Shown one piece after another: positions 1-51,076 of a stretch of 51,076 nt of DNA. Both the position numbers and the translations under genes were made by a program. Position 1 is the first letter of the stretch. The number at the start of each line of letters is the position of its first letter. The notes below the pieces were generated by a model, which was given only the letters and a program-made list of their open reading frames with translations, was not told the origin of the DNA and made no database searches. The stretch covers positions 1 through 51,076 of the forward strand of contig JAFTXX010000017.1 of assembly GCA_017461475.1 (NCBI GenBank). The letters run 5' to 3'. Origin of the DNA: Clostridia bacterium. GTDB lineage: Bacteria > Bacillota > Clostridia > Oscillospirales > CAG-272.

Positions 1-216
1 CCCTTTATTAGGAGTGAAAAGAGTTCGTGTACCAACGATCAATTCCTTTTCACCAATAAATATCGGCATATTCTCAAATATCCACGAAAGTGCAAGTGCC
101 TTTCTTTCAGGCAAACTGTACGGCTCGTCTGCAACCGTTACCTTAGGCAACGGCGAGCGGCAGATTTTATTTGCAGCCGAGAGCGTTTGCTCACGTAAAA
201 ACTCTGTTCTTGTCAT
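1..216 (-). CDS. Glycyl radical enzyme (pyruvate formate-lyase family), N-terminal fragment
   Basis: Only the first 72 codons are inside the window; the gene continues past the left edge. The visible part reads like the N-terminus of PFL/choline-trimethylamine-lyase type enzymes: an Arg-rich helix, then a segment with RKALAL, PIFIGEKELIVGTRT, the usual 'ELIVG' strand near residue 60. Family knowledge: these enzymes carry a C-terminal glycyl radical installed by a radical SAM activase, and the gene just upstream is such an activase, 10 nt away. The ATG at 216 is chosen because a nearby ATG in another frame stops after five codons. The substrate cannot be told because the catalytic Cys and Gly loops lie outside the window. 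Confidence 0.8.
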   Translation of the reverse strand, partial: MTRTEFLREQTLSAANKICRSPLPKVTVADEPYSLPERKALALSWIFENMPIFIGEKELIVGTRTLFTPNKG

Positions 217-226
217 TTTTTCAAGT

Positions 227-1054
227 TCATTTCAACTCAATATTTCGTTCTATAAAGATTTTGCGGAAAGAATTGAGTGCACTTTCCGATACTTTTTTCG
301 ATGTGTCGTATTTATACTCCATACCGAGCGTTTCATATTTGCTTGCGCCAAGTGAGTGATACGGCATCAGTGTGACCTGCTTTACAAAGGAAAGCGTGGT
401 TACAAAATCTGCGATTTTTGTCATTTCTTCTGCTCTGTCGTTGAAATCGGGAATAACCGGCACACGAATCCAAATATCTTTTCCCTCTTTTGAAAGACGC
501 TTCAGGTTATCCAATATCAGTTTATTGTCCACACCTGTGCATTGTTTGTGTGTTGTCGGTGTAATACATTTTACATCGTAAAGATAAAGGTCGCAATGTT
601 GTAGCGTTTTTTCAAGTTCGCTCCATTTTGCATAGCCCGACGTATCAATCACAGTATGTATACCGAGTGCCTTTATGCGTGAAAGTGCCTCTGCGACAAA
701 GTCCGCTTGCATAAGGCATTCTCCGCCTGAAAAGGTTACGCCGCCGCCTTCTGCATAAAACATGCAGTCTTTTTTAATCTCTACGATAAGTTCATCAATA
801 CCCATTTCTTTACCACAGACTTTCAAAGTTTCTGTGGGGCATTTTTCAGCATCGGCAAGTGATTCTCTGCTACCGCATAGTTTGCATCCTATGCATCCTT
901 CTTTAAAGTACTGAAGCTGTACTGAGGGAGAAAGTCCCTCAGGGTTATGGCACCAAAGGCAGCGAAGAGGACACCCCTTCATAAAAACAGTAGTCCTTAT
1001 TCCCGGTCCATCATGCGTGGAAAACCGTTGAATATCAAAAACAATCCCTGTCAA
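227..1054 (-). CDS. Glycyl-radical enzyme activating enzyme (radical SAM)
   Basis: Reductively cleaves S-adenosylmethionine to place a radical on the partner glycyl radical enzyme, whose gene follows 10 nt downstream. The 275 residues show the radical SAM triad C28-x3-C32-x2-C35, a PFL-activase N-terminus (FDIQRFSTHDGPGIRT) and the GGE motif near residue 111 (FSGGE). Between them is a Cys-rich insert, C54, C57, C60 and C72, enough for one extra [4Fe-4S] cluster. Typical GRE activases carry two ferredoxin-like clusters in this insert, so this one is reduced. The start is TTG, preceded by AAAGGGG. It probably belongs to one transcript with the small ORF upstream. Confidence 0.92.
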   Translation of the reverse strand: MTGIVFDIQRFSTHDGPGIRTTVFMKGCPLRCLWCHNPEGLSPSVQLQYFKEGCIGCKLCGSRESLADAEKCPTETLKVCGKEMGIDELIVEIKKDCMFYAEGGGVTFSGGECLMQADFVAEALSRIKALGIHTVIDTSGYAKWSELEKTLQHCDLYLYDVKCITPTTHKQCTGVDNKLILDNLKRLSKEGKDIWIRVPVIPDFNDRAEEMTKIADFVTTLSFVKQVTLMPYHSLGASKYETLGMEYKYDTSKKVSESALNSFRKIFIERNIELK

Positions 1055-1072
1055 TACGCCGCCCCTTTCCCG

Positions 1073-1228
1073 CTAACATAATATTTTACCTTCGCACATT
1101 TTAATAAAATGCTCAAATATCTTCGCACCATCTACGGTGTCTTCTCTTCTTCGGTCAAAGCACATTCCTTCCGGATGCCAGTGTAAGCAGCAATTCTCTT
1201 TGATGCTTCTGCCAAAGGTGACTATCAT
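1073..1228 (-). CDS. Small ORF (51 aa) just upstream of the activase, possibly a gene remnant
   Basis: An ATG-initiated frame of 51 codons ends 18 nt before the activase start. It is rich in Cys, His and charged residues (KENCCLHWHPEGMCFDRRR) and looks protein-like, but I do not recognise a family. No clear ribosome binding site precedes the ATG; instead the ATG lies inside a tRNA-like sequence (see 1226-1256). It may be the C-terminal remnant of a longer gene of the glycyl radical operon that lost its front by recombination at a tRNA. Confidence 0.35.
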   Translation of the reverse strand: MIVTFGRSIKENCCLHWHPEGMCFDRRREDTVDGAKIFEHFIKMCEGKILC

Positions 1229-1256
1229 GTGCTCTACCGACTAAGCTAAAGAGGAC
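1226..1256 (-). pseudogene. tRNA 5'-half fragment
   Basis: On the minus strand the sequence reads GTCCTCTTTAGCTTAGTCGG and then TAGAGCACATGA. This matches the acceptor 5' strand, U8/A9, a D-stem GCTT/GAGC with an AGTCGGTA loop, and the beginning of an anticodon stem. The downstream sequence cannot complete an anticodon arm or T-arm. I read it as the truncated 5' half of a tRNA gene, a common scar of element integration or excision. A chance match over this length of tRNA consensus is unlikely but possible. Confidence 0.45.
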
Positions 1257-1295
1257 TATGGCAGCTGTGGCTTTTGCTCCGCTTCCGCATATTTG

Positions 1296-1889
1296 TCAAC
1301 GTTTATCCCAGAAATGTGCATATCCTTCTTCTATCATTTGTATTTCGCCCTTTAGCAAACCATTTATACAATCCAGTTCAAACCAACGGTAATCCCACTG
1401 AATCATTCTCTCTCGGTAATATATAGGCTCTTCCGTCTTTCCGTTAGCATCAATTTGCGCCACAAGTTCTTGCAGTTCATCAGCTCCCATATCATCAATT
1501 ATACCGCGTCCGGCTCCATCAATGATATACGGATATTTTCTGCCTTGGCCTCTTTCAATATCTTTAACATCAATTAATTCGATCCAAAAGGTTTGCGTAG
1601 TTCCGAAATCATAATCCATTTGAATTCGGTCTCCTATTTTCAATTCCATCTGATGGAGTTTTATCGCAGCCATGTCAATTTGTTCAAGCATCGCATCCTC
1701 ATCAGGAATTTCAAAGCGTACATCGTTATAATAGAATTCAAACAAATGATATGCCTTTGTGTCAAATGCCGCAAGCACGGTATATCCCAACTGATCCAAT
1801 CTATAGTTGGAAGATATCGCAATCTTGCGCCATATCTTATTCTCAAGTCCCTCATAAGTAATATGAAATGTATATACTTGTGTTGCCAT
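1296..1889 (-). CDS. pRiA4b ORF-3-like protein (plasmid/IS-associated family)
   Basis: A 197-residue protein whose N-terminal half (VYTFHITYEGLENKIWRKI, then DQLGYTVLAAFDTKAYHLFEF) is the signature of the plasmid pRiA4b ORF-3 family. The rest follows the family: LKIGDRIQMDYDFGTTQTFWIEL, then a GRGIIDD segment. Function is unknown; members are common on plasmids, in IS1096-like elements and as stand-alone chromosomal genes. It is flanked by intergenic sequence on both sides and seems to be monocistronic. The gene, the repeat array downstream of its promoter and the tRNA fragment suggest a small accessory patch. Confidence 0.85.
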   Translation of the reverse strand: MATQVYTFHITYEGLENKIWRKIAISSNYRLDQLGYTVLAAFDTKAYHLFEFYYNDVRFEIPDEDAMLEQIDMAAIKLHQMELKIGDRIQMDYDFGTTQTFWIELIDVKDIERGQGRKYPYIIDGAGRGIIDDMGADELQELVAQIDANGKTEEPIYYRERMIQWDYRWFELDCINGLLKGEIQMIEEGYAHFWDKR

Positions 1890-1903
1890 AAGAACTTCTC
1901 CTA

Positions 1904-2140
1904 ATAGTCTATTCTATCCGAATATATTGCTATTGTCCGTCCGATAATAATATATTCTTTTAATGGATCGATGCGATTATTATAACATAAAACTGCGTAC
2001 CTGTAAACAACAAAAAAGAGGACGCGAACGCGATCTTTGGGGCTCCGCTGTTAGACTTGAAGCAACGGCATCATGATTTCCAAGATATTGTTTTAGTATA
2101 ATGTGCGAATACTTTTTTTCGGCTCATAAAAAAACGATTA
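1904..2140. other. Gene-free stretch upstream of the pRiA4b-like gene
   Basis: AT-rich sequence that should hold the promoter of the minus-strand gene ending at 1889. I see no convincing ORF, RNA or clear -35/-10 pair. The ATG near 2148 opens only a frame over the low-complexity repeat array. Confidence 0.4.
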
Positions 2141-2146
2141 CCCTAT

Positions 2147-2290
2147 TTTGCACCCCTCCCCTCTTTTAGACCATAAATTTTGCACCCCCTTTGAGCGAAA
2201 AAAGTGCAATTTGCACCCCCTACCCTCAAAAAAGGGGCGCTTTGCACCCCCTACCCCTCGAAAAAGGGGTGATTTGCACCCCCCTGTTTT
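2147..2290. repeat. Five-unit direct repeat, ~31-32 bp period, core TTTGCACCCC
   Basis: TTTGCACC recurs at 2147, 2179, 2210, 2241 and 2273 (spacings 32, 31, 31, 32). Units three and four are nearly identical throughout and each contains a CCCC...AAAAAGGGG hairpin; the outer units keep only the core. The minus strand has runs of four or five G. It is not CRISPR-like, because the unit is continuous with no unique spacers. It could be a protein-binding iteron set, a minisatellite or a G-rich structural element. Confidence 0.75.
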
Positions 2291-2347
2291 TTCTATCAAT
2301 TTGTGCGTTCTTACACATTCAATAACACGTAAAACGTAAATTTAGCA

Positions 2348-2389
2348 AAAGAGCCGTATAGCGAAGCTTTGCTCGCTATACGGTTCTTT
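2348..2389. terminator. Strong hairpin, probable terminator of the catabolic operon
   Basis: A near-perfect inverted repeat: AAAGAGCCGTATAGCGA pairs with TCGCTATACGGTTCTTT around an 8-nt loop. It lies about 150 nt beyond the stop of the last gene of the minus-strand operon. The T-run after the minus-strand stem is short (CTCTTTT), so termination is likely but not certain. Confidence 0.6.
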
Positions 2390-2535
2390 GCATTGTGATG
2401 GGCTTAATTACCCCAAAACATAAATTTGAAAAATTGCTAAAATAAGACCTCGGAACACCAAGGCAGTAATCGCCATATAGCACTTCTGATTCATTTTAAG
2501 GCTTTTCACGTCTGTGTATGCTTTTAGGCTTTTGC

Positions 2536-3369
2536 TTACGGAAACTCTACCTCGTTATAGAAATCAAGAAATTTAGAAACAAGCAATTGCTCTTTATCGG
2601 CATATTCGTTGTAATAGTCCATAGCAAACACCTGAGACGAGCCGAAATACGGACCGATATAACGTGTGATTCTGCCAACTCTACCGGAGCAATGATATGA
2701 AAACTTCGTATGCAATTCTTTTTTCATCATATGAATCGAATTAAGCGCCACTAAAACATCATCTTTGTTATTAGCAGGAGTTACAATTTTTATAAAATCA
2801 GGGTTACGCTCCTCCATAAGCTTAGCTACCGCAAGGATATGCATGGTATCAAGAAACACACCCGTATGGCATGACATAAGCACCTCACCGCCTAGGGAAT
2901 GTACCTTTTCAACTACTCGCTTTTGTTTTTCTATAACCTCGTGGTCAAGCACAACCTCTTTGGGATTTGCACTTATAAACGGATGCTTTTCGGGATCACC
3001 AAATTTCAAAAGAGTAGCACGGCTATCCGCACAGAATGTGTACCCTTGCATATCAATTCCCGCCGCACCGCACTCAACCGCACGAAGCATTTCGGCTACA
3101 CGCATATCACTTGTGTCCTTGCGTGTCACACCTCTTGGGTTATTATTATAATGAACTGCCATTACAGGCGAATTTGCGGCAGCAAAAATTTTTTTCAGAG
3201 CTTCAGGTTCGCGGTTTTCCCCCTCCAGTAGCGAGAGGTGGAGATTAAATGCGGTCGCCCCTGCCGCTTCACACTTTTTAATCTGTGCAATTGTATTTTC
3301 TACCGTTGCTTCTTTTAGCACACCTAAAACAATCGGATCGCCCGACTCGGTAAATTTACAGTTTCGCAT
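2536..3369 (-). CDS. Type I 3-dehydroquinate dehydratase-like (AroD-fold) enzyme
   Basis: A 277-residue beta/alpha-barrel protein resembling class I dehydroquinases. The His of the catalytic pair is in SCHTG (about residue 168) and the Schiff-base Lys in FIKIVTP (about residue 194); a GRITR segment may supply the conserved Arg. The Glu-Trp-Arg and Arg...Glu motifs that hold dehydroquinate carboxylate and hydroxyls in true AroD are not visible, so the substrate probably differs. The ATG at 3369 follows GAGGA and leaves 1 nt after the previous gene; a longer frame to 3417 would overlap that gene. It is the last gene of a six-gene operon of sugar- or cyclitol-type redox enzymes, so a dehydratase or lyase role on a related keto-acid is plausible. 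Confidence 0.75.
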   Translation of the reverse strand: MRNCKFTESGDPIVLGVLKEATVENTIAQIKKCEAAGATAFNLHLSLLEGENREPEALKKIFAAANSPVMAVHYNNNPRGVTRKDTSDMRVAEMLRAVECGAAGIDMQGYTFCADSRATLLKFGDPEKHPFISANPKEVVLDHEVIEKQKRVVEKVHSLGGEVLMSCHTGVFLDTMHILAVAKLMEERNPDFIKIVTPANNKDDVLVALNSIHMMKKELHTKFSYHCSGRVGRITRYIGPYFGSSQVFAMDYYNEYADKEQLLVSKFLDFYNEVEFP

Positions 3370-3370
3370 A

Positions 3371-4330
3371 TCAGTCCTCAGCAATAATGCTTTCCCTTTC
3401 GTGAAGCAGGCCTTCATACAAGGATTTGAAGTTATCCTCTTTAAGCCCTGTTATATTAAGTATTTTAGAGTTGTCATATACCCTGTTAAAAAGTCTCGCA
3501 TATTTCATCTGCCAGATAGCCGCTAAGCTCTTTTCGGGGTCGAATTTTGCATCACGGAATTTTTGGTACGTAACACCGTCAACCCACTTATATTTAAGCC
3601 CGAAAATTTCCTTATAAAACTCTGCGATTTCACCCCATGTATTACTCTTTGAAGAAGTTACATTATAGTCATTGCAAAGCGCCTCTTCTTTGCCGACAAG
3701 TCCCATAAGCATATCCGCAACGTCACCTGCCCATGTAAGCGAAGCGGGGATATTTCTTGCGGCTTCATCTAAAAGTGCTACATCACCCGAGCGGACACAT
3801 GACATTATTTTTTTGCGTTCAAGGGTGAGAAGTTGACATCTCTTTACAGAATATGTGGTTGAAGGCCTTACTATTGTAAAGTTCTTAAACGAGCTTGCGC
3901 GCAATGCATCCTCTCCCCTTGCCTTGTGCATACAATAATCATCCGAAAAGAGCAAAGCCCTATCTGTAGTAACGTCAAGAAGTCTCGGCGAACTTTCAAC
4001 TATCGGATTTGCCTCGTTTGCATATACTCGGCAGGATGAAAAATAAAAATACTGACCGCAGTTTGCAAGATATTTCGGAAATGTTTCTCTGAATGAAATC
4101 GAATTGTAAATCATGAGGTCAAAAACAACATCATAGTATGTTTTTGTTATTTCACCGACAAACTCTGGATCCTTTGCATCATTCACCGTAATATAACGAA
4201 GATGCGGATTACCCGAAACAATGTTTACAAGCGTAACTGCGTCAACATCATAGCCTGCCGCTACCGCCTTTTGCGTAAGATATGTACCCATGGCGCCCGT
4301 TGCACCTATAATCAGCATTTTCTTGTTCAT
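3371..4330 (-). CDS. NAD-dependent epimerase/dehydratase (extended SDR)
   Basis: A 319-residue protein with a Rossmann nucleotide-binding loop near the N-terminus (GATGAMG, residues 9-15) and the plan of sugar-nucleotide epimerase-like SDRs, including the segment YFSSCRVYAN where these enzymes carry their Ser/Tyr catalytic region. It probably oxidises or epimerises a hydroxyl of a sugar-like substrate. The start at 4330 has a textbook AAGGAGG and sits 1 nt after the preceding stop; an upstream in-frame extension would run deep into that gene. Closest functional analogues cannot be decided by eye. Confidence 0.82.
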   Translation of the reverse strand: MNKKMLIIGATGAMGTYLTQKAVAAGYDVDAVTLVNIVSGNPHLRYITVNDAKDPEFVGEITKTYYDVVFDLMIYNSISFRETFPKYLANCGQYFYFSSCRVYANEANPIVESSPRLLDVTTDRALLFSDDYCMHKARGEDALRASSFKNFTIVRPSTTYSVKRCQLLTLERKKIMSCVRSGDVALLDEAARNIPASLTWAGDVADMLMGLVGKEEALCNDYNVTSSKSNTWGEIAEFYKEIFGLKYKWVDGVTYQKFRDAKFDPEKSLAAIWQMKYARLFNRVYDNSKILNITGLKEDNFKSLYEGLLHERESIIAED

Positions 4331-4331
4331 T

Positions 4332-5360
4332 TTATCCTCCTTCTTTGTTATACTCCGAGTCTGTCCAATCAAACAAAACACCGAGAGGAAAATTGTAGTG
4401 ACCGTTTGCAAGTCTTGAAAAAACTTCAGGTGCTTCCCAAGGATTATGTATCTCACTTATAATAGTCTTTATATCTATTCTGCCGCCAACCACCATATCC
4501 ATTATGCAAAGGCAGTCGTCCTCCATTGTCCAGTGACCGGGGTATGACTCTACCTTAGGTCTTACAAAATTATGTGCACCGATAAGTTTAACACCCGGTC
4601 TATGCACCTCGCTGTAATAGTCGATATGCATATCCGAAACACGTGTGCATCCGTTGAGTGCAATTGACCCCATGGGTGCAATAACCTTGAGTGCCTGTTC
4701 AAGCGCACGTGCGGAACCTGTTACCTCAACAATATTCTTTACGCCCTTACCGTTTGTGATTCTCTTTACTTGCTCGGTATAATCATCATCGGCAGGATCA
4801 AGAACATAATCTGCACCGAGTTCGAGAGCAAGCTTTCTGCGCTTCTCATTAAAATCCGATACAATAACAGGATAGGCTCCCGATGCTCTTGCAAACTCCA
4901 TAGCAAACATGCCGAGGAGTCCGAGGCCTATTATCATTGCAGAATGTCCCATTTCAATATCCATTTTGCGAACCGCACCAAGGCCCATTGCGGCAATTAT
5001 GACAAGCGCCGCCTCTTTAGAGTCAAGTTTTTCCGGCACAGCAAACATCTTACTTGCCTTTGCTATATTGTAGTTTGCATGTTGACCGTGGTAAACGAGT
5101 ACTCGGTCACCGACCTCGAATTTTTTGAACTTTTCACCCACTGCTACAATGCGCCCCACAGAAGAATATCCGCAAGCCTTGGGCCACTTGTCACCACTTG
5201 GAAGATTAGGTGTCCCCATCAGATTTGCAAACTCTGTACCTGCACTTATTGCGCTGTATTCGGTTCTGACAAGCGCCTCGTCAGCTGCAAGTTCTGATAA
5301 ATCACGCTCAACATATTCCGCAACTCCGGGTGCGGTAAAAAGTATTTGTTTACGTTTCAT
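4332..5360 (-). CDS. Medium-chain dehydrogenase (zinc-type alcohol dehydrogenase-like)
   Basis: 342 residues with a GroES-like N-terminal domain and a Rossmann domain carrying IIGLGLLGMFA. It resembles the MDR branch used for polyol and sugar-acid oxidation and bacteriochlorophyllide dehydrogenases. The usual catalytic Cys and structural Cys cluster of zinc ADHs are absent (the first loop has SAISAGTEFANL), so it may be zinc-independent or use other ligands. Start at 5360 follows ATGGAG; the longer frame beginning at 5393 lacks a site. The stop is 1 nt before the next start, so the genes are translationally coupled. Confidence 0.85.
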   Translation of the reverse strand: MKRKQILFTAPGVAEYVERDLSELAADEALVRTEYSAISAGTEFANLMGTPNLPSGDKWPKACGYSSVGRIVAVGEKFKKFEVGDRVLVYHGQHANYNIAKASKMFAVPEKLDSKEAALVIIAAMGLGAVRKMDIEMGHSAMIIGLGLLGMFAMEFARASGAYPVIVSDFNEKRRKLALELGADYVLDPADDDYTEQVKRITNGKGVKNIVEVTGSARALEQALKVIAPMGSIALNGCTRVSDMHIDYYSEVHRPGVKLIGAHNFVRPKVESYPGHWTMEDDCLCIMDMVVGGRIDIKTIISEIHNPWEAPEVFSRLANGHYNFPLGVLFDWTDSEYNKEGG

Positions 5361-5410
5361 ATTAATCTCCATCCCGCCACCTTGCGACGGCACAAAACTA
5401 CAAACGAAAT

Positions 5411-5463
5411 CCTCGGTACCGCACGATGTGCGGCAAAATGAGTAAGAGTCTCATTTTGCGAGG
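5411..5463. repeat. Branched palindromic element between two operon genes
   Basis: An outer stem CCTCG/CGAGG encloses two hairpins: CCGCAC-GAT-GTGCGG, directly followed by CAAAATGAG-TAAGAGT-CTCATTTTG. Together they form a compact three-way junction in the 160-nt gap between two operon genes that are otherwise closely spaced. It could be a small mobile palindrome, an mRNA processing site or an attenuator. Confidence 0.6.
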
Positions 5464-5524
5464 AGTTCAGGCGTGAAATATACTAAGCAAAAGAATTTGC
5501 AAATGAAGCTTTCACGCTATACCT

Positions 5525-6508
5525 CTATTTCAGTGTAAGAACAACTTTTCCTATATTCTCGCCACGCTCAAGAATCGCATGTGCTTCCATTGCCTTTGAT
5601 ATGGGAAGCACCTTATAAATAGAAGGCTTGATTTCGCCGCTTTCAAGGAAAGGCCACACCTTTTTTACAAGATCATCAAGCAGTGCCGCCTTTTCATCCA
5701 CGCTCCTCTTTCTAAGCATACTTCCAACAAGGTGAATTCCTCTTGTAAGAAGCGGACGAAGAAAGATGTTTGTCTCTGTTCCGGCAAGAGTTGATATAAC
5801 CACCCAATAGCCGCCCTCTGCCATGTACTGCATACATTTTCCAAGAGTATTACCGCACAGGCAATCCATTGCAACATTAACCGGCTCACCGGCTTCGTCA
5901 AGTGCTTTGAATACATCCTCAAGTTTTTCTCTTGAGGTATCGACTATAATATCTGCGCCAAGAGGTTCGATAGCTTTTGCAATATCGGCATTCAAAACGC
6001 TTGTAACAACCTTTGCGCCGAAAGCCTTTGCCATAGGAATAGCGACACTCGCAAGTCCCGAGGCGCCTGCCGCAATATAAACAGTCTGTCCTGCCTTAAG
6101 ATGTCCCTCGTAAAACAAATTGAGATATGATGTTGCATATGCTTCCGGGAGTGCAGCCGCTTCTACCGCTGTAAGTCCTTTAGGGATAGGCATTACCATA
6201 TTATAAGGAACCGCGACTCTTTCGGCATATCCGCCACCGCCTAAAAGAGCGCAAACATTATCTCCAACTTTAAACGAGGATTCTTCTTTAGCCAAATTTC
6301 CCATCGCTAATACCTTGCCCGCTACTTCAAGTCCCATCCACTCAGGCCATCCCTTAGGGCTTGGATATGCACCCTTGCGCTGTAGAATATCTGCACGGTT
6401 AATTGCTACCGACTCAATATCAATAATTATCGTATCATCGTTACAAATGGGTTCTGCAACATCAGACCACACAAGAGTCTGATGTTTATCAACAAGCATT
6501 GCTTTCAT
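5525..6508 (-). CDS. Quinone oxidoreductase-like MDR enzyme (Qor/PIG3 type)
   Basis: 327 residues of the zinc-independent NADPH:quinone oxidoreductase branch. The N-terminal signature is NRADILQRKGAYPSPKG, followed by GLEVAGKV and the Rossmann loop AAGASGLASVAI. Such enzymes reduce quinones or alpha,beta-unsaturated carbonyls with NADPH. In this operon it may reduce an enone made by a dehydratase, for example the AroD-like protein. It lies about 10 nt after the amidohydrolase gene. The C-terminus (GENIGKVVLTLK) is intact. Confidence 0.88.
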   Translation of the reverse strand: MKAMLVDKHQTLVWSDVAEPICNDDTIIIDIESVAINRADILQRKGAYPSPKGWPEWMGLEVAGKVLAMGNLAKEESSFKVGDNVCALLGGGGYAERVAVPYNMVMPIPKGLTAVEAAALPEAYATSYLNLFYEGHLKAGQTVYIAAGASGLASVAIPMAKAFGAKVVTSVLNADIAKAIEPLGADIIVDTSREKLEDVFKALDEAGEPVNVAMDCLCGNTLGKCMQYMAEGGYWVVISTLAGTETNIFLRPLLTRGIHLVGSMLRKRSVDEKAALLDDLVKKVWPFLESGEIKPSIYKVLPISKAMEAHAILERGENIGKVVLTLK

Positions 6509-6518
6509 AACATAAGCC

Positions 6519-7595
6519 TCATATTCTGTAAAGTATTTCGCCGTTTCTTACGGAAAATACGCATTTATAACCAACTTCACCTTCAATATGATTACCGGCT
6601 TTATCCGTTACGGAAAAGGTATCCATACAATCGGTATCAAAAACCGCAAAGGTTGCATTTTCACCGGCTTTAAGTGTACCCCACTCATGGCGGTCAACGG
6701 CTTTTGCCGCATTAGTAGTGACGCATTTCAAAATGTCCTCTTCCCTCATTCCGAGGTGCTTGCAGATTCCCATACACATTGTAAGACCGTATCTGCCACC
6801 TCGTGTATATGCACTGAGTTTTGTAATATCTGTGCTTATTGTGTCGGGCAGAGCACCCGCCTTTATAGCATTGCCAAACACATTAAAATCGGTATGCACA
6901 TGGCAAGCCATGCCTGCATCTATCACAACTCCCTTTTCTTTTGCGGCAAAAATCGCTTTAAAATTATCGACTTCTGAAGTATTATCTCCGCCGTGATAAG
7001 CGTGTGTAAGAATGTCGCCGTGCTTTAGCACCTCAACAATTTCTGTCATCGGTGCCGGAGTACCCGTTGTGTGCACCATAACTTTATAACCGTGCTTTTC
7101 TGCATATTCGCACGCTTTTTTCAAGGAACCAATATCCTTTACATTTTTGTTTGAAGTATCAAGATACAGTTTGATTCCTGCAAAGTAGCCGCCATATTTT
7201 TCACGCATTGCTTCAACATTTTCAAGGCAAGGGGCATTGTCTTTTACTTTAACCTCAACAAATACTGCGGTATTTATCGAAAGTGTATCAAGATATGCTT
7301 TGTCGCCTTTGGATGCACCGCCATCGACCGCCGAAGTAACTCCGAAAGGAATCGTGCAAAGTGATATATCCGTTCCGTACATATCACATGAAACATTTTT
7401 AAGGTGCGTGTGAATATCCACAAGTCCGGGAGTCAAAAGTCTGCCGCAAACATCAATAATCTCGGCAGAACCGTTTTCTACCTTTGTGCCAATCGAAACT
7501 ATTTTATCGCCCACAACCTCTATATCTCCGCAAAGATATTTTTCTCCGTCAAAAATGTGTGCGTTTTTAACTATATAATTCTTATATATTCCCAT
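6519..7595 (-). CDS. Amidohydrolase/deacetylase-type metallohydrolase (dihydroorotase-like)
   Basis: A 358-residue TIM-barrel hydrolase of the amidohydrolase superfamily. Visible metal ligands are H62 and H64 (DIHTH), a candidate carboxylated Lys K142 (GIKLYLD), H175 (MVHTTG), H198 (THAYH) and D256 (STDI), giving a binuclear site. It resembles the amidohydrolase/deacetylase family often next to selenocysteine-synthase-like or sugar genes. It would open a cyclic amide or remove an acyl group from the operon's substrate. Its ATG overlaps the stop of the Gfo/Idh gene in TAATG, so the two are coupled. Confidence 0.86.
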   Translation of the reverse strand: MGIYKNYIVKNAHIFDGEKYLCGDIEVVGDKIVSIGTKVENGSAEIIDVCGRLLTPGLVDIHTHLKNVSCDMYGTDISLCTIPFGVTSAVDGGASKGDKAYLDTLSINTAVFVEVKVKDNAPCLENVEAMREKYGGYFAGIKLYLDTSNKNVKDIGSLKKACEYAEKHGYKVMVHTTGTPAPMTEIVEVLKHGDILTHAYHGGDNTSEVDNFKAIFAAKEKGVVIDAGMACHVHTDFNVFGNAIKAGALPDTISTDITKLSAYTRGGRYGLTMCMGICKHLGMREEDILKCVTTNAAKAVDRHEWGTLKAGENATFAVFDTDCMDTFSVTDKAGNHIEGEVGYKCVFSVRNGEILYRI

Positions 7596-8593
7596 TAGAA
7601 TTCGACATCAAATCCGCATGCAGCGAGCGTTACCTTGTGAACACACAAATCATGCTCGTATGTGTAGGGATTTTTCCCCTCTCCTCTTATCATTTTTGCA
7701 AAATCAGTGAGCATATTTATATATCTATGCTCCTGTTTCGGCGGCTCAACAACACTGTGAACATCCTTCCACGATGAGGTTTCAGGTACATAAGACTCGG
7801 TTACATGCATCGGTGCTTCGATGGGCTTTATCTCGATAGTTCCCTTGGTGCCGCAAACAACAACCTGTCTGCGTCCCCAACCGTTTACCTCTATTGATGA
7901 TGTGCGGACAAAGCATGTTCCGTCATCATAGACAAGCGCCGCTGCGCAGTTGTCAAAAAAATCATACTCATCTTTTTGCGAGCTTACATTAAAAGGAACA
8001 ACCTTTTTCGGCTTCCCCTTAATCTTAACGATAAGGTCTATCAGGTGACAACCAAAAATGTACATTGTGCCACCTTTAAACTGTGAAAGGTATTTTCTGA
8101 AATCCGTTTTATGCTCTGTGCTCATATGTGCATCAATCGTATGAATATCACCGAGTTTGCCCGCCGCAATTTGATCCAGTGCATACAGTATGCCGGGGTT
8201 GTAACGGTACATATATCCCATTTGTACAGCAAGATTTTTTGCTTTAGCATCCATCAGTAGTTTTTCATATTCAGTAACATTCTCGCCTGCCGGTTTGTCA
8301 AGATGGATATGCAGTCCGCGGTCAATCGCTCTTTGGGCGGTGGGAACAAGATTCGGAACTGTTGTTTCAATCAGTACAGCATCAAGGTCGGGAATAGCAA
8401 AAAGCTCGTCCTCCGTCATAAACGGAATATCCTTGTAAGCATCGAGCTCTTTTCTGTTAAAATACGCCTTATCAACTTCGGGCGCTACGACTCCCACAAA
8501 CTCAAAAAGCTCCGGTAGCCGTCTGCAATCTGCGGCTTTTGCCGCACCGTGGTTGTGCCCTATGCCGATTTGTCCTATCTTGATTTTTTTCAT
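7595..8593 (-). CDS. Gfo/Idh/MocA family oxidoreductase
   Basis: 332 residues with an N-terminal NAD(P)-binding Rossmann fold (IGQIGIGHNHG) and the family's EKP-type motif as LDKPAG near residue 100, which holds the catalytic Lys. The C-terminal alpha/beta domain includes MGYMYRYNPG, as in inositol and glucose-fructose oxidoreductases. It oxidises a secondary alcohol of a sugar, inositol or derivative. This is the first gene of the operon, separated by a 155-nt divergent region from the AraC regulator, and is preceded by AGAGGTGAG. Confidence 0.9.
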   Translation of the reverse strand: MKKIKIGQIGIGHNHGAAKAADCRRLPELFEFVGVVAPEVDKAYFNRKELDAYKDIPFMTEDELFAIPDLDAVLIETTVPNLVPTAQRAIDRGLHIHLDKPAGENVTEYEKLLMDAKAKNLAVQMGYMYRYNPGILYALDQIAAGKLGDIHTIDAHMSTEHKTDFRKYLSQFKGGTMYIFGCHLIDLIVKIKGKPKKVVPFNVSSQKDEYDFFDNCAAALVYDDGTCFVRTSSIEVNGWGRRQVVVCGTKGTIEIKPIEAPMHVTESYVPETSSWKDVHSVVEPPKQEHRYINMLTDFAKMIRGEGKNPYTYEHDLCVHKVTLAACGFDVEF

Positions 8594-8614
8594 AATTTCT
8601 CACCTCTCGCTTTA

Positions 8615-8654
8615 CTATTTACATTTTGATACGCAAAAGAAAAAATGTAAATAG
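8615..8654. promoter_or_regulatory. 13-bp perfect inverted repeat in the leader of the catabolic operon
   Basis: CTATTTACATTTT (8615-8627) and its exact complement (8642-8654) are separated by 14 nt. The nearer arm starts 22 nt upstream of the Gfo/Idh start codon. The element can be a dimeric operator or an mRNA hairpin near the ribosome binding site. The adjacent divergent AraC gene makes it the obvious candidate operator. Confidence 0.6.
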
Positions 8655-8694
8655 CGCAGATGATATTATTTAACCAAAATGATATAAATTGTTC

Positions 8695-8723
8695 TTGTAA
8701 GCACAACGTTGATTTGCTATAAT
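8695..8723 (+). promoter_or_regulatory. Promoter of the AraC-type regulator gene
   Basis: TTGTAA at 8695-8700 and TATAAT at 8718-8723 with a 17-bp spacer, 25 nt before the regulator's start codon. AAGGTGGTG supplies the ribosome binding site. Confidence 0.7.
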
Positions 8724-8748
8724 ATTTTAACAAGGTGGTGTAAAATTC

Positions 8749-9534
8749 ATGAATTTTTCTTTGGAAAACATCAAAATTACAAGAATTCACGGCGTCTACA
8801 ATGTTAACTTCAAAGATAATCATTTTGCAGAAAGAAAAGACCGTAAAGTTTGCGCTTTAGCCTACAAAGCATGCGGCAAAACGGAATATATCTGTGAACA
8901 AAAAAGCTATATAGTTGATAAAAACAACGTTTTGCTTATCCCTCCGCAAAAACCGTATGCCTACAACATTTTAGAGCTTGGAACGTGCATCATGGTAGAG
9001 TTTGAATGTAATAACGATATCAGCGACTTTTACCTTTACAGAATCTCGGACAGCAAGCAAATACGGAGCCTTTTTACAGAAGTTTCACAACTCTGGGCTG
9101 CAAAAAGTAACGGATATACTCTCGAAATTCTTTCGGTTGTATATAGAATCCTTTATTCCGTTTGCATCGGCAGCAATATTGATTACAGTATTCAAAAAAA
9201 GGAAACGGCACTGCTACCGGCAGTAAAATACATTCAGGAAAACTATTGGCGAAGTGATATAAGCAATGATGCTCTCGCACACCTTGCAGATATGAGTACG
9301 GTATACTTCCGCAAGTTATTTACCAAGCGATACGGCGTTTCTCCAATGAAATATATTAGCAATATTAAAATCGAAACGGCAAAAAACATGTTGCTCAGCA
9401 ACAACTTAACCGTATCAGAAATTGCAGAAGCAGTAGGGTTTTCAAGTGTATACTCGTTTTCACGCACTTTTAAGAAACAAACCGGTCTTTCCCCTACAGA
9501 GTTTTTGAAAAAGAACAGCACATTTTCAATTTGA
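8749..9534 (+). CDS. AraC family transcriptional regulator
   Basis: 261 residues. The N-terminal ~150 residues form a probable cupin-like ligand domain; the C-terminal ~95 residues hold the double helix-turn-helix of AraC/XylS proteins (SNDALAHLADMSTVYFRKLF, then VSEIAEAVGFSSVYSFSRTF and GLSPTEF). It is transcribed divergently from the six-gene catabolic operon and very likely switches it on in response to the substrate. One inverted repeat lies between the two genes. Confidence 0.93.
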   Translation: MNFSLENIKITRIHGVYNVNFKDNHFAERKDRKVCALAYKACGKTEYICEQKSYIVDKNNVLLIPPQKPYAYNILELGTCIMVEFECNNDISDFYLYRISDSKQIRSLFTEVSQLWAAKSNGYTLEILSVVYRILYSVCIGSNIDYSIQKKETALLPAVKYIQENYWRSDISNDALAHLADMSTVYFRKLFTKRYGVSPMKYISNIKIETAKNMLLSNNLTVSEIAEAVGFSSVYSFSRTFKKQTGLSPTEFLKKNSTFSI

Positions 9535-9762
9535 TTAGCAAAAACGCTGATTGAAAATCAAACATATCACATTTTTTGCATCCGTGATGGCAAGGATATC
9601 CATATAGGTGAGGGCGTGAAACAGCGCAGTTGCACGCATTTGACATGGCATCTATTTTATACTACATTTTCATTCACGCTTCAAGCAAAAATTGCAGAAA
9701 ATTCCGGGCACATCGCCTGCAAAAATATGCCAAAGCGGGAAAGTGACAATGCATCCGTCAAA
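9535..9762. other. Intergenic stretch with no gene seen
   Basis: Between the AraC gene and the shared terminator. A plus-strand frame from 9616 has Cys- and His-rich composition but no recognisable family and runs through the terminator, so I do not call it. No tRNA or promoter pair was seen. Confidence 0.4.
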
Positions 9763-9787
9763 AAAAGCACCTCGGTGAGGTGCTTTT
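9763..9787. terminator. Bidirectional Rho-independent terminator
   Basis: AAAAGCACCTC-GGT-GAGGTGCTTTT, a perfect 11-bp stem with A/T tracts on both sides, placed between the convergent araC-type gene and the zinc-ribbon gene. It can serve both strands. Confidence 0.9.
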
Positions 9788-9788
9788 C

Positions 9789-10574
9789 TTATTTGAGTTC
9801 GATGTATGCGGCGAAGACGGTGGGGGCGGTGCGGGCGGTGTATTCGAGGTCGTGTATGGTAAGTACGCCCTGCCCTTCGCCGTAGACTGTTATCGTATCG
9901 CCCGTGATAAACTGCATCGGGTTATCCTGCACGCAATCGCGGACGAGTATTTTGAAGTCTCCGCCGTCTGCGGTACTGCAGAGGTAATATGTATTATAAG
10001 TTTCGTTTGAGTAATATCCTTCATGTTCGGTATATTTACCCTCGACAGTCAGCGTCAGCGTGACAAATTCACCTGCATATGTTGCTGCGGAGCGGTAAAA
10101 TGTTTCTGGCGTGACGGTTTCGCATACGGAAACATATTCTTCCTTAGTAAGCGAAGTATCAATGGGATCGCCTTTAAACAAATCGGGGACAAAAAATGTT
10201 CCGAAAATGAAAAACAGATACAAAACTACCGCGAGTATGGAAAATATCACCTTATGCGAAGTTTTGTGGGGGCTGGTGAGCAAAAGAACAATGCTTACTA
10301 TAGGGAAATATCCAAACACCAGCGAAAGCGCGAACATAATGGCAATGAACCACCAACTGTGATACCATTCAACAAAGACCACACGGCTCGAAGATGTGCG
10401 GTTGGCTTTCTTTTTCTTTACGGCTTTGCGGTTACCCGCGCGGAACTCCTCGGGACATTCTTTACCGCAAAACGGGCAATTGTCCTGCTCAAAAAAGCAT
10501 CCGCAATCGGGACATTTATTAAGGTCGGGGCGGTCGAGCTCATCACTGTCATGCGCGCCAAGCAATCTTCCCAT
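9789..10574 (-). CDS. Zinc-ribbon membrane protein with C-terminal extracytoplasmic domain
   Basis: 261 residues. The N-terminus has two CxxC knuckles (KCPDCGC and CPFCGKEC), then a basic linker. Two hydrophobic segments follow (WWFIAIMFALSLVFGYFPIV and VIFSILAVVLYLFFIFGTFF). A C-terminal domain of about 125 residues resembles the OB-like tRNA_anti-like/DUF fold seen in Firmicute zinc-ribbon membrane proteins. Function unknown; likely a membrane-tethered sensor or binding protein. It has its own promoter at 10634-10606 and the site AAAGGAG, so it may be independent of the three genes upstream. Confidence 0.7.
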   Translation of the reverse strand: MGRLLGAHDSDELDRPDLNKCPDCGCFFEQDNCPFCGKECPEEFRAGNRKAVKKKKANRTSSSRVVFVEWYHSWWFIAIMFALSLVFGYFPIVSIVLLLTSPHKTSHKVIFSILAVVLYLFFIFGTFFVPDLFKGDPIDTSLTKEEYVSVCETVTPETFYRSAATYAGEFVTLTLTVEGKYTEHEGYYSNETYNTYYLCSTADGGDFKILVRDCVQDNPMQFITGDTITVYGEGQGVLTIHDLEYTARTAPTVFAAYIELK

Positions 10575-10605
10575 GTTTATTCTCCTTTTGAGGTATTACG
10601 CTATA

Positions 10606-10634
10606 AGTATAATACATTTAGCCGCAATAGTCAA
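10606..10634 (-). promoter_or_regulatory. Promoter of the zinc-ribbon membrane protein gene
   Basis: On the minus strand TTGACT (10634-10629), 17-bp spacer, TATACT (10611-10606), starting just after the preceding gene's stop codon. Confidence 0.75.
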
Positions 10635-10636
10635 TA

Positions 10637-11185
10637 TCAATGCTCCATACCGCAAACTATACCTTCGGAGTCGAGTCTGAGTTCCACATAGCCGTCCCAG
10701 CAATTATAATACAAATAGTTTGATGACCAAGTATAATCGGGAGGTCCGAGCAAAGAAATCGCACTGTCATAGTCCATGCCGTACACAGTTTCAAACATGT
10801 CATCTGCCATAATATACCGATGATCGGGATACTCGCTCCATTTTTCGGGCGTAAATTCTGCAAATTTCATCATTGCCAATGCCATAACGCCGAGCGAGAG
10901 TGCGACATACAAAACTACCGCAAGAAATGATCCCAAAACACGTTTCCAGCCGTGTATTTTCCATAGCAAAAGAGGTGTTGCAACGGCGACTAAAGTGACT
11001 GCTATACCCACATACACGCTCCACTTCCCGAAAGCGTCGGATATGAGCGAAGGATATCCGATAAACAAATGCAGTATAAAAATAAAATAGAATATACCGC
11101 ACCAAATAATGAGATACCCTGCGTAGGCTAAGGCAAGTGCCAATCTTTTTATGATTTGTTTTGATTTTGAAATATTGTCGGTCAT
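10637..11185 (-). CDS. Membrane protein with three TM segments and a BamE-like C-terminal module
   Basis: 182 residues. Three hydrophobic helices (about residues 13-40, 53-72 and 84-106) are followed by a soluble tail of about 70 residues, GMDYDSAISLLGPPDY then YVELRLDSEGIV. The pattern 'G...A..LLGPP' followed by beta-strands recalls the BamE/SmpA-like fold of many small Firmicute secreted proteins. Function unknown. It is third in a tight three-gene transcript (4-nt gap to the previous stop). Confidence 0.6.
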   Translation of the reverse strand: MTDNISKSKQIIKRLALALAYAGYLIIWCGIFYFIFILHLFIGYPSLISDAFGKWSVYVGIAVTLVAVATPLLLWKIHGWKRVLGSFLAVVLYVALSLGVMALAMMKFAEFTPEKWSEYPDHRYIMADDMFETVYGMDYDSAISLLGPPDYTWSSNYLYYNCWDGYVELRLDSEGIVCGMEH

Positions 11186-11189
11186 TTTA

Positions 11190-11780
11190 TTACTCCGTTA
11201 CGACTGTAGCCACATACCAGTTTATATCAAGTTTTTTTATATCGGTGTATGAGCGAGGATATTTATTTGAGGAATCGGAAAAGTATTCGGTCCCGTTTAC
11301 GCCCTCGTCGTCGGGCGTGTATATAAGTTTAACAGACTTTTTAAAACAGTGGTAAAGTGTAAACTCTATTTTGCCGCTATCGGTAATGTATACACGCCCT
11401 GTTTGCGACTCTATGCGCGAGTTTGGAATATATTCATATGGGCCGCTTTGCGAAAGCGTATCCGACTGATACATCATCACGGTTTCCTCGCGTGCAGAGC
11501 GAAGACATGTGAAATTCAGTTCTATGCCAAGTTCGGTTTGCGGCAGGAAAAACGTGCAAAACGCGACGACAGCAAGTAAAAGTAAAATTGCAATTCTGCT
11601 CTTTTGAGGAATTAAAAAAAGTCCTGTTAGTAAAAACAAGCAGAAAAACAGACCGTATGAAATCAAAAACAAACTTGCCGCAGGGATGCTCATTTCGTTT
11701 ATATCAAACACAAGATATGAAGCAATCGGAAGGGATAAAACTGTAATCACAAGAAATATAATCGTTAACCGCTTTTTCAT
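11190..11780 (-). CDS. Hypothetical membrane protein
   Basis: 196 residues with three predicted helices in the first 85 residues, then about 110 extracytoplasmic residues rich in Thr/Tyr/Asp. I recognise no family. The start overlaps the previous gene's stop as ATGA and the stop is 4 nt before the next start, so it is co-expressed with both neighbours. The same layout (membrane anchor plus outer domain) in all four adjacent proteins suggests they work together at the membrane. Confidence 0.6.
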   Translation of the reverse strand: MKKRLTIIFLVITVLSLPIASYLVFDINEMSIPAASLFLISYGLFFCLFLLTGLFLIPQKSRIAILLLLAVVAFCTFFLPQTELGIELNFTCLRSAREETVMMYQSDTLSQSGPYEYIPNSRIESQTGRVYITDSGKIEFTLYHCFKKSVKLIYTPDDEGVNGTEYFSDSSNKYPRSYTDIKKLDINWYVATVVTE

Positions 11781-12490
11781 TTTACATTATACCTCGCACC
11801 GTCGATAATTACGGTATCGTTGTCAAGCCATTCGATGTCATAATCATATCCTTTATATTCAACATAAATGCTTTTAAAAGGTTTTGATGTGAGGGTGACT
11901 ATACCCATATCAATATTAATATTGCGCGATATATCAACCGCTTCTCTGTCAATTCCGAGAGCGCCGTTGTCTGCAACGTTTTGCTGTGCTGTATATTTAC
12001 CGTCGGGAGATACCGCAGGGGATGTGGTAAGCGTTTCTCCGAAATCCGATAACACAGTCGATATTATAAATGATATTATAAATATGGGTAAAAGGTAAAT
12101 ACATATCACAATATAGAATCCGCCCGACACAAGTTTGCCGCTGCATATAAGCAGGCACGCGGATGTAAAAGCAAAAACAGCGGTAACAACAGGAATTACA
12201 AAAGCGGTTTGCGGAAAAGTTCCCTCAAAAACGAACCACGCGGCAATTGAAAGCGGAAAAACAGCGACAGTTGCAATTAAATTATTTTTGTCGAGTTTAA
12301 CACCGCGGCGTGCATATACGAGCAACCGTATTGCACCAAATGCAAAGGTAACGGCGAGTGCGGTGTAAACAAATTCAATACCGCGAACATCGTATTCAAA
12401 ATTTAAAGCAGCGCAAATGATGTACGGTGCGACCAGCACTGCAAGTGCTGTTGCGACATACTGAGGTATACGGTCAAAATGCTTTTTCAT
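11777..12490 (-). CDS. Membrane protein, DUF5412-like C-terminus
   Basis: 237 residues: five probable membrane helices in the first ~150, then an outer domain SPDGKYTAQQ ... DIEWLDNDTVIIDGARYNV. That tail (SPDGKY near its start, 'I.W.dndtv.I.g' at the end) resembles the DUF5412 family of uncharacterised Firmicute proteins. First gene of the small operon, with a strong promoter at 12548-12520 and GGAGG before the start. The resemblance was judged by eye. Confidence 0.6.
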   Translation of the reverse strand: MKKHFDRIPQYVATALAVLVAPYIICAALNFEYDVRGIEFVYTALAVTFAFGAIRLLVYARRGVKLDKNNLIATVAVFPLSIAAWFVFEGTFPQTAFVIPVVTAVFAFTSACLLICSGKLVSGGFYIVICIYLLPIFIISFIISTVLSDFGETLTTSPAVSPDGKYTAQQNVADNGALGIDREAVDISRNINIDMGIVTLTSKPFKSIYVEYKGYDYDIEWLDNDTVIIDGARYNVK

Positions 12491-12519
12491 ACAATGCCTC
12501 CGAAAATGTTTTCACTTTG

Positions 12520-12548
12520 ATAATAGCATTATATTTATCGTTTGTCAA
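12520..12548 (-). promoter_or_regulatory. Promoter of the three-gene membrane-protein operon
   Basis: Minus strand TTGACA (12548-12543), 17-bp spacer, TATTAT (12525-12520), 30 nt upstream of the first start codon. Confidence 0.8.
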
Positions 12549-12597
12549 TATATTTTTACTGTTTTGCATTTTATGTGTGAGTTTTTTACAAAAACCG

Positions 12598-12626
12598 TTG
12601 CAGAGTTTTGTTTTTTGGCGTATAAT
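12598..12626 (+). promoter_or_regulatory. azlCD promoter
   Basis: TTGCAG (12598-12603), 17-bp spacer, TATAAT (12621-12626), 31 nt before azlC. Confidence 0.82.
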
Positions 12627-12656
12627 GTCTATTTGTGAAAGAAAGAAGGCATAAAA

Positions 12657-13358
12657 ATGGATTTCAAAAAAGGATTGCGTGACGGTATACCGATTTGTCT
12701 CGGATATTTTTCGGTATCTGTTGCGTTTGGAGTTACCGCCGCCACGGGCGGACTGTCATGGCTTGAGGCTTTGATGATATCACTGTTCAATCTCACTTCG
12801 GCGGGGCAAAAAGCGGGACTTGACATAATTATTGCGGGCGGCTCACTTATCGAAATTGCACTTTCGCAATTGCTTATCAATGCAAGATATGCGCTGATGG
12901 GAATTTCTCTGTCGCAAAAGGTTGACAAAAAGTTTACATCGCCGTTTCGTATGGTGCTGGGATTTGCGATAACCGATGAAATTTTCGCCGTGGCATCGGG
13001 ACAAAAGGTTGTCAGCCGTCCTTATATGGCGGGACTTGCGATACTTCCGATAATCGGCTGGTCAGGCGGCACGCTTGTGGGCGCTCTGCTCGGCGGAATA
13101 ATGCCCGAAATTATTCAAAGTGCGCTCGGTGTTGCGCTTTACGGCATGTTTATTGCGGTCTTTGTTCCAGCCGCAAAGCAAGAAAAGAGCGTGCTATGCG
13201 TTGTGGGTATCGCGGTTATTTGCAGCTCAATGATGTATTACATGCCGTATCTAAAAGAAATTTCGAGCGGATTTGCAGTCATCATTTGCACCGTAATCGC
13301 GGCAGCAGCGGGAGCGATCTTGTTCCCGAGAGAGGAGGAAGAAAGCGATGCAGTTTGA
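12657..13358 (+). CDS. azlC: AzlC family branched-chain amino acid exporter, large subunit
   Basis: 233 residues, about seven membrane helices. It has the AzlC signature near the N-terminus (GLRDGIPICLGYFSVSVAFG), LINARYALMGISLS and GFAITDEIFAV. With AzlD it exports branched-chain amino acids or analogues (azaleucine resistance in Bacillus). Preceded by AAGAAGG and a near-consensus promoter. The azlD start lies 10 nt inside its end, so the subunits are translationally coupled. An Lrp-type regulator often neighbours this pair, but none is present here. Confidence 0.93.
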   Translation: MDFKKGLRDGIPICLGYFSVSVAFGVTAATGGLSWLEALMISLFNLTSAGQKAGLDIIIAGGSLIEIALSQLLINARYALMGISLSQKVDKKFTSPFRMVLGFAITDEIFAVASGQKVVSRPYMAGLAILPIIGWSGGTLVGALLGGIMPEIIQSALGVALYGMFIAVFVPAAKQEKSVLCVVGIAVICSSMMYYMPYLKEISSGFAVIICTVIAAAAGAILFPREEEESDAV

Positions 13359-13665
13359 AAAATTTCTCCCTTATCTCATTGTAATGGCGGGGGTTACATA
13401 CCTTGTGCGCGTAATTCCGTTTACGCTGTTTCATAAGAAGATAAAGAATAAGTTTATAAACTCGTTCCTTTATTACACGCCGTATGCCGTACTTGCGGCG
13501 ATGACCTTCCCTGCTATTTTGTATGCGACATCGCATGTGGGAACGGCGGTTGTCGGTCTCTTTGTGGCACTTGTACTCGCTTTCTTTGGCAAAGGACTGC
13601 TGACGGTTGCTTGCGGTGCGTGCGCGGCTGTGTTTGCGGTTGAAATGATAATGAGATTTATATAA
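13348..13665 (+). CDS. azlD: AzlD family branched-chain amino acid exporter, small subunit
   Basis: 105 residues with four hydrophobic helices and the family segment TYLVRVIPFTLF. It is the small partner of AzlC. It overlaps azlC by 11 nt, with GAGGAGGAAGAAAG just before the start serving as ribosome binding site inside azlC. Confidence 0.92.
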   Translation: MQFEKFLPYLIVMAGVTYLVRVIPFTLFHKKIKNKFINSFLYYTPYAVLAAMTFPAILYATSHVGTAVVGLFVALVLAFFGKGLLTVACGACAAVFAVEMIMRFI

Positions 13666-13714
13666 TCGAAAGACTGTCAAAAGTCCATGCTAAGTTAATA
13701 TTTACGCGTTACTA

Positions 13715-13830
13715 TCATCTCCGCCCAAGATCCTTCGCTTGCGCTCGAGGATGACAAGGGCGGGATTTAGCATAGTGCTGAAAGTTTTTAAATTATTGCG
13801 TTATACCCCCGTTTGCAGTGAGATGTTTGT
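13715..13830. repeat. Dispersed intergenic palindromic repeat, copy 1
   Basis: Contains CATCTCCGCCC, AAGATCCTTCG, CGAGGATGACAAGGGCGGG and TTTAGCATAGTGCT. The same blocks recur in reverse orientation at about 45020-45095, and a diverged copy lies at 44803-44905. The GATCCTTCG...CGAGGATGAC core is a palindrome typical of REP-like elements scattered between genes in many bacteria. Confidence 0.75.
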
Positions 13831-13841
13831 GACTAAAACGT

Positions 13842-13879
13842 AAAAAATCAGCCGACCCAAAAGGTCGGCTGATTTTTTT
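13842..13879. terminator. Bidirectional terminator between azlD and typA
   Basis: AAATCAGCCGACC-CAAAA-GGTCGGCTGATTT with A6 upstream and T7 downstream; works on both strands for the convergent genes. Confidence 0.95.
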
Positions 13880-13881
13880 AC

Positions 13882-15714
13882 TTACTGATTGAGTTTTTTA
13901 AGTCTTGCTTCTTCTTTAAGGCGGAGTTCGGTGTTGAGGATGCGCTTGCGGAGACGGATGGACTTGGGAGTTACCTCGATAAGTTCGTCGTCTGCGATAT
14001 ACTCTATGGCTTCTTCAAGGCTGAACACCTTGTGAGGAACAAGACGGAGCGCTTCGTCCGCGCCTGCGGAGCGGATTGCGGTGAGGTGCTTTTTCTTGCA
14101 TACGTTAACCGCGATATCGCCCTGCTTGGGGTTGGAGCCGACAATCATGCCCTCATATACCTGTGTCTGAACGCCGATGAACATCTGTCCGCGGTCCTGA
14201 GAGTTAAAGAGACCGTAAGAAGTAGCCTCGCCTGCTTCGCTGGCAACGAGAGAGCCTGTGAAACGGGTAGTTACCTCGCCCTTGTAAGGCTGGTAGGAAT
14301 CGAAAATTGTATTGAGAATACCTTCGCCGTGGGTATCGGTGAGGAACTCACTGCGATAACCGAAGAGACATCTTGAAGGAACAAGGTATTCAAGTCTTGT
14401 ACGGTTGCCGCGGGGTTCCATGGTAACAAGTTCACCCTTGCGGGCACCGAGTTTTTCCATTACCGCGCCGTTAAAGTTTTCGGGGCAGTCAATTATAACG
14501 CGCTCAACGGGTTCGCACTTGACTCCGTCAATCTCACGGAAGAGTACCTTAGGTGTGGAACATACAAGTTCATATCCTTCGCGGCGCATAGTCTCGATAA
14601 GGATGGAAAGGTGCATTTCGCCGCGTCCCGCAACCTGGAAACTCTCGGTGGTATCTCCGTCGCTTACGCGGAGAGAAACATCTTTGAGAAGTTCTTTGTA
14701 AAGTCTTTCGCGGAGGTGACGGGAAGTAACAAACTTCCCCTCCTTGCCTGCAAACGGGCTGTTGTTTACGGAGAACGTCATCTCCATTGTAGGTTCGCTT
14801 ACCTTAACAAATTCAAGAGGTTCAACGCAGGTAGTAGATGTGACGGTATCGCCGATATTGATATTTTCAGCGCCGCTGAAGCAAACGATATCACCGACCT
14901 TTGCGGTCTCTACGGGCACACGGGTAAGACCGTCAATCTGATAGAGGCTTACTATCTTCGCGCGCTTGGGAGTTTCACCGCTGTGGAAGTTGGAAATCAT
15001 AATTTCCTGATTCTGCTTAACCGAACCGCGCTCGATGCGTCCGATACCGATTCTGCCTACGTAATCGTTATAGTCGATAGAGGAAACAAGCATCTGGAGT
15101 TCGCCGTCCTCGTCTCCCTCGGGCGCGGGCATATATTCGAGAATTTTATCAAACAGAGGACGAAGGTCTGTTCCGGGTACATCCGGGTCAAGAGTAGCGG
15201 TACCTGTTCTGCCCGAACAGAAAATCATAGGGCTGTCAAGCTGCTCGTCGTTTGCGTTAAGTTCAAAGAAGAGTTCAAGAACTTCATCCTGCACTTCTGC
15301 AAGGCGGGCATCGGGTTTATCAATCTTATTGATAACGACGATAACGCGGTGATTGAGCTGAAGTGCGCGCTCAAGAACAAATCTTGTCTGGGGCATGGGT
15401 CCCTCTGCCGCGTCAACAAGCAGGAGTACGCCGTTTACCATCTTGAGGATACGCTCAACTTCGCCGCCGAAGTCCGCGTGGCCGGGAGTGTCGATGATGT
15501 TGATTTTTACATCGCCGTAGTGAACAGCGGTGTTCTTTGCGAGAATTGTAATTCCTCTTTCTTTTTCAAGGTCGCCTGAGTCCATAACACGCTCGGTGGT
15601 CGCCTGATTTTCGCGGTAGATACCGCCCTGACGAAGCATTTCGTCAACAAGTGTGGTCTTGCCGTGGTCAACGTGCGCGATGATTGCAATATTTCTTAAA
15701 TCTTCTCTTACCAC
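13882..15714 (-). CDS. typA: Translational GTPase TypA/BipA
   Basis: 610 residues, full family length. The GTPase motifs are AHVDHGKTT (residues 13-21), [13 protein letters not shown] and NKIDKPDAR, followed by EF-G-like domains II, III, V and the TypA-specific C-terminal domain. It binds ribosomes under stress or low temperature and assists 50S assembly. The start is GTG with GAGG 9 nt upstream. Monocistronic, ending at a shared terminator. Confidence 0.97.
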
Positions 15715-15853
15715 TGTTTTTTACCTCGGTTTTAGATTTTTCAACAATTTATTATTTTAGCATATTTTTATTACAATTGAAATAGTTTATTTGACGAAAT
15801 TTAAAAAATTATAGGGTTTGAATGTGGCATAGTGCCAAAAATTTGTGCGTTTA

Positions 15854-15882
15854 TTGACTTTAAAACGCAGAAACGATATAAT
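15854..15882 (+). promoter_or_regulatory. Promoter of the HAD phosphatase gene
   Basis: TTGACT (15854-15859), 17-bp spacer, TATAAT (15877-15882). Confidence 0.82.
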
Positions 15883-15899
15883 CAATTGAAGAAAGAGAG

Positions 15900-16565
15900 A
15901 TGAGCGTTTTGAAGATAAAAGGATTTATTTTTGACCTTGACGGCACACTTGCCGATACCCTGCCCGAACTCAACCGTGCAATGAATGTAACGCGCAGCCG
16001 TTTTGGTCTTGAGCCTATAGGCAGGAAAGAAGTTTTGATAGGTATAAACGACGGTCCGAGAAAATTTGTTGAGCGTACTTTCCCCAAAGGAACCGACGAA
16101 AAGACTATTGACGAGGCTACCGAGTGGTACATCAAGGACTACGAGGATTATTATAAAAACACAACGACCGCATTCGACGGCATGGTAGAAACCATTGAAA
16201 AAATACGTGCGGCAGGCTGCCGTGTGGCTGTTCTGACAAACAAGGCTCACGTTGCGGCGACATTGCTCATTTCCCAGATTTTCGGCGACGGCGTTTTTGA
16301 GCCAGTCTGGGGAGTTAAAGACAAGCCGCTCAAGCCCTCTCCCGACGCCGCATTGCAGATTGCCGAGATGTTCGGCGCAACTCCCGATGAGATGTGTTTT
16401 GTAGGAGACTCGCACATCGACATGCAGACTGGTAAAAACGCGGGGATGCATCCTATCGGCGTAAGCTTTGGGTACAAATCCGTGGAAGTTCTGCGCGAAA
16501 ACGGCGCGGAATTTATTGCAGACAACCCCGAGGATATTTGGGAAATAGCAAAATCCATAAAATAG
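15900..16565 (+). CDS. HAD family hydrolase, phosphoglycolate phosphatase-like
   Basis: 221 residues. HAD motif I is FDLDGTLADTL (nucleophile Asp), motif II lies in VLTNKAH, and motifs III/IV are KPSPDA and FVGDSHIDM. An alpha-helical cap follows motif I, as in Gph/PGPase-like subfamily IA enzymes. Probably dephosphorylates a small metabolite such as 2-phosphoglycolate. The ATG at 15900 sits very close to AAAGAGAG; an in-frame TTG nine bases later would have better spacing, so the start is slightly uncertain. Confidence 0.88.
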   Translation: MSVLKIKGFIFDLDGTLADTLPELNRAMNVTRSRFGLEPIGRKEVLIGINDGPRKFVERTFPKGTDEKTIDEATEWYIKDYEDYYKNTTTAFDGMVETIEKIRAAGCRVAVLTNKAHVAATLLISQIFGDGVFEPVWGVKDKPLKPSPDAALQIAEMFGATPDEMCFVGDSHIDMQTGKNAGMHPIGVSFGYKSVEVLRENGAEFIADNPEDIWEIAKSIK

Positions 16566-16567
16566 TA

Positions 16568-16596
16568 TTGACAAATTTCGAGTTTTGTTTTATACT
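16568..16596 (+). promoter_or_regulatory. thiT promoter
   Basis: TTGACA (16568-16573), 17-bp spacer, TATACT (16591-16596), immediately after the HAD gene's stop and ahead of the TPP aptamer. Confidence 0.88.
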
Positions 16597-16615
16597 CTAT
16601 TCACCGAACAGAATA

Positions 16616-16757
16616 TATGTCAGGGGTGCTGCGTAACGCGGCTGAGATGGGCAAGGCCCGGACCCTTTACCTGATACGGATAATGCCGTCGTAGGGAGAT
16701 ATAATAAGAGAAGTATATTTCCGCACAGGCATATCGTCTGTGCGGAATTTATTTTTC
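16616..16757 (+). promoter_or_regulatory. TPP riboswitch (THI box) with expression platform
   Basis: The aptamer (about 16616-16706) has all thi-box landmarks: CAGGGGTGCT, CTGAGATGGG, GACCCTTTACCTGAT, CGGATAATGCCG and GTAGGGAG. It is followed by a terminator hairpin, TTCCGCACAG (16719-16728) with CTGTGCGGAA (16738-16747) and a T-rich run. Expected behaviour: thiamine pyrophosphate binding favours the terminator and stops transcription of the thiamine transporter. It sits in the 5' UTR of thiT. Confidence 0.95.
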
Positions 16758-16771
16758 GGAGGTTTTTCAAA

Positions 16772-17341
16772 ATGAAAAACACAAAGGTCAGACTCCTTGC
16801 CGAGTCTGCTATTATGCTGGCACTTGCTATTGTGCTCTCTTTCATCAAGATTTGGAACATGCCTATGGGCGGCTCTGTCACCCTGCTTTCCATGCTCCCC
16901 ATTATGCTTATTGCCGTAAAAAACGGCAATGCATGGGGCGTCGGAACCGCATTTATCTTCTCGCTGTTTCAACTTGTGCAGGCTGTAATTGAGGGAAATG
17001 TTTTCCCGTATTGCGGAACGCTCGGAATAGTTGTTCTTTGCGTACTGTTTGACTATGTTGTTCCCTTTACATGCCTCGGTTTCTGCGCTGTCGGCAAGAA
17101 GAAATTCGGTGATATCGGCATTATCATCGGTATTGCAAGCGTTTGCGTTATCCGTTTCCTTTGCCACTATACAACAGGTGTTGTTATTTGGGGTCAGTGG
17201 GCGGAAGATATGTCCAAGAGCCTTTATTCCCTTATTTACAACGGTCAGTACATGCTCCCCGAACTTATTCTGACCACGGTTGCCGCAGTAATTCTGATTA
17301 ATGCAAAACCCATTCGCAAAATACTCGGCTTGACAAAATAA
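16772..17341 (+). CDS. thiT: Energy-coupled thiamine transporter ThiT (ECF S component)
   Basis: 189 residues, six membrane helices, with the family's N-terminal KVRLLAESAIMLALAIVLS helix and aromatic thiamine-site residues in loop and helix positions (IKIWNMPMGGSVT, VIWGQWAEDM). It captures thiamine outside the cell and works with the shared EcfA/A'/T module, not encoded here. GGAGG lies 9 nt before the ATG, directly after the riboswitch terminator. The rnpB promoter overlaps its last codons. Confidence 0.95.
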   Translation: MKNTKVRLLAESAIMLALAIVLSFIKIWNMPMGGSVTLLSMLPIMLIAVKNGNAWGVGTAFIFSLFQLVQAVIEGNVFPYCGTLGIVVLCVLFDYVVPFTCLGFCAVGKKKFGDIGIIIGIASVCVIRFLCHYTTGVVIWGQWAEDMSKSLYSLIYNGQYMLPELILTTVAAVILINAKPIRKILGLTK

Positions 17342-17358
17342 AAAAAGCGTTATATAAT
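17330..17358 (+). promoter_or_regulatory. rnpB promoter
   Basis: TTGACA (17330-17335), 17-bp spacer, TATAAT (17353-17358): full consensus. The -35 box overlaps the last codons and stop of thiT. Confidence 0.92.
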
Positions 17359-17365
17359 TAACCAC

Positions 17366-17728
17366 GCAACCGAGTGCATGATCGCGCGATATGTCGCCGA
17401 AAGGTATTATCGCGAGGAAAGTCCGAGCTTCACAGGGCAGGATAACGGATAACGTCCGCCGAGGGTGACCTCAGGGAAAGTGCAACAGAAATAGACCGCC
17501 GCGCAAGCGGTAAGGATGGAAAGGCGAGGTAAGAGCTCACCGGCACGACAGGCGACTGTGTGCAAATGTAAACCCTATCCGAAGCAACACCGTATGGAAA
17601 GCGTTTGCCCGACATATCTTTCCGGGTGGCAGCGGGAATTTTTCCCCAAGCCGTTTGGTAACAAGCGGCGAAGATAGATGATCATGGAGCGACTTAGCTT
17701 ACAGAACTCGGCTTATAGCTCGTGTTGC
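17366..17728 (+). ncRNA. rnpB: RNase P RNA, bacterial class A
   Basis: The catalytic RNA that trims tRNA 5' ends with protein RnpA. Conserved blocks are in order: GAGGAAAGTCCGAGCTTCAC (P4 5' strand/CR-I), GGTGACCTCAGGGAAAGTGC, ACAGAAATAGACCGCC, AAGGATGGAAAGGCG, GGTAAGAGCTCACCGG and, near the end, CGACTTAGCTTACAGAACTC. P1 is formed by GCAAC...GAG at the 5' end and CTCG...GTTGC at the 3' end, which set the boundaries within a few nucleotides. Its own consensus promoter and terminator flank it. Confidence 0.96.
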
Positions 17729-17763
17729 AACCCGACAGTTTTTACTGTCGGGTTTTTGTTTTT
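17729..17763 (+). terminator. rnpB terminator
   Basis: AACCCGACAGT-TTT-ACTGTCGGGTT followed by TTTGTTTTTG. Confidence 0.93.
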
Positions 17764-17819
17764 GTAATAAATACCTTAAAACACGGAATACTATTTTTAC
17801 AAAAACAAAGGAGTTAGAT

Positions 17820-18254
17820 ATGATAGAACAGGATACAATAAAGCTGCTCAGAGAATGTGACGCAGGTATCAAGATGGGAGTCGGCTCCATCGATGATGTT
17901 TTAGACTATGTACGCAACGATACTTTTAAAAAACTTTTAACGGAATGCAAAAGTCAACATGAAAAGCTTAAAGAAGAAATACAAAAGCTACTTGATGAAC
18001 ACCATGATGACGGCAAAGATCCAAATCCCATGGCAAAAGGTATGTCTTGGATGAAAACAAATGTAAAGCTTGGATGGAATGAATCAGACAAAACCATTGC
18101 CGACCTGATAACCGATGGATGCAACATGGGAGTCAAATCGCTCAACCGATATCTGAACCAATATAAAGCCGCAGACGAGGTGTCTAAGGATATCACCAAA
18201 AGACTTATCAACATTGAAGAGAAGCTTGCAGTGGACATCCGCAGCTATTTATAA
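17820..18254 (+). CDS. DUF2383 / PA2169-type four-helix-bundle protein
   Basis: 144 residues, almost entirely helical and ferritin-like. The pattern LLRECDAGIKMGVGSIDDVL, then HEKLKEEIQKLLDEHHDDG and DGCNMGVKSLNRYLNQY, fits the DUF2383 family. Members may bind metal or act in stress; function is not established. AAAGGAG precedes the ATG. A strong terminator follows, so it is monocistronic. No transmembrane or signal sequence. Confidence 0.82.
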   Translation: MIEQDTIKLLRECDAGIKMGVGSIDDVLDYVRNDTFKKLLTECKSQHEKLKEEIQKLLDEHHDDGKDPNPMAKGMSWMKTNVKLGWNESDKTIADLITDGCNMGVKSLNRYLNQYKAADEVSKDITKRLINIEEKLAVDIRSYL

Positions 18255-18266
18255 GCAAATATTTAT

Positions 18267-18308
18267 AAAAAGACAGGCGAAACCCGTTTGGGTTTCGCCT
18301 GTCTTTTT
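18267..18308. terminator. Bidirectional terminator
   Basis: AAAAAGACAGGCGAAACCC-GTTT-GGGTTTCGCCTGTCTTTTT, a 19-bp stem between the convergent DUF2383 and tspO genes. Confidence 0.95.
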
Positions 18309-18774
18309 AATTGAGCATAGCTATTGCAAAGTTCAGATAACCTGCAAAAGTCACCCACAGAATATACGGTATCAAAAGGTAACCGGCAGTTTTACATATT
18401 CGATAAAACAATACCGTTGTTATAAGTATCAATATCCATAACAAAACCAACCATACAAAGGCAAAAACATATGCATTCAGATTAAAAAAGATAATCGACC
18501 ATAGGAAATTAAATGCAAGCTGGATGCCGTATACCGTGAGTGCACTGCGTGCTCGATATGTCTTACCGGATGTCAAAACTATGTATGACGCTATTCCCAT
18601 AAGAGTGTACAAAATTGTCCATACTACAGGAAACAGCCATGCAGGCGGCGAAAGCGGCGGTTTGTTCAGCGTATCAAATGTCTGCATGCTGTCACGAGTC
18701 AAAAAAGCGGCAATACCTCCTACAGCAAGAGGAATGAGAATACATATGATCAGTTTTCTCCATTGAATTTTCAA
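18307..18774 (-). CDS. tspO: TspO/MBR family tryptophan-rich sensory protein
   Basis: 155 residues, five membrane helices. Family motifs: TLNKPPLSPPAWLFPVVWTI (the Pro/Trp loop after helix 1), LMGIASY, QLAFNFLWSIIFF and PYILWVTFAGYLNFAI. Homologues bind porphyrins and other tetrapyrroles in the membrane and modulate stress responses. I choose the TTG start at 18774 because GAGGTG lies 6 nt upstream; the longer ATG frame to 18921 would reach into the divergent murD gene. The stop overlaps the shared terminator. Confidence 0.9.
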   Translation of the reverse strand: MKIQWRKLIICILIPLAVGGIAAFLTRDSMQTFDTLNKPPLSPPAWLFPVVWTILYTLMGIASYIVLTSGKTYRARSALTVYGIQLAFNFLWSIIFFNLNAYVFAFVWLVLLWILILITTVLFYRICKTAGYLLIPYILWVTFAGYLNFAIAMLN

Positions 18775-18803
18775 AATAATCACCTCATAAAACAAATTTT
18801 CTA

Positions 18804-18832
18804 TTGCTTTTATTATATTAAAATAATATAAT
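18804..18832 (+). promoter_or_regulatory. murD promoter
   Basis: TTGCTT (18804-18809), 17-bp spacer, TATAAT (18827-18832). Confidence 0.72.
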
Positions 18833-18871
18833 ATATTATGTATATTTATGTTTAGAAAACGAGGCGATATT

Positions 18872-20224
18872 TTGCAAACTGAATTTCGCGGAAAGAAGTG
18901 CGTGGTTTTAGGACTTGGCATTTCAAACTTACCGCTTATTGACTTTTTGCTTGACCGCGGTGCTATTGTCTGTGCGCGCGATCAAAAAGAGATAGATGTA
19001 AACAATGACAGAATTAAAGGTTTTCTTGACCGCGGTGTAAATTTCAAGTGCGGCGCCGATTATCTCCAAGGCATTGACGGTGATTTTATTTTCCGCTCCC
19101 CCGGTATTCGCCCTGATGTACCCGAGATTGCCGCGGCTGTGAAAAACGGCGCGGTGCTTACATCGGAAATGGAACTTTTCTTTGAACTCTGCCCTGCAAA
19201 GATTTTTGCGATAACGGGCTCCGACGGCAAGACGACGACTACCACTCTCACTTATAAGTTGCTTGAAAAAGCGGCAGAAGAAGAAGGAAAAGACAGACGA
19301 GTTTATGTAGGCGGCAACATCGGCGCACCTCTTTTACCGCTTGTTGACGAAATGAGCGCGGACGATTACGCGGTAGTTGAACTTTCGAGTTTCCAACTTA
19401 TGACCATGCAGAAATCCGCATGGGGTGCGGCTATGACAAACATCACGCCGAACCACCTCAACTGGCACACGGACATGGAAGAATACACCGTGTCAAAATA
19501 CAACGTCTACAGTCACGGTGCAAAGCGAGTGGTGCTTAACGCCGACAACGACCTTACCGCCGCGCTTATCGGCAAAACAGGTGCGGAAGAGATAGCATTT
19601 TCGCTTACAAAAAATGATACAGACATTTGTGAGGACGGCGGTTATATTACCGTAAAAGGTGAAAGATATCTGAAAGTCAGCGACATCAAAATTCCCGGCA
19701 GATTTAACGTTGCAAACTATATGTGCGCCATTGGCATGACGCTTGGTTTTGTTTCAAAAGAGCAGATTACCGAAATTGCAAAAACTTTCGGCGGAGTTGA
19801 ACACCGCAACGAGTTTGTTCGCGAAATCGGCGGAGTTAAATATTACAACTCCTCTATCGACTCATCCCCTTCCCGCACGATGGCTGCACTTTCGTCTTAT
19901 CCGACAAAGCCTATTCTTATCTGTTGCGGACGCGACAAGCATGTACCGTTTGACGAACTTGCATGCGAGATTTTAAAGCGTGCAAAGGCGCTTGTACTGA
20001 GCGGAGAGGCTCGCGACAAGATTTATGCGGCAATGCAAAAAGCAGGTTGCGACGACTTCAAGATAGTTATTGAGCCCGAATTTGACAAAGCAGTTGCGGC
20101 GGCAAAAGATATTGCCGAGGAAGGCGACATTGTTCTTCTCTCCCCTGCCTGCACATCGTTTGACGCGTTTAAGAATTTCGAGGAGCGCGGAAGAAAGTTT
20201 AAAGAAATAGTTAATAATTTTTAA
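18872..20224 (+). CDS. murD: UDP-N-acetylmuramoyl-L-alanine--D-glutamate ligase MurD
   Basis: Adds D-Glu to UDP-MurNAc-L-Ala in peptidoglycan precursor synthesis, in the cytoplasm. 450 residues, normal length. The N-terminal UDP-binding domain begins VLGLGISNLPL; the ATP loop is ITGSDGKTTTT; the Mur ligase centre includes GGNIGAPL, VELSSFQL and NITPNHLNWH; the C-terminal domain has NSSIDSSPSRT and ICCGRDKH. The TTG at 18872 is taken as start because GAGGCG precedes it at the right distance; the ATG at 18848 has no such site. A four- or five-gene transcript may begin here. Confidence 0.95.
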   Translation: MQTEFRGKKCVVLGLGISNLPLIDFLLDRGAIVCARDQKEIDVNNDRIKGFLDRGVNFKCGADYLQGIDGDFIFRSPGIRPDVPEIAAAVKNGAVLTSEMELFFELCPAKIFAITGSDGKTTTTTLTYKLLEKAAEEEGKDRRVYVGGNIGAPLLPLVDEMSADDYAVVELSSFQLMTMQKSAWGAAMTNITPNHLNWHTDMEEYTVSKYNVYSHGAKRVVLNADNDLTAALIGKTGAEEIAFSLTKNDTDICEDGGYITVKGERYLKVSDIKIPGRFNVANYMCAIGMTLGFVSKEQITEIAKTFGGVEHRNEFVREIGGVKYYNSSIDSSPSRTMAALSSYPTKPILICCGRDKHVPFDELACEILKRAKALVLSGEARDKIYAAMQKAGCDDFKIVIEPEFDKAVAAAKDIAEEGDIVLLSPACTSFDAFKNFEERGRKFKEIVNNF

Positions 20225-20236
20225 AGGACATATAAA

Positions 20237-21481
20237 ATGGAAGAACAACTCTCGCTTCTGACCAAGGAAGCAGAAAAAGAACTTGCAGACATATACGCAG
20301 AACTTGACGCGGTATCTATGAAAAATACCGAGAAGATACTCGATGCATTCAGACGCAACCGTGTAAGTGAGGCTATTTTTGCCCCGACAAGCGGTTACGG
20401 CTACGACGACCGCGGCAGAGATACCCTTGACAAAATCTACGCCGAGGTAATGGGCGCTGAGGCGGCATTTGTGCGCCACAGCATTGCGAGCGGCACACAC
20501 GCGCTTGCGATAGGTCTTTACGCCCTTCTCCGCCCCGGCGACATACTCTACTCGGTAGCCGACAAACCGTATGACACTCTTGACGAGGTCATCGGCAACA
20601 TCGGCGAAGAAGGACGCGGTTCGCTGAGGGACTTCGGCGTTTCCTACATGCAGTCGGATTTCAAAGACGGCAAATTGAACCTTGAAGAGATACGCGAAAA
20701 TTTAATCAAGCACAAGAACATCAAGGTTGTATTTATTCAGCGCTCAAAAGGATATCTCAACCGCCCGACGCTCACTATAGACGAAATCGGCGAAGTTGCA
20801 AAACTGGTGCATGAGGTTTCAAGTGCGTATGTGGTGGTCGACAACTGCTACGGCGAATTTGTTGAGGACAGAGAACCCACCGACGTCGGCGCGGACATGA
20901 TAATCGGTTCGCTTATCAAAAATCCCGGCGGCGGCATGGCTGAGTCTGGCGGATATATCGCGGGCACGAAAAAGGCCGTTGAACTTGCGGGTTACCGTTT
21001 TACCGCGGTAGGTGTCGGACTTGAAATCGGTGCAAGTCTCGGTCAGACAAAAAACATGTACCGCGGACTGTTCTACGCACCGCACACCGTTGCGCAGGCG
21101 ATGAAAACCGCGCACTTTGCGGCATACATCTTTGAAAAACTGGGCTATGACTGCGCACCGCGCTACAATGAGCGCCGCAGTGACATCATTCAGATGATTC
21201 GTTTCGGCGCGCCCGAAAAACTTATCGCGTTCTGTCAGGGTATTCAGGCAGGCTCACCTGTTGATGCCTTTGTTTCGCCCGAACCGTGGGATATGCCCGG
21301 TTACACCGACCCCGTTATAATGGCTGCAGGCGCGTTTGTCGGCGGCTCTTCAATAGAACTTTCAGCCGACGGTCCCATCCGTCCCCCCTACACTGCGTAT
21401 TTGCAGGGCGGTCTTACATATGAAAGCGGCAAAATCGGTATTCTCTCTGCTGCAAAAACGCTGCTTAAAACTCAAAAGTAA
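20237..21481 (+). CDS. Methionine gamma-lyase-like PLP enzyme (aluminium-resistance/YnbB family)
   Basis: 414 residues of a Cys/Met-metabolism-type aminotransferase fold. Visible marks are APTSGYGYDDRGRDTLD, RHSIASGTHALA and VVVDNCYGEF (cofactor Asp); the PLP Lys probably lies in SLIKNPGGG, and the C-terminus is LTYESGKIG. The family is annotated 'methionine gamma-lyase family' or 'aluminium resistance protein' (Bacillus YnbB); the physiological substrate is unproven. It lies 12 nt after murD with AAAGGAC, so it is likely co-transcribed. Confidence 0.88.
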   Translation: MEEQLSLLTKEAEKELADIYAELDAVSMKNTEKILDAFRRNRVSEAIFAPTSGYGYDDRGRDTLDKIYAEVMGAEAAFVRHSIASGTHALAIGLYALLRPGDILYSVADKPYDTLDEVIGNIGEEGRGSLRDFGVSYMQSDFKDGKLNLEEIRENLIKHKNIKVVFIQRSKGYLNRPTLTIDEIGEVAKLVHEVSSAYVVVDNCYGEFVEDREPTDVGADMIIGSLIKNPGGGMAESGGYIAGTKKAVELAGYRFTAVGVGLEIGASLGQTKNMYRGLFYAPHTVAQAMKTAHFAAYIFEKLGYDCAPRYNERRSDIIQMIRFGAPEKLIAFCQGIQAGSPVDAFVSPEPWDMPGYTDPVIMAAGAFVGGSSIELSADGPIRPPYTAYLQGGLTYESGKIGILSAAKTLLKTQK

Positions 21482-21495
21482 AAGGAGAATTAATA

Positions 21496-22035
21496 ATGAA
21501 AAAGTTTATCGCGATTTGCCTCTGTTTATTTGTTTGTCTCAGTTTTGCCGCTTGCGGTAAAAACAGTGACATTGATGTTCCAATGGGATTTCAGCTTGCG
21601 TCCGACCCCGAAGTTCCCGATTATGTTGCCTTAGTTCCGAGCGACTGGACGGTTGAAGAAAGCACCGGTACGACAACCGCGTACTACAAGGACAGTATGA
21701 GCAATGTGGTGCTTGCCACATTTTCTGCTTCTTTTAACGTTCTCGAAAATGCTGAGGTTACTATTGACAGCTATTTTGAGAACTACATGGCCGAATTTGA
21801 GCAGGTGTTTACCGACTATGAAGAAGTAGAAACTTCAACTGCCACTCTTGGCGGTGAAGCGGCAAAACAGTACATTTATTCCGCCACATTCGGCGATGTG
21901 GAATATAAATTCTGGCAGATACTTTGTATCCACGACGGCAGAATATACACACTCACATACTCATCAACTTCCGAATACTTTGAAAAGTATGCAGAAGATA
22001 TGGACGCTATCATCGACTACTTCTACTTTACCTGA
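21496..22035 (+). CDS. Lipoprotein with PsbP/DUF1795-like domain
   Basis: 179 residues: signal peptide with lipobox SFAAC (Cys about residue 20), then one globular domain. The segment VALVPSDWTVEESTGTTTAY and later GGEAAKQYIYSATFGDVEYKFWQ and DGRIYTLTYSS fit the PsbP/DUF1795-like fold seen in bacterial lipoproteins ('P.dW...... t..y....... G.....y....g....y.......g..y.ltyt'). Role unknown, anchored on the outer face of the membrane. AAAGGAGAATTAATA precedes the ATG. Confidence 0.78.
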   Translation: MKKFIAICLCLFVCLSFAACGKNSDIDVPMGFQLASDPEVPDYVALVPSDWTVEESTGTTTAYYKDSMSNVVLATFSASFNVLENAEVTIDSYFENYMAEFEQVFTDYEEVETSTATLGGEAAKQYIYSATFGDVEYKFWQILCIHDGRIYTLTYSSTSEYFEKYAEDMDAIIDYFYFT

Positions 22036-22037
22036 TA

Positions 22038-23210
22038 ATGAACGAAATTTATTTTGATAACAGTGCAACCACCGCTCTTTGCGAAGATGCAAAGGCGGCA
22101 ATGATAAATGTCATTGAAAATGTCTACGGCAACCCGTCTTCCCTGCACTCCGTAGGACTTTCCGCCGAAAAAGTAATAAGCGAAGCGAGAAAGAATGTTA
22201 TGGAATCCATAGGCGTTCGCGGAGACGGGCGGCAGCTCATTTTCTGCGGCAGCGGAAGTGAGGCAAACAATCTTGCAACCGTGGGTGTTTACACCTCGAA
22301 AAAGCGCCACGCGGGCACAAGGGTAATAACCACCGCGGGTGAACATTCTTCTATCGAGGCGGCAATGTCGCATCTTGAAACTCTCGGTGCCAATGTTGTT
22401 AGGCTGTCGACAAAAAACGGCGAAATTGACTTTGACGAACTTAAAAACGCGCTCACACCCGACACCGCTCTTATATCGGTTATGCTGGTAAACAACGAAA
22501 CGGGAGCGCGATATCCGGTTGAGGAAATATTTAAGGCTGCCAAGAGACTGTGCCCCGATATCATATGTCACTGCGACGCGGTGCAGGGGTACGGAAAGAT
22601 CAAATTCACTCCGAAGAGTCTCGGTGCCGACCTTATTACCGTCAGCGCACACAAAATCCACGGTCCTAAAGGCGTTGCGGCGTTATATGTTTCTCCCGAT
22701 GTTTTAAAGCGTCGCACACTTGTGCCGATTATCCACGGCGGACAGCAGGAAAACGGACTTCGCGCAGGCACCGAAAACACGGTGGGCATCGCGGGGTTCG
22801 GTGCGGCGGCGAAGGCTTCGGTTGCTGCTTTCAATGAAAAAGCGACCACTGTGAATGAGGTGTATACACACATTACAAAGCGTATTTCAAGCGATGAAAG
22901 TTTAAAAGAAATACGCATAAACCGTCCTAAAAACGCAATTTCTAACATTATAAACATCACGCTCCCGAATATAAAAAGCGAGACTATGCTTCATTTTCTC
23001 TCGGGAAAAGGAATCTTTGTTTCAAGCGGCTCGGCATGTTCTTCGCATGCGAAATCGGTAAGCCGTGCGCTAAGTGCGTTCGGTATATCGGACAAGGAAG
23101 CCGACTGCTCGCTCAGAATAAGCATTTCGGGGTACAATACAACAGAAGAAGCGGACAAACTCTGTGACGCGCTTGCCGCAGGGCTGGCTTCGCTTGTAAG
23201 GATAAGATAA
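22038..23210 (+). CDS. Cysteine desulfurase, NifS/IscS-like
   Basis: 390 residues, PLP enzyme that moves sulfur from cysteine to an active-site Cys for Fe-S clusters or thio-modification. Signatures: NSATTALCEDA, NPSSLHSVG, GSGSEANNLA, AGEHSSIEAA, NNETGARYPV, CDAVQGYGK, the PLP Lys in SAHKIHGPKG, and the sulfur-accepting Cys in SSGSACSSH. No thiI, iscU or mnmA is adjacent. The start lies 2 nt after the lipoprotein stop; the stop and the next ATG share one base (TAATG). Confidence 0.93.
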   Translation: MNEIYFDNSATTALCEDAKAAMINVIENVYGNPSSLHSVGLSAEKVISEARKNVMESIGVRGDGRQLIFCGSGSEANNLATVGVYTSKKRHAGTRVITTAGEHSSIEAAMSHLETLGANVVRLSTKNGEIDFDELKNALTPDTALISVMLVNNETGARYPVEEIFKAAKRLCPDIICHCDAVQGYGKIKFTPKSLGADLITVSAHKIHGPKGVAALYVSPDVLKRRTLVPIIHGGQQENGLRAGTENTVGIAGFGAAAKASVAAFNEKATTVNEVYTHITKRISSDESLKEIRINRPKNAISNIINITLPNIKSETMLHFLSGKGIFVSSGSACSSHAKSVSRALSAFGISDKEADCSLRISISGYNTTEEADKLCDALAAGLASLVRIR

Positions 23211-24055
23211 TGAGAACAGGCACTAAAATTCTGCTGAAACTTAACAAACTTTTCAAGGCTCCCGTGCATCCGCTAAATCTTCAAAATAACGGCGTTATGT
23301 CATATGCGATGTGGCAGTACACAAAAGGTGATGAGACTATCAAGTTCTACCTTGACTTTTGCTCCGAGGAGGAAATGTTTAAGGGAAAAACTATAGTCGA
23401 CATCGGCTGCGGAGCGGCGGGCAAATCACTGTATTATGCTTCGCGCGGCGCAAAAGAAGTTATCGGCGTTGAAATACTTGAGAAGTATGAATCCGAGGCT
23501 ACTGCGCTTGCAAATGAACTCGGTCTTTCCGACAAGTTCAGATTTGTATGCGCGGATGCGGCGGCACTTCCGTTTGAGAGCGGAAGTATTGACACCATCA
23601 TAATGAACGACGCCATGGAACATGTTGCAACCCCCGAGGCTGTCATTGACGAGTGTCTGCGCGTACTTGGCAAGGGCGGCAGACTTTTTGTAAACTTTCC
23701 GCCTATCAATCATCCGTTCGGCGCACATCTCAGTGACCTTATCTACATTCCGTGGGTGCATTTGTTCTTCTCGGAAGCGACGCTTGTCGAGGCATACAAG
23801 CATCTTGCAAAGGATGTTCCCGACGGCGACAACCGTATATCTTTCAGAATTTCAAAAAAGCAAGACGGTACGGAATATTTCTCATACATCAATCATATGT
23901 CAATTAAACGCTTTAACCGCATTTTAAAAACTAAAGGCATTACGCCAGCATATCTTAAGCATATTCCTTTGCGCGGATTTTTAAAGCCGCTTGCCGCACT
24001 TCCCTTTTTCAAGGAAATGTTTGTAAAAATGGTTGTTTGCGTTTTTCAAAAATAA
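23210..24055 (+). CDS. Class I SAM-dependent methyltransferase
   Basis: 281 residues. SAM motif I is VDIGCGAAGKSLYYA (about residue 64), motif II is VIGVEI, then VCADAAALPFESGSIDTI and NDAMEHV, as in UbiE/Methyltransf_11 enzymes. The C-terminal 100 residues are specific and may bind the substrate or membrane; the acceptor is unknown. Coupled to the desulfurase gene by a one-base overlap, and 12 nt before trkA. Confidence 0.85.
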   Translation: MRTGTKILLKLNKLFKAPVHPLNLQNNGVMSYAMWQYTKGDETIKFYLDFCSEEEMFKGKTIVDIGCGAAGKSLYYASRGAKEVIGVEILEKYESEATALANELGLSDKFRFVCADAAALPFESGSIDTIIMNDAMEHVATPEAVIDECLRVLGKGGRLFVNFPPINHPFGAHLSDLIYIPWVHLFFSEATLVEAYKHLAKDVPDGDNRISFRISKKQDGTEYFSYINHMSIKRFNRILKTKGITPAYLKHIPLRGFLKPLAALPFFKEMFVKMVVCVFQK

Positions 24056-24067
24056 CGGAGTTAATCT

Positions 24068-25465
24068 ATGTCTTTAATTAAAAAGATAACAAATTCCGAC
24101 AGACGTGTTTTAAACGTAATTATTGTCGGTTGCGGAAATGTCGGCGTAACGCTTGCCGACCGCCTTTCTGCCGAGGGGCATTATATTACGGTAATTGACA
24201 AAAGTCTTGATGCCGTGAAAAACGTGAGCGAAACCTATGACGTAATGGGCGTTGTAGGAAACGGCTCAAGTTATCGCATACTGATGGAAGCAGGAATAGA
24301 AAAAGCAGATCTTGTTATCGCGGTTACCGACAGTGACGAACTTAATCTGCTGTGCTGTACCATTGCCAAAAAGGTCGGTCACTGCGCGGCTATCGCCCGT
24401 GTTCGCACCCCCGACTATGCGGATGAACTTCCTTACTTACGTTCAAGGCTGGGAATCTCGATGATTATAAATCCCGAGCTTGAAGCGGCACGCGAAATTG
24501 CGCGACTGCTCCGTCTCCCCGGTGCTATCAGCATAAACTCTTTTGCAAGAGGGCATGTTGAGATGGTAAAATTCAAACTTCCCGAAAAATGCTCGCTTTG
24601 CGGCAAATCCATCATGCAAACGCATGATATTTTAAACGGTGTGCTGGTTTGCGGCGTTGAACGCGGCGATGACCTTACTATTCCCGGCGGTTCTTTTGTT
24701 TTTGAAGCGGGCGACATAGTTTCGTTTATCGCACCCGTAAGAAATACTCAACTCTTTTTTAAACGGATTTCCGTCGAGACAAAAGCGGTTTCAAACGCAA
24801 TGATAGTAGGCGGCGGCAGAATTGCTTATTACCTTGCAAAAATGCTGATTGACGAAGGCATTGATGTGAAGATAATTGAGTATGACGAAAAACGCTGCTC
24901 TTACCTTGCGGAAGAACTCAGCGATGCCATGATTTTCTGCGGCGACGGAACAAACGAAAATTTGCTTTTGGAATCAGGCATACGCGACACTGAGTCGTTT
25001 ATTCCGCTTACCAACATTGACGAGGAAAACATTCTCCTTACTCTTTACGCCAAGAAAACTACAGACGCAAAAGTAATAACCAAGATAGACCGCACAAATT
25101 TCCGCGATGTAATTGCGGGGCTTGACATGGACAGCGTTGTTTACCCGAGGTATATTACAACCGAATCTATAATCGCTTATGCACGTGCAAAGCACAATTC
25201 GCTAGGCAGCAGCAACATAGAAACGCTGTACCGTGTATTTGATGACCGCGCCGAAGCAATTGAGTTGCTCGTTGACCAAAGCGAAGTTGCCGACACTCCG
25301 CTTATGAAAATGCACCTTAAAAAAGACATGCTTATCGCAAGCATCAACCGCGGCGGCCGCGTGTTTATCCCCAGCGGTAACGACTGCCTTATGATGGGCG
25401 ACACGGTAATTATAGTTACCAAGCACACAGGCTTTGACGAAATCAGCGATATTCTCGCAAAGTGA
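24068..25465 (+). CDS. trkA: Trk system potassium uptake protein TrkA
   Basis: 465 residues, the cytoplasmic gating ring subunit of the Trk/Ktr channel. Two RCK repeats are visible, each with a nucleotide loop: VGCGNVGVTLADRL (about residue 20) and IVGGGRIAYYLAK (about residue 236). Each is followed by a TrkA_C domain (LVCGVERGDDLTIPGGS and MLIASINRGGRVFIPSG). It binds NAD(H)/ATP and controls TrkH. The gene starts 12 nt after the methyltransferase with ACGGAG, and is followed by trkH after 9 nt. Confidence 0.96.
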   Translation: MSLIKKITNSDRRVLNVIIVGCGNVGVTLADRLSAEGHYITVIDKSLDAVKNVSETYDVMGVVGNGSSYRILMEAGIEKADLVIAVTDSDELNLLCCTIAKKVGHCAAIARVRTPDYADELPYLRSRLGISMIINPELEAAREIARLLRLPGAISINSFARGHVEMVKFKLPEKCSLCGKSIMQTHDILNGVLVCGVERGDDLTIPGGSFVFEAGDIVSFIAPVRNTQLFFKRISVETKAVSNAMIVGGGRIAYYLAKMLIDEGIDVKIIEYDEKRCSYLAEELSDAMIFCGDGTNENLLLESGIRDTESFIPLTNIDEENILLTLYAKKTTDAKVITKIDRTNFRDVIAGLDMDSVVYPRYITTESIIAYARAKHNSLGSSNIETLYRVFDDRAEAIELLVDQSEVADTPLMKMHLKKDMLIASINRGGRVFIPSGNDCLMMGDTVIIVTKHTGFDEISDILAK

Positions 25466-25474
25466 CGGTGAAAC

Positions 25475-26929
25475 ATGAATTTTCGTATCATTTCATACAT
25501 TCTCGGATGGGTTCTCACCATTGAAAGCATTTTTCTGATAATGCCCTTTTTTGTGGGACTGTACTACGGCGAGAGCGCGGCGGTGTCTTTTCTAATCGGC
25601 GCACTTGTTGCTCTTGTTGTCGGTCTGCCGCTTATTATAAAAAAACCGAAAAACACCGTGTTTTTTGTCAAGGAAGGCTTTGTCGCCGTTGCGCTGTGTT
25701 GGATAGCACTCAGTATTTTCGGCGCTTTACCGTTTGTTTTCAGCGGTGAGATACCGAATTTTGTTGACGCACTGTTTGAAACGGTTTCGGGATTTACAAC
25801 AACGGGTTCGAGCATACTTTCGGATGTTGAAGCACTTTCACATGCTTCTATCTTTTGGAGAAGTTTTACCCACTGGATAGGCGGCATGGGTGTGCTTGTC
25901 TTTCTTCTCGCGATTTTGCCGCTTGCGGGCGGTTCACAGATGTATCTTATGCGCGCGGAAAGCCCCGGACCTTCGGTAAGCAAACTGGTTCCGAAAACAC
26001 AGTACACCGCTCTTATCCTTTACGGGCTTTATATCGTGCTTTCTTTAATACAGCTGTTGCTTTTAATAGCAGGCGGCATGCCCATGTTTGACGCGGTCAC
26101 AACTATGTTTGGCACGGCGGGAACGGGCGGATTCGGCATCAAAAACGACAGTATGGCAGGTTATTCGCCGTATATTCAATGGGTTGTTGCCATTTTCATG
26201 GTGCTGTTCGGTGTCAACTTCAATATATATTTTCTTTTGATGCTGCGCCGCTTCAAACAAGCATTCAAAAACGAAGAACTTCGCGCATATTTCGGAATAG
26301 TTTTGGCGGCTACGGTGCTGATTTTCTTTAATATCCATAGTGGCATCACAAATGCAGCCGATGATATACGCCATGCTTTCTTCCAGGTCGCTTCTATAAT
26401 AACTACAACCGGTTATGCAACCACCGACTTTGATTTGTGGCCTGCTTTTTCACAAGTTATTTTAGTGCTGATAATGTTCATCGGTGCATCTGCGGGAAGC
26501 ACGGGCGGCGGTATCAAAGTTTCACGTATTATGATACTTGCAAAACGCGCGAAGCAGGAAGTACAGCACTATCTGCATCCCAAACGTGTGACCAAAATAC
26601 ATTTTGAAGGCAAAGTCCTCGACAGTGAAGTAATTCACGCTACAAGCGCGTATCTTATAACGTACGTTTTTATCTTCGTCTCGTCGCTATTGCTTATCGC
26701 AATAGAGGGACATGACACGACCACCTGCTTCACCGCTGTTGCCGCAACGCTCAACAACATCGGTCCTGGTCTTTCAATGGTCGGTCCTACGCAAAACTTC
26801 GGTTTCTTTAACGGATTTTCAAAAATTGTACTGATTTTTGACATGCTCGTCGGCAGACTTGAACTCTTCCCTATGCTGATGCTGTTCAATCCGCGAATTT
26901 GGTTTTACAAAAGAAAAAAGAATATTTAA
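25475..26929 (+). CDS. trkH: Trk potassium uptake system membrane subunit TrkH
   Basis: 484 residues; four M1-P-M2 repeats of the SKT superfamily. The filter loops read TTTGSSIL, GTAGTGGFG, TTTGYATTDF and NNIGPGLS, each with the single conserved Gly that lines the pore. Forms the K+-conducting membrane part controlled by TrkA. Last gene of the run; no terminator hairpin is obvious, and the tRNA-region promoter begins 10 nt after its stop. Confidence 0.96.
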   Translation: MNFRIISYILGWVLTIESIFLIMPFFVGLYYGESAAVSFLIGALVALVVGLPLIIKKPKNTVFFVKEGFVAVALCWIALSIFGALPFVFSGEIPNFVDALFETVSGFTTTGSSILSDVEALSHASIFWRSFTHWIGGMGVLVFLLAILPLAGGSQMYLMRAESPGPSVSKLVPKTQYTALILYGLYIVLSLIQLLLLIAGGMPMFDAVTTMFGTAGTGGFGIKNDSMAGYSPYIQWVVAIFMVLFGVNFNIYFLLMLRRFKQAFKNEELRAYFGIVLAATVLIFFNIHSGITNAADDIRHAFFQVASIITTTGYATTDFDLWPAFSQVILVLIMFIGASAGSTGGGIKVSRIMILAKRAKQEVQHYLHPKRVTKIHFEGKVLDSEVIHATSAYLITYVFIFVSSLLLIAIEGHDTTTCFTAVAATLNNIGPGLSMVGPTQNFGFFNGFSKIVLIFDMLVGRLELFPMLMLFNPRIWFYKRKKNI

Positions 26930-26938
26930 AAAAACATC

Positions 26939-26967
26939 TTGCATTATTAAAACAGATATGATATAAT
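26939..26967 (+). promoter_or_regulatory. Promoter of the tRNA-Ser(CGA) region
   Basis: TTGCAT (26939-26944), 17-bp spacer, TATAAT (26962-26967). Downstream come a small hairpin (GGTCG/CGACC, 26973-26993), a degenerate tRNA and the intact tRNA. Confidence 0.78.
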
Positions 26968-27000
26968 ATATCGGTCGTGAGAGATTTGCGACCATTATAT

Positions 27001-27073
27001 GCAGAGGTATCGAGTGGTCATAACGTGGCTGACTCGAAATCAAGTGAAGTTATTGGAACTCTAACACCTCTCA
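27001..27073 (+). pseudogene. Degenerate tRNA-Ser(CGA)-like sequence
   Basis: Aligns by eye with the intact tRNA-Ser(CGA) 180 nt downstream: the shared core is GAGTGGTCATAACGtGGC and the anticodon loop CTCGAAA. Decay is clear. Only five of seven acceptor pairs form, the anticodon stem has two mismatches, the long serine variable arm is gone, and the T-loop reads TGGAACT instead of TTCGAAT. It keeps a near-consensus promoter, so it may still be transcribed. Confidence 0.65.
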
Positions 27074-27124
27074 AAGCCTTTATTTACGGGCTTTTTTGAA
27101 AAATTGAATATCATTGTTTTTAGC

Positions 27125-27172
27125 TGTTCCCAAAGGTTGTTCCCAAAGATTTGCAGCCTTTGGGGAACTGTT
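27125..27172. repeat. Integrase arm-type repeats left of tRNA-Ser(CGA)
   Basis: TGTTCCCAAAG occurs twice in direct orientation (27125-27135 and 27138-27148), exactly 13 bp apart, and once inverted and imperfect (CCTTTGGGGAACTG, up to 27171). Two inverted copies lie beyond the tRNA (27312-27343). Clustered short direct repeats around a tRNA next to a tyrosine recombinase are typical accessory (arm) binding sites. Confidence 0.6.
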
Positions 27173-27182
27173 AAACATATAA

Positions 27183-27271
27183 GGAGAAGTATCGAAGCGG
27201 TCATAACGGGGCGCACTCGAAATGCGTTTGCCTTAACGGGCACGTGGGTTCGAATCCCACCTTCTCCGCCA
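27183..27271 (+). tRNA. tRNA-Ser (anticodon CGA), with encoded CCA
   Basis: Acceptor GGAGAAG/CTTCTCC, discriminator G, encoded CCA at 27269-27271. The anticodon stem carries loop CTCGAAA, giving CGA, which reads UCG. A long class II variable arm (about GCCTTAACGGGC) and the T-arm GTGGGTTCGAATCCCAC are intact. The tRNA 3' half is a usual attachment site for integrative elements, and a recombinase remnant lies 72 nt downstream. Confidence 0.93.
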
Positions 27272-27311
27272 TTTTACGGGGTTTTTGCCAAGTGCAAGAA
27301 CCTCGTTTTTT

Positions 27312-27343
27312 CTTTGGGAACTCGCCCAAATCCTTTGGGAACT
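27312..27343. repeat. Integrase arm-type repeats right of tRNA-Ser(CGA)
   Basis: CTTTGGGAACT at 27312-27322 and 27333-27343, 21 bp apart, in the opposite orientation to the left-side copies. The second copy touches the recombinase remnant's stop codon. Confidence 0.6.
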
Positions 27344-27612
27344 CATAAATTTACAACTCCTGCAAGAGTGTTAAGTGATGACACTTTTGAATTTGCATCT
27401 AAATGGGAATATGTATTTGCTGTTGTTGAAAAATCGCTGTGTCCGAGCCATACCTGTATGTCCTTTAAGGTTATACCATTAGTTTTACCCTTATTTAACA
27501 GTAACGACACACAAGTGTGTCGGAGATCGTGAAATCGTATCTCTCGCAACTCATTTTTCTTTAATAAATGCTTGAACGCGTTGATTGCTCGAACGGGGCT
27601 TGTTTTTGCCTG
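27343..27612 (-). pseudogene. Tyrosine recombinase (integrase), C-terminal remnant
   Basis: About 89 codons remain, opening just after the stop of the lipoprotein gene with no proper start. The catalytic C-terminus is clear: an Arg/His box EIRFHDLRHTCVSLLL, then IQVWLGHSDFSTTANTYSHL with the active-site Tyr. The N-terminal arm-binding and core domains are missing. It points toward tRNA-Ser(CGA), as integrases of tRNA-targeting elements do. An integrated element was once here and lost most of its left end. Confidence 0.88.
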
Positions 27613-28179
27613 TCAAGCGTTTCCCGCTTGGACTTTCTCTGTTATATTAAATAGCTCAATCAATTCCTTTATTGCATCAATTGATATAAAGCAATCCTGA
27701 TTATCATGAGCATATATTCTTTCGCTCGACGCATAGTTAATATCAATCTTTGCACCATACATATCAGGGAGTCCGCTTGCTTTGCTGATATAGCCATTAT
27801 ATTGGGCAAAATCATATTTTGATATGATTTCCTGAAGACTTGTCATAAATGATGCATCCGCTGTGAAATCGTGTTCTTCTCCGGCACCTGCTCTGTCACG
27901 CCATTTGATTTTCGATTTAACAGCTCCATCTTCTAAAACAGCACTCAGCTTATAATTTCTTCCGTCAAGCTCGCTTTCTTCTTCTAAAACAATGGTATAA
28001 AGCGAGACCTCAAATTCAAAGCTGATTATTTCTGTTGATTCTATGACCTTCGGTGAATCCTCACCACTGTTATATGTTTTAACTCCACCGTCGATGTTGT
28101 CTGAATTACGGCGAGATAATCCACAGCCACAAAATCCCATAGTCATAAGTAAGATAATACTTGTTATAATTCGTGACAT
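27613..28179 (-). CDS. Putative lipoprotein, last gene of the ydj-like cluster
   Basis: 188 residues with an N-terminal hydrophobic segment ending MGFCGCGLS, a likely lipobox with Cys about residue 19, then a soluble domain of mixed charge (for example ELDGRNYKLSAVLEDGAVKS). I recognise no family. The start at 28179 follows GAGGGGTGGT; the longer frame to 28194 includes the binding site itself. It lies next to the integrase remnant, so its 3' end may mark the old element junction, though the protein looks complete. Confidence 0.6.
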   Translation of the reverse strand: MSRIITSIILLMTMGFCGCGLSRRNSDNIDGGVKTYNSGEDSPKVIESTEIISFEFEVSLYTIVLEEESELDGRNYKLSAVLEDGAVKSKIKWRDRAGAGEEHDFTADASFMTSLQEIISKYDFAQYNGYISKASGLPDMYGAKIDINYASSERIYAHDNQDCFISIDAIKELIELFNITEKVQAGNA

Positions 28180-28206
28180 ATTACCACCCCTCAAGTTATT
28201 GCTTAT

Positions 28207-28293
28207 TTATTCTTCTGCACTCATATATGTAAGGTTGCCCGACTCATTTATTACGCCGATAGAATGAAATAGCCATTTACCAATATAGTTCAT
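28207..28293 (-). pseudogene. Truncated 28-aa paralogue of the 151-aa protein at 31835-32290
   Basis: The frame reads MNYIGKWLFHSIGVINES then GNLTYMSAEE and stops. It matches position by position the first 28 residues of the 151-residue protein 3.5 kb upstream (MDHIGTWVFHSIGAMNDKDE). It keeps a start codon close behind the SPFH gene, preceded by ATTGGAGGTGCC. Either a broken copy or a real micro-protein; loss of about 120 residues favours a broken copy. Confidence 0.65.
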
Positions 28294-28309
28294 AACGGCA
28301 CCTCCAATA

Positions 28310-29638
28310 TTATTGCTTATCGCTTTCATCAAAAACATCTCCGCACTCAGGGCAGAACTTTGGTGGATTCATTGGATCTTCGGGTGTCCAACCACACTTA
28401 TCGCACTTATATAAAGGTGCTCCTGCAGGTTTGGGGCTTCCGCAGTTCTGGCAGAACTTACCCGTGTTCGCCGTACCGCATCCGCACTGCCAGCCCATTG
28501 CAGGGCTCGGCTGCGGCTTTCCGCAATTCTCGCAGAATTTTCCACTGTTATGCGTTCCGCACTCACAGTTCCAGGTGGGTTTTCCGGGTACTGCCGTCCC
28601 TGCCGGCTGGCTCACCATGGTATCCTGAACATTGTTGGCACCCTGCATAAATCCTGCCATTCCGCCCATCATATTTCCTGCCATACCCATGCCCATAAAT
28701 CCTGCCATTGCGCCGTTTTCATTTGCAGCAGCAGTATTCATAGCCTGAGCAGTTGCACCTGCCAAATGACCTCTCATCATATTAGCATCTCTGCCCATAG
28801 CAGCGCTTCTCTGATATTCAGTAATTCTTGCTTCGTCTTCTTCAGTTGCATTAACGGAAGATACTCCAAACTCAACGATTTCAACACCGCGTCTGTCTCT
28901 CCATTTAGAAGATAAAAGCTCATTAAGCTCGTCTGCAAGCTGCATTGTATATGCAGGAATTGCACCGTAATAGATATTGTTCTGTGAAATCTTGAACATT
29001 GCAGGCTGAAGTGCGGTAAGTAGCTCAGACTTTAACTGTCCGTCAATTTCATCACGCATAAATGCATTTTCCACATTTGCGCATACGTTGGTATAGAAAA
29101 GCATAGGATTTATAATTCTGTAAGAATACTCACCATGGCAACGGATTTTAATATCAAGAGGAAATCCAATTGCCTGATCCATAATCCTGAAAGGAATAGG
29201 AGAAGGTGTACCGTACTTATTTCCCATAATTTCTTTTGTATTAAAATAGTAAACTCTCTGGTCCTTTGCAGGTTCACCACCAAAGGTAAAACGCTTGCCA
29301 ACCTCTTGGAAGCTCTTTTTAATATTTTCACCGAGTCCGCCATAGAAAAGGCTTGGCTCAGTGCCCGTGTCGTAAACAAATTCGCCCGGCTCTGCACAAA
29401 GCTCTACAACCTTGCCCGATTCTACAATCATCATACATTGTCCGTCATTGACATTGATAATTGATCCGTTTGAAATAATGTTATCTGTGCCTTTTTTGTT
29501 AGAGGAGCGACCGCCTGCTTTTTTCTCTCCCTTTACCACAAGGGTGTCAGCATCTAAGCTCTCACAATAGAAATAATCTCTCCAGGAGTCTGCGAGTACC
29601 CCCGATAATGCTCCAATACCTGCTTTTAATAATCCCAT
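28310..29638 (-). CDS. SPFH domain protein with zinc ribbons (YdjI/'virion core protein' type)
   Basis: 442 residues. The first ~300 are the SPFH 'virion core' domain of the Bacillus YdjI family (FYCESLDADTLVVKGEKK, VESGKVVELCAEPGEFVYD, FNTKEIMGNKYGTPSPIPFR). A Met/Gly-rich linker follows (MAGFMGMGMAGNMMGG), then three zinc ribbons near the C-terminus with paired Cys (CECGTHNSGKFCENCG; CGCGTANTGKFCQNCG; CDKCGW...CPEC). Known: B. subtilis YdjI helps place the phage-shock protein PspA at the membrane. It lies 3 nt after a lipoprotein gene in a long minus-strand cluster that also holds YdjG- and YdjH-like genes. Confidence 0.9.
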   Translation of the reverse strand: MGLLKAGIGALSGVLADSWRDYFYCESLDADTLVVKGEKKAGGRSSNKKGTDNIISNGSIINVNDGQCMMIVESGKVVELCAEPGEFVYDTGTEPSLFYGGLGENIKKSFQEVGKRFTFGGEPAKDQRVYYFNTKEIMGNKYGTPSPIPFRIMDQAIGFPLDIKIRCHGEYSYRIINPMLFYTNVCANVENAFMRDEIDGQLKSELLTALQPAMFKISQNNIYYGAIPAYTMQLADELNELLSSKWRDRRGVEIVEFGVSSVNATEEDEARITEYQRSAAMGRDANMMRGHLAGATAQAMNTAAANENGAMAGFMGMGMAGNMMGGMAGFMQGANNVQDTMVSQPAGTAVPGKPTWNCECGTHNSGKFCENCGKPQPSPAMGWQCGCGTANTGKFCQNCGSPKPAGAPLYKCDKCGWTPEDPMNPPKFCPECGDVFDESDKQ

Positions 29639-29641
29639 AAT

Positions 29642-30232
29642 TTATTCTCCCTCCTGAACATATAAATTTTCATCCATTACTGAATAATCTGTAATATCCC
29701 ACACGTCGGGATTTGGAACAAGCTTTCCGTCTCCACCGATTTGCGGCGAAAACTTATGCCCACTCAAATTCTGCTCTGTGCTGATTTCGATGTTTGAATG
29801 TAAATCAGACAAGTTACATTTAACAGTAAATGCCTCACCATTATATATGGTGTGAACTTCGCCTGTATCAAGAGTTGTTATATCAACATCCTCTTTGTAT
29901 CTCGGCACGATTAAGTACCATTCGTCGCCTTCAAAATCAAAATGCTGAATTTTATCGACGGATTCATCCGAAAGACTTTCAAACACACCTTTCACATAGT
30001 TATCCCTGAAATCCATTCTGTCGCCATATCCTAAAAATGCCACAGCAAACATCGGCTGACCGTCATAATTATCAAAGTCAAAGACATTTGCATATATGCT
30101 TCTGTAATCCGAGTCCTTATAGACCATACCTGTTTTGTCAAGCACCTGTGGTTTTACCGACGAGCACCCAAAGAGTGATGCGATCATCGTGATAATAGCC
30201 ATTATTTTCATAATACTTTTTATCATCCTCAT
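29642..30232 (-). CDS. Putative lipoprotein
   Basis: 196 residues; signal peptide ending MIASLFGCSS (lipobox Cys about residue 23), then a soluble domain with alternating strands (MFAVAFLGYGDRMDFRDN, DEWYLIVPRYKEDVDI). Family not recognised. Start at 30232 chosen for the GGGGTGATTTT site; an upstream ATG at 30271 would overlap the previous gene by 35 nt. It sits between the DUF3298-type lipoprotein and the SPFH protein, with 3-5 nt gaps, so expression is coupled. Confidence 0.65.
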   Translation of the reverse strand: MRMIKSIMKIMAIITMIASLFGCSSVKPQVLDKTGMVYKDSDYRSIYANVFDFDNYDGQPMFAVAFLGYGDRMDFRDNYVKGVFESLSDESVDKIQHFDFEGDEWYLIVPRYKEDVDITTLDTGEVHTIYNGEAFTVKCNLSDLHSNIEISTEQNLSGHKFSPQIGGDGKLVPNPDVWDITDYSVMDENLYVQEGE

Positions 30233-30236
30233 AAAA

Positions 30237-31769
30237 TCACCCCGCATATAAAAGTTCTTCGAAGCATTCATCTTCAGGAATACCGTTAACCATTATCGGC
30301 CAATTGGATGCGTCGATATTGAGCCTTACAATTCCGCCGTTTTCTGTTTTTAAGTCAACATAGCTCTTTCCGTCTGTCTGATATGGCGTAAGTGATGTAC
30401 CGGCAGGAAGCTCTGCTTTTTCCAGTTCAGGCAGAAGCTCTGCTTCAAGAGGTATTGCTGTTTTTACATCGTGACCGTAATTAAATGTATATGCATCATC
30501 TGTCATTTCAGGCTTTCCGTCTTTTTCGCTTAGCTTATAGGTTGCCGTAGCTCCACGTGTTCCCAATATTTCAAATCTTGTTTCAAGTCTTAGAAATTCA
30601 GGATTATTGAATGCCTGTTTATAGGTGGTTCCTTCTTCAAAGTCTTCCTCTATATACTCATAATCAACTTCTGTGCCGGAAAGCTCATGGATAATCTTGT
30701 TAGTATTACCGTTTATATCCCAAGTACAGAACATATGGTAGTCATTGTCCGATGAAGCGTCGGAATAAATATAGTTTTTATCACCAATATGTGCTAAATA
30801 AACATCAAAATCATAAGCATAGTTGATTTCATCAGTAAAGGTTCTACCGTTTACCGTAACTGAAAGCATATTGTATGAGCCATATTGATCCAATGAAGTA
30901 TCTATTTCTATGTAGTCCTGTTTATCATCATTTTCATTTAAGTCATAATCAATTTTTTGTCGCATTGGAAGTGTCATTACATAATTTTCAGGAGATTCCA
31001 TATACGCTTGATTAAACATATCCGGATATTCATCAAACCAGATTCTTGCTGATAATGTTCCTACAGAAAATGCTGCAATTTCGTATGGACTGAACCAGAA
31101 GGTTATGCCCTGATAATCTATCGTCCATGTAAATTCATCTTCCTTATATTTGCTGAAAGTATCTTTCAAATCAAAAAATGCCACATCCGGATATTTTTCA
31201 GTTATTTTCTTTTCTAAAATAGAAGGCAGTTCTTTTGTATCCGTCAAAACATCTGAAAGTTGAACCTTTTCTCCCGTGTCCGAGTTATAGTTTTTTCCGT
31301 TTACAAAATAATCAGGATGGACTCCGCCGGTGTACTTTTCTATACCTTCCAGAAAACTTACAATATGATTGTCTGCTCTTTGCAGATAAACCTTAGCGTC
31401 TGCCTGACAATATACAGGGTTATATTCTTCACCCTCCATCTCGGCGGCTAACGGTGTAAATTCATACATAAGCGCCTTTGCATCGGTCAGGCTTTCTTCA
31501 TTATACTTATCGAAAGCAGCCGAAAGAGACGGATATGCTTTGCTGTATTCATCAGAAAGTCTGAGCTTTTGCCATTTTACGCTTGTGATAACATTATTTT
31601 CGTGCCATTCTTCTATATTGGTATCACCAATCATCACATCAACAAATGTGCTGATATTTTCCGGTTTTGGATTTTCCTTTACATTTCCGGGATTACTGTT
31701 TGAGCACCCTGCAAAAGTTATAATCATACAAACAGTGATGAAAATAAAAATCATTTTTTTATGTAACAT
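30237..31769 (-). CDS. Lipoprotein with DUF4163/DUF3298 (RsiV/PdaC-type) domains
   Basis: 510 residues. Lipobox ITFAGCS near residue 21. The middle holds a PdaC/RsiV-like pair: a DUF4163 region (residues about 90-170, YKY-type with GGVHPDYFVNGKNYNSDTG) and a DUF3298 region (ITFWFSPYEIAAFSVG). A second half of about 250 residues is of unknown type. Known: RsiV, the anti-sigma factor of lysozyme response, uses this module to bind lysozyme. A role as envelope sensor or lysozyme-binding protein is an inference. Start at 31769 is 8 nt after AAAGGAG. Confidence 0.78.
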   Translation of the reverse strand: MLHKKMIFIFITVCMIITFAGCSNSNPGNVKENPKPENISTFVDVMIGDTNIEEWHENNVITSVKWQKLRLSDEYSKAYPSLSAAFDKYNEESLTDAKALMYEFTPLAAEMEGEEYNPVYCQADAKVYLQRADNHIVSFLEGIEKYTGGVHPDYFVNGKNYNSDTGEKVQLSDVLTDTKELPSILEKKITEKYPDVAFFDLKDTFSKYKEDEFTWTIDYQGITFWFSPYEIAAFSVGTLSARIWFDEYPDMFNQAYMESPENYVMTLPMRQKIDYDLNENDDKQDYIEIDTSLDQYGSYNMLSVTVNGRTFTDEINYAYDFDVYLAHIGDKNYIYSDASSDNDYHMFCTWDINGNTNKIIHELSGTEVDYEYIEEDFEEGTTYKQAFNNPEFLRLETRFEILGTRGATATYKLSEKDGKPEMTDDAYTFNYGHDVKTAIPLEAELLPELEKAELPAGTSLTPYQTDGKSYVDLKTENGGIVRLNIDASNWPIMVNGIPEDECFEELLYAG

Positions 31770-31834
31770 TTTCATCTCTCCTTTCATGGCTTATGCTTTT
31801 AATTTATATTTCTTACGCCCAGGGGTCTTCTGAT

Positions 31835-32290
31835 TCAGGCTTTTACAAACCGAGTAGAAGCAACGGTAAAGTAACCGTCCTTATCTATCGCCTTTACCCA
31901 ACCGTCCACTTTCTCCCCAAAGACCTCGCCTTCGATGCCCGTGTCGTACCACAGCTCACCATCTCGCTCCTCCCAGGCCAGAGGGCGTTCAGCCATCATG
32001 CCACCCAACAGGGTGATCACTCCGGCGGACACGGCTTTATCGACTTCTTCTTGGGACACGCCCTCGGGCAGTGGCGAGAGCAGATAGAGCTTGCCGTCCT
32101 CACAGATCTTGACCTGCATACCAACCATTTTCTTCCGTTCCTTCATTTCATCCGCAACGGCTTCCTCATCTGTCTCGTCCACATAGGGCATTGGAGAGTT
32201 CAGATAGTCTTCCGCGCTGAGATACACCAGCTCATCTTTGTCGTTCATGGCTCCGATGGAGTGAAAGACCCATGTTCCGATATGATCCAT
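31835..32290 (-). CDS. Uncharacterised 151-aa protein (GTWVFHSIG family)
   Basis: No signal peptide or membrane segment. The N-terminus MDHIGTWVFHSIGAMNDKDE is shared with the 28-residue fragment at 28207-28293. The middle is acidic and helical (DETDEEAVADEMKERKK); the end has GELWYDTGIEGEVFGEKVDG. The opening 'GTW.fhsIg' resembles a lipocalin-like strand. GAGGAGG precedes the start. Codon use is GC-rich, like the next two lipoprotein genes and unlike the surrounding AT-rich genes, so this block was probably acquired together. Confidence 0.65.
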   Translation of the reverse strand: MDHIGTWVFHSIGAMNDKDELVYLSAEDYLNSPMPYVDETDEEAVADEMKERKKMVGMQVKICEDGKLYLLSPLPEGVSQEEVDKAVSAGVITLLGGMMAERPLAWEERDGELWYDTGIEGEVFGEKVDGWVKAIDKDGYFTVASTRFVKA

Positions 32291-32344
32291 ACCATTTCCT
32301 CCTCATGTTTTATTTGATTGCTTTGCAACTCCGGGATAAAAGTT

Positions 32345-32405
32345 CTTCTCAAAGCACTCTGCCTGTGCGGAGTGCTTTGAGAAGAAGGGAGCCGAAGCTC
32401 CCTTC
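32345..32405. terminator. Two stacked hairpins downstream of the 459-aa lipoprotein gene
   Basis: CTTCTCAAAGCACTC (32345-32359) pairs with GAGTGCTTTGAGAAG (32370-32384); next to it GAAGGGAGC-CGAA-GCTCCCTTC (32384-32405). No long T-run follows on the minus strand, so it may attenuate or stabilise mRNA rather than stop all transcription into the next genes. Confidence 0.55.
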
Positions 32406-32436
32406 GACCGGGTTATGGGTTTCGCACGAGGATGCG

Positions 32437-33816
32437 TTACTGGCGGACAAGCGGCATATCCACAACGGACAAGTTGGAGACGTACATGGTATCGCCCTCA
32501 ATCCTGATCGTGAAACCGTCCTCTGTGCCATCATCATAGATGATCTCCACATAGTCGCCGTTGTAAAAACTATAGGTGAATGCAAACTCGTAAACCTCGC
32601 CGTCTGTGTAGCTATACAGACCGGTGCCGTCTTCGTTAAAGGTGAAGATCTCCAGATAATCGCTGTCCTGAACGTCCCATGTGCCCAAGATCTCCGTGAT
32701 ATAGGGATTGCTGAGCTCATCCTCGGGCTCCTCGGGATCTTCGATCTCGGGTTTGGGTTCTTCTTCTGCCTGCTTATCCAGTAACAGCTCGTTGTTGAAC
32801 TGATCGATCATGGTCAGCAGATCGCCGTCGACGGAGATGGTGAATTCTTCCTGATCGCCGTCATCATAGGTCAACGTGAGAATGTCACCGTTGACAACAT
32901 AGGTAAAGGGATACTCAGGACCGCTTATCACAACACCGGTGCCGTCCGCATTGAAAATGAATGTGTCGTCCCAGTCGCTGTCACGCTGCAGCCAGGTACC
33001 CAGCAGCTCGGCGGCATCCACGTTCACGACGGGAGTTTCCGCTGTTTCGCCTTCACCATCCAGCGGCCAGGTTCTGCCGCTATCCACGCCGAACAGCTGT
33101 CCGGCGATCCAGGCGCACCGGTCCACCGTCAGATCAGCCCAGCCGGAGAGTTCAAAGCCCACCAGAGCGGGAGCGAACAGGTGCTCCTCCGTCCCGCCGC
33201 CGTCCTTTGTCCTCCAGTATTCGTTCTCAAATTCCACGCAGACAAACAGCTCCGTTTGCTCCGGATAGTCCGAAAAGGTGTAACGGGTCTCCAGCAGCAT
33301 CACGTCTTTGCCCTCCCACTGGAAGCCCAGGTCGGTGACGGTCTGGGAGCAGTTCTCATATTCCTCCGCATTTATCTCATCCAGCTCGCCGTAAAAATAG
33401 AGCTGCGGCGCTATTTCATAGACCTCCGGGTCGCTGGTGTAGATCTCCCGGCTCCAGTGGTTTTCGGCATAGGCTTGATATTCCCGCACGTCGTCGTAGA
33501 CGGTGAAGGACATGACGCTGCCGTCTGCTTTGTACTCCTCCAGATCATCCTCATCGATGTAAGCGCCCTCCGGGCAGTAGAAAGTGGCCTCATACCCGCC
33601 GTAGTGATTGGAACCATAAAACAGCACGATGGAATCTCCGCCCTCGTCCTCTTTTTCGCCTGTGCCGGAGGGAGTGGTGCCGGGAGTCGGCGTGGTGGTG
33701 CCTGTATTCGCGGGTTTATCCGTATTGTCGGGAGGCGTGTTATCTTTTCCGCCGCCGCAGGCGGTCATCGACAGCAGCATCGCCGCTGTCAGCAGAAACG
33801 CAACGATCTTTTTCAT
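32437..33816 (-). CDS. Lipoprotein with two lipocalin-like (DUF5640-type) repeats
   Basis: 459 residues. Lipobox SMTACGGG (Cys about residue 20), a Thr/Pro-rich linker, an N-terminal domain, then two related repeats: LLGTWLQRD ... FIFNADGTGVVI ... LTLTYDDGDQEEFTI (from about residue 268) and ILGTWDVQD ... FTFNEDGTGLYSY ... VEIIYDDGTEDGFTI (from about residue 387). Such repeats form small beta-barrels in Firmicute lipoproteins. GC-rich and strongly acidic. Separated from the next genes by paired hairpins. Function unknown, on the outer membrane face. Confidence 0.75.
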   Translation of the reverse strand: MKKIVAFLLTAAMLLSMTACGGGKDNTPPDNTDKPANTGTTTPTPGTTPSGTGEKEDEGGDSIVLFYGSNHYGGYEATFYCPEGAYIDEDDLEEYKADGSVMSFTVYDDVREYQAYAENHWSREIYTSDPEVYEIAPQLYFYGELDEINAEEYENCSQTVTDLGFQWEGKDVMLLETRYTFSDYPEQTELFVCVEFENEYWRTKDGGGTEEHLFAPALVGFELSGWADLTVDRCAWIAGQLFGVDSGRTWPLDGEGETAETPVVNVDAAELLGTWLQRDSDWDDTFIFNADGTGVVISGPEYPFTYVVNGDILTLTYDDGDQEEFTISVDGDLLTMIDQFNNELLLDKQAEEEPKPEIEDPEEPEDELSNPYITEILGTWDVQDSDYLEIFTFNEDGTGLYSYTDGEVYEFAFTYSFYNGDYVEIIYDDGTEDGFTIRIEGDTMYVSNLSVVDMPLVRQ

Positions 33817-33847
33817 GTTGCTCTCTCCTTTCTTCTAACAGTTTGAA

Positions 33848-34525
33848 TTACTCTTCAATAAGTGTCAGGTCGATCTGCGAAGCGCCGGCGGTGTCCGCAT
33901 CCTCGGTAAAGTAGATGGAGAAGCTACCCTCATAACCGGCGTCAGATACCGTGATCTGCCATTCAAAATAGTCGCCGTTATCATACATCGGTTCGCCGAG
34001 CATTGCCCGGACGTCGCTCTTTGCCATGCCGAATGTGACACCGAGAAGGGAAACGCCCTGATCCACAGGCTCGCCGGAATAGGTGATCATGGTGATCTCC
34101 TCCGCCTGAGCGTCGGCGATGTTGATGGTATCATCTCCCCCATTGTAGTACGCCGGACTAAGCAAATAATCCTCATTTTCATCCAAAAAGAGGTTTACCG
34201 AGAAGAAGTCTCCCGGAGCCAGCTCGATCTCTTTTCGGGATTCATCCTCCGGGACGCCCGCCGCCTCCAGCTCTCCAAGGTGGTATGGCATGGGCACCGC
34301 CGTTCCGTTCACCACGATGGCCGCGTTTCCAAGGCCGATTGTCAAGATACCGTCCTCAGCGGGCTTGATTTCCGCCGGCGCCCCTTGCGGCGCAGAATCT
34401 TTTTTCGCTGCATTATTGTCGGTTGTCTCGCCTATGCCGGAAGGAGGGGTGTCTTTCCCGCCGCCGCACGCTACAAGTGCAAATACCATAATTCCTGCTA
34501 ATAATAAAGCTAATAACTTTTTCAT
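33848..34525 (-). CDS. Lipoprotein with BamE/SmpA-like C-terminal domain
   Basis: 225 residues. Signal and lipobox ALVACGGGKD (Cys about residue 20), a linker, a domain with GNAAIVVNGTAVPMPYHLGE, and a C-terminal stretch GVTFGMAKSDVRAMLGEPMY typical of BamE-like folds, where 'G.s..dV...lG.P' starts the first helix. The lipobox region nearly repeats that of the neighbouring 459-residue lipoprotein, so their signal regions may be related. GC-rich block. Position inside the cluster suggests a co-regulated surface protein. Confidence 0.7.
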   Translation of the reverse strand: MKKLLALLLAGIMVFALVACGGGKDTPPSGIGETTDNNAAKKDSAPQGAPAEIKPAEDGILTIGLGNAAIVVNGTAVPMPYHLGELEAAGVPEDESRKEIELAPGDFFSVNLFLDENEDYLLSPAYYNGGDDTINIADAQAEEITMITYSGEPVDQGVSLLGVTFGMAKSDVRAMLGEPMYDNGDYFEWQITVSDAGYEGSFSIYFTEDADTAGASQIDLTLIEE

Positions 34526-34544
34526 AATATAATTCCTCCTAAAA

Positions 34545-35429
34545 TTAGTTTATTTTTGCTTCTGCCGCATCTGCTGATCTTGTATACTGAGCGAGTCCGC
34601 CGGTCTGTGCATCGTCAATAGCGTGCATATTTTCCATAATTTCAGCTTTCTTTTCTTCGGTCATTTCGCCGCCATTCTTTGCAACCTTTACTGCATCAAA
34701 TGCAGTTTTGGTAAAGGCAACCGCTGCCTTCAGGTCACGTTTTTCTTTTGTTGACATACCAAAGCTGAACAAGCCCTTTTGCCCATCGTTTACACCGAAT
34801 ATGTAGTCAAAGTGATTAATTGCATTATCTGCATATATCAAGTAGTTTTCCTTTTCTCTGTCGTTAGTTGCAAAGCATACCTTGATTTCCTCTGTAATAT
34901 ACGGGTGAGCACGGAGCCCTTTTTTCATTTTTGTGGTATCATCAAGGGCACCGACAAGTCTTATGATAATACCGCCCTCGTGGAACACTTTCGGTTTACC
35001 GGCTTCTTCCGGCTCGGCCTCTTCGTAATACGGTTCATAGCTTGCCACCTGGTCATAACGGAAAAGCTCTGTCGGGTATCTGTCCTTGCTGTCTCTGGAA
35101 CCGTCCATGATGCGAAACATTCCAAAATCATCAAAGAACTCAATGCCCTGTCTCTGCGTTGCAGACGGATAACACTCGTGTTTTCTTATGCCGGGAAGTA
35201 TTACTTCGTTGTAAATTCTGTCCAAGCGTTTCATATACTCCATATGACCTTCAAGCTCGGATTTTGTGTATCTGCCTTTTCTGATAAAGTTTGAACACAT
35301 ATCATCGCATTTTGAGCATATGTATTCATCTCCTTTGATTTTTGTGCGGCTCATCATACCGCACTCGCCTCCGCAAAAAGCGCAGGTCTTCTTGCCGAAA
35401 ATGTTTTTAAAGAAATCACTTAATCCCAT
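34545..35429 (-). CDS. DUF4428 zinc-ribbon protein
   Basis: 294 residues. Near the N-terminus a DUF4428 zinc ribbon: CAFCGGECG ... YICSKCDDMC (CxxC pairs at about residues 16-19 and 38-41). The rest is soluble, with a PH-like middle (ELFRYDQVASYEPYYEE, GIIIRLVGALDD) and a helical end. Proteins of this type often co-occur with SPFH and TPM genes in Firmicutes. Start at 35429 has AAGGAGG; the longer frame to 35477 does not. AT-rich like the ydj-type genes around it. Confidence 0.8.
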   Translation of the reverse strand: MGLSDFFKNIFGKKTCAFCGGECGMMSRTKIKGDEYICSKCDDMCSNFIRKGRYTKSELEGHMEYMKRLDRIYNEVILPGIRKHECYPSATQRQGIEFFDDFGMFRIMDGSRDSKDRYPTELFRYDQVASYEPYYEEAEPEEAGKPKVFHEGGIIIRLVGALDDTTKMKKGLRAHPYITEEIKVCFATNDREKENYLIYADNAINHFDYIFGVNDGQKGLFSFGMSTKEKRDLKAAVAFTKTAFDAVKVAKNGGEMTEEKKAEIMENMHAIDDAQTGGLAQYTRSADAAEAKIN

Positions 35430-35491
35430 AATCTTTGCCTCCTTAAAATTTATGTTGATTATATATGTTAATTTCAATTAATATTTTTTAA

Positions 35492-36271
35492 TTAAAAGCT
35501 TCCACCTTGTCCGCCATGAGTTCTGCCTGACGATGAGGTGTGTGTGCCGGAACTTGACTTTGCTTTTTCAGTTTTTGTTATTATTGAATACAGGAACAAA
35601 TCTCTCGAAACCGCTATATTCGTACTTCCGGGCTTTATGTAATTTGCCGCATAATCGTTACTTACGGCTGTTTTCATTTTTTTGAGCTTTCTTTTCATCA
35701 TCCAGAAGGCTATCAGAAGCGGTGCGATAAGGCATACAATAATAACTCCCATCAGGTATTTTGTACTGTATTGTTTTTCGTTGTAGGGCTTTCCGCTTTT
35801 CGCCATTTCTAAAAGCTCTTCCGAGGTTTCTATATATATATCAAATGCCTCGTAGTAATCATTTTCCGAAAGATACGGCGCAACTTTGCTTTCGAGATAT
35901 TTCAGTCCGTTTGAATTAAAATACTCAAGTCCTTTGCCGTGTGTTGTGAAGTGATATTCACGGGTATCAGAACAAATATAAAGTAAAATTCCGTTATCGT
36001 TTTCGCCTGCACCGTAGCCGTTATAGTCATAAATATCATCTGCTCTTGCTTCTGCGGTGTCCGATGTCATATCACTTTCCGTATAAATCGCCACTTCAAA
36101 GTTATACTTTTCACGAACATTGTCAAGCTCCATTGACAGTTCATCAATCTCACTCTGCATAAGGTATCCGGCATCGTCGATAATCGGCGGATTATCAAAT
36201 GCCGCATAAGTCGGTAGGAGCAAAGTCATCGAGATGAAAAGAAGCAACATACACGAAAATATTTTTTTCAT
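35492..36271 (-). CDS. TPM domain membrane protein (YdjH-like)
   Basis: 259 residues: signal peptide (to about TYA-AF), a TPM/TLP18.3 domain on the outside (PPIIDDAGYLMQSEIDELSM, YNFEVAIYTESDM, GENDNGILLYICSDTREYHF, LSENDYYEAFDIYIET), one membrane helix (GVIIVCLIAPLLIAFWMM) and a Ser/Gly/His-rich tail ending SSSGRTHGGQGGSF. The tail resembles the glycine-rich ends of many TPM proteins. B. subtilis YdjH has the same plan and acts with YdjG to bring YdjI and PspA to the membrane. The stop is 62 nt before the DUF4428 gene start. Confidence 0.9.
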   Translation of the reverse strand: MKKIFSCMLLLFISMTLLLPTYAAFDNPPIIDDAGYLMQSEIDELSMELDNVREKYNFEVAIYTESDMTSDTAEARADDIYDYNGYGAGENDNGILLYICSDTREYHFTTHGKGLEYFNSNGLKYLESKVAPYLSENDYYEAFDIYIETSEELLEMAKSGKPYNEKQYSTKYLMGVIIVCLIAPLLIAFWMMKRKLKKMKTAVSNDYAANYIKPGSTNIAVSRDLFLYSIITKTEKAKSSSGTHTSSSGRTHGGQGGSF

Positions 36272-36285
36272 ATATCATCACCCCC

Positions 36286-37371
36286 TTAATGCAGTAGCAT
36301 CCAGCCGATAGCCGCTGCTGCCACATATGCGATTCCTGCCACTTTCACAAAATATTTCCACTTTTTGCTGTTGTCAACAGGATATTCACCTACAACCTTT
36401 CCAGTCTGACCATTGATTGCGAACTTATACATTTTGTCCATATACTTAATGTTGAGCATCCACACAGGAAGGAGAGAGTACCTTATCTTACCGTTTGAAA
36501 AGCCTACTCTTGAGCTTTCAGGGATAACTACTGTGTAGCGGTTAGTTGTGTCATTAAATGCCTCAATAGTTGAGTTTTTAACTCGTTCATTGGCTCGTTC
36601 AATGCTTTCTTCTGCCGATACATCATATTTGTCTGCCATGTATCCTGAAAGATAAGCTCCGCTAAACTCTACGGCATCTTGATAATTGTATGGTTCTACC
36701 GCTTCCATATAGCTATCTTCCGCCTTTTTTGATGCATCTACAGGGATGTTGGCAAAGCCGATGCGACCTCTTCTGAATAACTTAAAATAATCTGTTTTAG
36801 TGTAGTTATAATTTGCATCACTCCATGCAGTTGCCCTTTCTGCATTGTAGCTTACCGCTGCTTCACAGTCGCAGTCAAACATCCAGAACGGAACATATAC
36901 GCCTGCCATCTCTTCAATTTTCTTCTTGTTCTTAAAGCTATCGGGCAAAAACGGTGCATTTTTGAAGTCCCCTTCAAAAGTTTCCATTGCAGCTTTCTTA
37001 TTTAGCTTAAACGGAATTATGTAATCGGGTTTTAGTGTTCCTTCAAACTGTCCTTTAACAATAGTGGAGTTTCCACAATATGGGCAAACTGTGGAACCGA
37101 GAGTATCGTCGCCCGAAATCTCTGCACCGCAGGACGGACAAGAGTAATTTGCAAGGGTAACTTCGTTTGTATCTTCATAATTTCTCGGTGTATAGCTTTC
37201 CCAATCATATTTTGATGTACCGCCAGAATCGGCAGAGCCTTTTGTCATTTGCTGCATCGTTTCAAGCGGGAATGTATTGTCACAAGATTCACAGATTAAG
37301 TTTTGCGTTTCGGCATCGAACACTAAAGGTGCCGTACAACAAGGACATTTATAATTTTGCACCACATCCAT
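36286..37371 (-). CDS. TFIIB-type zinc-ribbon membrane protein (YdjG-like)
   Basis: 361 residues. Two N-terminal zinc ribbons: KCPCCTAPL ... ICESCDN (from about residue 8) and SCPSCGAEI ... VCPYCGNS (from about residue 77). They are followed by a long conserved region (DYIIPFKLNKKAAMETF, GVYVPFWMFDCD) and one membrane helix at the C-terminus (VAGIAYVAAAAIGWMLL). Matches the B. subtilis YdjG plan. The ribbons should face the cytoplasm; with YdjH it forms a membrane complex that recruits YdjI/PspA in Bacillus. TPM, DUF4428 and SPFH genes follow. Confidence 0.88.
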   Translation of the reverse strand: MDVVQNYKCPCCTAPLVFDAETQNLICESCDNTFPLETMQQMTKGSADSGGTSKYDWESYTPRNYEDTNEVTLANYSCPSCGAEISGDDTLGSTVCPYCGNSTIVKGQFEGTLKPDYIIPFKLNKKAAMETFEGDFKNAPFLPDSFKNKKKIEEMAGVYVPFWMFDCDCEAAVSYNAERATAWSDANYNYTKTDYFKLFRRGRIGFANIPVDASKKAEDSYMEAVEPYNYQDAVEFSGAYLSGYMADKYDVSAEESIERANERVKNSTIEAFNDTTNRYTVVIPESSRVGFSNGKIRYSLLPVWMLNIKYMDKMYKFAINGQTGKVVGEYPVDNSKKWKYFVKVAGIAYVAAAAIGWMLLH

Positions 37372-37403
37372 GGAATTTACCTCCCTTCATAATGGTAGAA
37401 TGC

Positions 37404-37766
37404 TTATTTTGCGATTTTTACCTCATTATTTGCTTCCGCACATTTCATGCAGCAAACTCCGCCACCAAGCTCGTCTGAATATACGGAGCAATCCTCGCAA
37501 ACCATATCCCCGCATATTTCACAACGATTCAGGTTCAGCCGAACTTCATTGTTTGCACGCTCATATGCCTTGCCGTGCTCACTTGCATAGATAATAGCTC
37601 TTGCTTCTTTTTCATCATTGGACAGAAATGTTTTCTGCGCAAAGGCACTGTTGAAGTCATATGCCTGTGTCTGGATTGCCTTGCCACAGCAATCGCAATA
37701 GAAAACAAACTTAAACTGTTTCATTGATGATTCGTCTGTGTATTTTTTTGTTATTGGACTCAGCAT
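37404..37766 (-). CDS. Small Cys-rich zinc-binding protein, first gene of the ydj-like cluster
   Basis: 120 residues with three Cys clusters: YCDCCGKA (about residue 24), RCEICGDMVCEDC (about residue 80) and GGVCCMKC (about residue 102), enough for two zinc ribbons or a cross-braced finger. No membrane segment. Not a family I can name. AAAGGAGGTAGTGC fixes the start at 37766. An internal ATG at 37724 has no site. An AT-rich region with poor -35 and three direct repeats lies upstream, suggesting activator control. Confidence 0.72.
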   Translation of the reverse strand: MLSPITKKYTDESSMKQFKFVFYCDCCGKAIQTQAYDFNSAFAQKTFLSNDEKEARAIIYASEHGKAYERANNEVRLNLNRCEICGDMVCEDCSVYSDELGGGVCCMKCAEANNEVKIAK

Positions 37767-37823
37767 CGCACTACCTCCTTTATTTATAATATAATTTTAC
37801 TTAAAAATCCTTATTGTGTATAT

Positions 37824-37904
37824 TAGCCCTAGGGCTACTTTTAATGATTTAGTGGGTGGACTTAGGGCTACTTTTTAGGATTTTAGGGGTAGACTTAGGG
37901 CTAC
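37824..37904. promoter_or_regulatory. Three TAGGGCTAC direct repeats spaced 33 bp
   Basis: TAGGGCTAC occurs at 37830-37838, 37863-37871 and 37896-37904, exactly 33 bp (about three helical turns) apart. The copy nearest the cluster is part of the palindrome TAGCCCTAGGGCTA (37824-37837). They lie 58-138 nt upstream of the first gene of the cluster, upstream of an A/T-rich -10-like segment (TATATT on the minus strand) with no good -35. A binding array for an activator is likely; the membrane LuxR-type protein encoded just upstream is the obvious candidate. Confidence 0.7.
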
Positions 37905-37921
37905 CATGCCTAATTTCACAC

Positions 37922-37950
37922 AAAAAAACCGCCCATTTTTCAATGGACGG
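37922..37950 (-). terminator. Terminator of the membrane LuxR-type regulator gene
   Basis: On the minus strand CCGTCCATT-GAAA-AATGGGCGG followed by TTTTTTT. It separates regulator transcription from the structural cluster. Confidence 0.88.
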
Positions 37951-37964
37951 AGATTTTGCCAATT

Positions 37965-38954
37965 TTAGATGTGTTTTTTTAATTTGGCATAGAGTTCAAA
38001 TCGGTTTGTTACATCAAACTTTGTGAAAATGGATTTTGTATGCTTTTTGATAGTGCTCTCGGTTACAAACAACTCGTCTGCAATTTCTTTTCGCTGTTTG
38101 TTGGTAAGCAGTTTTATCAAGACCTCTTTTTCTCTTTCGGTAATCTGACTTACAATTTCTTCACAGCCTAATATGTGCTCAATATCTTTTTCGCTAAAGA
38201 GAGCTGCATTATCATCAGACTGAATTGTTCCTGACAGATATTCTTCTGCTTTTTTTGAAGTGTTTGCTATTATAATGCTTCCGTTTTCACCCCTGATGCC
38301 GTACTCCTGCAAAATACCATACAAAAGCAAAATGAAAAGCTCGGATATTACATAGGACACCGTTAAAAATTCAAATCCACGTGGTAACAACTGCTCTGCA
38401 AACCATATTACAATACTGCAAAGCACAGCACACAGTAAGAAGGCAGTGTGGAGCTTGGATGTGATTTTCTTTTTTACTGCGGCGTATATAATTATACAAA
38501 GCATTAAAGCAAAATACGAAAGCAGATATATGTAGTAGAGCAAGTGCAGTGGTCCGTAATCACGAATAAGCTTTGTGACTCCATCTATAATTTCTATTGA
38601 AACACTTTTATAATAGCAGGTTAAAACTCCGGGCGTAAGTGTTACAAAAAGCACGGCTATGCTGATAACAGAAAGTGCAGGCAAGAGCCACTTTTTATAA
38701 TTAAGATTACACAAATCAAGTATCATTTTGAGCATAAGCAGAGGCAGGAATACCTGACCTAAATATGCAATTCTGTTACCGTTAAGGGCAAAGGAAAGGC
38801 TTGGTGCAACAGAAATCGAAAACTGTCCCAGGTTACACACGAACACCGATACAAATAAAAGCAATAAACATATATCTTTTTTTCTATCAACTGCGAAGCA
38901 CACGCCAATCAAAACCAGCGATATGACGCAGATGATTCCATAAGCTATACTCAT
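37965..38954 (-). CDS. Membrane-embedded LuxR-type transcriptional regulator
   Basis: 329 residues. About seven membrane helices in residues 1-225 resemble the N-terminal 7TM module of some histidine kinases (LALNGNRIAYLGQVFLPLLM). There is then a short linker but no kinase, receiver or PAS catalytic core. A LuxR/GerE helix-turn-helix ends the protein (TEREKEVLIKLLTNKQRKEIADELFVTESTIKKHTKSIF). It would sense a membrane signal and act directly on DNA as a one-component regulator. The ATG at 38954 has GGAG 9 nt upstream and lies 1 nt after the XRE stop. Upstream of the ydj-like cluster, same strand. Confidence 0.88.
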   Translation of the reverse strand: MSIAYGIICVISLVLIGVCFAVDRKKDICLLLLFVSVFVCNLGQFSISVAPSLSFALNGNRIAYLGQVFLPLLMLKMILDLCNLNYKKWLLPALSVISIAVLFVTLTPGVLTCYYKSVSIEIIDGVTKLIRDYGPLHLLYYIYLLSYFALMLCIIIYAAVKKKITSKLHTAFLLCAVLCSIVIWFAEQLLPRGFEFLTVSYVISELFILLLYGILQEYGIRGENGSIIIANTSKKAEEYLSGTIQSDDNAALFSEKDIEHILGCEEIVSQITEREKEVLIKLLTNKQRKEIADELFVTESTIKKHTKSIFTKFDVTNRFELYAKLKKHI

Positions 38955-38955
38955 T

Positions 38956-39210
38956 TCAAATTTCTCCATCACATATCGTATTGTCAAATAAGTCTATTTC
39001 TATTCCGTTCCTTTGACAAAAGGAGTAGAACTTACCGAGCAGAGCAAGCTGCGGCTTTCTGTTTTCTCGTTCCCATCTGCTTACCGTTGCAAAAGAAATT
39101 CCCATTTGCCGCGCAAGCTCCTCCTGACTGAGCTGCAGATGCATACGAACAAACTTTACCTGATCCTGAAAGTCCATTGTCTTAACTTTTAATATAATTG
39201 CATTTTCCAC
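38956..39210 (-). CDS. XRE family helix-turn-helix regulator
   Basis: 84 residues. A single HTH_3 domain: KFVRMHLQLSQEELARQMGI, SFATVSRWERENRKPQLALL. It has no effector domain, so it is a small Cro/C1-type DNA-binding protein. Start is GTG at 39210 with AGGTG upstream; an internal ATG at 39177 would give a 73-residue protein. One nucleotide separates its stop from the membrane LuxR-type gene, so the two regulators are made together. Confidence 0.88.
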   Translation of the reverse strand: MENAIILKVKTMDFQDQVKFVRMHLQLSQEELARQMGISFATVSRWERENRKPQLALLGKFYSFCQRNGIEIDLFDNTICDGEI

Positions 39211-39373
39211 AATAGCACCTACCCGAATAATTTTCCTAATATATCACATTATAGCATAATTAGTCATAAATTTCAATAGATTAGAGAAATTTCAGCACTT
39301 TGACAATAATTTTTTTATTACAAAAATACATGCCACATGAACAAAAACTCAGATGGCTGTAAGAGTTGATAGA
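39211..39373. other. Intergenic region upstream of the regulator pair
   Basis: AT-rich; must contain the promoter of the XRE/LuxR-type pair. I see poly-T and poly-A patches but no convincing -35/-10 pair, repeat or RNA. Confidence 0.35.
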
Positions 39374-39688
39374 TTATTTATTACCTTTAGCTCTGTTGTG
39401 AGTTTTACAAAGCATTTGACAGTTCTTTATATCCGTAGCTCTGCCTTTGCTCCAAGCGGTAACGTGATCTGCATCCATTTCGGTTATTTTCCATACACGT
39501 TTTTTGTTGTTGTCGCTGCCGATAGCGCAGAGAGGACAGTTAGACACATTCTTTGCTTTTGCCTTTTCGGTCTGCTGTGTATAAACCGTCTTTTTGGTCG
39601 GCTCGTCAAAGACACGGATGTTAAGGAGCTTGTTGTCGGTGCAGCCGCCGAGGATGTATTTGTAAACGCCCTTTTTGTCCTTTACATA
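39374..39688 (-). pseudogene. HNH endonuclease C-terminal remnant (DUF262-associated type)
   Basis: About 104 codons with no start codon. The frame has VYKYILGGCTDNKLLNIRVF, CPLCAIGSDNNKKRVWKI, MDADHVTAWSKG and NCQMLCKTHNRAKGNK. That is the C-terminal HNH/zinc region found on DUF262-type (GmrS-like) restriction proteins: CxxC, then the DH of the nuclease and a second CxxxH. The front is missing; it begins right at a perfect 18-bp palindrome. A remnant of a former defence gene. Confidence 0.75.
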
Positions 39689-39729
39689 AAAATGATGGTA
39701 GACACTTTTTTAGTGTCTACCATCATTTT
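39689..39729. terminator. Perfect 18-bp palindrome at the break of the HNH remnant
   Basis: AAAATGATGGTAGACACT (39689-39706), five T, and its exact complement (39712-39729). Flanking A/T tracts allow termination on both strands, for degV (minus strand upstream) and the HNH remnant. Its position at the truncation suggests it came with a rearrangement. Confidence 0.65.
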
Positions 39730-39769
39730 ACCACTTCAGTTTTCCTATCCGTGTTTTTGTTTGTGCTTA

Positions 39770-40600
39770 TTATCTTTCAAAGCCAATCATTAAGCCGCCT
39801 TTTTCAGCGTAGAAACTGCAAAGACCGCGGATGCGGTAAATTTCTACTTTGGCGTTTTCAAATTCGGTTACTATCATATCTTTCAGTTTTTGCGCGGCGC
39901 CTTCATTTAGACAATGGCCGATATGAACTTTGCCGATATTGGTGCCGAGATTTTTCATTATTTTAACCACCGATGCAAGCGCATTGCGCTCGCCGCGGCA
40001 CTTTTCCATGGGTTCAAGCTGACCTACATCGCTCGCCTTGCCCACTACTCTTATCCCGAGAAGTCCTGCCGCCTTGGCTACAATGGGATTTACTCTTCCG
40101 TTGCGGGCAAGGTTCTTCATAGACTCAAGCACGAAGATAAGCGAGGTGTGCTTTTGATACTCGGTTATTGCTTTGCAAATCTCTTCAAATGCTTTACCGT
40201 CCAGAATATATTCTCTGAGTTTTTCAATTATAAGTCGAAGTTCGGGCCCTGCGGACAGTGAGTCGATTACAAAAACGCGGCGGTCGGGGTATTTTTCCTC
40301 ATAATCGCGCTTTGCAACGCACGCTGCGTTGTAACTGCCTGACAGACCTCCGGTAATTGACACACAGAAAACTCTGTCAGCGTCGCCGAATCCATTCATC
40401 CAATCCGCGGGCGAGGGACACGCGGTTGAGGATTTACCGTTGTATTTATCGAGTTCATCGACCATTTTATCAACATCAAGATTTGCATCGTCGACATACT
40501 CTTTCTCTGATGTGATGATTTTAAGCGGTGCCGAGGCAAAATCCACTCCGTCAAAAGTAACAAGGTCTGCCGAAGAGTCGGCTACAATTTTATAATTCAT
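39770..40600 (-). CDS. DegV family fatty-acid-binding protein
   Basis: 276 residues. Family marks: KIVADSSADL at the N-terminus, TACPSPADW (lipid headgroup loop), CVSITGGLSGSYNAA, VIDSLSAGPELRLI and the C-terminal domain with IRVVGKASDVGQ and HIGHCLNEGAAQ. DegV/FakB proteins hold a fatty acid for phosphorylation by FakA; no kinase gene is next to it. Own promoter at 40683-40655, and a hairpin lies in the leader. Confidence 0.92.
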   Translation of the reverse strand: MNYKIVADSSADLVTFDGVDFASAPLKIITSEKEYVDDANLDVDKMVDELDKYNGKSSTACPSPADWMNGFGDADRVFCVSITGGLSGSYNAACVAKRDYEEKYPDRRVFVIDSLSAGPELRLIIEKLREYILDGKAFEEICKAITEYQKHTSLIFVLESMKNLARNGRVNPIVAKAAGLLGIRVVGKASDVGQLEPMEKCRGERNALASVVKIMKNLGTNIGKVHIGHCLNEGAAQKLKDMIVTEFENAKVEIYRIRGLCSFYAEKGGLMIGFER

Positions 40601-40612
40601 TAATTCTCCTTT

Positions 40613-40636
40613 GCAAGAATATTCCTATATTCTTGC
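40613..40636. promoter_or_regulatory. Hairpin in the degV leader
   Basis: GCAAGAATAT-TCCT-ATATTCTTGC, ten perfect pairs, between the promoter and the AGGAG site of degV (minus strand), 12 nt upstream of the start codon. Could modulate translation or mRNA stability. Confidence 0.5.
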
Positions 40637-40654
40637 TCAAATTTAATATAATTA

Positions 40655-40683
40655 ATTATACCAATTTTAACCGACACTGTCAA
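40655..40683 (-). promoter_or_regulatory. degV promoter
   Basis: Minus strand TTGACA (40683-40678), 17-bp spacer, TATAAT (40660-40655): full consensus. Confidence 0.88.
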
Positions 40684-40707
40684 CCAAGTTCACACACAAT
40701 TCGCATA

Positions 40708-41463
40708 TTATGCTATTACAGCATCCAGTACGGTCATAAAAACAAAGCCGATGACAGTGGCAAAGGTTACACAAAATCCGCTGCCGCCTACGTGTGTTTT
40801 CGGTATCATTTCGTCTACTATCACGTACAGCATCGTACCGCCTGCAAATGCGAGCAAAAACGGAAGCACCGCGGCTGAAATACTCGCCGCGAAAAATCCG
40901 ACGAAGGTTCCTGCTATCTCAATCGCACCCGTTAAAATTGCTGTGGCAAAAGTTCTCGCCTTGCTGATACCGGCCGAAAGCATGGGTGAAATGATAACCA
41001 TTCCCTCGGGAATATTATGCAAAGCAATCCCAAGTGCAACCGAGACCGCACTGCCCGTATCTCCAGTGCCGAACGCAACACCCGCAGCCATTCCCTCGGG
41101 AAATTTGTGAATGATTATCGCTGTTATAAACAGCATAACGTTGTCAAGGGATGCACTGTTTCTGTGTTCTTCCAAATCCAAGCCTGTAAGAATTTGCAGA
41201 CGCGGTGTAAGTTTATCCGTTAAATTCAAAAACAGAGTACCGCACATAATTCCTACGGCGGTAAGCCATATTCCCTTTGCGCCGACAGTCTCAGCGGAAG
41301 GCAAAATCAAACCGTACACTGCAGCCGCAAGCATAAGTCCCGCCGCAAACCCCAGTATGATGCCATTTCGTTTCTGCGAGATTTTACCTAAGAGAAATCC
41401 AAGCAGCGCACCTATTATTGTAGCACCGCCTACACCGAAGGCGGTGAGAAAAACGTATTGCAT
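40708..41463 (-). CDS. ZIP family metal transporter
   Basis: 251 residues, eight membrane helices. The metal-site motifs are HKFPEGMA in helix 4 and HNIPEGMV in helix 5, followed by a short loop and further helices. It imports Zn2+, Fe2+ or similar ions. A poor site precedes the ATG. It lies between degV and the EF-G-like gene, all on the minus strand but with 100-nt gaps and individual promoters or terminators, so probably monocistronic. Confidence 0.92.
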   Translation of the reverse strand: MQYVFLTAFGVGGATIIGALLGFLLGKISQKRNGIILGFAAGLMLAAAVYGLILPSAETVGAKGIWLTAVGIMCGTLFLNLTDKLTPRLQILTGLDLEEHRNSASLDNVMLFITAIIIHKFPEGMAAGVAFGTGDTGSAVSVALGIALHNIPEGMVIISPMLSAGISKARTFATAILTGAIEIAGTFVGFFAASISAAVLPFLLAFAGGTMLYVIVDEMIPKTHVGGSGFCVTFATVIGFVFMTVLDAVIA

Positions 41464-41530
41464 ACATTGCTCCTAAATATGAAGTCATTATTATTGTACG
41501 AAAAAATCACATTTTGAGTTACTGTATGCA

Positions 41531-41558
41531 AAACAGCCGCATTTCTGCGGCTGTTTTT
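41531..41558. terminator. Terminator after the EF-G-like gene
   Basis: AAACAGCCGCA-TTTC-TGCGGCTGTTTTT; on the minus strand the stem is followed by TTTTGCATAC. Confidence 0.85.
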
Positions 41559-41561
41559 GAT

Positions 41562-43631
41562 TTATTCTTCGATGTTTGCTTTGTTTTCTGCGATTACTGT
41601 GTCTGCAACATTCTGCGGAACTTCTTCATAGCGGACAAATACCATATCGAAGCGTCCGCGTCCCTGAGTCATCGAGCGGAGTGCGATGGTGTATTCAAGA
41701 ACCTCTGCCTGAGGAACTTCGGCTTCGATGATTGTTGAGCCGTGCTTGGTCTCGTCGGGAGTGATGTTAAGCACTCTGCCGCGGCGCTTGTTGAAGTCAC
41801 CGAGGATATCGCCGACCATGGAATCGGGAACGTATACGTTCATCGACATAATAGGCTCCATAAGCACGGGGTTTGCCTGCTTCATGCCTTCTTTATATGC
41901 AATGGATGCCGCCATCTTGAACGCCATTTCGGACGAGTCAACATCGTGGTAAGAGCCGTCAAAGAGGTTAGCCTTGAGACCTACCATCGGGAATCCTGCG
42001 AGAACGCCCTTCTTCATTGCATCCTCAAGTCCCTTCTGGACTGCGGGATGGAAGTTCTTGGGTACGCTGCCGCCGACGGTGCTCTCTGTGAAGATAAGTC
42101 CACCCTCTTCGTTAGGCGAGAACTCAATCTTTACATGACCGTACTGACCGTGACCGCCAGACTGCTTCTTATGCTTACCTTCAACGGAAACCTTTTTGCG
42201 AATTGCCTCGCGGTATGCGATCTTCTGCTTTTCAAGCGCAACGGATACGCCGTAGCGGGACTTAAGTTTTGCAACGGTAACATCAAGGTGGATATCACCG
42301 AGACCGTAAACAAGACGCTGTCTTGTCTCGGGATTATTTTCGTAGCGGAGAGTAAGGTCTTCTTCAAGAAGTCTTGCAATACCCTGCGAAATCTTGTCCT
42401 CGTCGCCCTTGGAAACGGGAACTATTCCCTTTGCCATGTAAGGAGTGGGAGAAACAACGTGAGCATACTGAACCTTGCCCGACGCGCTGAGAGTGTCATT
42501 GGTATTTGTATTTGCAAGTTTTGCGGTTACGCCGATATCGCCGCAGCAAAGCGAATCTACCTCGGTCTGCTTCTTGCCGCAAACAGTGTAAATCTTTGAA
42601 AGTTTTTCATCGGTGCCGTTGACATTTTTAAGCACCATATCACGCTTAACTGTGCCGTTCATAACCTTGAAATAGGTCATCTTGCCTACGAACGGGTCTG
42701 CAACGGTCTTGAATACAAAGATTGCGGGATCGCCGTCTTTTTCAATAGCAACTTCATTACCCTCGATATCCTTTTCTGCACCGCGTGCGGTGGGTCTCGG
42801 GAAGGAGTCAACGATAACGTCAAGCAGAGGCGCGATACCCCAAACCTTAGCTGCGGAACCGCAAATTACGGGAACGATACCGCCGTGGATAATACCCTCA
42901 TGGATAGCCTCTACCGCTTCCTCGCGGGTGATGCTTTCAGGGTCTTCAAAATACTTATCCATAAGTACATCGGAAGTGCCTGCAATGGATTCGAGAAGCA
43001 TATCGCGATATTCGTGCGCGGTGCCGATAAATTCATCGGGAATCTTTGCACCGTGGGAGATGTTTCCTGCTTCGTCATATGTATAAACCTTCATATCTAT
43101 GAGGTTAAGGAAGCATGCAACCTCGTCGCCGCCTATCATGGGGATGAGGATAGGACAAACCGCTACGCCGTAACGGTCGCGGAGAGCGGTAAACGCCTTT
43201 GCAAAGCGTGCTTCGCCGTCGTCAAAACGGTTGATAAAGAACGCCTTGGGGATACCTGCTTCGGTAGCATAATCCCAACCGAGGTCGGTACCTACCTGAA
43301 CACCCGTGCGTCCGTCAACAACGATGATAGCCGCATCGGCAACGCGTGCCGCCTGCGTAGCCTCGCCGCGGAAACCGAGGTAACCGGGAGCATCGATAAC
43401 GTTAATTTTAACATCATTATGTATAAAGTTGATCATCGCGGCCGAAAGTGTGAAACCGCGCTTGATTTCCTCTGTATCGTAATCACATACTGTATTTCCT
43501 TCGGTAGTCTTACCGAGTCTGTCTGTTAACTTTTTGCGGTAAAGCATAGCCTCTGCAAGCGAGGTCTTACCTGTAGAACCGTGTCCGAGGAGGACAATAT
43601 TTCTGATATTCTTGGTGATGTATTCCGCCAT
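41562..43631 (-). CDS. Elongation factor G-like GTPase (EF-G paralogue)
   Basis: 689 residues with all EF-G domains, but altered G motifs. The P-loop is GHGSTGKT (residues 16-23) where true EF-G has AHIDAGKT. G3 is DAPGYLGF rather than DTPGHVDF, so the catalytic His is replaced by Tyr. G4 is NRFD rather than NKMD. Domain IV has SGGHGQYGHVKIEF and the C-terminus RSMTQGRGRFDMVF. This is the common second EF-G-like protein of clostridia, of uncertain role and probably slow or altered GTP hydrolysis. Promoter at 43695-43667. Confidence 0.93.
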   Translation of the reverse strand: MAEYITKNIRNIVLLGHGSTGKTSLAEAMLYRKKLTDRLGKTTEGNTVCDYDTEEIKRGFTLSAAMINFIHNDVKINVIDAPGYLGFRGEATQAARVADAAIIVVDGRTGVQVGTDLGWDYATEAGIPKAFFINRFDDGEARFAKAFTALRDRYGVAVCPILIPMIGGDEVACFLNLIDMKVYTYDEAGNISHGAKIPDEFIGTAHEYRDMLLESIAGTSDVLMDKYFEDPESITREEAVEAIHEGIIHGGIVPVICGSAAKVWGIAPLLDVIVDSFPRPTARGAEKDIEGNEVAIEKDGDPAIFVFKTVADPFVGKMTYFKVMNGTVKRDMVLKNVNGTDEKLSKIYTVCGKKQTEVDSLCCGDIGVTAKLANTNTNDTLSASGKVQYAHVVSPTPYMAKGIVPVSKGDEDKISQGIARLLEEDLTLRYENNPETRQRLVYGLGDIHLDVTVAKLKSRYGVSVALEKQKIAYREAIRKKVSVEGKHKKQSGGHGQYGHVKIEFSPNEEGGLIFTESTVGGSVPKNFHPAVQKGLEDAMKKGVLAGFPMVGLKANLFDGSYHDVDSSEMAFKMAASIAYKEGMKQANPVLMEPIMSMNVYVPDSMVGDILGDFNKRRGRVLNITPDETKHGSTIIEAEVPQAEVLEYTIALRSMTQGRGRFDMVFVRYEEVPQNVADTVIAENKANIEE

Positions 43632-43666
43632 AGTGTTTTGCTCCTTTTCGGAAATATTATAAAATT

Positions 43667-43695
43667 ATTATACTATATTTTTATTTTCCTTTCAA
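43667..43695 (-). promoter_or_regulatory. Promoter of the EF-G-like gene
   Basis: Minus strand TTGAAA (43695-43690), 17-bp spacer, TATAAT (43672-43667). Confidence 0.85.
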
Positions 43696-43727
43696 GAGAA
43701 TTTTTGAACTTTTTGACGTAGAAATGT

Positions 43728-43757
43728 AAAATGCACAAATAAATTTTTGTGCATTTT
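43728..43757. terminator. Terminator of the TIGR01212 radical SAM gene
   Basis: AAATGCACAAA and TTTGTGCATTT around a short A/T loop; overlaps the stop region of the minus-strand gene, with T-runs on both sides. Confidence 0.75.
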
Positions 43758-44716
43758 TAACAATTATTTTTACCTTGCCAAAGATTTTCAGCGTACATTA
43801 GTTTATCTATGGTATTTATGACATTTGTTTTGCGAAGGCTCCAAAGAGGCGCAACAAGGTCATCCGCCGCACCGTCGCCTGTCAGTCTCCCCACGACGGT
43901 ATCGGGCGGCAAAAGCGTTATTTGCTCGGCGGTAATGTTCGCGTATTCTTCAAGAGTGAGCGGTGTATATTCGCCTCGCTCGTACAGGTTTGCAAGTTTT
44001 GTTCCTTTAATTATATGCAAAAGATGTATTTTTACTTCATCGGGCAGGAGTGCCGCGACATCGCGTGCGGTCTTCAACATATCTTCTCTGCCCTCTCCCG
44101 GCAGTCCGTTGATGATATGCACACATATGCGTATTTTGTCTGACGCGGCACGAAGTTTTCTGTACCCTGCCAGAAACTCTTCATATGTATGGCAGCGGTT
44201 TATCACCGCCGCTGTCGCGTCATTTGTACTTTGCAAACCGAGTTCGACGGTGAGAACGGTCTGCTCGGCGATTTCACATAATAGTTCAACTATATCATCA
44301 CCGAGGCAATCCGCACGGGTGGCAATGTTTATTGCGACAACGTTTTCAAGCGCGAGTGCTTCATAAAATTTTTCGCGAAGAAATTCGGCAGGCGCGTAGG
44401 TGTTTGTGTGTGCCTGGAAGTATGGGATTATGCGGTCAACCTGCCATTTTTTCTGCAGTGATTCCCTGCCCTTGGCACATTGCTCGGCAACGGAAAGAGT
44501 CGGAGCGGCGGCAAAGTCCCCACTGCCGCGCGACGAGCAGTATATACATCCGCCCCTGCCGCGAGTACCGTCGATATTCGGGCAGGTGCAACCTATGTCA
44601 AGCGGGATTTTGATGCATTTGCCGCCGAAGGTTTTTCGCAGATAATAGTCATAAGTATAGTAGCGTTTGTTGGTATCGGTATTTTTAAACGGATTTGTCT
44701 CGCGCTGTGTCGGCAT
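43757..44716 (-). CDS. TIGR01212 family radical SAM protein (YtqA-like)
   Basis: 319 residues. After the N-terminal RYYTYDYYLRKTFGGK comes the cluster motif CTCPNIDGTRGRGGCIYCSS, where the SAM [4Fe-4S] Cys residues are spaced more widely than in standard CxxxCxxC, as typical for this family. Further marks: YFQAHTNTYAP, ATRADCLGDD, TVELGLQST and IINGLPGEG. The family resembles Elp3-like radical SAM proteins; substrate unknown. Start at 44716 is preceded by GAGGTGACGACA; the GTG at 44725 is part of that site. Confidence 0.92.
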   Translation of the reverse strand: MPTQRETNPFKNTDTNKRYYTYDYYLRKTFGGKCIKIPLDIGCTCPNIDGTRGRGGCIYCSSRGSGDFAAAPTLSVAEQCAKGRESLQKKWQVDRIIPYFQAHTNTYAPAEFLREKFYEALALENVVAINIATRADCLGDDIVELLCEIAEQTVLTVELGLQSTNDATAAVINRCHTYEEFLAGYRKLRAASDKIRICVHIINGLPGEGREDMLKTARDVAALLPDEVKIHLLHIIKGTKLANLYERGEYTPLTLEEYANITAEQITLLPPDTVVGRLTGDGAADDLVAPLWSLRKTNVINTIDKLMYAENLWQGKNNC

Positions 44717-44802
44717 TGTCGTCACCTCTTTGCTATTAGTTTACAACAATTTGTAAAGAAAAGCAAGAGAGAGAAATTGATGGTTTAGCGGAAGAAACAA
44801 AC

Positions 44803-44905
44803 ATCTCCCCGCAAGATCCTTCACTCCGCCCATACTCGCTTTGCGAGTATGGAAGGAACCTTCGGTTCCTTGTGCTCCGTTCGAGGATGACAAGGCGACA
44901 CAAGC
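44803..44905. repeat. Dispersed intergenic palindromic repeat, copy 2 (diverged)
   Basis: Begins CATCTCCCCGCAAGATCCTTCACTCCGC split by two perfect hairpins (CCATACTCGC/GCGAGTATGG at 44830-44852; AAGGAACC-TTC-GGTTCCTT at 44853-44871) and resumes with TTCGAGGATGACAAGG. Same family as 13715-13830 but with the loop expanded by the inserted hairpins. Confidence 0.7.
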
Positions 44906-44999
44906 TGCCTTCTTATTTGGCTATAGGTTCCGTCGCCTTTTGACCGCGCCTTCGGCGGGTCGTTAAATATGTGCTATGGGAAACACGGGGGTGTTGCAA

Positions 45000-45100
45000 T
45001 GCGATAAAATAAGGATTTTTTAGCACTATGCTAAATCCCGCCCTTGTCATCCTTGAGCGTTAGCGTTGCGATCTCGGGCGGAGATGTTTGTAACATAAAC
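45000..45100. repeat. Dispersed intergenic palindromic repeat, copy 3 (reverse orientation)
   Basis: Reverse complement of copy 1: TTTAGCACTATGCTAAATCC, CGCCCTTGTCATCCTTGAGC, CTCGGGCGGAGATGTTTGT. The flanking GCAATGCGATAAAATAAGG side also matches copy 1 loosely. Lies just beyond the deacetylase stop. Confidence 0.75.
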
Positions 45101-45106
45101 ATTTAT

Positions 45107-45976
45107 TTATATCCCAACTTTTTTCATAAACTGCTCTGTTGAAAGACCCGGGGCACGGTTAAATCTGCCGAGGCGGTAGAGTTGGTCGCGCGTGCCGTCG
45201 ATATAGTTTATGCGCTCATAGCAAGTGAGGGCGGCGAGGAATCCGAGTTTCTTTACTATCGGCAAAGACTCCTCGCTTACAAATCCGAAAGGATAGGTGA
45301 ACACTATAGGGGTAATGCCCGATTTTTCGGTAAGCGAATTCTGAAGTGCGGTAAGGTCGGATGAAAGTGCTTTGTCATAACCGTCGTCACTCTCGCCGAC
45401 GATTTTCATGCACCCGCGGCGCTCGCCGATTTCGTGCATGGCGTTTGTGTGGTTCCCGATTTCTATGCGTCCGCTGTCTTCGAGGGTTCTGATATCTTGC
45501 CATGTGAGATATGCGTACTTGGGATTTGGGTCTTTCTCTCTTTCTGCCTCTGCTATAAATTCACCGACAACCGACACGGTTGCACACATATCGTATTTTT
45601 CGAGTATCGGCAATACATACGTGGAATTATTGAGATATCCGTCGTCAAGCGTAATAATTACAGGCTTATCGGGCAGCGGCATGCCCTCGTAGACATATCC
45701 GACAAGGTCGCCGACGTATATGGCGGTATATCCGTTTTCAAAAAGGTATTTCATATCGCTTTCAAACATTTCCGGGGAAATACGGTAGTCCGAATTGACC
45801 TTTTCATTATTGCAGACACTGTGATACATAAGTATTGGCACTGCAGGATATTTTTCATCTGTTTCTTGCGTTTCCGACATAGCAGGAACTGTGTGTATAC
45901 TCATATTATATATCAAAGCCGACCCCACAAATGCCGCCATAACAGCAAGCAAAACTAACATTCTTTCTTTTTTCAA
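45107..45976 (-). CDS. Polysaccharide deacetylase (NodB domain), membrane anchored
   Basis: 289 residues. An N-terminal hydrophobic anchor (MLVLLAVMAAFVGSALIYNM) is followed by a NodB domain: PAVPILMYHSV, IITLDDGYLNN (catalytic Asp pair), EIGNHT (metal His) and FTYPFGFVSEES near the end. It removes acetyl groups from cell-wall or extracellular glycans outside the cell. The TTG at 45976 is favoured because GGGGTG lies 7-8 nt upstream; ATG at 45961 or 45991 is possible. Divergent from luxS. Confidence 0.88.
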   Translation of the reverse strand: MKKERMLVLLAVMAAFVGSALIYNMSIHTVPAMSETQETDEKYPAVPILMYHSVCNNEKVNSDYRISPEMFESDMKYLFENGYTAIYVGDLVGYVYEGMPLPDKPVIITLDDGYLNNSTYVLPILEKYDMCATVSVVGEFIAEAEREKDPNPKYAYLTWQDIRTLEDSGRIEIGNHTNAMHEIGERRGCMKIVGESDDGYDKALSSDLTALQNSLTEKSGITPIVFTYPFGFVSEESLPIVKKLGFLAALTCYERINYIDGTRDQLYRLGRFNRAPGLSTEQFMKKVGI

Positions 45977-46016
45977 AATTCTACACCCCACTTTTGTTTT
46001 AGCATTTCCCTGCTTA

Positions 46017-46045
46017 TTGACTTTATACTAATGTTGGGATATAAT
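46017..46045 (+). promoter_or_regulatory. luxS promoter
   Basis: TTGACT (46017-46022), 17-bp spacer, TATAAT (46040-46045), 29 nt before the start codon. Confidence 0.85.
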
Positions 46046-46074
46046 AAATTATATTTTTTTAATTGGAGATAATC

Positions 46075-46554
46075 ATGGAAAAGATAGCAAGCTTTACAGT
46101 TAATCATATTGACCTTTTGTGCGGTCTTTATGTTTCAAGAAGAGACAAAATCGGCGAGGAAACGCTCACTACTTTTGACATGCGCGTTACCCGTCCGAAT
46201 GTTGAACCTGTCATAGACACTCCCGCGCTTCATGCAATAGAGCATCTCGGTGCAACCTTTCTGCGCAACAATGCCGCGTGGAAGGACAAGACCGTGTACT
46301 TCGGTCCTATGGGTTGCCGCACGGGATTTTACATCATCCTTGCGGGATGTCTTGAGCCTTCCGATATCTACGCGCTTATGCGCGAGATGTGCGACTTTAT
46401 AATTAATTATGAAGGAACTATTCCCGGTGCGAGCGCGCGCGACTGCGGCAACTACCTCGACCTCAATCTTGACATGGCAAAATACTATATCAAAAAGTAC
46501 AAGACAGAAGTTCTTGACGATTTCAGTGAAAAAAGAACCGTATATCCTAACTAA
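46075..46554 (+). CDS. luxS: S-ribosylhomocysteine lyase LuxS
   Basis: 159 residues, family length. Converts S-ribosylhomocysteine to homocysteine and the AI-2 precursor DPD in the activated methyl cycle. Metal ligands are in HAIEHLGAT (two His) and ARDCGNYLD (Cys); FGPMGCRTGFY is the active-site loop with the catalytic Cys. The ATG at 46075 has TTGGAGATAATC; the frame from 46063 begins inside that site. Not next to mtnN or metabolic partners. Confidence 0.96.
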   Translation: MEKIASFTVNHIDLLCGLYVSRRDKIGEETLTTFDMRVTRPNVEPVIDTPALHAIEHLGATFLRNNAAWKDKTVYFGPMGCRTGFYIILAGCLEPSDIYALMREMCDFIINYEGTIPGASARDCGNYLDLNLDMAKYYIKKYKTEVLDDFSEKRTVYPN

Positions 46555-46637
46555 ATTCACATGAATTTCAATTTGCTGACATTGTAATTTCAACCGCGTG
46601 TAGTATGATGTAGACACTAAACGAGGAGGAATTTCCA

Positions 46638-47018
46638 ATGTTTAAGAAAGCTCTTTCATTAATTTTTTCTGTTTTATTAGTCTCTTTGACCGGTTGCGGC
46701 TTAGAAGAAACTCAAAAAAGTGATATTACATTGACAGTTGACGAAAACGAAGGTATCGGGATTGCTGATGATAGGACTACACAGAATGAAACGGAAAAAC
46801 AGACAAGCGATGAGTTAAGCGAAGGACTGACAGTTCCGGACGGGCTTGACACGTGGCTTGAAGAAACCGAAATGCCCGAGGATATCCGCAAGTGGATAGA
46901 GGGGATGCGTGACATATGTACGCATTTTGACGCGCAGGAATGTAGCAATAGAGAAAACAGCGTTGAGAATAACTTCTCAACGCTGTTTTTATATAATGTA
47001 TCAGAAATCCGATGTTGA
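46638..47018 (+). pseudogene. Lipoprotein gene, 3' end apparently lost
   Basis: The frame begins well: GAGGAGG site, signal peptide with lipobox LVSLTGCG (Cys about residue 20) and an acidic linker to about EDIRKWIEGMRD. After about residue 95 it runs straight through a perfect terminator hairpin (46954-46990) and ends in unconvincing sequence. The original protein probably continued in sequence now lost, or a frameshift moved the stop. If expressed, transcription would mostly stop inside the frame. Confidence 0.55.
46954..46990 (+). terminator. Terminator inside the lipoprotein frame
   Basis: AAAACAGCGTTGAGAA-TAAC-TTCTCAACGCTGTTTTT, a 16-bp perfect stem with T-run. Confidence 0.92.
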
Positions 47019-47154
47019 CTATTTTGACTCAAATATCATTATAAAAGATGGCACGATAAACTTTATCACCAATAAACCCGTAGGGCCGTCTAGGACGTTA
47101 GGAACAGTAGGTTCATTTCCCCGCAATGTTTGCGCGTGGCAGTTACCTTCGTAA
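46996..47154 (+). other. 52-codon ORF of doubtful reality
   Basis: Starts ATGTATCAGAAATCC directly after a terminator, with no ribosome binding site. Encodes YFDSNIIIKDGTINFITNKP then GPSRTLGTVGSFPRN. The latter half resembles sequences often mis-called as short proteins in clostridial repeats. I record it only because the stretch otherwise has no annotation. Confidence 0.2.
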
Positions 47155-47196
47155 ATATTATTTTTCCTGCACAAAAAAATAACTTTACCTTTACTC

Positions 47197-47225
47197 TTGA
47201 CATGGATTTTAATTTGTGGTATTAT
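47197..47225 (+). promoter_or_regulatory. Promoter of the tRNA-Ser(UGA) region
   Basis: TTGACA (47197-47202), 17-bp spacer, TATTAT (47220-47225). About 145 nt before the tRNA; the transcript should include the structured element at 47261-47356. Confidence 0.85.
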
Positions 47226-47260
47226 ATGCTTTGTGAGTATAAAAACATACAACAAAGTTA

Positions 47261-47356
47261 ATATGCAGGGATATACCGACCTTCGGTCGGTCAACCACTG
47301 AAGCGGAGTCGTTGCAACAAGTCGCAACGAGCCACTTCGATATCATCCTGCATATT
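47261..47356. repeat. MITE-like structured element ahead of tRNA-Ser(UGA)
   Basis: Ends are inverted repeats: ATATGCAGG(G)ATAT at left, ATATCATCCTGCATAT at right. Inside are a perfect hairpin ACCGACC-TTC-GGTCGGT, a longer arm GAAGCGGAGT/GCCACTTC and at its tip CGTTGC/GCAACG. The right end, read in reverse, gives GCAGGATGATATCGAAGTGG, close to the first 20 nt of the adjacent tRNA (GCAGGGATATCGAAGCGG), so it carries an inverted tRNA 5' half. A folded precursor RNA segment or a small mobile palindrome. Confidence 0.6.
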
Positions 47357-47369
47357 TACAAGTAAATAC

Positions 47370-47456
47370 GCAGGGATATCGAAGCGGTCATAACGAGGCG
47401 GTCTTGAAAACCGTTTGGGGCAACCCACGTGGGTTCGAATCCCACTCCCTGCGCCA
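47370..47456 (+). tRNA. tRNA-Ser (anticodon UGA), with encoded CCA
   Basis: Acceptor GCAGGGA/TCCCTGC, discriminator G (47453), CCA at 47454-47456. Anticodon stem-loop GCGGT-CTTGAAA-ACCGT gives UGA, which reads UCA. Long variable arm (TTGGGGCAACCCAC region) and T-arm GTGGGTTCGAATCCCAC. Twenty bases of the 3' half (CACGTGGGTTCGAATCCCAC) are identical to tRNA-Ser(CGA) at 27 kb. Confidence 0.95.
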
Positions 47457-47464
47457 AAAGACGA

Positions 47465-47509
47465 AAATCGCCTATTATTTGTGCACACAACACAAAGAAT
47501 AGGCGATTT
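47465..47509. terminator. Hairpin after tRNA-Ser(UGA)
   Basis: AAATCGCCTATT (47465-47476) and AATAGGCGATTT (47498-47509), 21-nt loop. Likely terminates the tRNA transcript, although the T-run (TTTCTC) is weak. Confidence 0.65.
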
Positions 47510-47572
47510 CTCTGCTCATATATGTCTTTTTGCACAATCAGTTATATGTCGTATCAAGTCGGTTTTTGCATA

Positions 47573-47597
47573 TTGTTACTAAAACTTGTTACTAAAA
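47573..47597. repeat. Two direct repeats TTGTTACTAAAA, 13-bp period, beside tRNA-Ser(UGA)
   Basis: Copies at 47573-47584 and 47586-47597. The spacing of 13 bp is the same as for the TGTTCCCAAAG pair beside tRNA-Ser(CGA). Probable integrase arm sites of the prophage on the right; the group II intron boundary lies at their edge. Confidence 0.55.
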
Positions 47598-47599
47598 AA

Positions 47600-49436
47600 A
47601 TTGAGTAGGCGGAAATAAATCCGCCTCTCACACCACCGTACATGCCGTTCGGCATACGGCGGTTCAATTCAAAATTAAATATGTGCTACCTTCAGGTAGT
47701 AATCGTAGATACTGACTAAGCCCCGCTTAGTCAGTATTTCTTTTGAAATTGCTCGTTTAAGAACAGACTTTTGCGCTACAAGTTGGTAGTGGTCTCCCCA
47801 ATTTGCCACATTGTGTGCAATCCATTTTGGCACTCCAAGTTTTAGAAGTCCCCATTCCCTTTTTGCGGCTACCTTCCATTGTTTCCATATTATCACCCTT
47901 ATCATTGTTCTTAGATGTTCATCTATGCTTTTAAGTCTTTTTTTCATTGAGCCTATTCTAAAATAGTTACTCCACCCTCTTGTTACCTCGTTAATCTTCT
48001 TAATTCGGTAAGTGAGGTCAATGCTTAGACTTCTTTTGCATAGTGCTTTGAGTTTTCTCTTAAACTTGTTCACAGAGTCCTCGTGCGGTCTTGCTTTCCA
48101 TTCGGTTTTGTCTTTCCAAAATCCAAATCCAAGATATTTTAGTTTGCTTGGTGAGGTAATCTTTGTTTTTGTCGCATTTACCTTTAATCCAAGTTCCTTT
48201 TCTATCCACTTTGTTATGGAGTACATTACCCTTGTTGCTGCCGCCTTGCTCTTTACTACAATTACTACATCATCTGCATATCTTGTAAAGCGCTGTCCTC
48301 GGTTTTCGAGTTCTTTGTCAAGTTCATTCAGCATTATGTTGCTGAGTAAGGGCGATAAATTTCCGCCTTGGGGTGTGCCTATGTCCGTTGGTTTGTATAT
48401 GCCGTTCTCCATAACACCCGCTTTGAGATATTTTCTAATCAATGACTCTGTATCTCCGTCGTGTATTACTCTGCCGACATAACTCATCAATTTGTCTTGC
48501 GGTACATTGTCAAAGAATTTCTCAAGGTCAATATCTACTACCCATAAATATCCGTCATTAAAATATTCAAGCAGTTTCACTATGGCTTGTTCGCACCTTC
48601 TGTTAGGTCTAAATCCGTAACTGAAATCACTGAATTTCGGTTCAAATATTGGAGTTAGTATTTGTGTTATTGCTTGTTCGATTACTCTGTCAATTACCGT
48701 GGGAATACCAAGTTTTCTTACTCCCCCGTTTGCTTTGGGTATTTCTACCCTTTTTACAGGTTGTGGTTTGTAGGTTCTTGTTCGGATTTGTACCTTAATA
48801 CCGTTCCAATTCTCTTGCATATATCCTTCAAGTTCTTGGACTGTAACCCCATCTACTCCGCCTGCTCCTTTGTTTGCATAAACTCTTTTGTAGGCGTTTT
48901 TAATGTTTTCGTCGCTTAGTATTCTTTCAAGCATTTCTGACATATTCCGTCTTTTCTCCTTTCCGCTTCTAAGTCGTCTTTGCCTTATGTTGTAATGTTT
49001 CCACAAGGATACGCCTTGCTATCACATTCTGTCAGGCTTATGCTTAGAACATACATTTCAAATTGACGCTTTGAATTGTTCAGTCCTTCCCGAAATCTTC
49101 TTCGGTACTATGACCTCTGCTGACTTCTCATAGTTCGTTGTTACTACAGATTTCTCTGCCTATGAGACCTCACGGGATAAACCAATTCTCTTTCCTCGTC
49201 TGCCCTCTTAATTTACATACTTGAGTTACGGTTGCCTTTGGGACTTCGTTGTTTTGCGCCAACTTATCCGTCAAGTATGCCTTAGTATTAAGTTTCTGTT
49301 CGTAGGGCTACGATTTCGCTATCCCTTCTTCTCGCCCACACCTCACAGTGTAAACCTTGGGAGTCGCTTTAGAGTTCGTCGGCAACTACGCCTCGGTGGA
49401 CTTTCACCACAGAGCACTGATATGCCCGTCATACGC
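47600..49436 (-). mobile_element. Group II intron, terminator-associated (class C-like)
   Basis: On the minus strand it begins about TTGCGTATGACGGGCAT (near 49436), directly after the stem of a Rho-independent terminator. The ~430-nt 5' ribozyme part shows GGTGAAAGTCCACC and GTCATAGTACCGAAGAAG blocks. An RT/maturase ORF follows. At the end are domain V (GAACCGCCGTATGCCGAACG ... GTACGGTGGTGTGAGAG) and a domain VI hairpin with a bulged A (CCTACTCAAT). It ends near 47600, where the T-run of the interrupted terminator resumes. Ends are good to a few nucleotides. Confidence 0.88.
47675..48943 (-). CDS. ltrA: Group II intron reverse transcriptase/maturase
   Basis: 422 residues from MSEMLERILS. RT blocks: RTYKPQPVKRVEIPKANGGV, SYGFRPNRRCEQAI, VVDIDLEKFFDNVPQ, GTPQGGNLSPLLSNI and the catalytic YADD in RYADDVVIV. 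The maturase (X/GIIM) domain lies near LTYRIKKINEVTRGWSNYFR. No HNH endonuclease domain follows, as in class C/D intron proteins. It splices and reinserts the host intron. AAAGGAG lies 14 nt upstream; the open frame extends further to 49006 and a longer start is possible. It appears intact, so the intron may be active. Confidence 0.95.
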   Translation of the reverse strand: MSEMLERILSDENIKNAYKRVYANKGAGGVDGVTVQELEGYMQENWNGIKVQIRTRTYKPQPVKRVEIPKANGGVRKLGIPTVIDRVIEQAITQILTPIFEPKFSDFSYGFRPNRRCEQAIVKLLEYFNDGYLWVVDIDLEKFFDNVPQDKLMSYVGRVIHDGDTESLIRKYLKAGVMENGIYKPTDIGTPQGGNLSPLLSNIMLNELDKELENRGQRFTRYADDVVIVVKSKAAATRVMYSITKWIEKELGLKVNATKTKITSPSKLKYLGFGFWKDKTEWKARPHEDSVNKFKRKLKALCKRSLSIDLTYRIKKINEVTRGWSNYFRIGSMKKRLKSIDEHLRTMIRVIIWKQWKVAAKREWGLLKLGVPKWIAHNVANWGDHYQLVAQKSVLKRAISKEILTKRGLVSIYDYYLKVAHI

Positions 49437-49476
49437 AAAAACGCAGTAAGCGGGAAAATCCCACCTACTGCGTTTT
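49437..49476 (-). terminator. Terminator of the prophage lysis cassette, split by the intron
   Basis: On the minus strand AACGCAGTAGGTGGGATTTT and CCCGCTTACTGCGTT form an imperfect long stem ending in T's. The intron is inserted within the T-run; the remaining T7 continues at 47600. Confidence 0.88.
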
Positions 49477-49478
49477 CT

Positions 49479-49733
49479 TTAATCTGTAAATCCTATCGAG
49501 TACGACTCGTCTTCCTCACTCGCGTCAACCGCTTCTTCAACCGCCTCGGCCGTAGCCTTGACCGCTTTCGCGTCGATGTAACCCTCGGCGGCAAGATAGC
49601 CTATTACCGAAGCAATTACCGCCGCAACTCCCTCGGTGGTGTTGCCGCTCACGATAAGCGCGACACCGCTCGCAATGCCTGCCGCCGCGACTAAAAACTT
49701 ACGGCTTGTCAATTTCGTTTTCAACGTTTTCAT
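49479..49733 (-). CDS. Holin-like small membrane protein of a prophage
   Basis: 84 residues: short basic N-terminus (MKTLKTKLTSRKF), two hydrophobic helices (LVAAAGIASGVALIVSG and GVAAVIASVIGYLAAEGYI), then an acidic tail ending ESYSIGFTD. Typical of small phage holins or phage_holin-like proteins that permeabilise the membrane for the endolysin. It is the last gene of the lysis cassette and precedes its terminator. Start at 49733 has AAAGGAAC; it overlaps the previous gene by 35 nt. Confidence 0.7.
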   Translation of the reverse strand: MKTLKTKLTSRKFLVAAAGIASGVALIVSGNTTEGVAAVIASVIGYLAAEGYIDAKAVKATAEAVEEAVDASEEDESYSIGFTD

Positions 49734-49998
49734 ATGTAGTTCCTTTCTTTGTGTTGTCCTCAACGGCGGATTTTATCATGTATCCGATGACTCCGCCCGT
49801 CATCGGTATTCCGACGCACGTCACAAGGTCGCCAGTGTTCACCGCCATGTCGCCGCGGATAAGTTGCACGATAACCACAGCCACGCAAGCAAACGCCGCG
49901 ATGAACCATAGCACGATCATTGCGCACAAGCACTTCTTAGAGAAGCGAACGAAGTTCTTTTTCTTCGCTCGCTTCTTCTCAAAAGATATCTTTATCAT
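49699..49998 (-). CDS. Small prophage membrane protein
   Basis: 99 residues: highly basic N-terminus (KKRAKKKNFVRFSKK), a strong hydrophobic helix (MIVLWFIAAFACVAVVIVQLI) and a second weaker segment (VTCVGIPMTGGVIGYMI), with an acidic end. Family not recognised; position between endolysin and holin suggests a second holin or a spanin-like/lysis accessory. Start overlaps the endolysin stop in ATGA. Confidence 0.6.
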   Translation of the reverse strand: MIKISFEKKRAKKKNFVRFSKKCLCAMIVLWFIAAFACVAVVIVQLIRGDMAVNTGDLVTCVGIPMTGGVIGYMIKSAVEDNTKKGTTYENVENEIDKP

Positions 49999-50564
49999 TT
50001 CACAGCCTCCGCGACATTGTGGATGAAATCCTCAAGGTACTGCACCTGTGCTGCTTTCTGCTTCCAGTACATCGGACTGTTGATGATACCTTTTTTCACA
50101 AGCACATCGAGGTCGCTTTCAAGCGCGCTCCGTGTGTATGTACCCGTCTTATTAGGTATACCGAGTACCGTCTCTGGCGAAACTTTCGTCTTACCGTCGC
50201 TTTTACGCACCTCAAAATGGAGATGTGCGCCGAATGAGTAACCAGTGTTGCCCATTACACCAAGCTTGTCGCCTGCTTTGACTGTCTGCCCCTTTACAAC
50301 CGCGCGGCTTGCCATATGGCAATAGTAGTGATACTGCCCCGCCGCCGTCTTGATGCAGACGTAGTTGCCCCACTGCCATGTAGTGTTGGACTTGTCGGTA
50401 ACAATGCGCGACTGCACAACCGTGCCGCCCTCAACGGCGACTATATCCCACAAACCGACACCCACCATGTCGTAGCCGCCGTGGTTTTCGGTCTTGCCGT
50501 TCAGAGTTCGCGTACCAAAGCGCGAAGTCACCCTGACGCTGTCGCAATTAAACGGAATTATCAT
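49995..50564 (-). CDS. Prophage M23 peptidase (endolysin)
   Basis: 189 residues. A lysostaphin-type M23 domain occupies the first ~140: TSRFGTRTLNGKTENHGGYDM (first Zn His, then Asp), GNYVCIKTAAGQYHYYCHM, and GAHLHFEVRKSDG (HxH). The C-terminal ~50 residues (SALESDLDVLVKKGIINSPMYW) look like a small repeat seen in phage lysins and cell-wall binding segments. It cuts peptidoglycan cross-links at lysis. Start at 50564 has GGGAGG and overlaps the previous stop by 4 nt. Confidence 0.88.
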   Translation of the reverse strand: MIIPFNCDSVRVTSRFGTRTLNGKTENHGGYDMVGVGLWDIVAVEGGTVVQSRIVTDKSNTTWQWGNYVCIKTAAGQYHYYCHMASRAVVKGQTVKAGDKLGVMGNTGYSFGAHLHFEVRKSDGKTKVSPETVLGIPNKTGTYTRSALESDLDVLVKKGIINSPMYWKQKAAQVQYLEDFIHNVAEAVK

Positions 50565-50857
50565 GTTTCTACCTCCCACGTTATTACCTCTTTGCGAATC
50601 TCATCAATAAATGAGTTACCGCCGAGTGCCTTGTACGCTTCATACTCTTTGATGAAATTCTCCATTTCGTATTGTCGAATATGCTCGGTGTCCTTGTGCT
50701 TGTAGTAAGTTTCAACCATGCCGCGGCGAAGTAGACATCGCGTTCCCTCGAGCGCTGTCTCGTTTTTCTTTGCTCGCTTACGGATATACACAAGCACCCC
50801 CGCGAGTACCGTCAGCGCAGAAACGACCTCGGCGGCAAGCAAAATATGTTCTATCAC
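50561..50857 (-). CDS. Small prophage protein with N-terminal membrane helix
   Basis: 98 residues: one membrane helix at the start (HILLAAEVVSALTVLAGVLVYI), then a soluble helical part (GMVETYYKHKDTEHIRQYEM ... NSFIDEIRKEVITWEVET). This layout is common for a protein between tail and lysis genes in clostridial phages. Start is GTG at 50857, just overlapping the previous gene's stop. Confidence 0.75.
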   Translation of the reverse strand: MIEHILLAAEVVSALTVLAGVLVYIRKRAKKNETALEGTRCLLRRGMVETYYKHKDTEHIRQYEMENFIKEYEAYKALGGNSFIDEIRKEVITWEVET

Positions 50858-51024
50858 AGCGTAGTTTCCTCGCTCTCTGCCATAATAGCGTCATATTCCG
50901 CTTGCGTTATCTCGCGGTACGCGCCAGCGTCCGCGTCCTCGGCAAGGTATATCACCCTGCCGTAGTTTTCACCGTCGGTCAGCACCATACCCTCATCGGC
51001 TATAAGTACATTTCTTTTCTGCAT
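50854..51024 (-). CDS. Small prophage protein (56 aa)
   Basis: Frame of 56 codons starting MQKRNVLIADEGMVLTDGEN and ending MAESEETTL. GGAGGGGAAAGT precedes the ATG. It has the style of short proteins following phage tail-fibre genes (ADEGMVLTDGENYGRVIYLAE). No membrane segment. The stop overlaps the next GTG by 4 nt. Confidence 0.75.
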   Translation of the reverse strand: MQKRNVLIADEGMVLTDGENYGRVIYLAEDADAGAYREITQAEYDAIMAESEETTL

Positions 51025-51036
51025 ACTTTCCCCTCC

Positions 51037-51076
51037 TTAATCTAAAGTAAATGTCCAGTTCGGCTTCGTTGCAATA
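51037..51076 (-). CDS. Prophage structural protein, C-terminal fragment
   Basis: Only the last 12 codons lie in the window: reading ATKPNWTFTLD and a stop. Such a terminus is usual for phage tail or minor structural proteins. Its stop is 12 nt before the start of the 56-residue protein, with the AAGGAGG site in between, so it belongs to the same transcript. The rest is beyond the right edge. Confidence 0.55.
   Translation of the reverse strand, partial: IATKPNWTFTLD

Follow-up and report, generated by a model that had tools for sequence, protein, structure and literature searches.

What a YdjGHI-type module does in a lineage where PspA is not found, and what switches such a module, is the question raised by a gene cluster from an uncultured gut member of the Clostridia. 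In Bacillus subtilis, the YdjGHI proteins of the pspA-ydjGHI operon are understood to act as the membrane receptor by which PspA is recruited (PMC8581546). The window (the whole stretch of DNA analyzed, 51,076 nt) contains 13 genes on the minus strand in a cluster of ~11.6 kb (27613..39210). Our preferred reading, to which we assign a probability of roughly 0.6 from sequence comparison, is that the cluster encodes a PspA-independent YdjGHI platform, expressed together with variable surface proteins under the control of a membrane LuxR-type regulator.

Organization of the cluster

Every gene of the originally predicted set is present on the minus strand, as follows in the order of transcription:

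38956..39210, minus strand: XRE/Cro-CI family DNA-binding protein, 84 aa (Pfam HTH_3, 37.7 bits)
37965..38987, minus strand: 7TM-LuxR (Pfam HisKA_7TM, 53.0 bits, and GerE, 49.1 bits)
37404..37766, minus strand: Cys-rich small protein, 120 aa with 10 Cys, opening the core operon
36286..37371, minus strand: YdjG-like protein with two Cys4 zinc ribbons, a conserved middle domain and one C-terminal TM
35492..36271, minus strand: YdjH-like TPM-domain protein (Pfam TPM, 85.6 bits)
34545..35429, minus strand: DUF4428-like protein with an N-terminus of zinc-binding type, in which a signal peptide was not found
33848..34525, minus strand: predicted lipoprotein a, passing the crude lipobox test
32437..33816, minus strand: predicted lipoprotein b, passing the crude lipobox test, with DUF5640/lipocalin-like stretches
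31835..32290, minus strand: 151-aa protein, failing the crude lipobox and signal-peptide tests
30237..31787, minus strand: predicted lipoprotein c, passing the crude lipobox test, with DUF3298
29642..30271, minus strand: predicted lipoprotein d, passing the crude signal-peptide test, 3 nt ahead of the SPFH gene
28310..29638, minus strand: YdjI-like SPFH protein (Pfam Band_7_1, 56.3 bits)
27613..28194, minus strand: predicted lipoprotein e, passing the crude signal-peptide test

The gene families named in the original prediction were recovered with two amendments: the DUF4428 match (23.9 bits) lies below the Pfam cut-off of 27.8, and five predicted lipoproteins were found where six had been counted. 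The start of the DUF4428-like gene was set at the ATG at 35429 (the listed open reading frame begins at 35477), and several cluster genes have no Pfam family assigned.

Within sub-blocks the genes are spaced by 3 to 62 nt or overlap slightly. The widest gaps are found 3' of the LuxR gene (198 nt), 3' of lipoprotein b (146 nt, containing a hairpin at 32409-32390 that is weaker than the one behind LuxR) and 5' of lipoprotein e (115 nt). Terminator-like sites as a whole class are only in slight excess in the region (15 versus 11.7 ± 4.3 by chance). Transcription of the cluster probably proceeds in two or three units. The original prediction had named two findings that would speak against a coherent unit, scattering of the genes in related genomes and a break in transcription; the core genes are not scattered, and a break is probable.

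The YdjG, TPM and SPFH core

The YdjG-like protein matches Trm112p in Pfam (23.8 bits, cut-off 22), its remaining zinc-ribbon matches being under their cut-offs, and shows by eye a single hydrophobic stretch at the C-terminus. The eight zinc-ribbon cysteines (C9, C12, C27, C30, C78, C81, C96, and C99) are invariant among 52 sequences. A profile of this family recovers the pspA-adjacent YdjG in 10 genomes of the phylum, as expected of a YdjG-type protein from a B. subtilis-type YdjGHI module. The TPM protein, ordered as signal/TM, TPM domain, TM and Gly/Ser-rich tail (the TM and tail read by eye), represents the TPM membrane protein expected beside YdjG; its gene comes after that of YdjG, with the strand unchanged, in 66 of 80 related loci, and in 31 of the 34 whose flanks are complete.

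The SPFH protein has three zinc ribbons behind Band_7_1 (by eye) and thereby the C-terminal zinc ribbon that marks the module's third member, although it is longer than six pspA-linked homologs. SPFH is present in 52 of the 80 related loci; of the 34 that have full flanks, 24 contain it and the other 10 gave no match. Among 48 SPFH proteins, chosen by a profile score >200 bits and a length >370 aa so that short ones were excluded by choice, 46 have at least three CxxC, with lengths of 398-519 aa, whereas all six pspA-linked proteins have two CxxC and 330-360 aa. The YdjG-, TPM- and SPFH-type proteins are homologous to those of pspA-ydjGHI operons. The proposed check in related genomes showed that the three genes are not scattered, and their association is more than chance.

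Remaining operon genes and surface proteins

The Cys-rich protein has homologs in L001, L004, L007, and L008, and weakly in L026, and zinc-ribbon-type small proteins occupy its position in L002, L006, and the congener G134 (the latter by eye). The DUF4428-like protein, with four cysteines conserved in 11 sequences, is present in 15 of 80 loci. Homologs of lipoprotein d lie immediately ahead of SPFH in eight loci (L001, L011-L015, L026, and L027). Lipoprotein e has a homolog in one of 80 loci (L020) and belongs to the cluster only weakly; lipobox-like LFGC and FCGC were seen by eye in d and e. The 151-aa protein has a homolog in L055, divergent from a 7TM-LuxR gene with a CCCACAC array between them.

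By the crude test, whose signal-peptide part also flags the cytoplasmic TrkA, predicted surface proteins account for 63 of 118 in YdjG operons of close relatives versus 84 of 289 (Fisher p = 5e-6), and for 18 of 98 versus 64 of 419 in distant relatives (p = 0.45). The claim that surface proteins are tied to the module is supported in close relatives but not in distant ones. These figures bear on an unlikely alternative, in which the module is a constitutive, flotillin-like organizer of membrane microdomains with no stress role, while the lipoproteins merely share its operon and have nothing to do with it. The lack of enrichment in distant operons agrees with it, as does a set of surface genes that varies from locus to locus, but the enrichment in close relatives and the recurrence of operator-like repeats and regulators at these operons (below) argue against it.

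Lipoprotein c had been suggested to be RsiV-like and possibly a lysozyme sensor, an idea that found no support. It matches DUF3298 (29.4 bits, cut-off 24.1) and, below the cut-off, PdaC/DUF4163 (20.0 bits, cut-off 29.1), and its sole match among solved structures at E ≤ 1 is a weak one to the uncharacterized protein 3cyg (E = 0.017). The RsiV-type cytoplasmic anti-sigma part was not found in it, the N-terminus being a lipoprotein signal, and no sigma factor family exceeded the Pfam cut-off among the 13 cluster genes. 

The membrane LuxR regulator and operator-like arrays

The 7TM-LuxR joins a HisKA_7TM membrane domain to a helix-turn-helix of the GerE/LuxR type, the make-up of a transmembrane LuxR one-component regulator; the assembly encodes one further full copy. 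The XRE gene is the first of the unit and overlaps the 7TM-LuxR gene by 32 nt. Downstream lie the following elements:

37929..37950, minus strand: hairpin resembling an intrinsic terminator (9 pairs, 5 of them G-C, and seven T), closing the XRE-LuxR unit
37824..37904, minus strand: operator-like array of three repeats, 33 bp apart, ahead of the core operon
37904-37887, minus strand: array repeat 1, GTAGCCCTAAGTCTACCC
37871-37854, minus strand: array repeat 2, GTAGCCCTAAGTCCACCC
37837-37824, minus strand: array repeat 3, a palindrome, TAGCCCTAGGGCTA
37794..37822, minus strand: weak promoter-like site TATACA-17-TAAAAT (9/12), directly behind the palindrome

The hairpin and the three repeats are new here and kept in four relatives: L001, L004, L007, and L008 share the XRE-LuxR pair, the same hairpin and two or three repeat copies each. 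The congener G134 has a different small HTH-type protein (by eye) ahead of its 7TM-LuxR. Taken together, the promoter-like sites of the cluster region do not clearly exceed chance (35 versus 28.0 ± 5.7 in shuffles). Exact TAGCCCTARG occurs within the window in the array alone (4 strand matches). When up to 3 mismatches are allowed, the 2.06-Mb assembly contains the 18-mer twice, each time as an exact copy within the array (reversed-pattern control: 3), and this array type was not seen elsewhere in the assembly.

7TM-LuxR occurs in 21 of 146 family genomes versus 98 of 146 for YdjG and is no core part of the module. The congeners G030 and G091 have none at 1e-25, and YdjG of G030, G091, and G146 is merely 33-36% identical. 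Assuming 2.2-Mb genomes and ignoring contig breaks, 5 of 27 7TM-LuxR places lie ≤12 kb from YdjG versus 0.28 expected, and 4 of 25 versus 0.26 with the own genome left out (P ~1.6e-4). The other 22 of 27 are >12 kb from any YdjG, some proximity being hidden by contig breaks.

Related 7TM-LuxR genes are often adjoined by arrays of CCCACAC half-sites, upstream of YdjG or surface-protein operons. Clusters of at least four CCCAC[AC] per 130 bp number five in 1.43 Mb of loci versus 0.1 in shuffles, and four of the five lie beside a 7TM-LuxR, the exception being L073; since the motif was originally read from L003, L005, and L013, the match in L055 and the miss in L073 are the independent cases. As an independent check, a pattern search of the 146 genomes returned 16 matches, seven of which are not promoter arrays; of the nine promoter-like arrays, five adjoin a 7TM-LuxR (one being that of the own genome, seen before) and four do not. 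G003 and G118, examined later and likewise independent, both have an array. GTGTGG[GT]GAC stands exactly 18 nt ahead of the -10 in five of seven measured arrays; L010 and G134 have degenerate arrays. Recognition helix ENTLK[FY]HN goes with CCCACAC and [SN]TIKKHT with TAGCCC/TACCCC, and the putative site type thus changes along with the predicted LuxR recognition helix. The DNA evidence points to the 7TM-LuxR acting on the module through these repeated putative sites. The linkage of a membrane regulator to the module was thus correctly foreseen, but not its direction: rather than the module reporting to the regulator, the repeats suggest that the regulator controls the module.

A quite unlikely alternative, compatible with the core reading, assigns the TAGCCC array to the XRE protein as a repressor and places the LuxR targets elsewhere. 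Palindromic operators are usual for Cro/CI-type proteins, the repeat nearest the promoter forms a perfect palindrome of 14 bp and the XRE gene leads the unit. Against this, a homolog of this XRE protein was not found in the fetched 7TM-LuxR stretches of L003, L005, L013, L055, the own paralog, and L144, the arrays of these loci nevertheless keep the same 12-bp half-site step, and the site sequence tracks the LuxR helix.

PspA in the family and the phylum

No PspA was found in the own assembly (genome 76% complete), where the original prediction had called for a genome-wide search. With PF04012, none of the 146 family genomes searched has PspA over the Pfam cut-off (two matches fall below it), while 98 of the same genomes have YdjG (E ≤ 0.001; 97 at 1e-20 or better). 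The noted absence of an adjacent pspA thus extends to the own genome and the family, and the PspA/IM30 gene by which a Psp envelope stress system is recognized was not found. Among 50 genomes carrying 50 of the 80 related loci, 48 lack PspA over the cut-off. Across the phylum, the profile of the cluster's YdjG family finds YdjG in 38 of 398 genomes, of which 21 lack PspA and 10 have pspA next to YdjG; with PspA in 17 of the 38 versus 105 of 398 overall, the two co-occur in part. The gene order is pspA-YdjG-TPM-SPFH in five of seven fetched pspA-adjoining loci, and the homology with pspA-ydjGHI is therefore real, the SPFH there being shorter.

It is improbable that an ESCRT-III-like or amphipathic-helix protein invisible to PF04012 has replaced PspA, in which case this would be the usual Psp pathway, one component of it going unrecognized. 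Cluster genes without a family leave room for one, and the SPFH N-terminus MGLLKAGIGALSGVLADSW is possibly amphipathic, its hydrophobic moment of 0.50 being near the 0.47-0.53 of four PspA N-termini, but among 14 control genomes, some of them distant, PF04012 recovered PspA in 9, including distant ones. We give hardly any credence to an anti-phage defense or conflict system: SPFH, zinc-ribbon and TPM proteins are known in some such systems and a CBASS paper reportedly names Ydj proteins, but none of 10 proteins tested (of the 13; XRE, 7TM-LuxR and lipoprotein e excluded) matched in PADLOC, and no nuclease or toxin domain exceeded the Pfam cut-off in the 13 genes.

Proposed function

In the PspA-independent platform that we favor, YdjG and the TPM protein would together make up a receptor in the membrane and keep the SPFH protein there, by analogy with B. 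subtilis. Where no ESCRT-III-like PspA is available for recruitment, the SPFH protein is proposed to act as the end effector itself; as a scaffold, it may order membrane patches and serve surface lipoproteins or S-layer-type proteins from the same region. The 7TM-LuxR would be a dedicated activator whose 7TM part senses a membrane or envelope signal. Judging from the DNA patterns, it may bind the half-site arrays beside the -35 of the core operon, in a layout like that of class II activators, and so switch expression locally.

A wider version is possible, though we hold it doubtful: a family-wide receptor-scaffold without PspA, whose SPFH effector builds patches where variable surface lipoproteins and SLH proteins are placed, and which is partly switched by an undescribed 7TM-LuxR class with its own operator code. 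This version gives the SPFH protein an N-terminal membrane helix of its own and extra zinc ribbons, and adds a conserved leader RNA at sister operons.

A receptor that is common in one lineage where PspA was not found separates the two and points to a separate function for YdjGHI. The lineage offers a clean genetic setting for studying the membrane role of an SPFH scaffold, and the regulator-site pairs amount to a code, open to direct testing, by which membrane-bound LuxR proteins of Clostridia may act as switches.

Comparison with known systems

The pspA-ydjGHI operon of B. subtilis is under sigma-W control, and PF13421 matches in B. subtilis. The same three protein types are neighbors in both (B. 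subtilis being compared by description): YdjG with two zinc ribbons and a TM, YdjH with TPM and a TM, and YdjI with SPFH and a zinc ribbon (PMC8581546, in part); profiles from the cluster's family also recover YdjG, TPM and SPFH in pspA-linked operons of the phylum. Unlike that operon, the cluster lacks an adjacent pspA, and none was found in the assembly or, above the Pfam cut-off, in the 146 family genomes; its SPFH is the longer form, DUF4428-like and lipoprotein genes part SPFH from YdjG-TPM, and operator-like repeats lie beside a membrane LuxR.

RsiV of B. subtilis has extracellular DUF4163 and DUF3298, a TM and a cytoplasmic anti-sigma part, with the cognate sigma gene adjacent. Lipoprotein c resembles it in DUF3298 and the weak DUF4163/PdaC match, and differs in its lipoprotein signal, with no anti-sigma domain seen and no sigma gene in the cluster.

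PSP variants of Firmicutes carry the same band-7, TPM and zinc-ribbon partners (parts of PMC11237479 and PMC9239133). PspA (and PspC) genes are the starting point of both surveys, which would leave modules without these genes outside their reach, and the parts considered mention no PspA-less modules. The former proposes a chaperone-like assembly role and describes PspA systems as frequently coupled with surface lipoproteins.

The closest likeness in regulation is to DadR, HcdR, and CadR of Eggerthella lenta, LuxR activators with 12 TM helices that often lie near the genes they control and likewise join an N-terminal multi-TM domain to a C-terminal LuxR/GerE DNA-binding domain (PMC9734109, in part). 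The 7TM-LuxR differs in having HisKA_7TM instead of 12 TM helices, in belonging to another phylum, and in its neighbors, which are envelope and surface genes rather than the catechol dehydroxylases of E. lenta (same source, in part).

Gene content and organization of the cluster

The genes under study are present as the original prediction described them, and ordinary genes border them: TrkA, TrkH and a tRNA-Ser at one end, and at the other end DegV and a ZIP transporter.

Gene order of the cluster
From 39210, minus strand: XRE, 7TM-LuxR, Cys-rich 120-aa protein, YdjG-like protein, TPM protein, DUF4428-like protein
To 27613, minus strand: lipoproteins a and b, 151-aa protein, lipoproteins c and d, SPFH protein, lipoprotein e

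The name 7TM-LuxR denotes a HisKA_7TM membrane domain fused to a GerE/LuxR helix-turn-helix (HTH); the lipoproteins are predicted. NCBIfam was searched with 10 of the 13 proteins, and nothing scored over its cut-offs. In searches of solved structures the YdjG profile gave zinc-ribbon-type matches and weak others only, SPFH gave no match, and 7TM-LuxR was matched in its HTH part only. A defence system was rejected, with PADLOC giving no match for the ten proteins submitted of the 13. The proposed RsiV-like lysozyme receptor is likewise rejected as a claim of membership, as the DUF3298 protein has a lipoprotein signal and no anti-sigma part.

Other features of the window
39374-39691, minus strand: open frame upstream of the XRE gene that by eye resembles the last part of an HNH-type endonuclease (CPLC...DADHV...CKTHNRAK)
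47600-49352, minus strand: group II intron domains RF00029, RF01998 and RF02001, close to tRNA-Ser
16612-16714, plus strand: TPP riboswitch
17366-17732, plus strand: RNase P RNA

Consensus matching identified a promoter-like site upstream of the XRE gene (TTGAAA-17-TATAAT, 11/12), a terminator-like hairpin with seven T downstream of the LuxR gene, and a second, weaker hairpin in the gap that separates lipoprotein b from the 151-aa gene. Because of the promoter-like site before XRE and the hairpin after LuxR, XRE-LuxR is probably a separate transcription unit, with the core beginning at the Cys-rich gene. The cluster had been read as one long unit; the single strand holds, and given the predicted promoter and hairpins two or three units are more likely than one.

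Conservation of the core and absence of PspA

Of 122 loci found to have a related YdjG, the best 80 were fetched (L001-L080); contig ends cut many of them short. By profile search, 66 of the 80 have a TPM gene after YdjG in the same orientation (31 of the 34 with full flanks), and 52 have an SPFH gene (24 of the 34).

The original prediction of a module without an adjacent pspA is borne out and widened. No PspA was found in the window's own assembly, which is 76% complete, and none scored over the cut-off in the 146 genomes searched of the family, where two matches fell below it. YdjG matches occur in 98 of the same 146 (one weak and partial; 70 of the 103 good genomes) and Band_7_1 scores over the cut-off in 108. 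A PspA search covering the genomes of 50 of the 80 related loci (50 genomes) gave two with PspA, a Treponema and a Lachnospiraceae MAG; no DNA of the YdjG loci recurs in the 3.7-kb stretches fetched around the two PspA genes. The cultured relative Ructibacterium gallinarum DSM 107454 (L014) is one of those that have the module and gave no PspA match, and its fetched stretch showed no 7TM-LuxR resembling that of the window.

Across 398 genomes of the phylum, a YdjG profile built from 52 sequences matched 38 at 1e-20, and PspA scored over the cut-off in 105. Matching the two lists manually gave 17 genomes with PspA among the 38 YdjG-positive ones, and 21 without; in 10 of the 17 the two matches lie at most about 310 bases apart. 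Seven of these ten adjacent loci were fetched. Five have the exact order pspA-YdjG-TPM-SPFH (L148, L150, L151, L152, L154), L149 has pspA-YdjG-SPFH and L153 pspA-YdjG. These loci act as the positive control on homology to the B. subtilis type.

The SPFH protein and the surface proteins

The SPFH proteins of the loci recovered with the window's YdjG were taken only if they scored over 200 bits and were longer than 370 aa. The 48 retained measure 398-519 aa, with at least three CxxC motifs in 46, vs 330-360 aa and two CxxC in six pspA-linked SPFH proteins, a comparison from whose first set short forms are absent by selection. The genomes of two of the 48 (L040, L063) have PspA elsewhere. An N-terminal MGL start is found in 47 of the 48, and their N-termini have a mean hydrophobic moment of 0.45 (lowest 0.24). 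Of the six pspA-linked proteins, five have values of 0.22-0.31 and the sixth has 0.43, which is due to an incorrect start codon; four PspA N-termini have 0.47-0.53. In our reading, the SPFH N-terminus would be a membrane helix through which PspA becomes dispensable, with the caution that Gly-rich helices are hard to judge.

The genes between TPM and SPFH vary by locus: lipoproteins in the window, two SLH-domain proteins, one with Ig-type domains, in L001. A crude count of signal peptides, which disregarded the YdjG, TPM and SPFH genes and any gene shorter than 100 aa, gave 63/118 in the YdjG operons of L001-L037 vs 84/289 outside (p = 5e-6); in L038-L080 the same count showed no difference (18/98 vs 64/419, p = 0.45).

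The regulator and operator-like arrays

In the window, an array of three GTAGCCC... repeats, 33 bp apart, occupies the stretch from the hairpin to the core operon; the last repeat is the palindrome TAGCCCTAGGGCTA. Two or three copies are kept in L001, L004, L007 and L008, which have the order XRE-LuxR-Cys-rich-YdjG in common with the window. In L001 (8395-9401) a frameshift or an assembly error divides the 7TM-LuxR frame into two ORFs (80 and 257 aa) that overlap. Searched at up to three mismatches, the 18-mer of the repeat matched the assembly twice, exactly both times and within the window array; only this exactness is telling, because the reversed-pattern control also matches (3).

At other loci, 7TM-LuxR and the YdjG operon are transcribed divergently, with arrays of CCCACAC or CCCACCC between them (first seen by eye). 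Runs of at least four CCCAC[AC] within 130 bp form five clusters in the 1.43 Mb of fetched loci vs 0.1 in shuffles, beside 7TM-LuxR in L003, L005, L013 and L055 and not in L073; the motif was derived from L003, L005 and L013, and that part of the test is thus not independent. This count supersedes a 7-mer repeat test over upstream regions, which was too crude: at no more than 8 of 200 shuffles it flagged array loci L001, L003, L005, L013, L020 and L028, flagged also L024, L045, L047, L070 and L074, and missed L004, L007, L008 and L010.

The array pattern was found at 16 places in 13 of the 146 family genomes (control, 6). Seven were discarded on inspection of their surroundings, and nine look like promoter arrays. 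Five of the nine adjoin 7TM-LuxR (L129, L130, L131, L136, L137). Downstream of these five lie, among others, Cys-rich secreted proteins, in L129 a protein with Listeria-Bacteroides repeats, and in genome G010 a series made up of two signal-bearing proteins of ~1,400 residues, SPFH, YdjG and TPM. Four are not beside 7TM-LuxR; among them, the array of L139/L142 directly precedes a DUF4428-lipoprotein pair and that of L140 another repeat protein. Both loci fetched later on account of a 7TM-LuxR near YdjG, in G003 and G118, have the array before the operon (2/2), which in G003 reads DUF4428-162 aa-lipoprotein-SPFH-YdjG-TPM. The congener G134 has XRE-type, 7TM-LuxR, DUF4428, YdjG, TPM, SPFH, lipoprotein and SLH-like genes within 25 kb, with a degenerate array only.

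The distance from the end of the inverted half-site to the -10 element downstream of it is exactly 18 nt in five of the seven arrays measured, and the recognition helix of 7TM-LuxR is not the same for the two site types. The XRE protein is a less likely candidate than 7TM-LuxR for the true array binder. A 775-aa match in L012 is without the LuxR recognition helix and was excluded from the site comparison.

By eye, a lipobox-like LxGC precedes the first TM helix in 9 of the 14 aligned 7TM-LuxR proteins (alignment A5; L003, L005, L010, L013, L020, L055, L112, L130, L131) and is missing from the window's protein; because of this motif, the nine could be 7TM regulators with a lipid anchor.

The window's own genome has a second 7TM-LuxR (G000:C47, L144 3938-5038, minus strand), with a CCCACAC array and a leader RNA candidate in the intergenic space; across the array lies a secreted Cys-rich protein of 1337 aa (L144 5375-9385, plus strand). 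The conserved candidate, which lies downstream of array promoters at sister operons, reads GGGTATA...GGGGTACCC...stem-CGCGCCAA loop-stem...CCGCCCC.

Leader RNA candidates
L156 5362-5450, plus strand
L155 12269-12358, minus strand
L144 5100-5207
L147 6072-6175, minus strand
L009 4762-4882
L005 1369-1500
L020 5793-5914

Model R1, run on 56 sources, returned seven distinct full sites, every one a training sequence. It added a single partial site (L156 5143-5185) and had no hit in the window. Rfam 15 gave the candidate no identity in the loci searched, with low sub-cut-off matches elsewhere in them, and RNAalifold gave no covariation support (term +0.33; both-side changes in 3 of 12 pairs).

Extent of the regulator link

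At 1e-25, 7TM-LuxR occurs in only 21 of the 146 family genomes. Counting YdjG matches from these genomes only, weak partial ones left out, 5 of 27 7TM-LuxR places lie within 12 kb of YdjG vs 0.28 expected (own genome left out, 4 of 25 vs 0.26, P about 1.6e-4). A LuxR with another sensor region stands in place of or besides 7TM-LuxR in L002, L006, L009 and L020, where it adjoins a gene of the solute-binding-protein sequence cluster (Pfam check: both proteins in L006, LuxR alone in L009). This LuxR, a predicted second type of sensor serving operons of this kind, measures 537-557 aa and adjoins an extracellular solute-binding protein at the YdjG operons of L006 (367-3457, minus strand) and L145 (13943-17048, plus strand); its recognition helix in L006 is the same as that of 7TM-LuxR. 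Since 7TM-LuxR is found in few genomes and another LuxR at some loci, YdjG-TPM-SPFH forms the core, with the regulator as an exchangeable part.

Comparison with known systems

We infer a stress function for the cluster, and a service to surface proteins. The reading we prefer, with a probability of just under 0.6, is a PspA-independent YdjGHI in which SPFH would be the end effector serving surface proteins, switched by 7TM-LuxR via the arrays. That the module acts so family-wide, with SPFH building surface-protein patches and partly under a new 7TM-LuxR class with its own operator code, we consider rather doubtful.

In B. subtilis (PMC8581546) the membrane location of YdjI requires YdjG and YdjH, and that of PspA all three proteins; cells without YdjG or YdjH are disturbed in shape and in the site of cell-wall synthesis, and those without YdjI have lowered membrane fluidity. 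The effects on shape and wall synthesis and on fluidity may be jobs of YdjGHI beyond carrying PspA, and if so a PspA-free module would fit. Among the matches listed, no description of a PspA-free YdjGHI or of 7TM-LuxR operators was found in the open-licence library searched. What seems new is that the module is kept across a family where PspA was not found, and the pairing of 7TM-LuxR with its sites; the system itself is YdjGHI without Psp, a variant of a known module and not a new kind.
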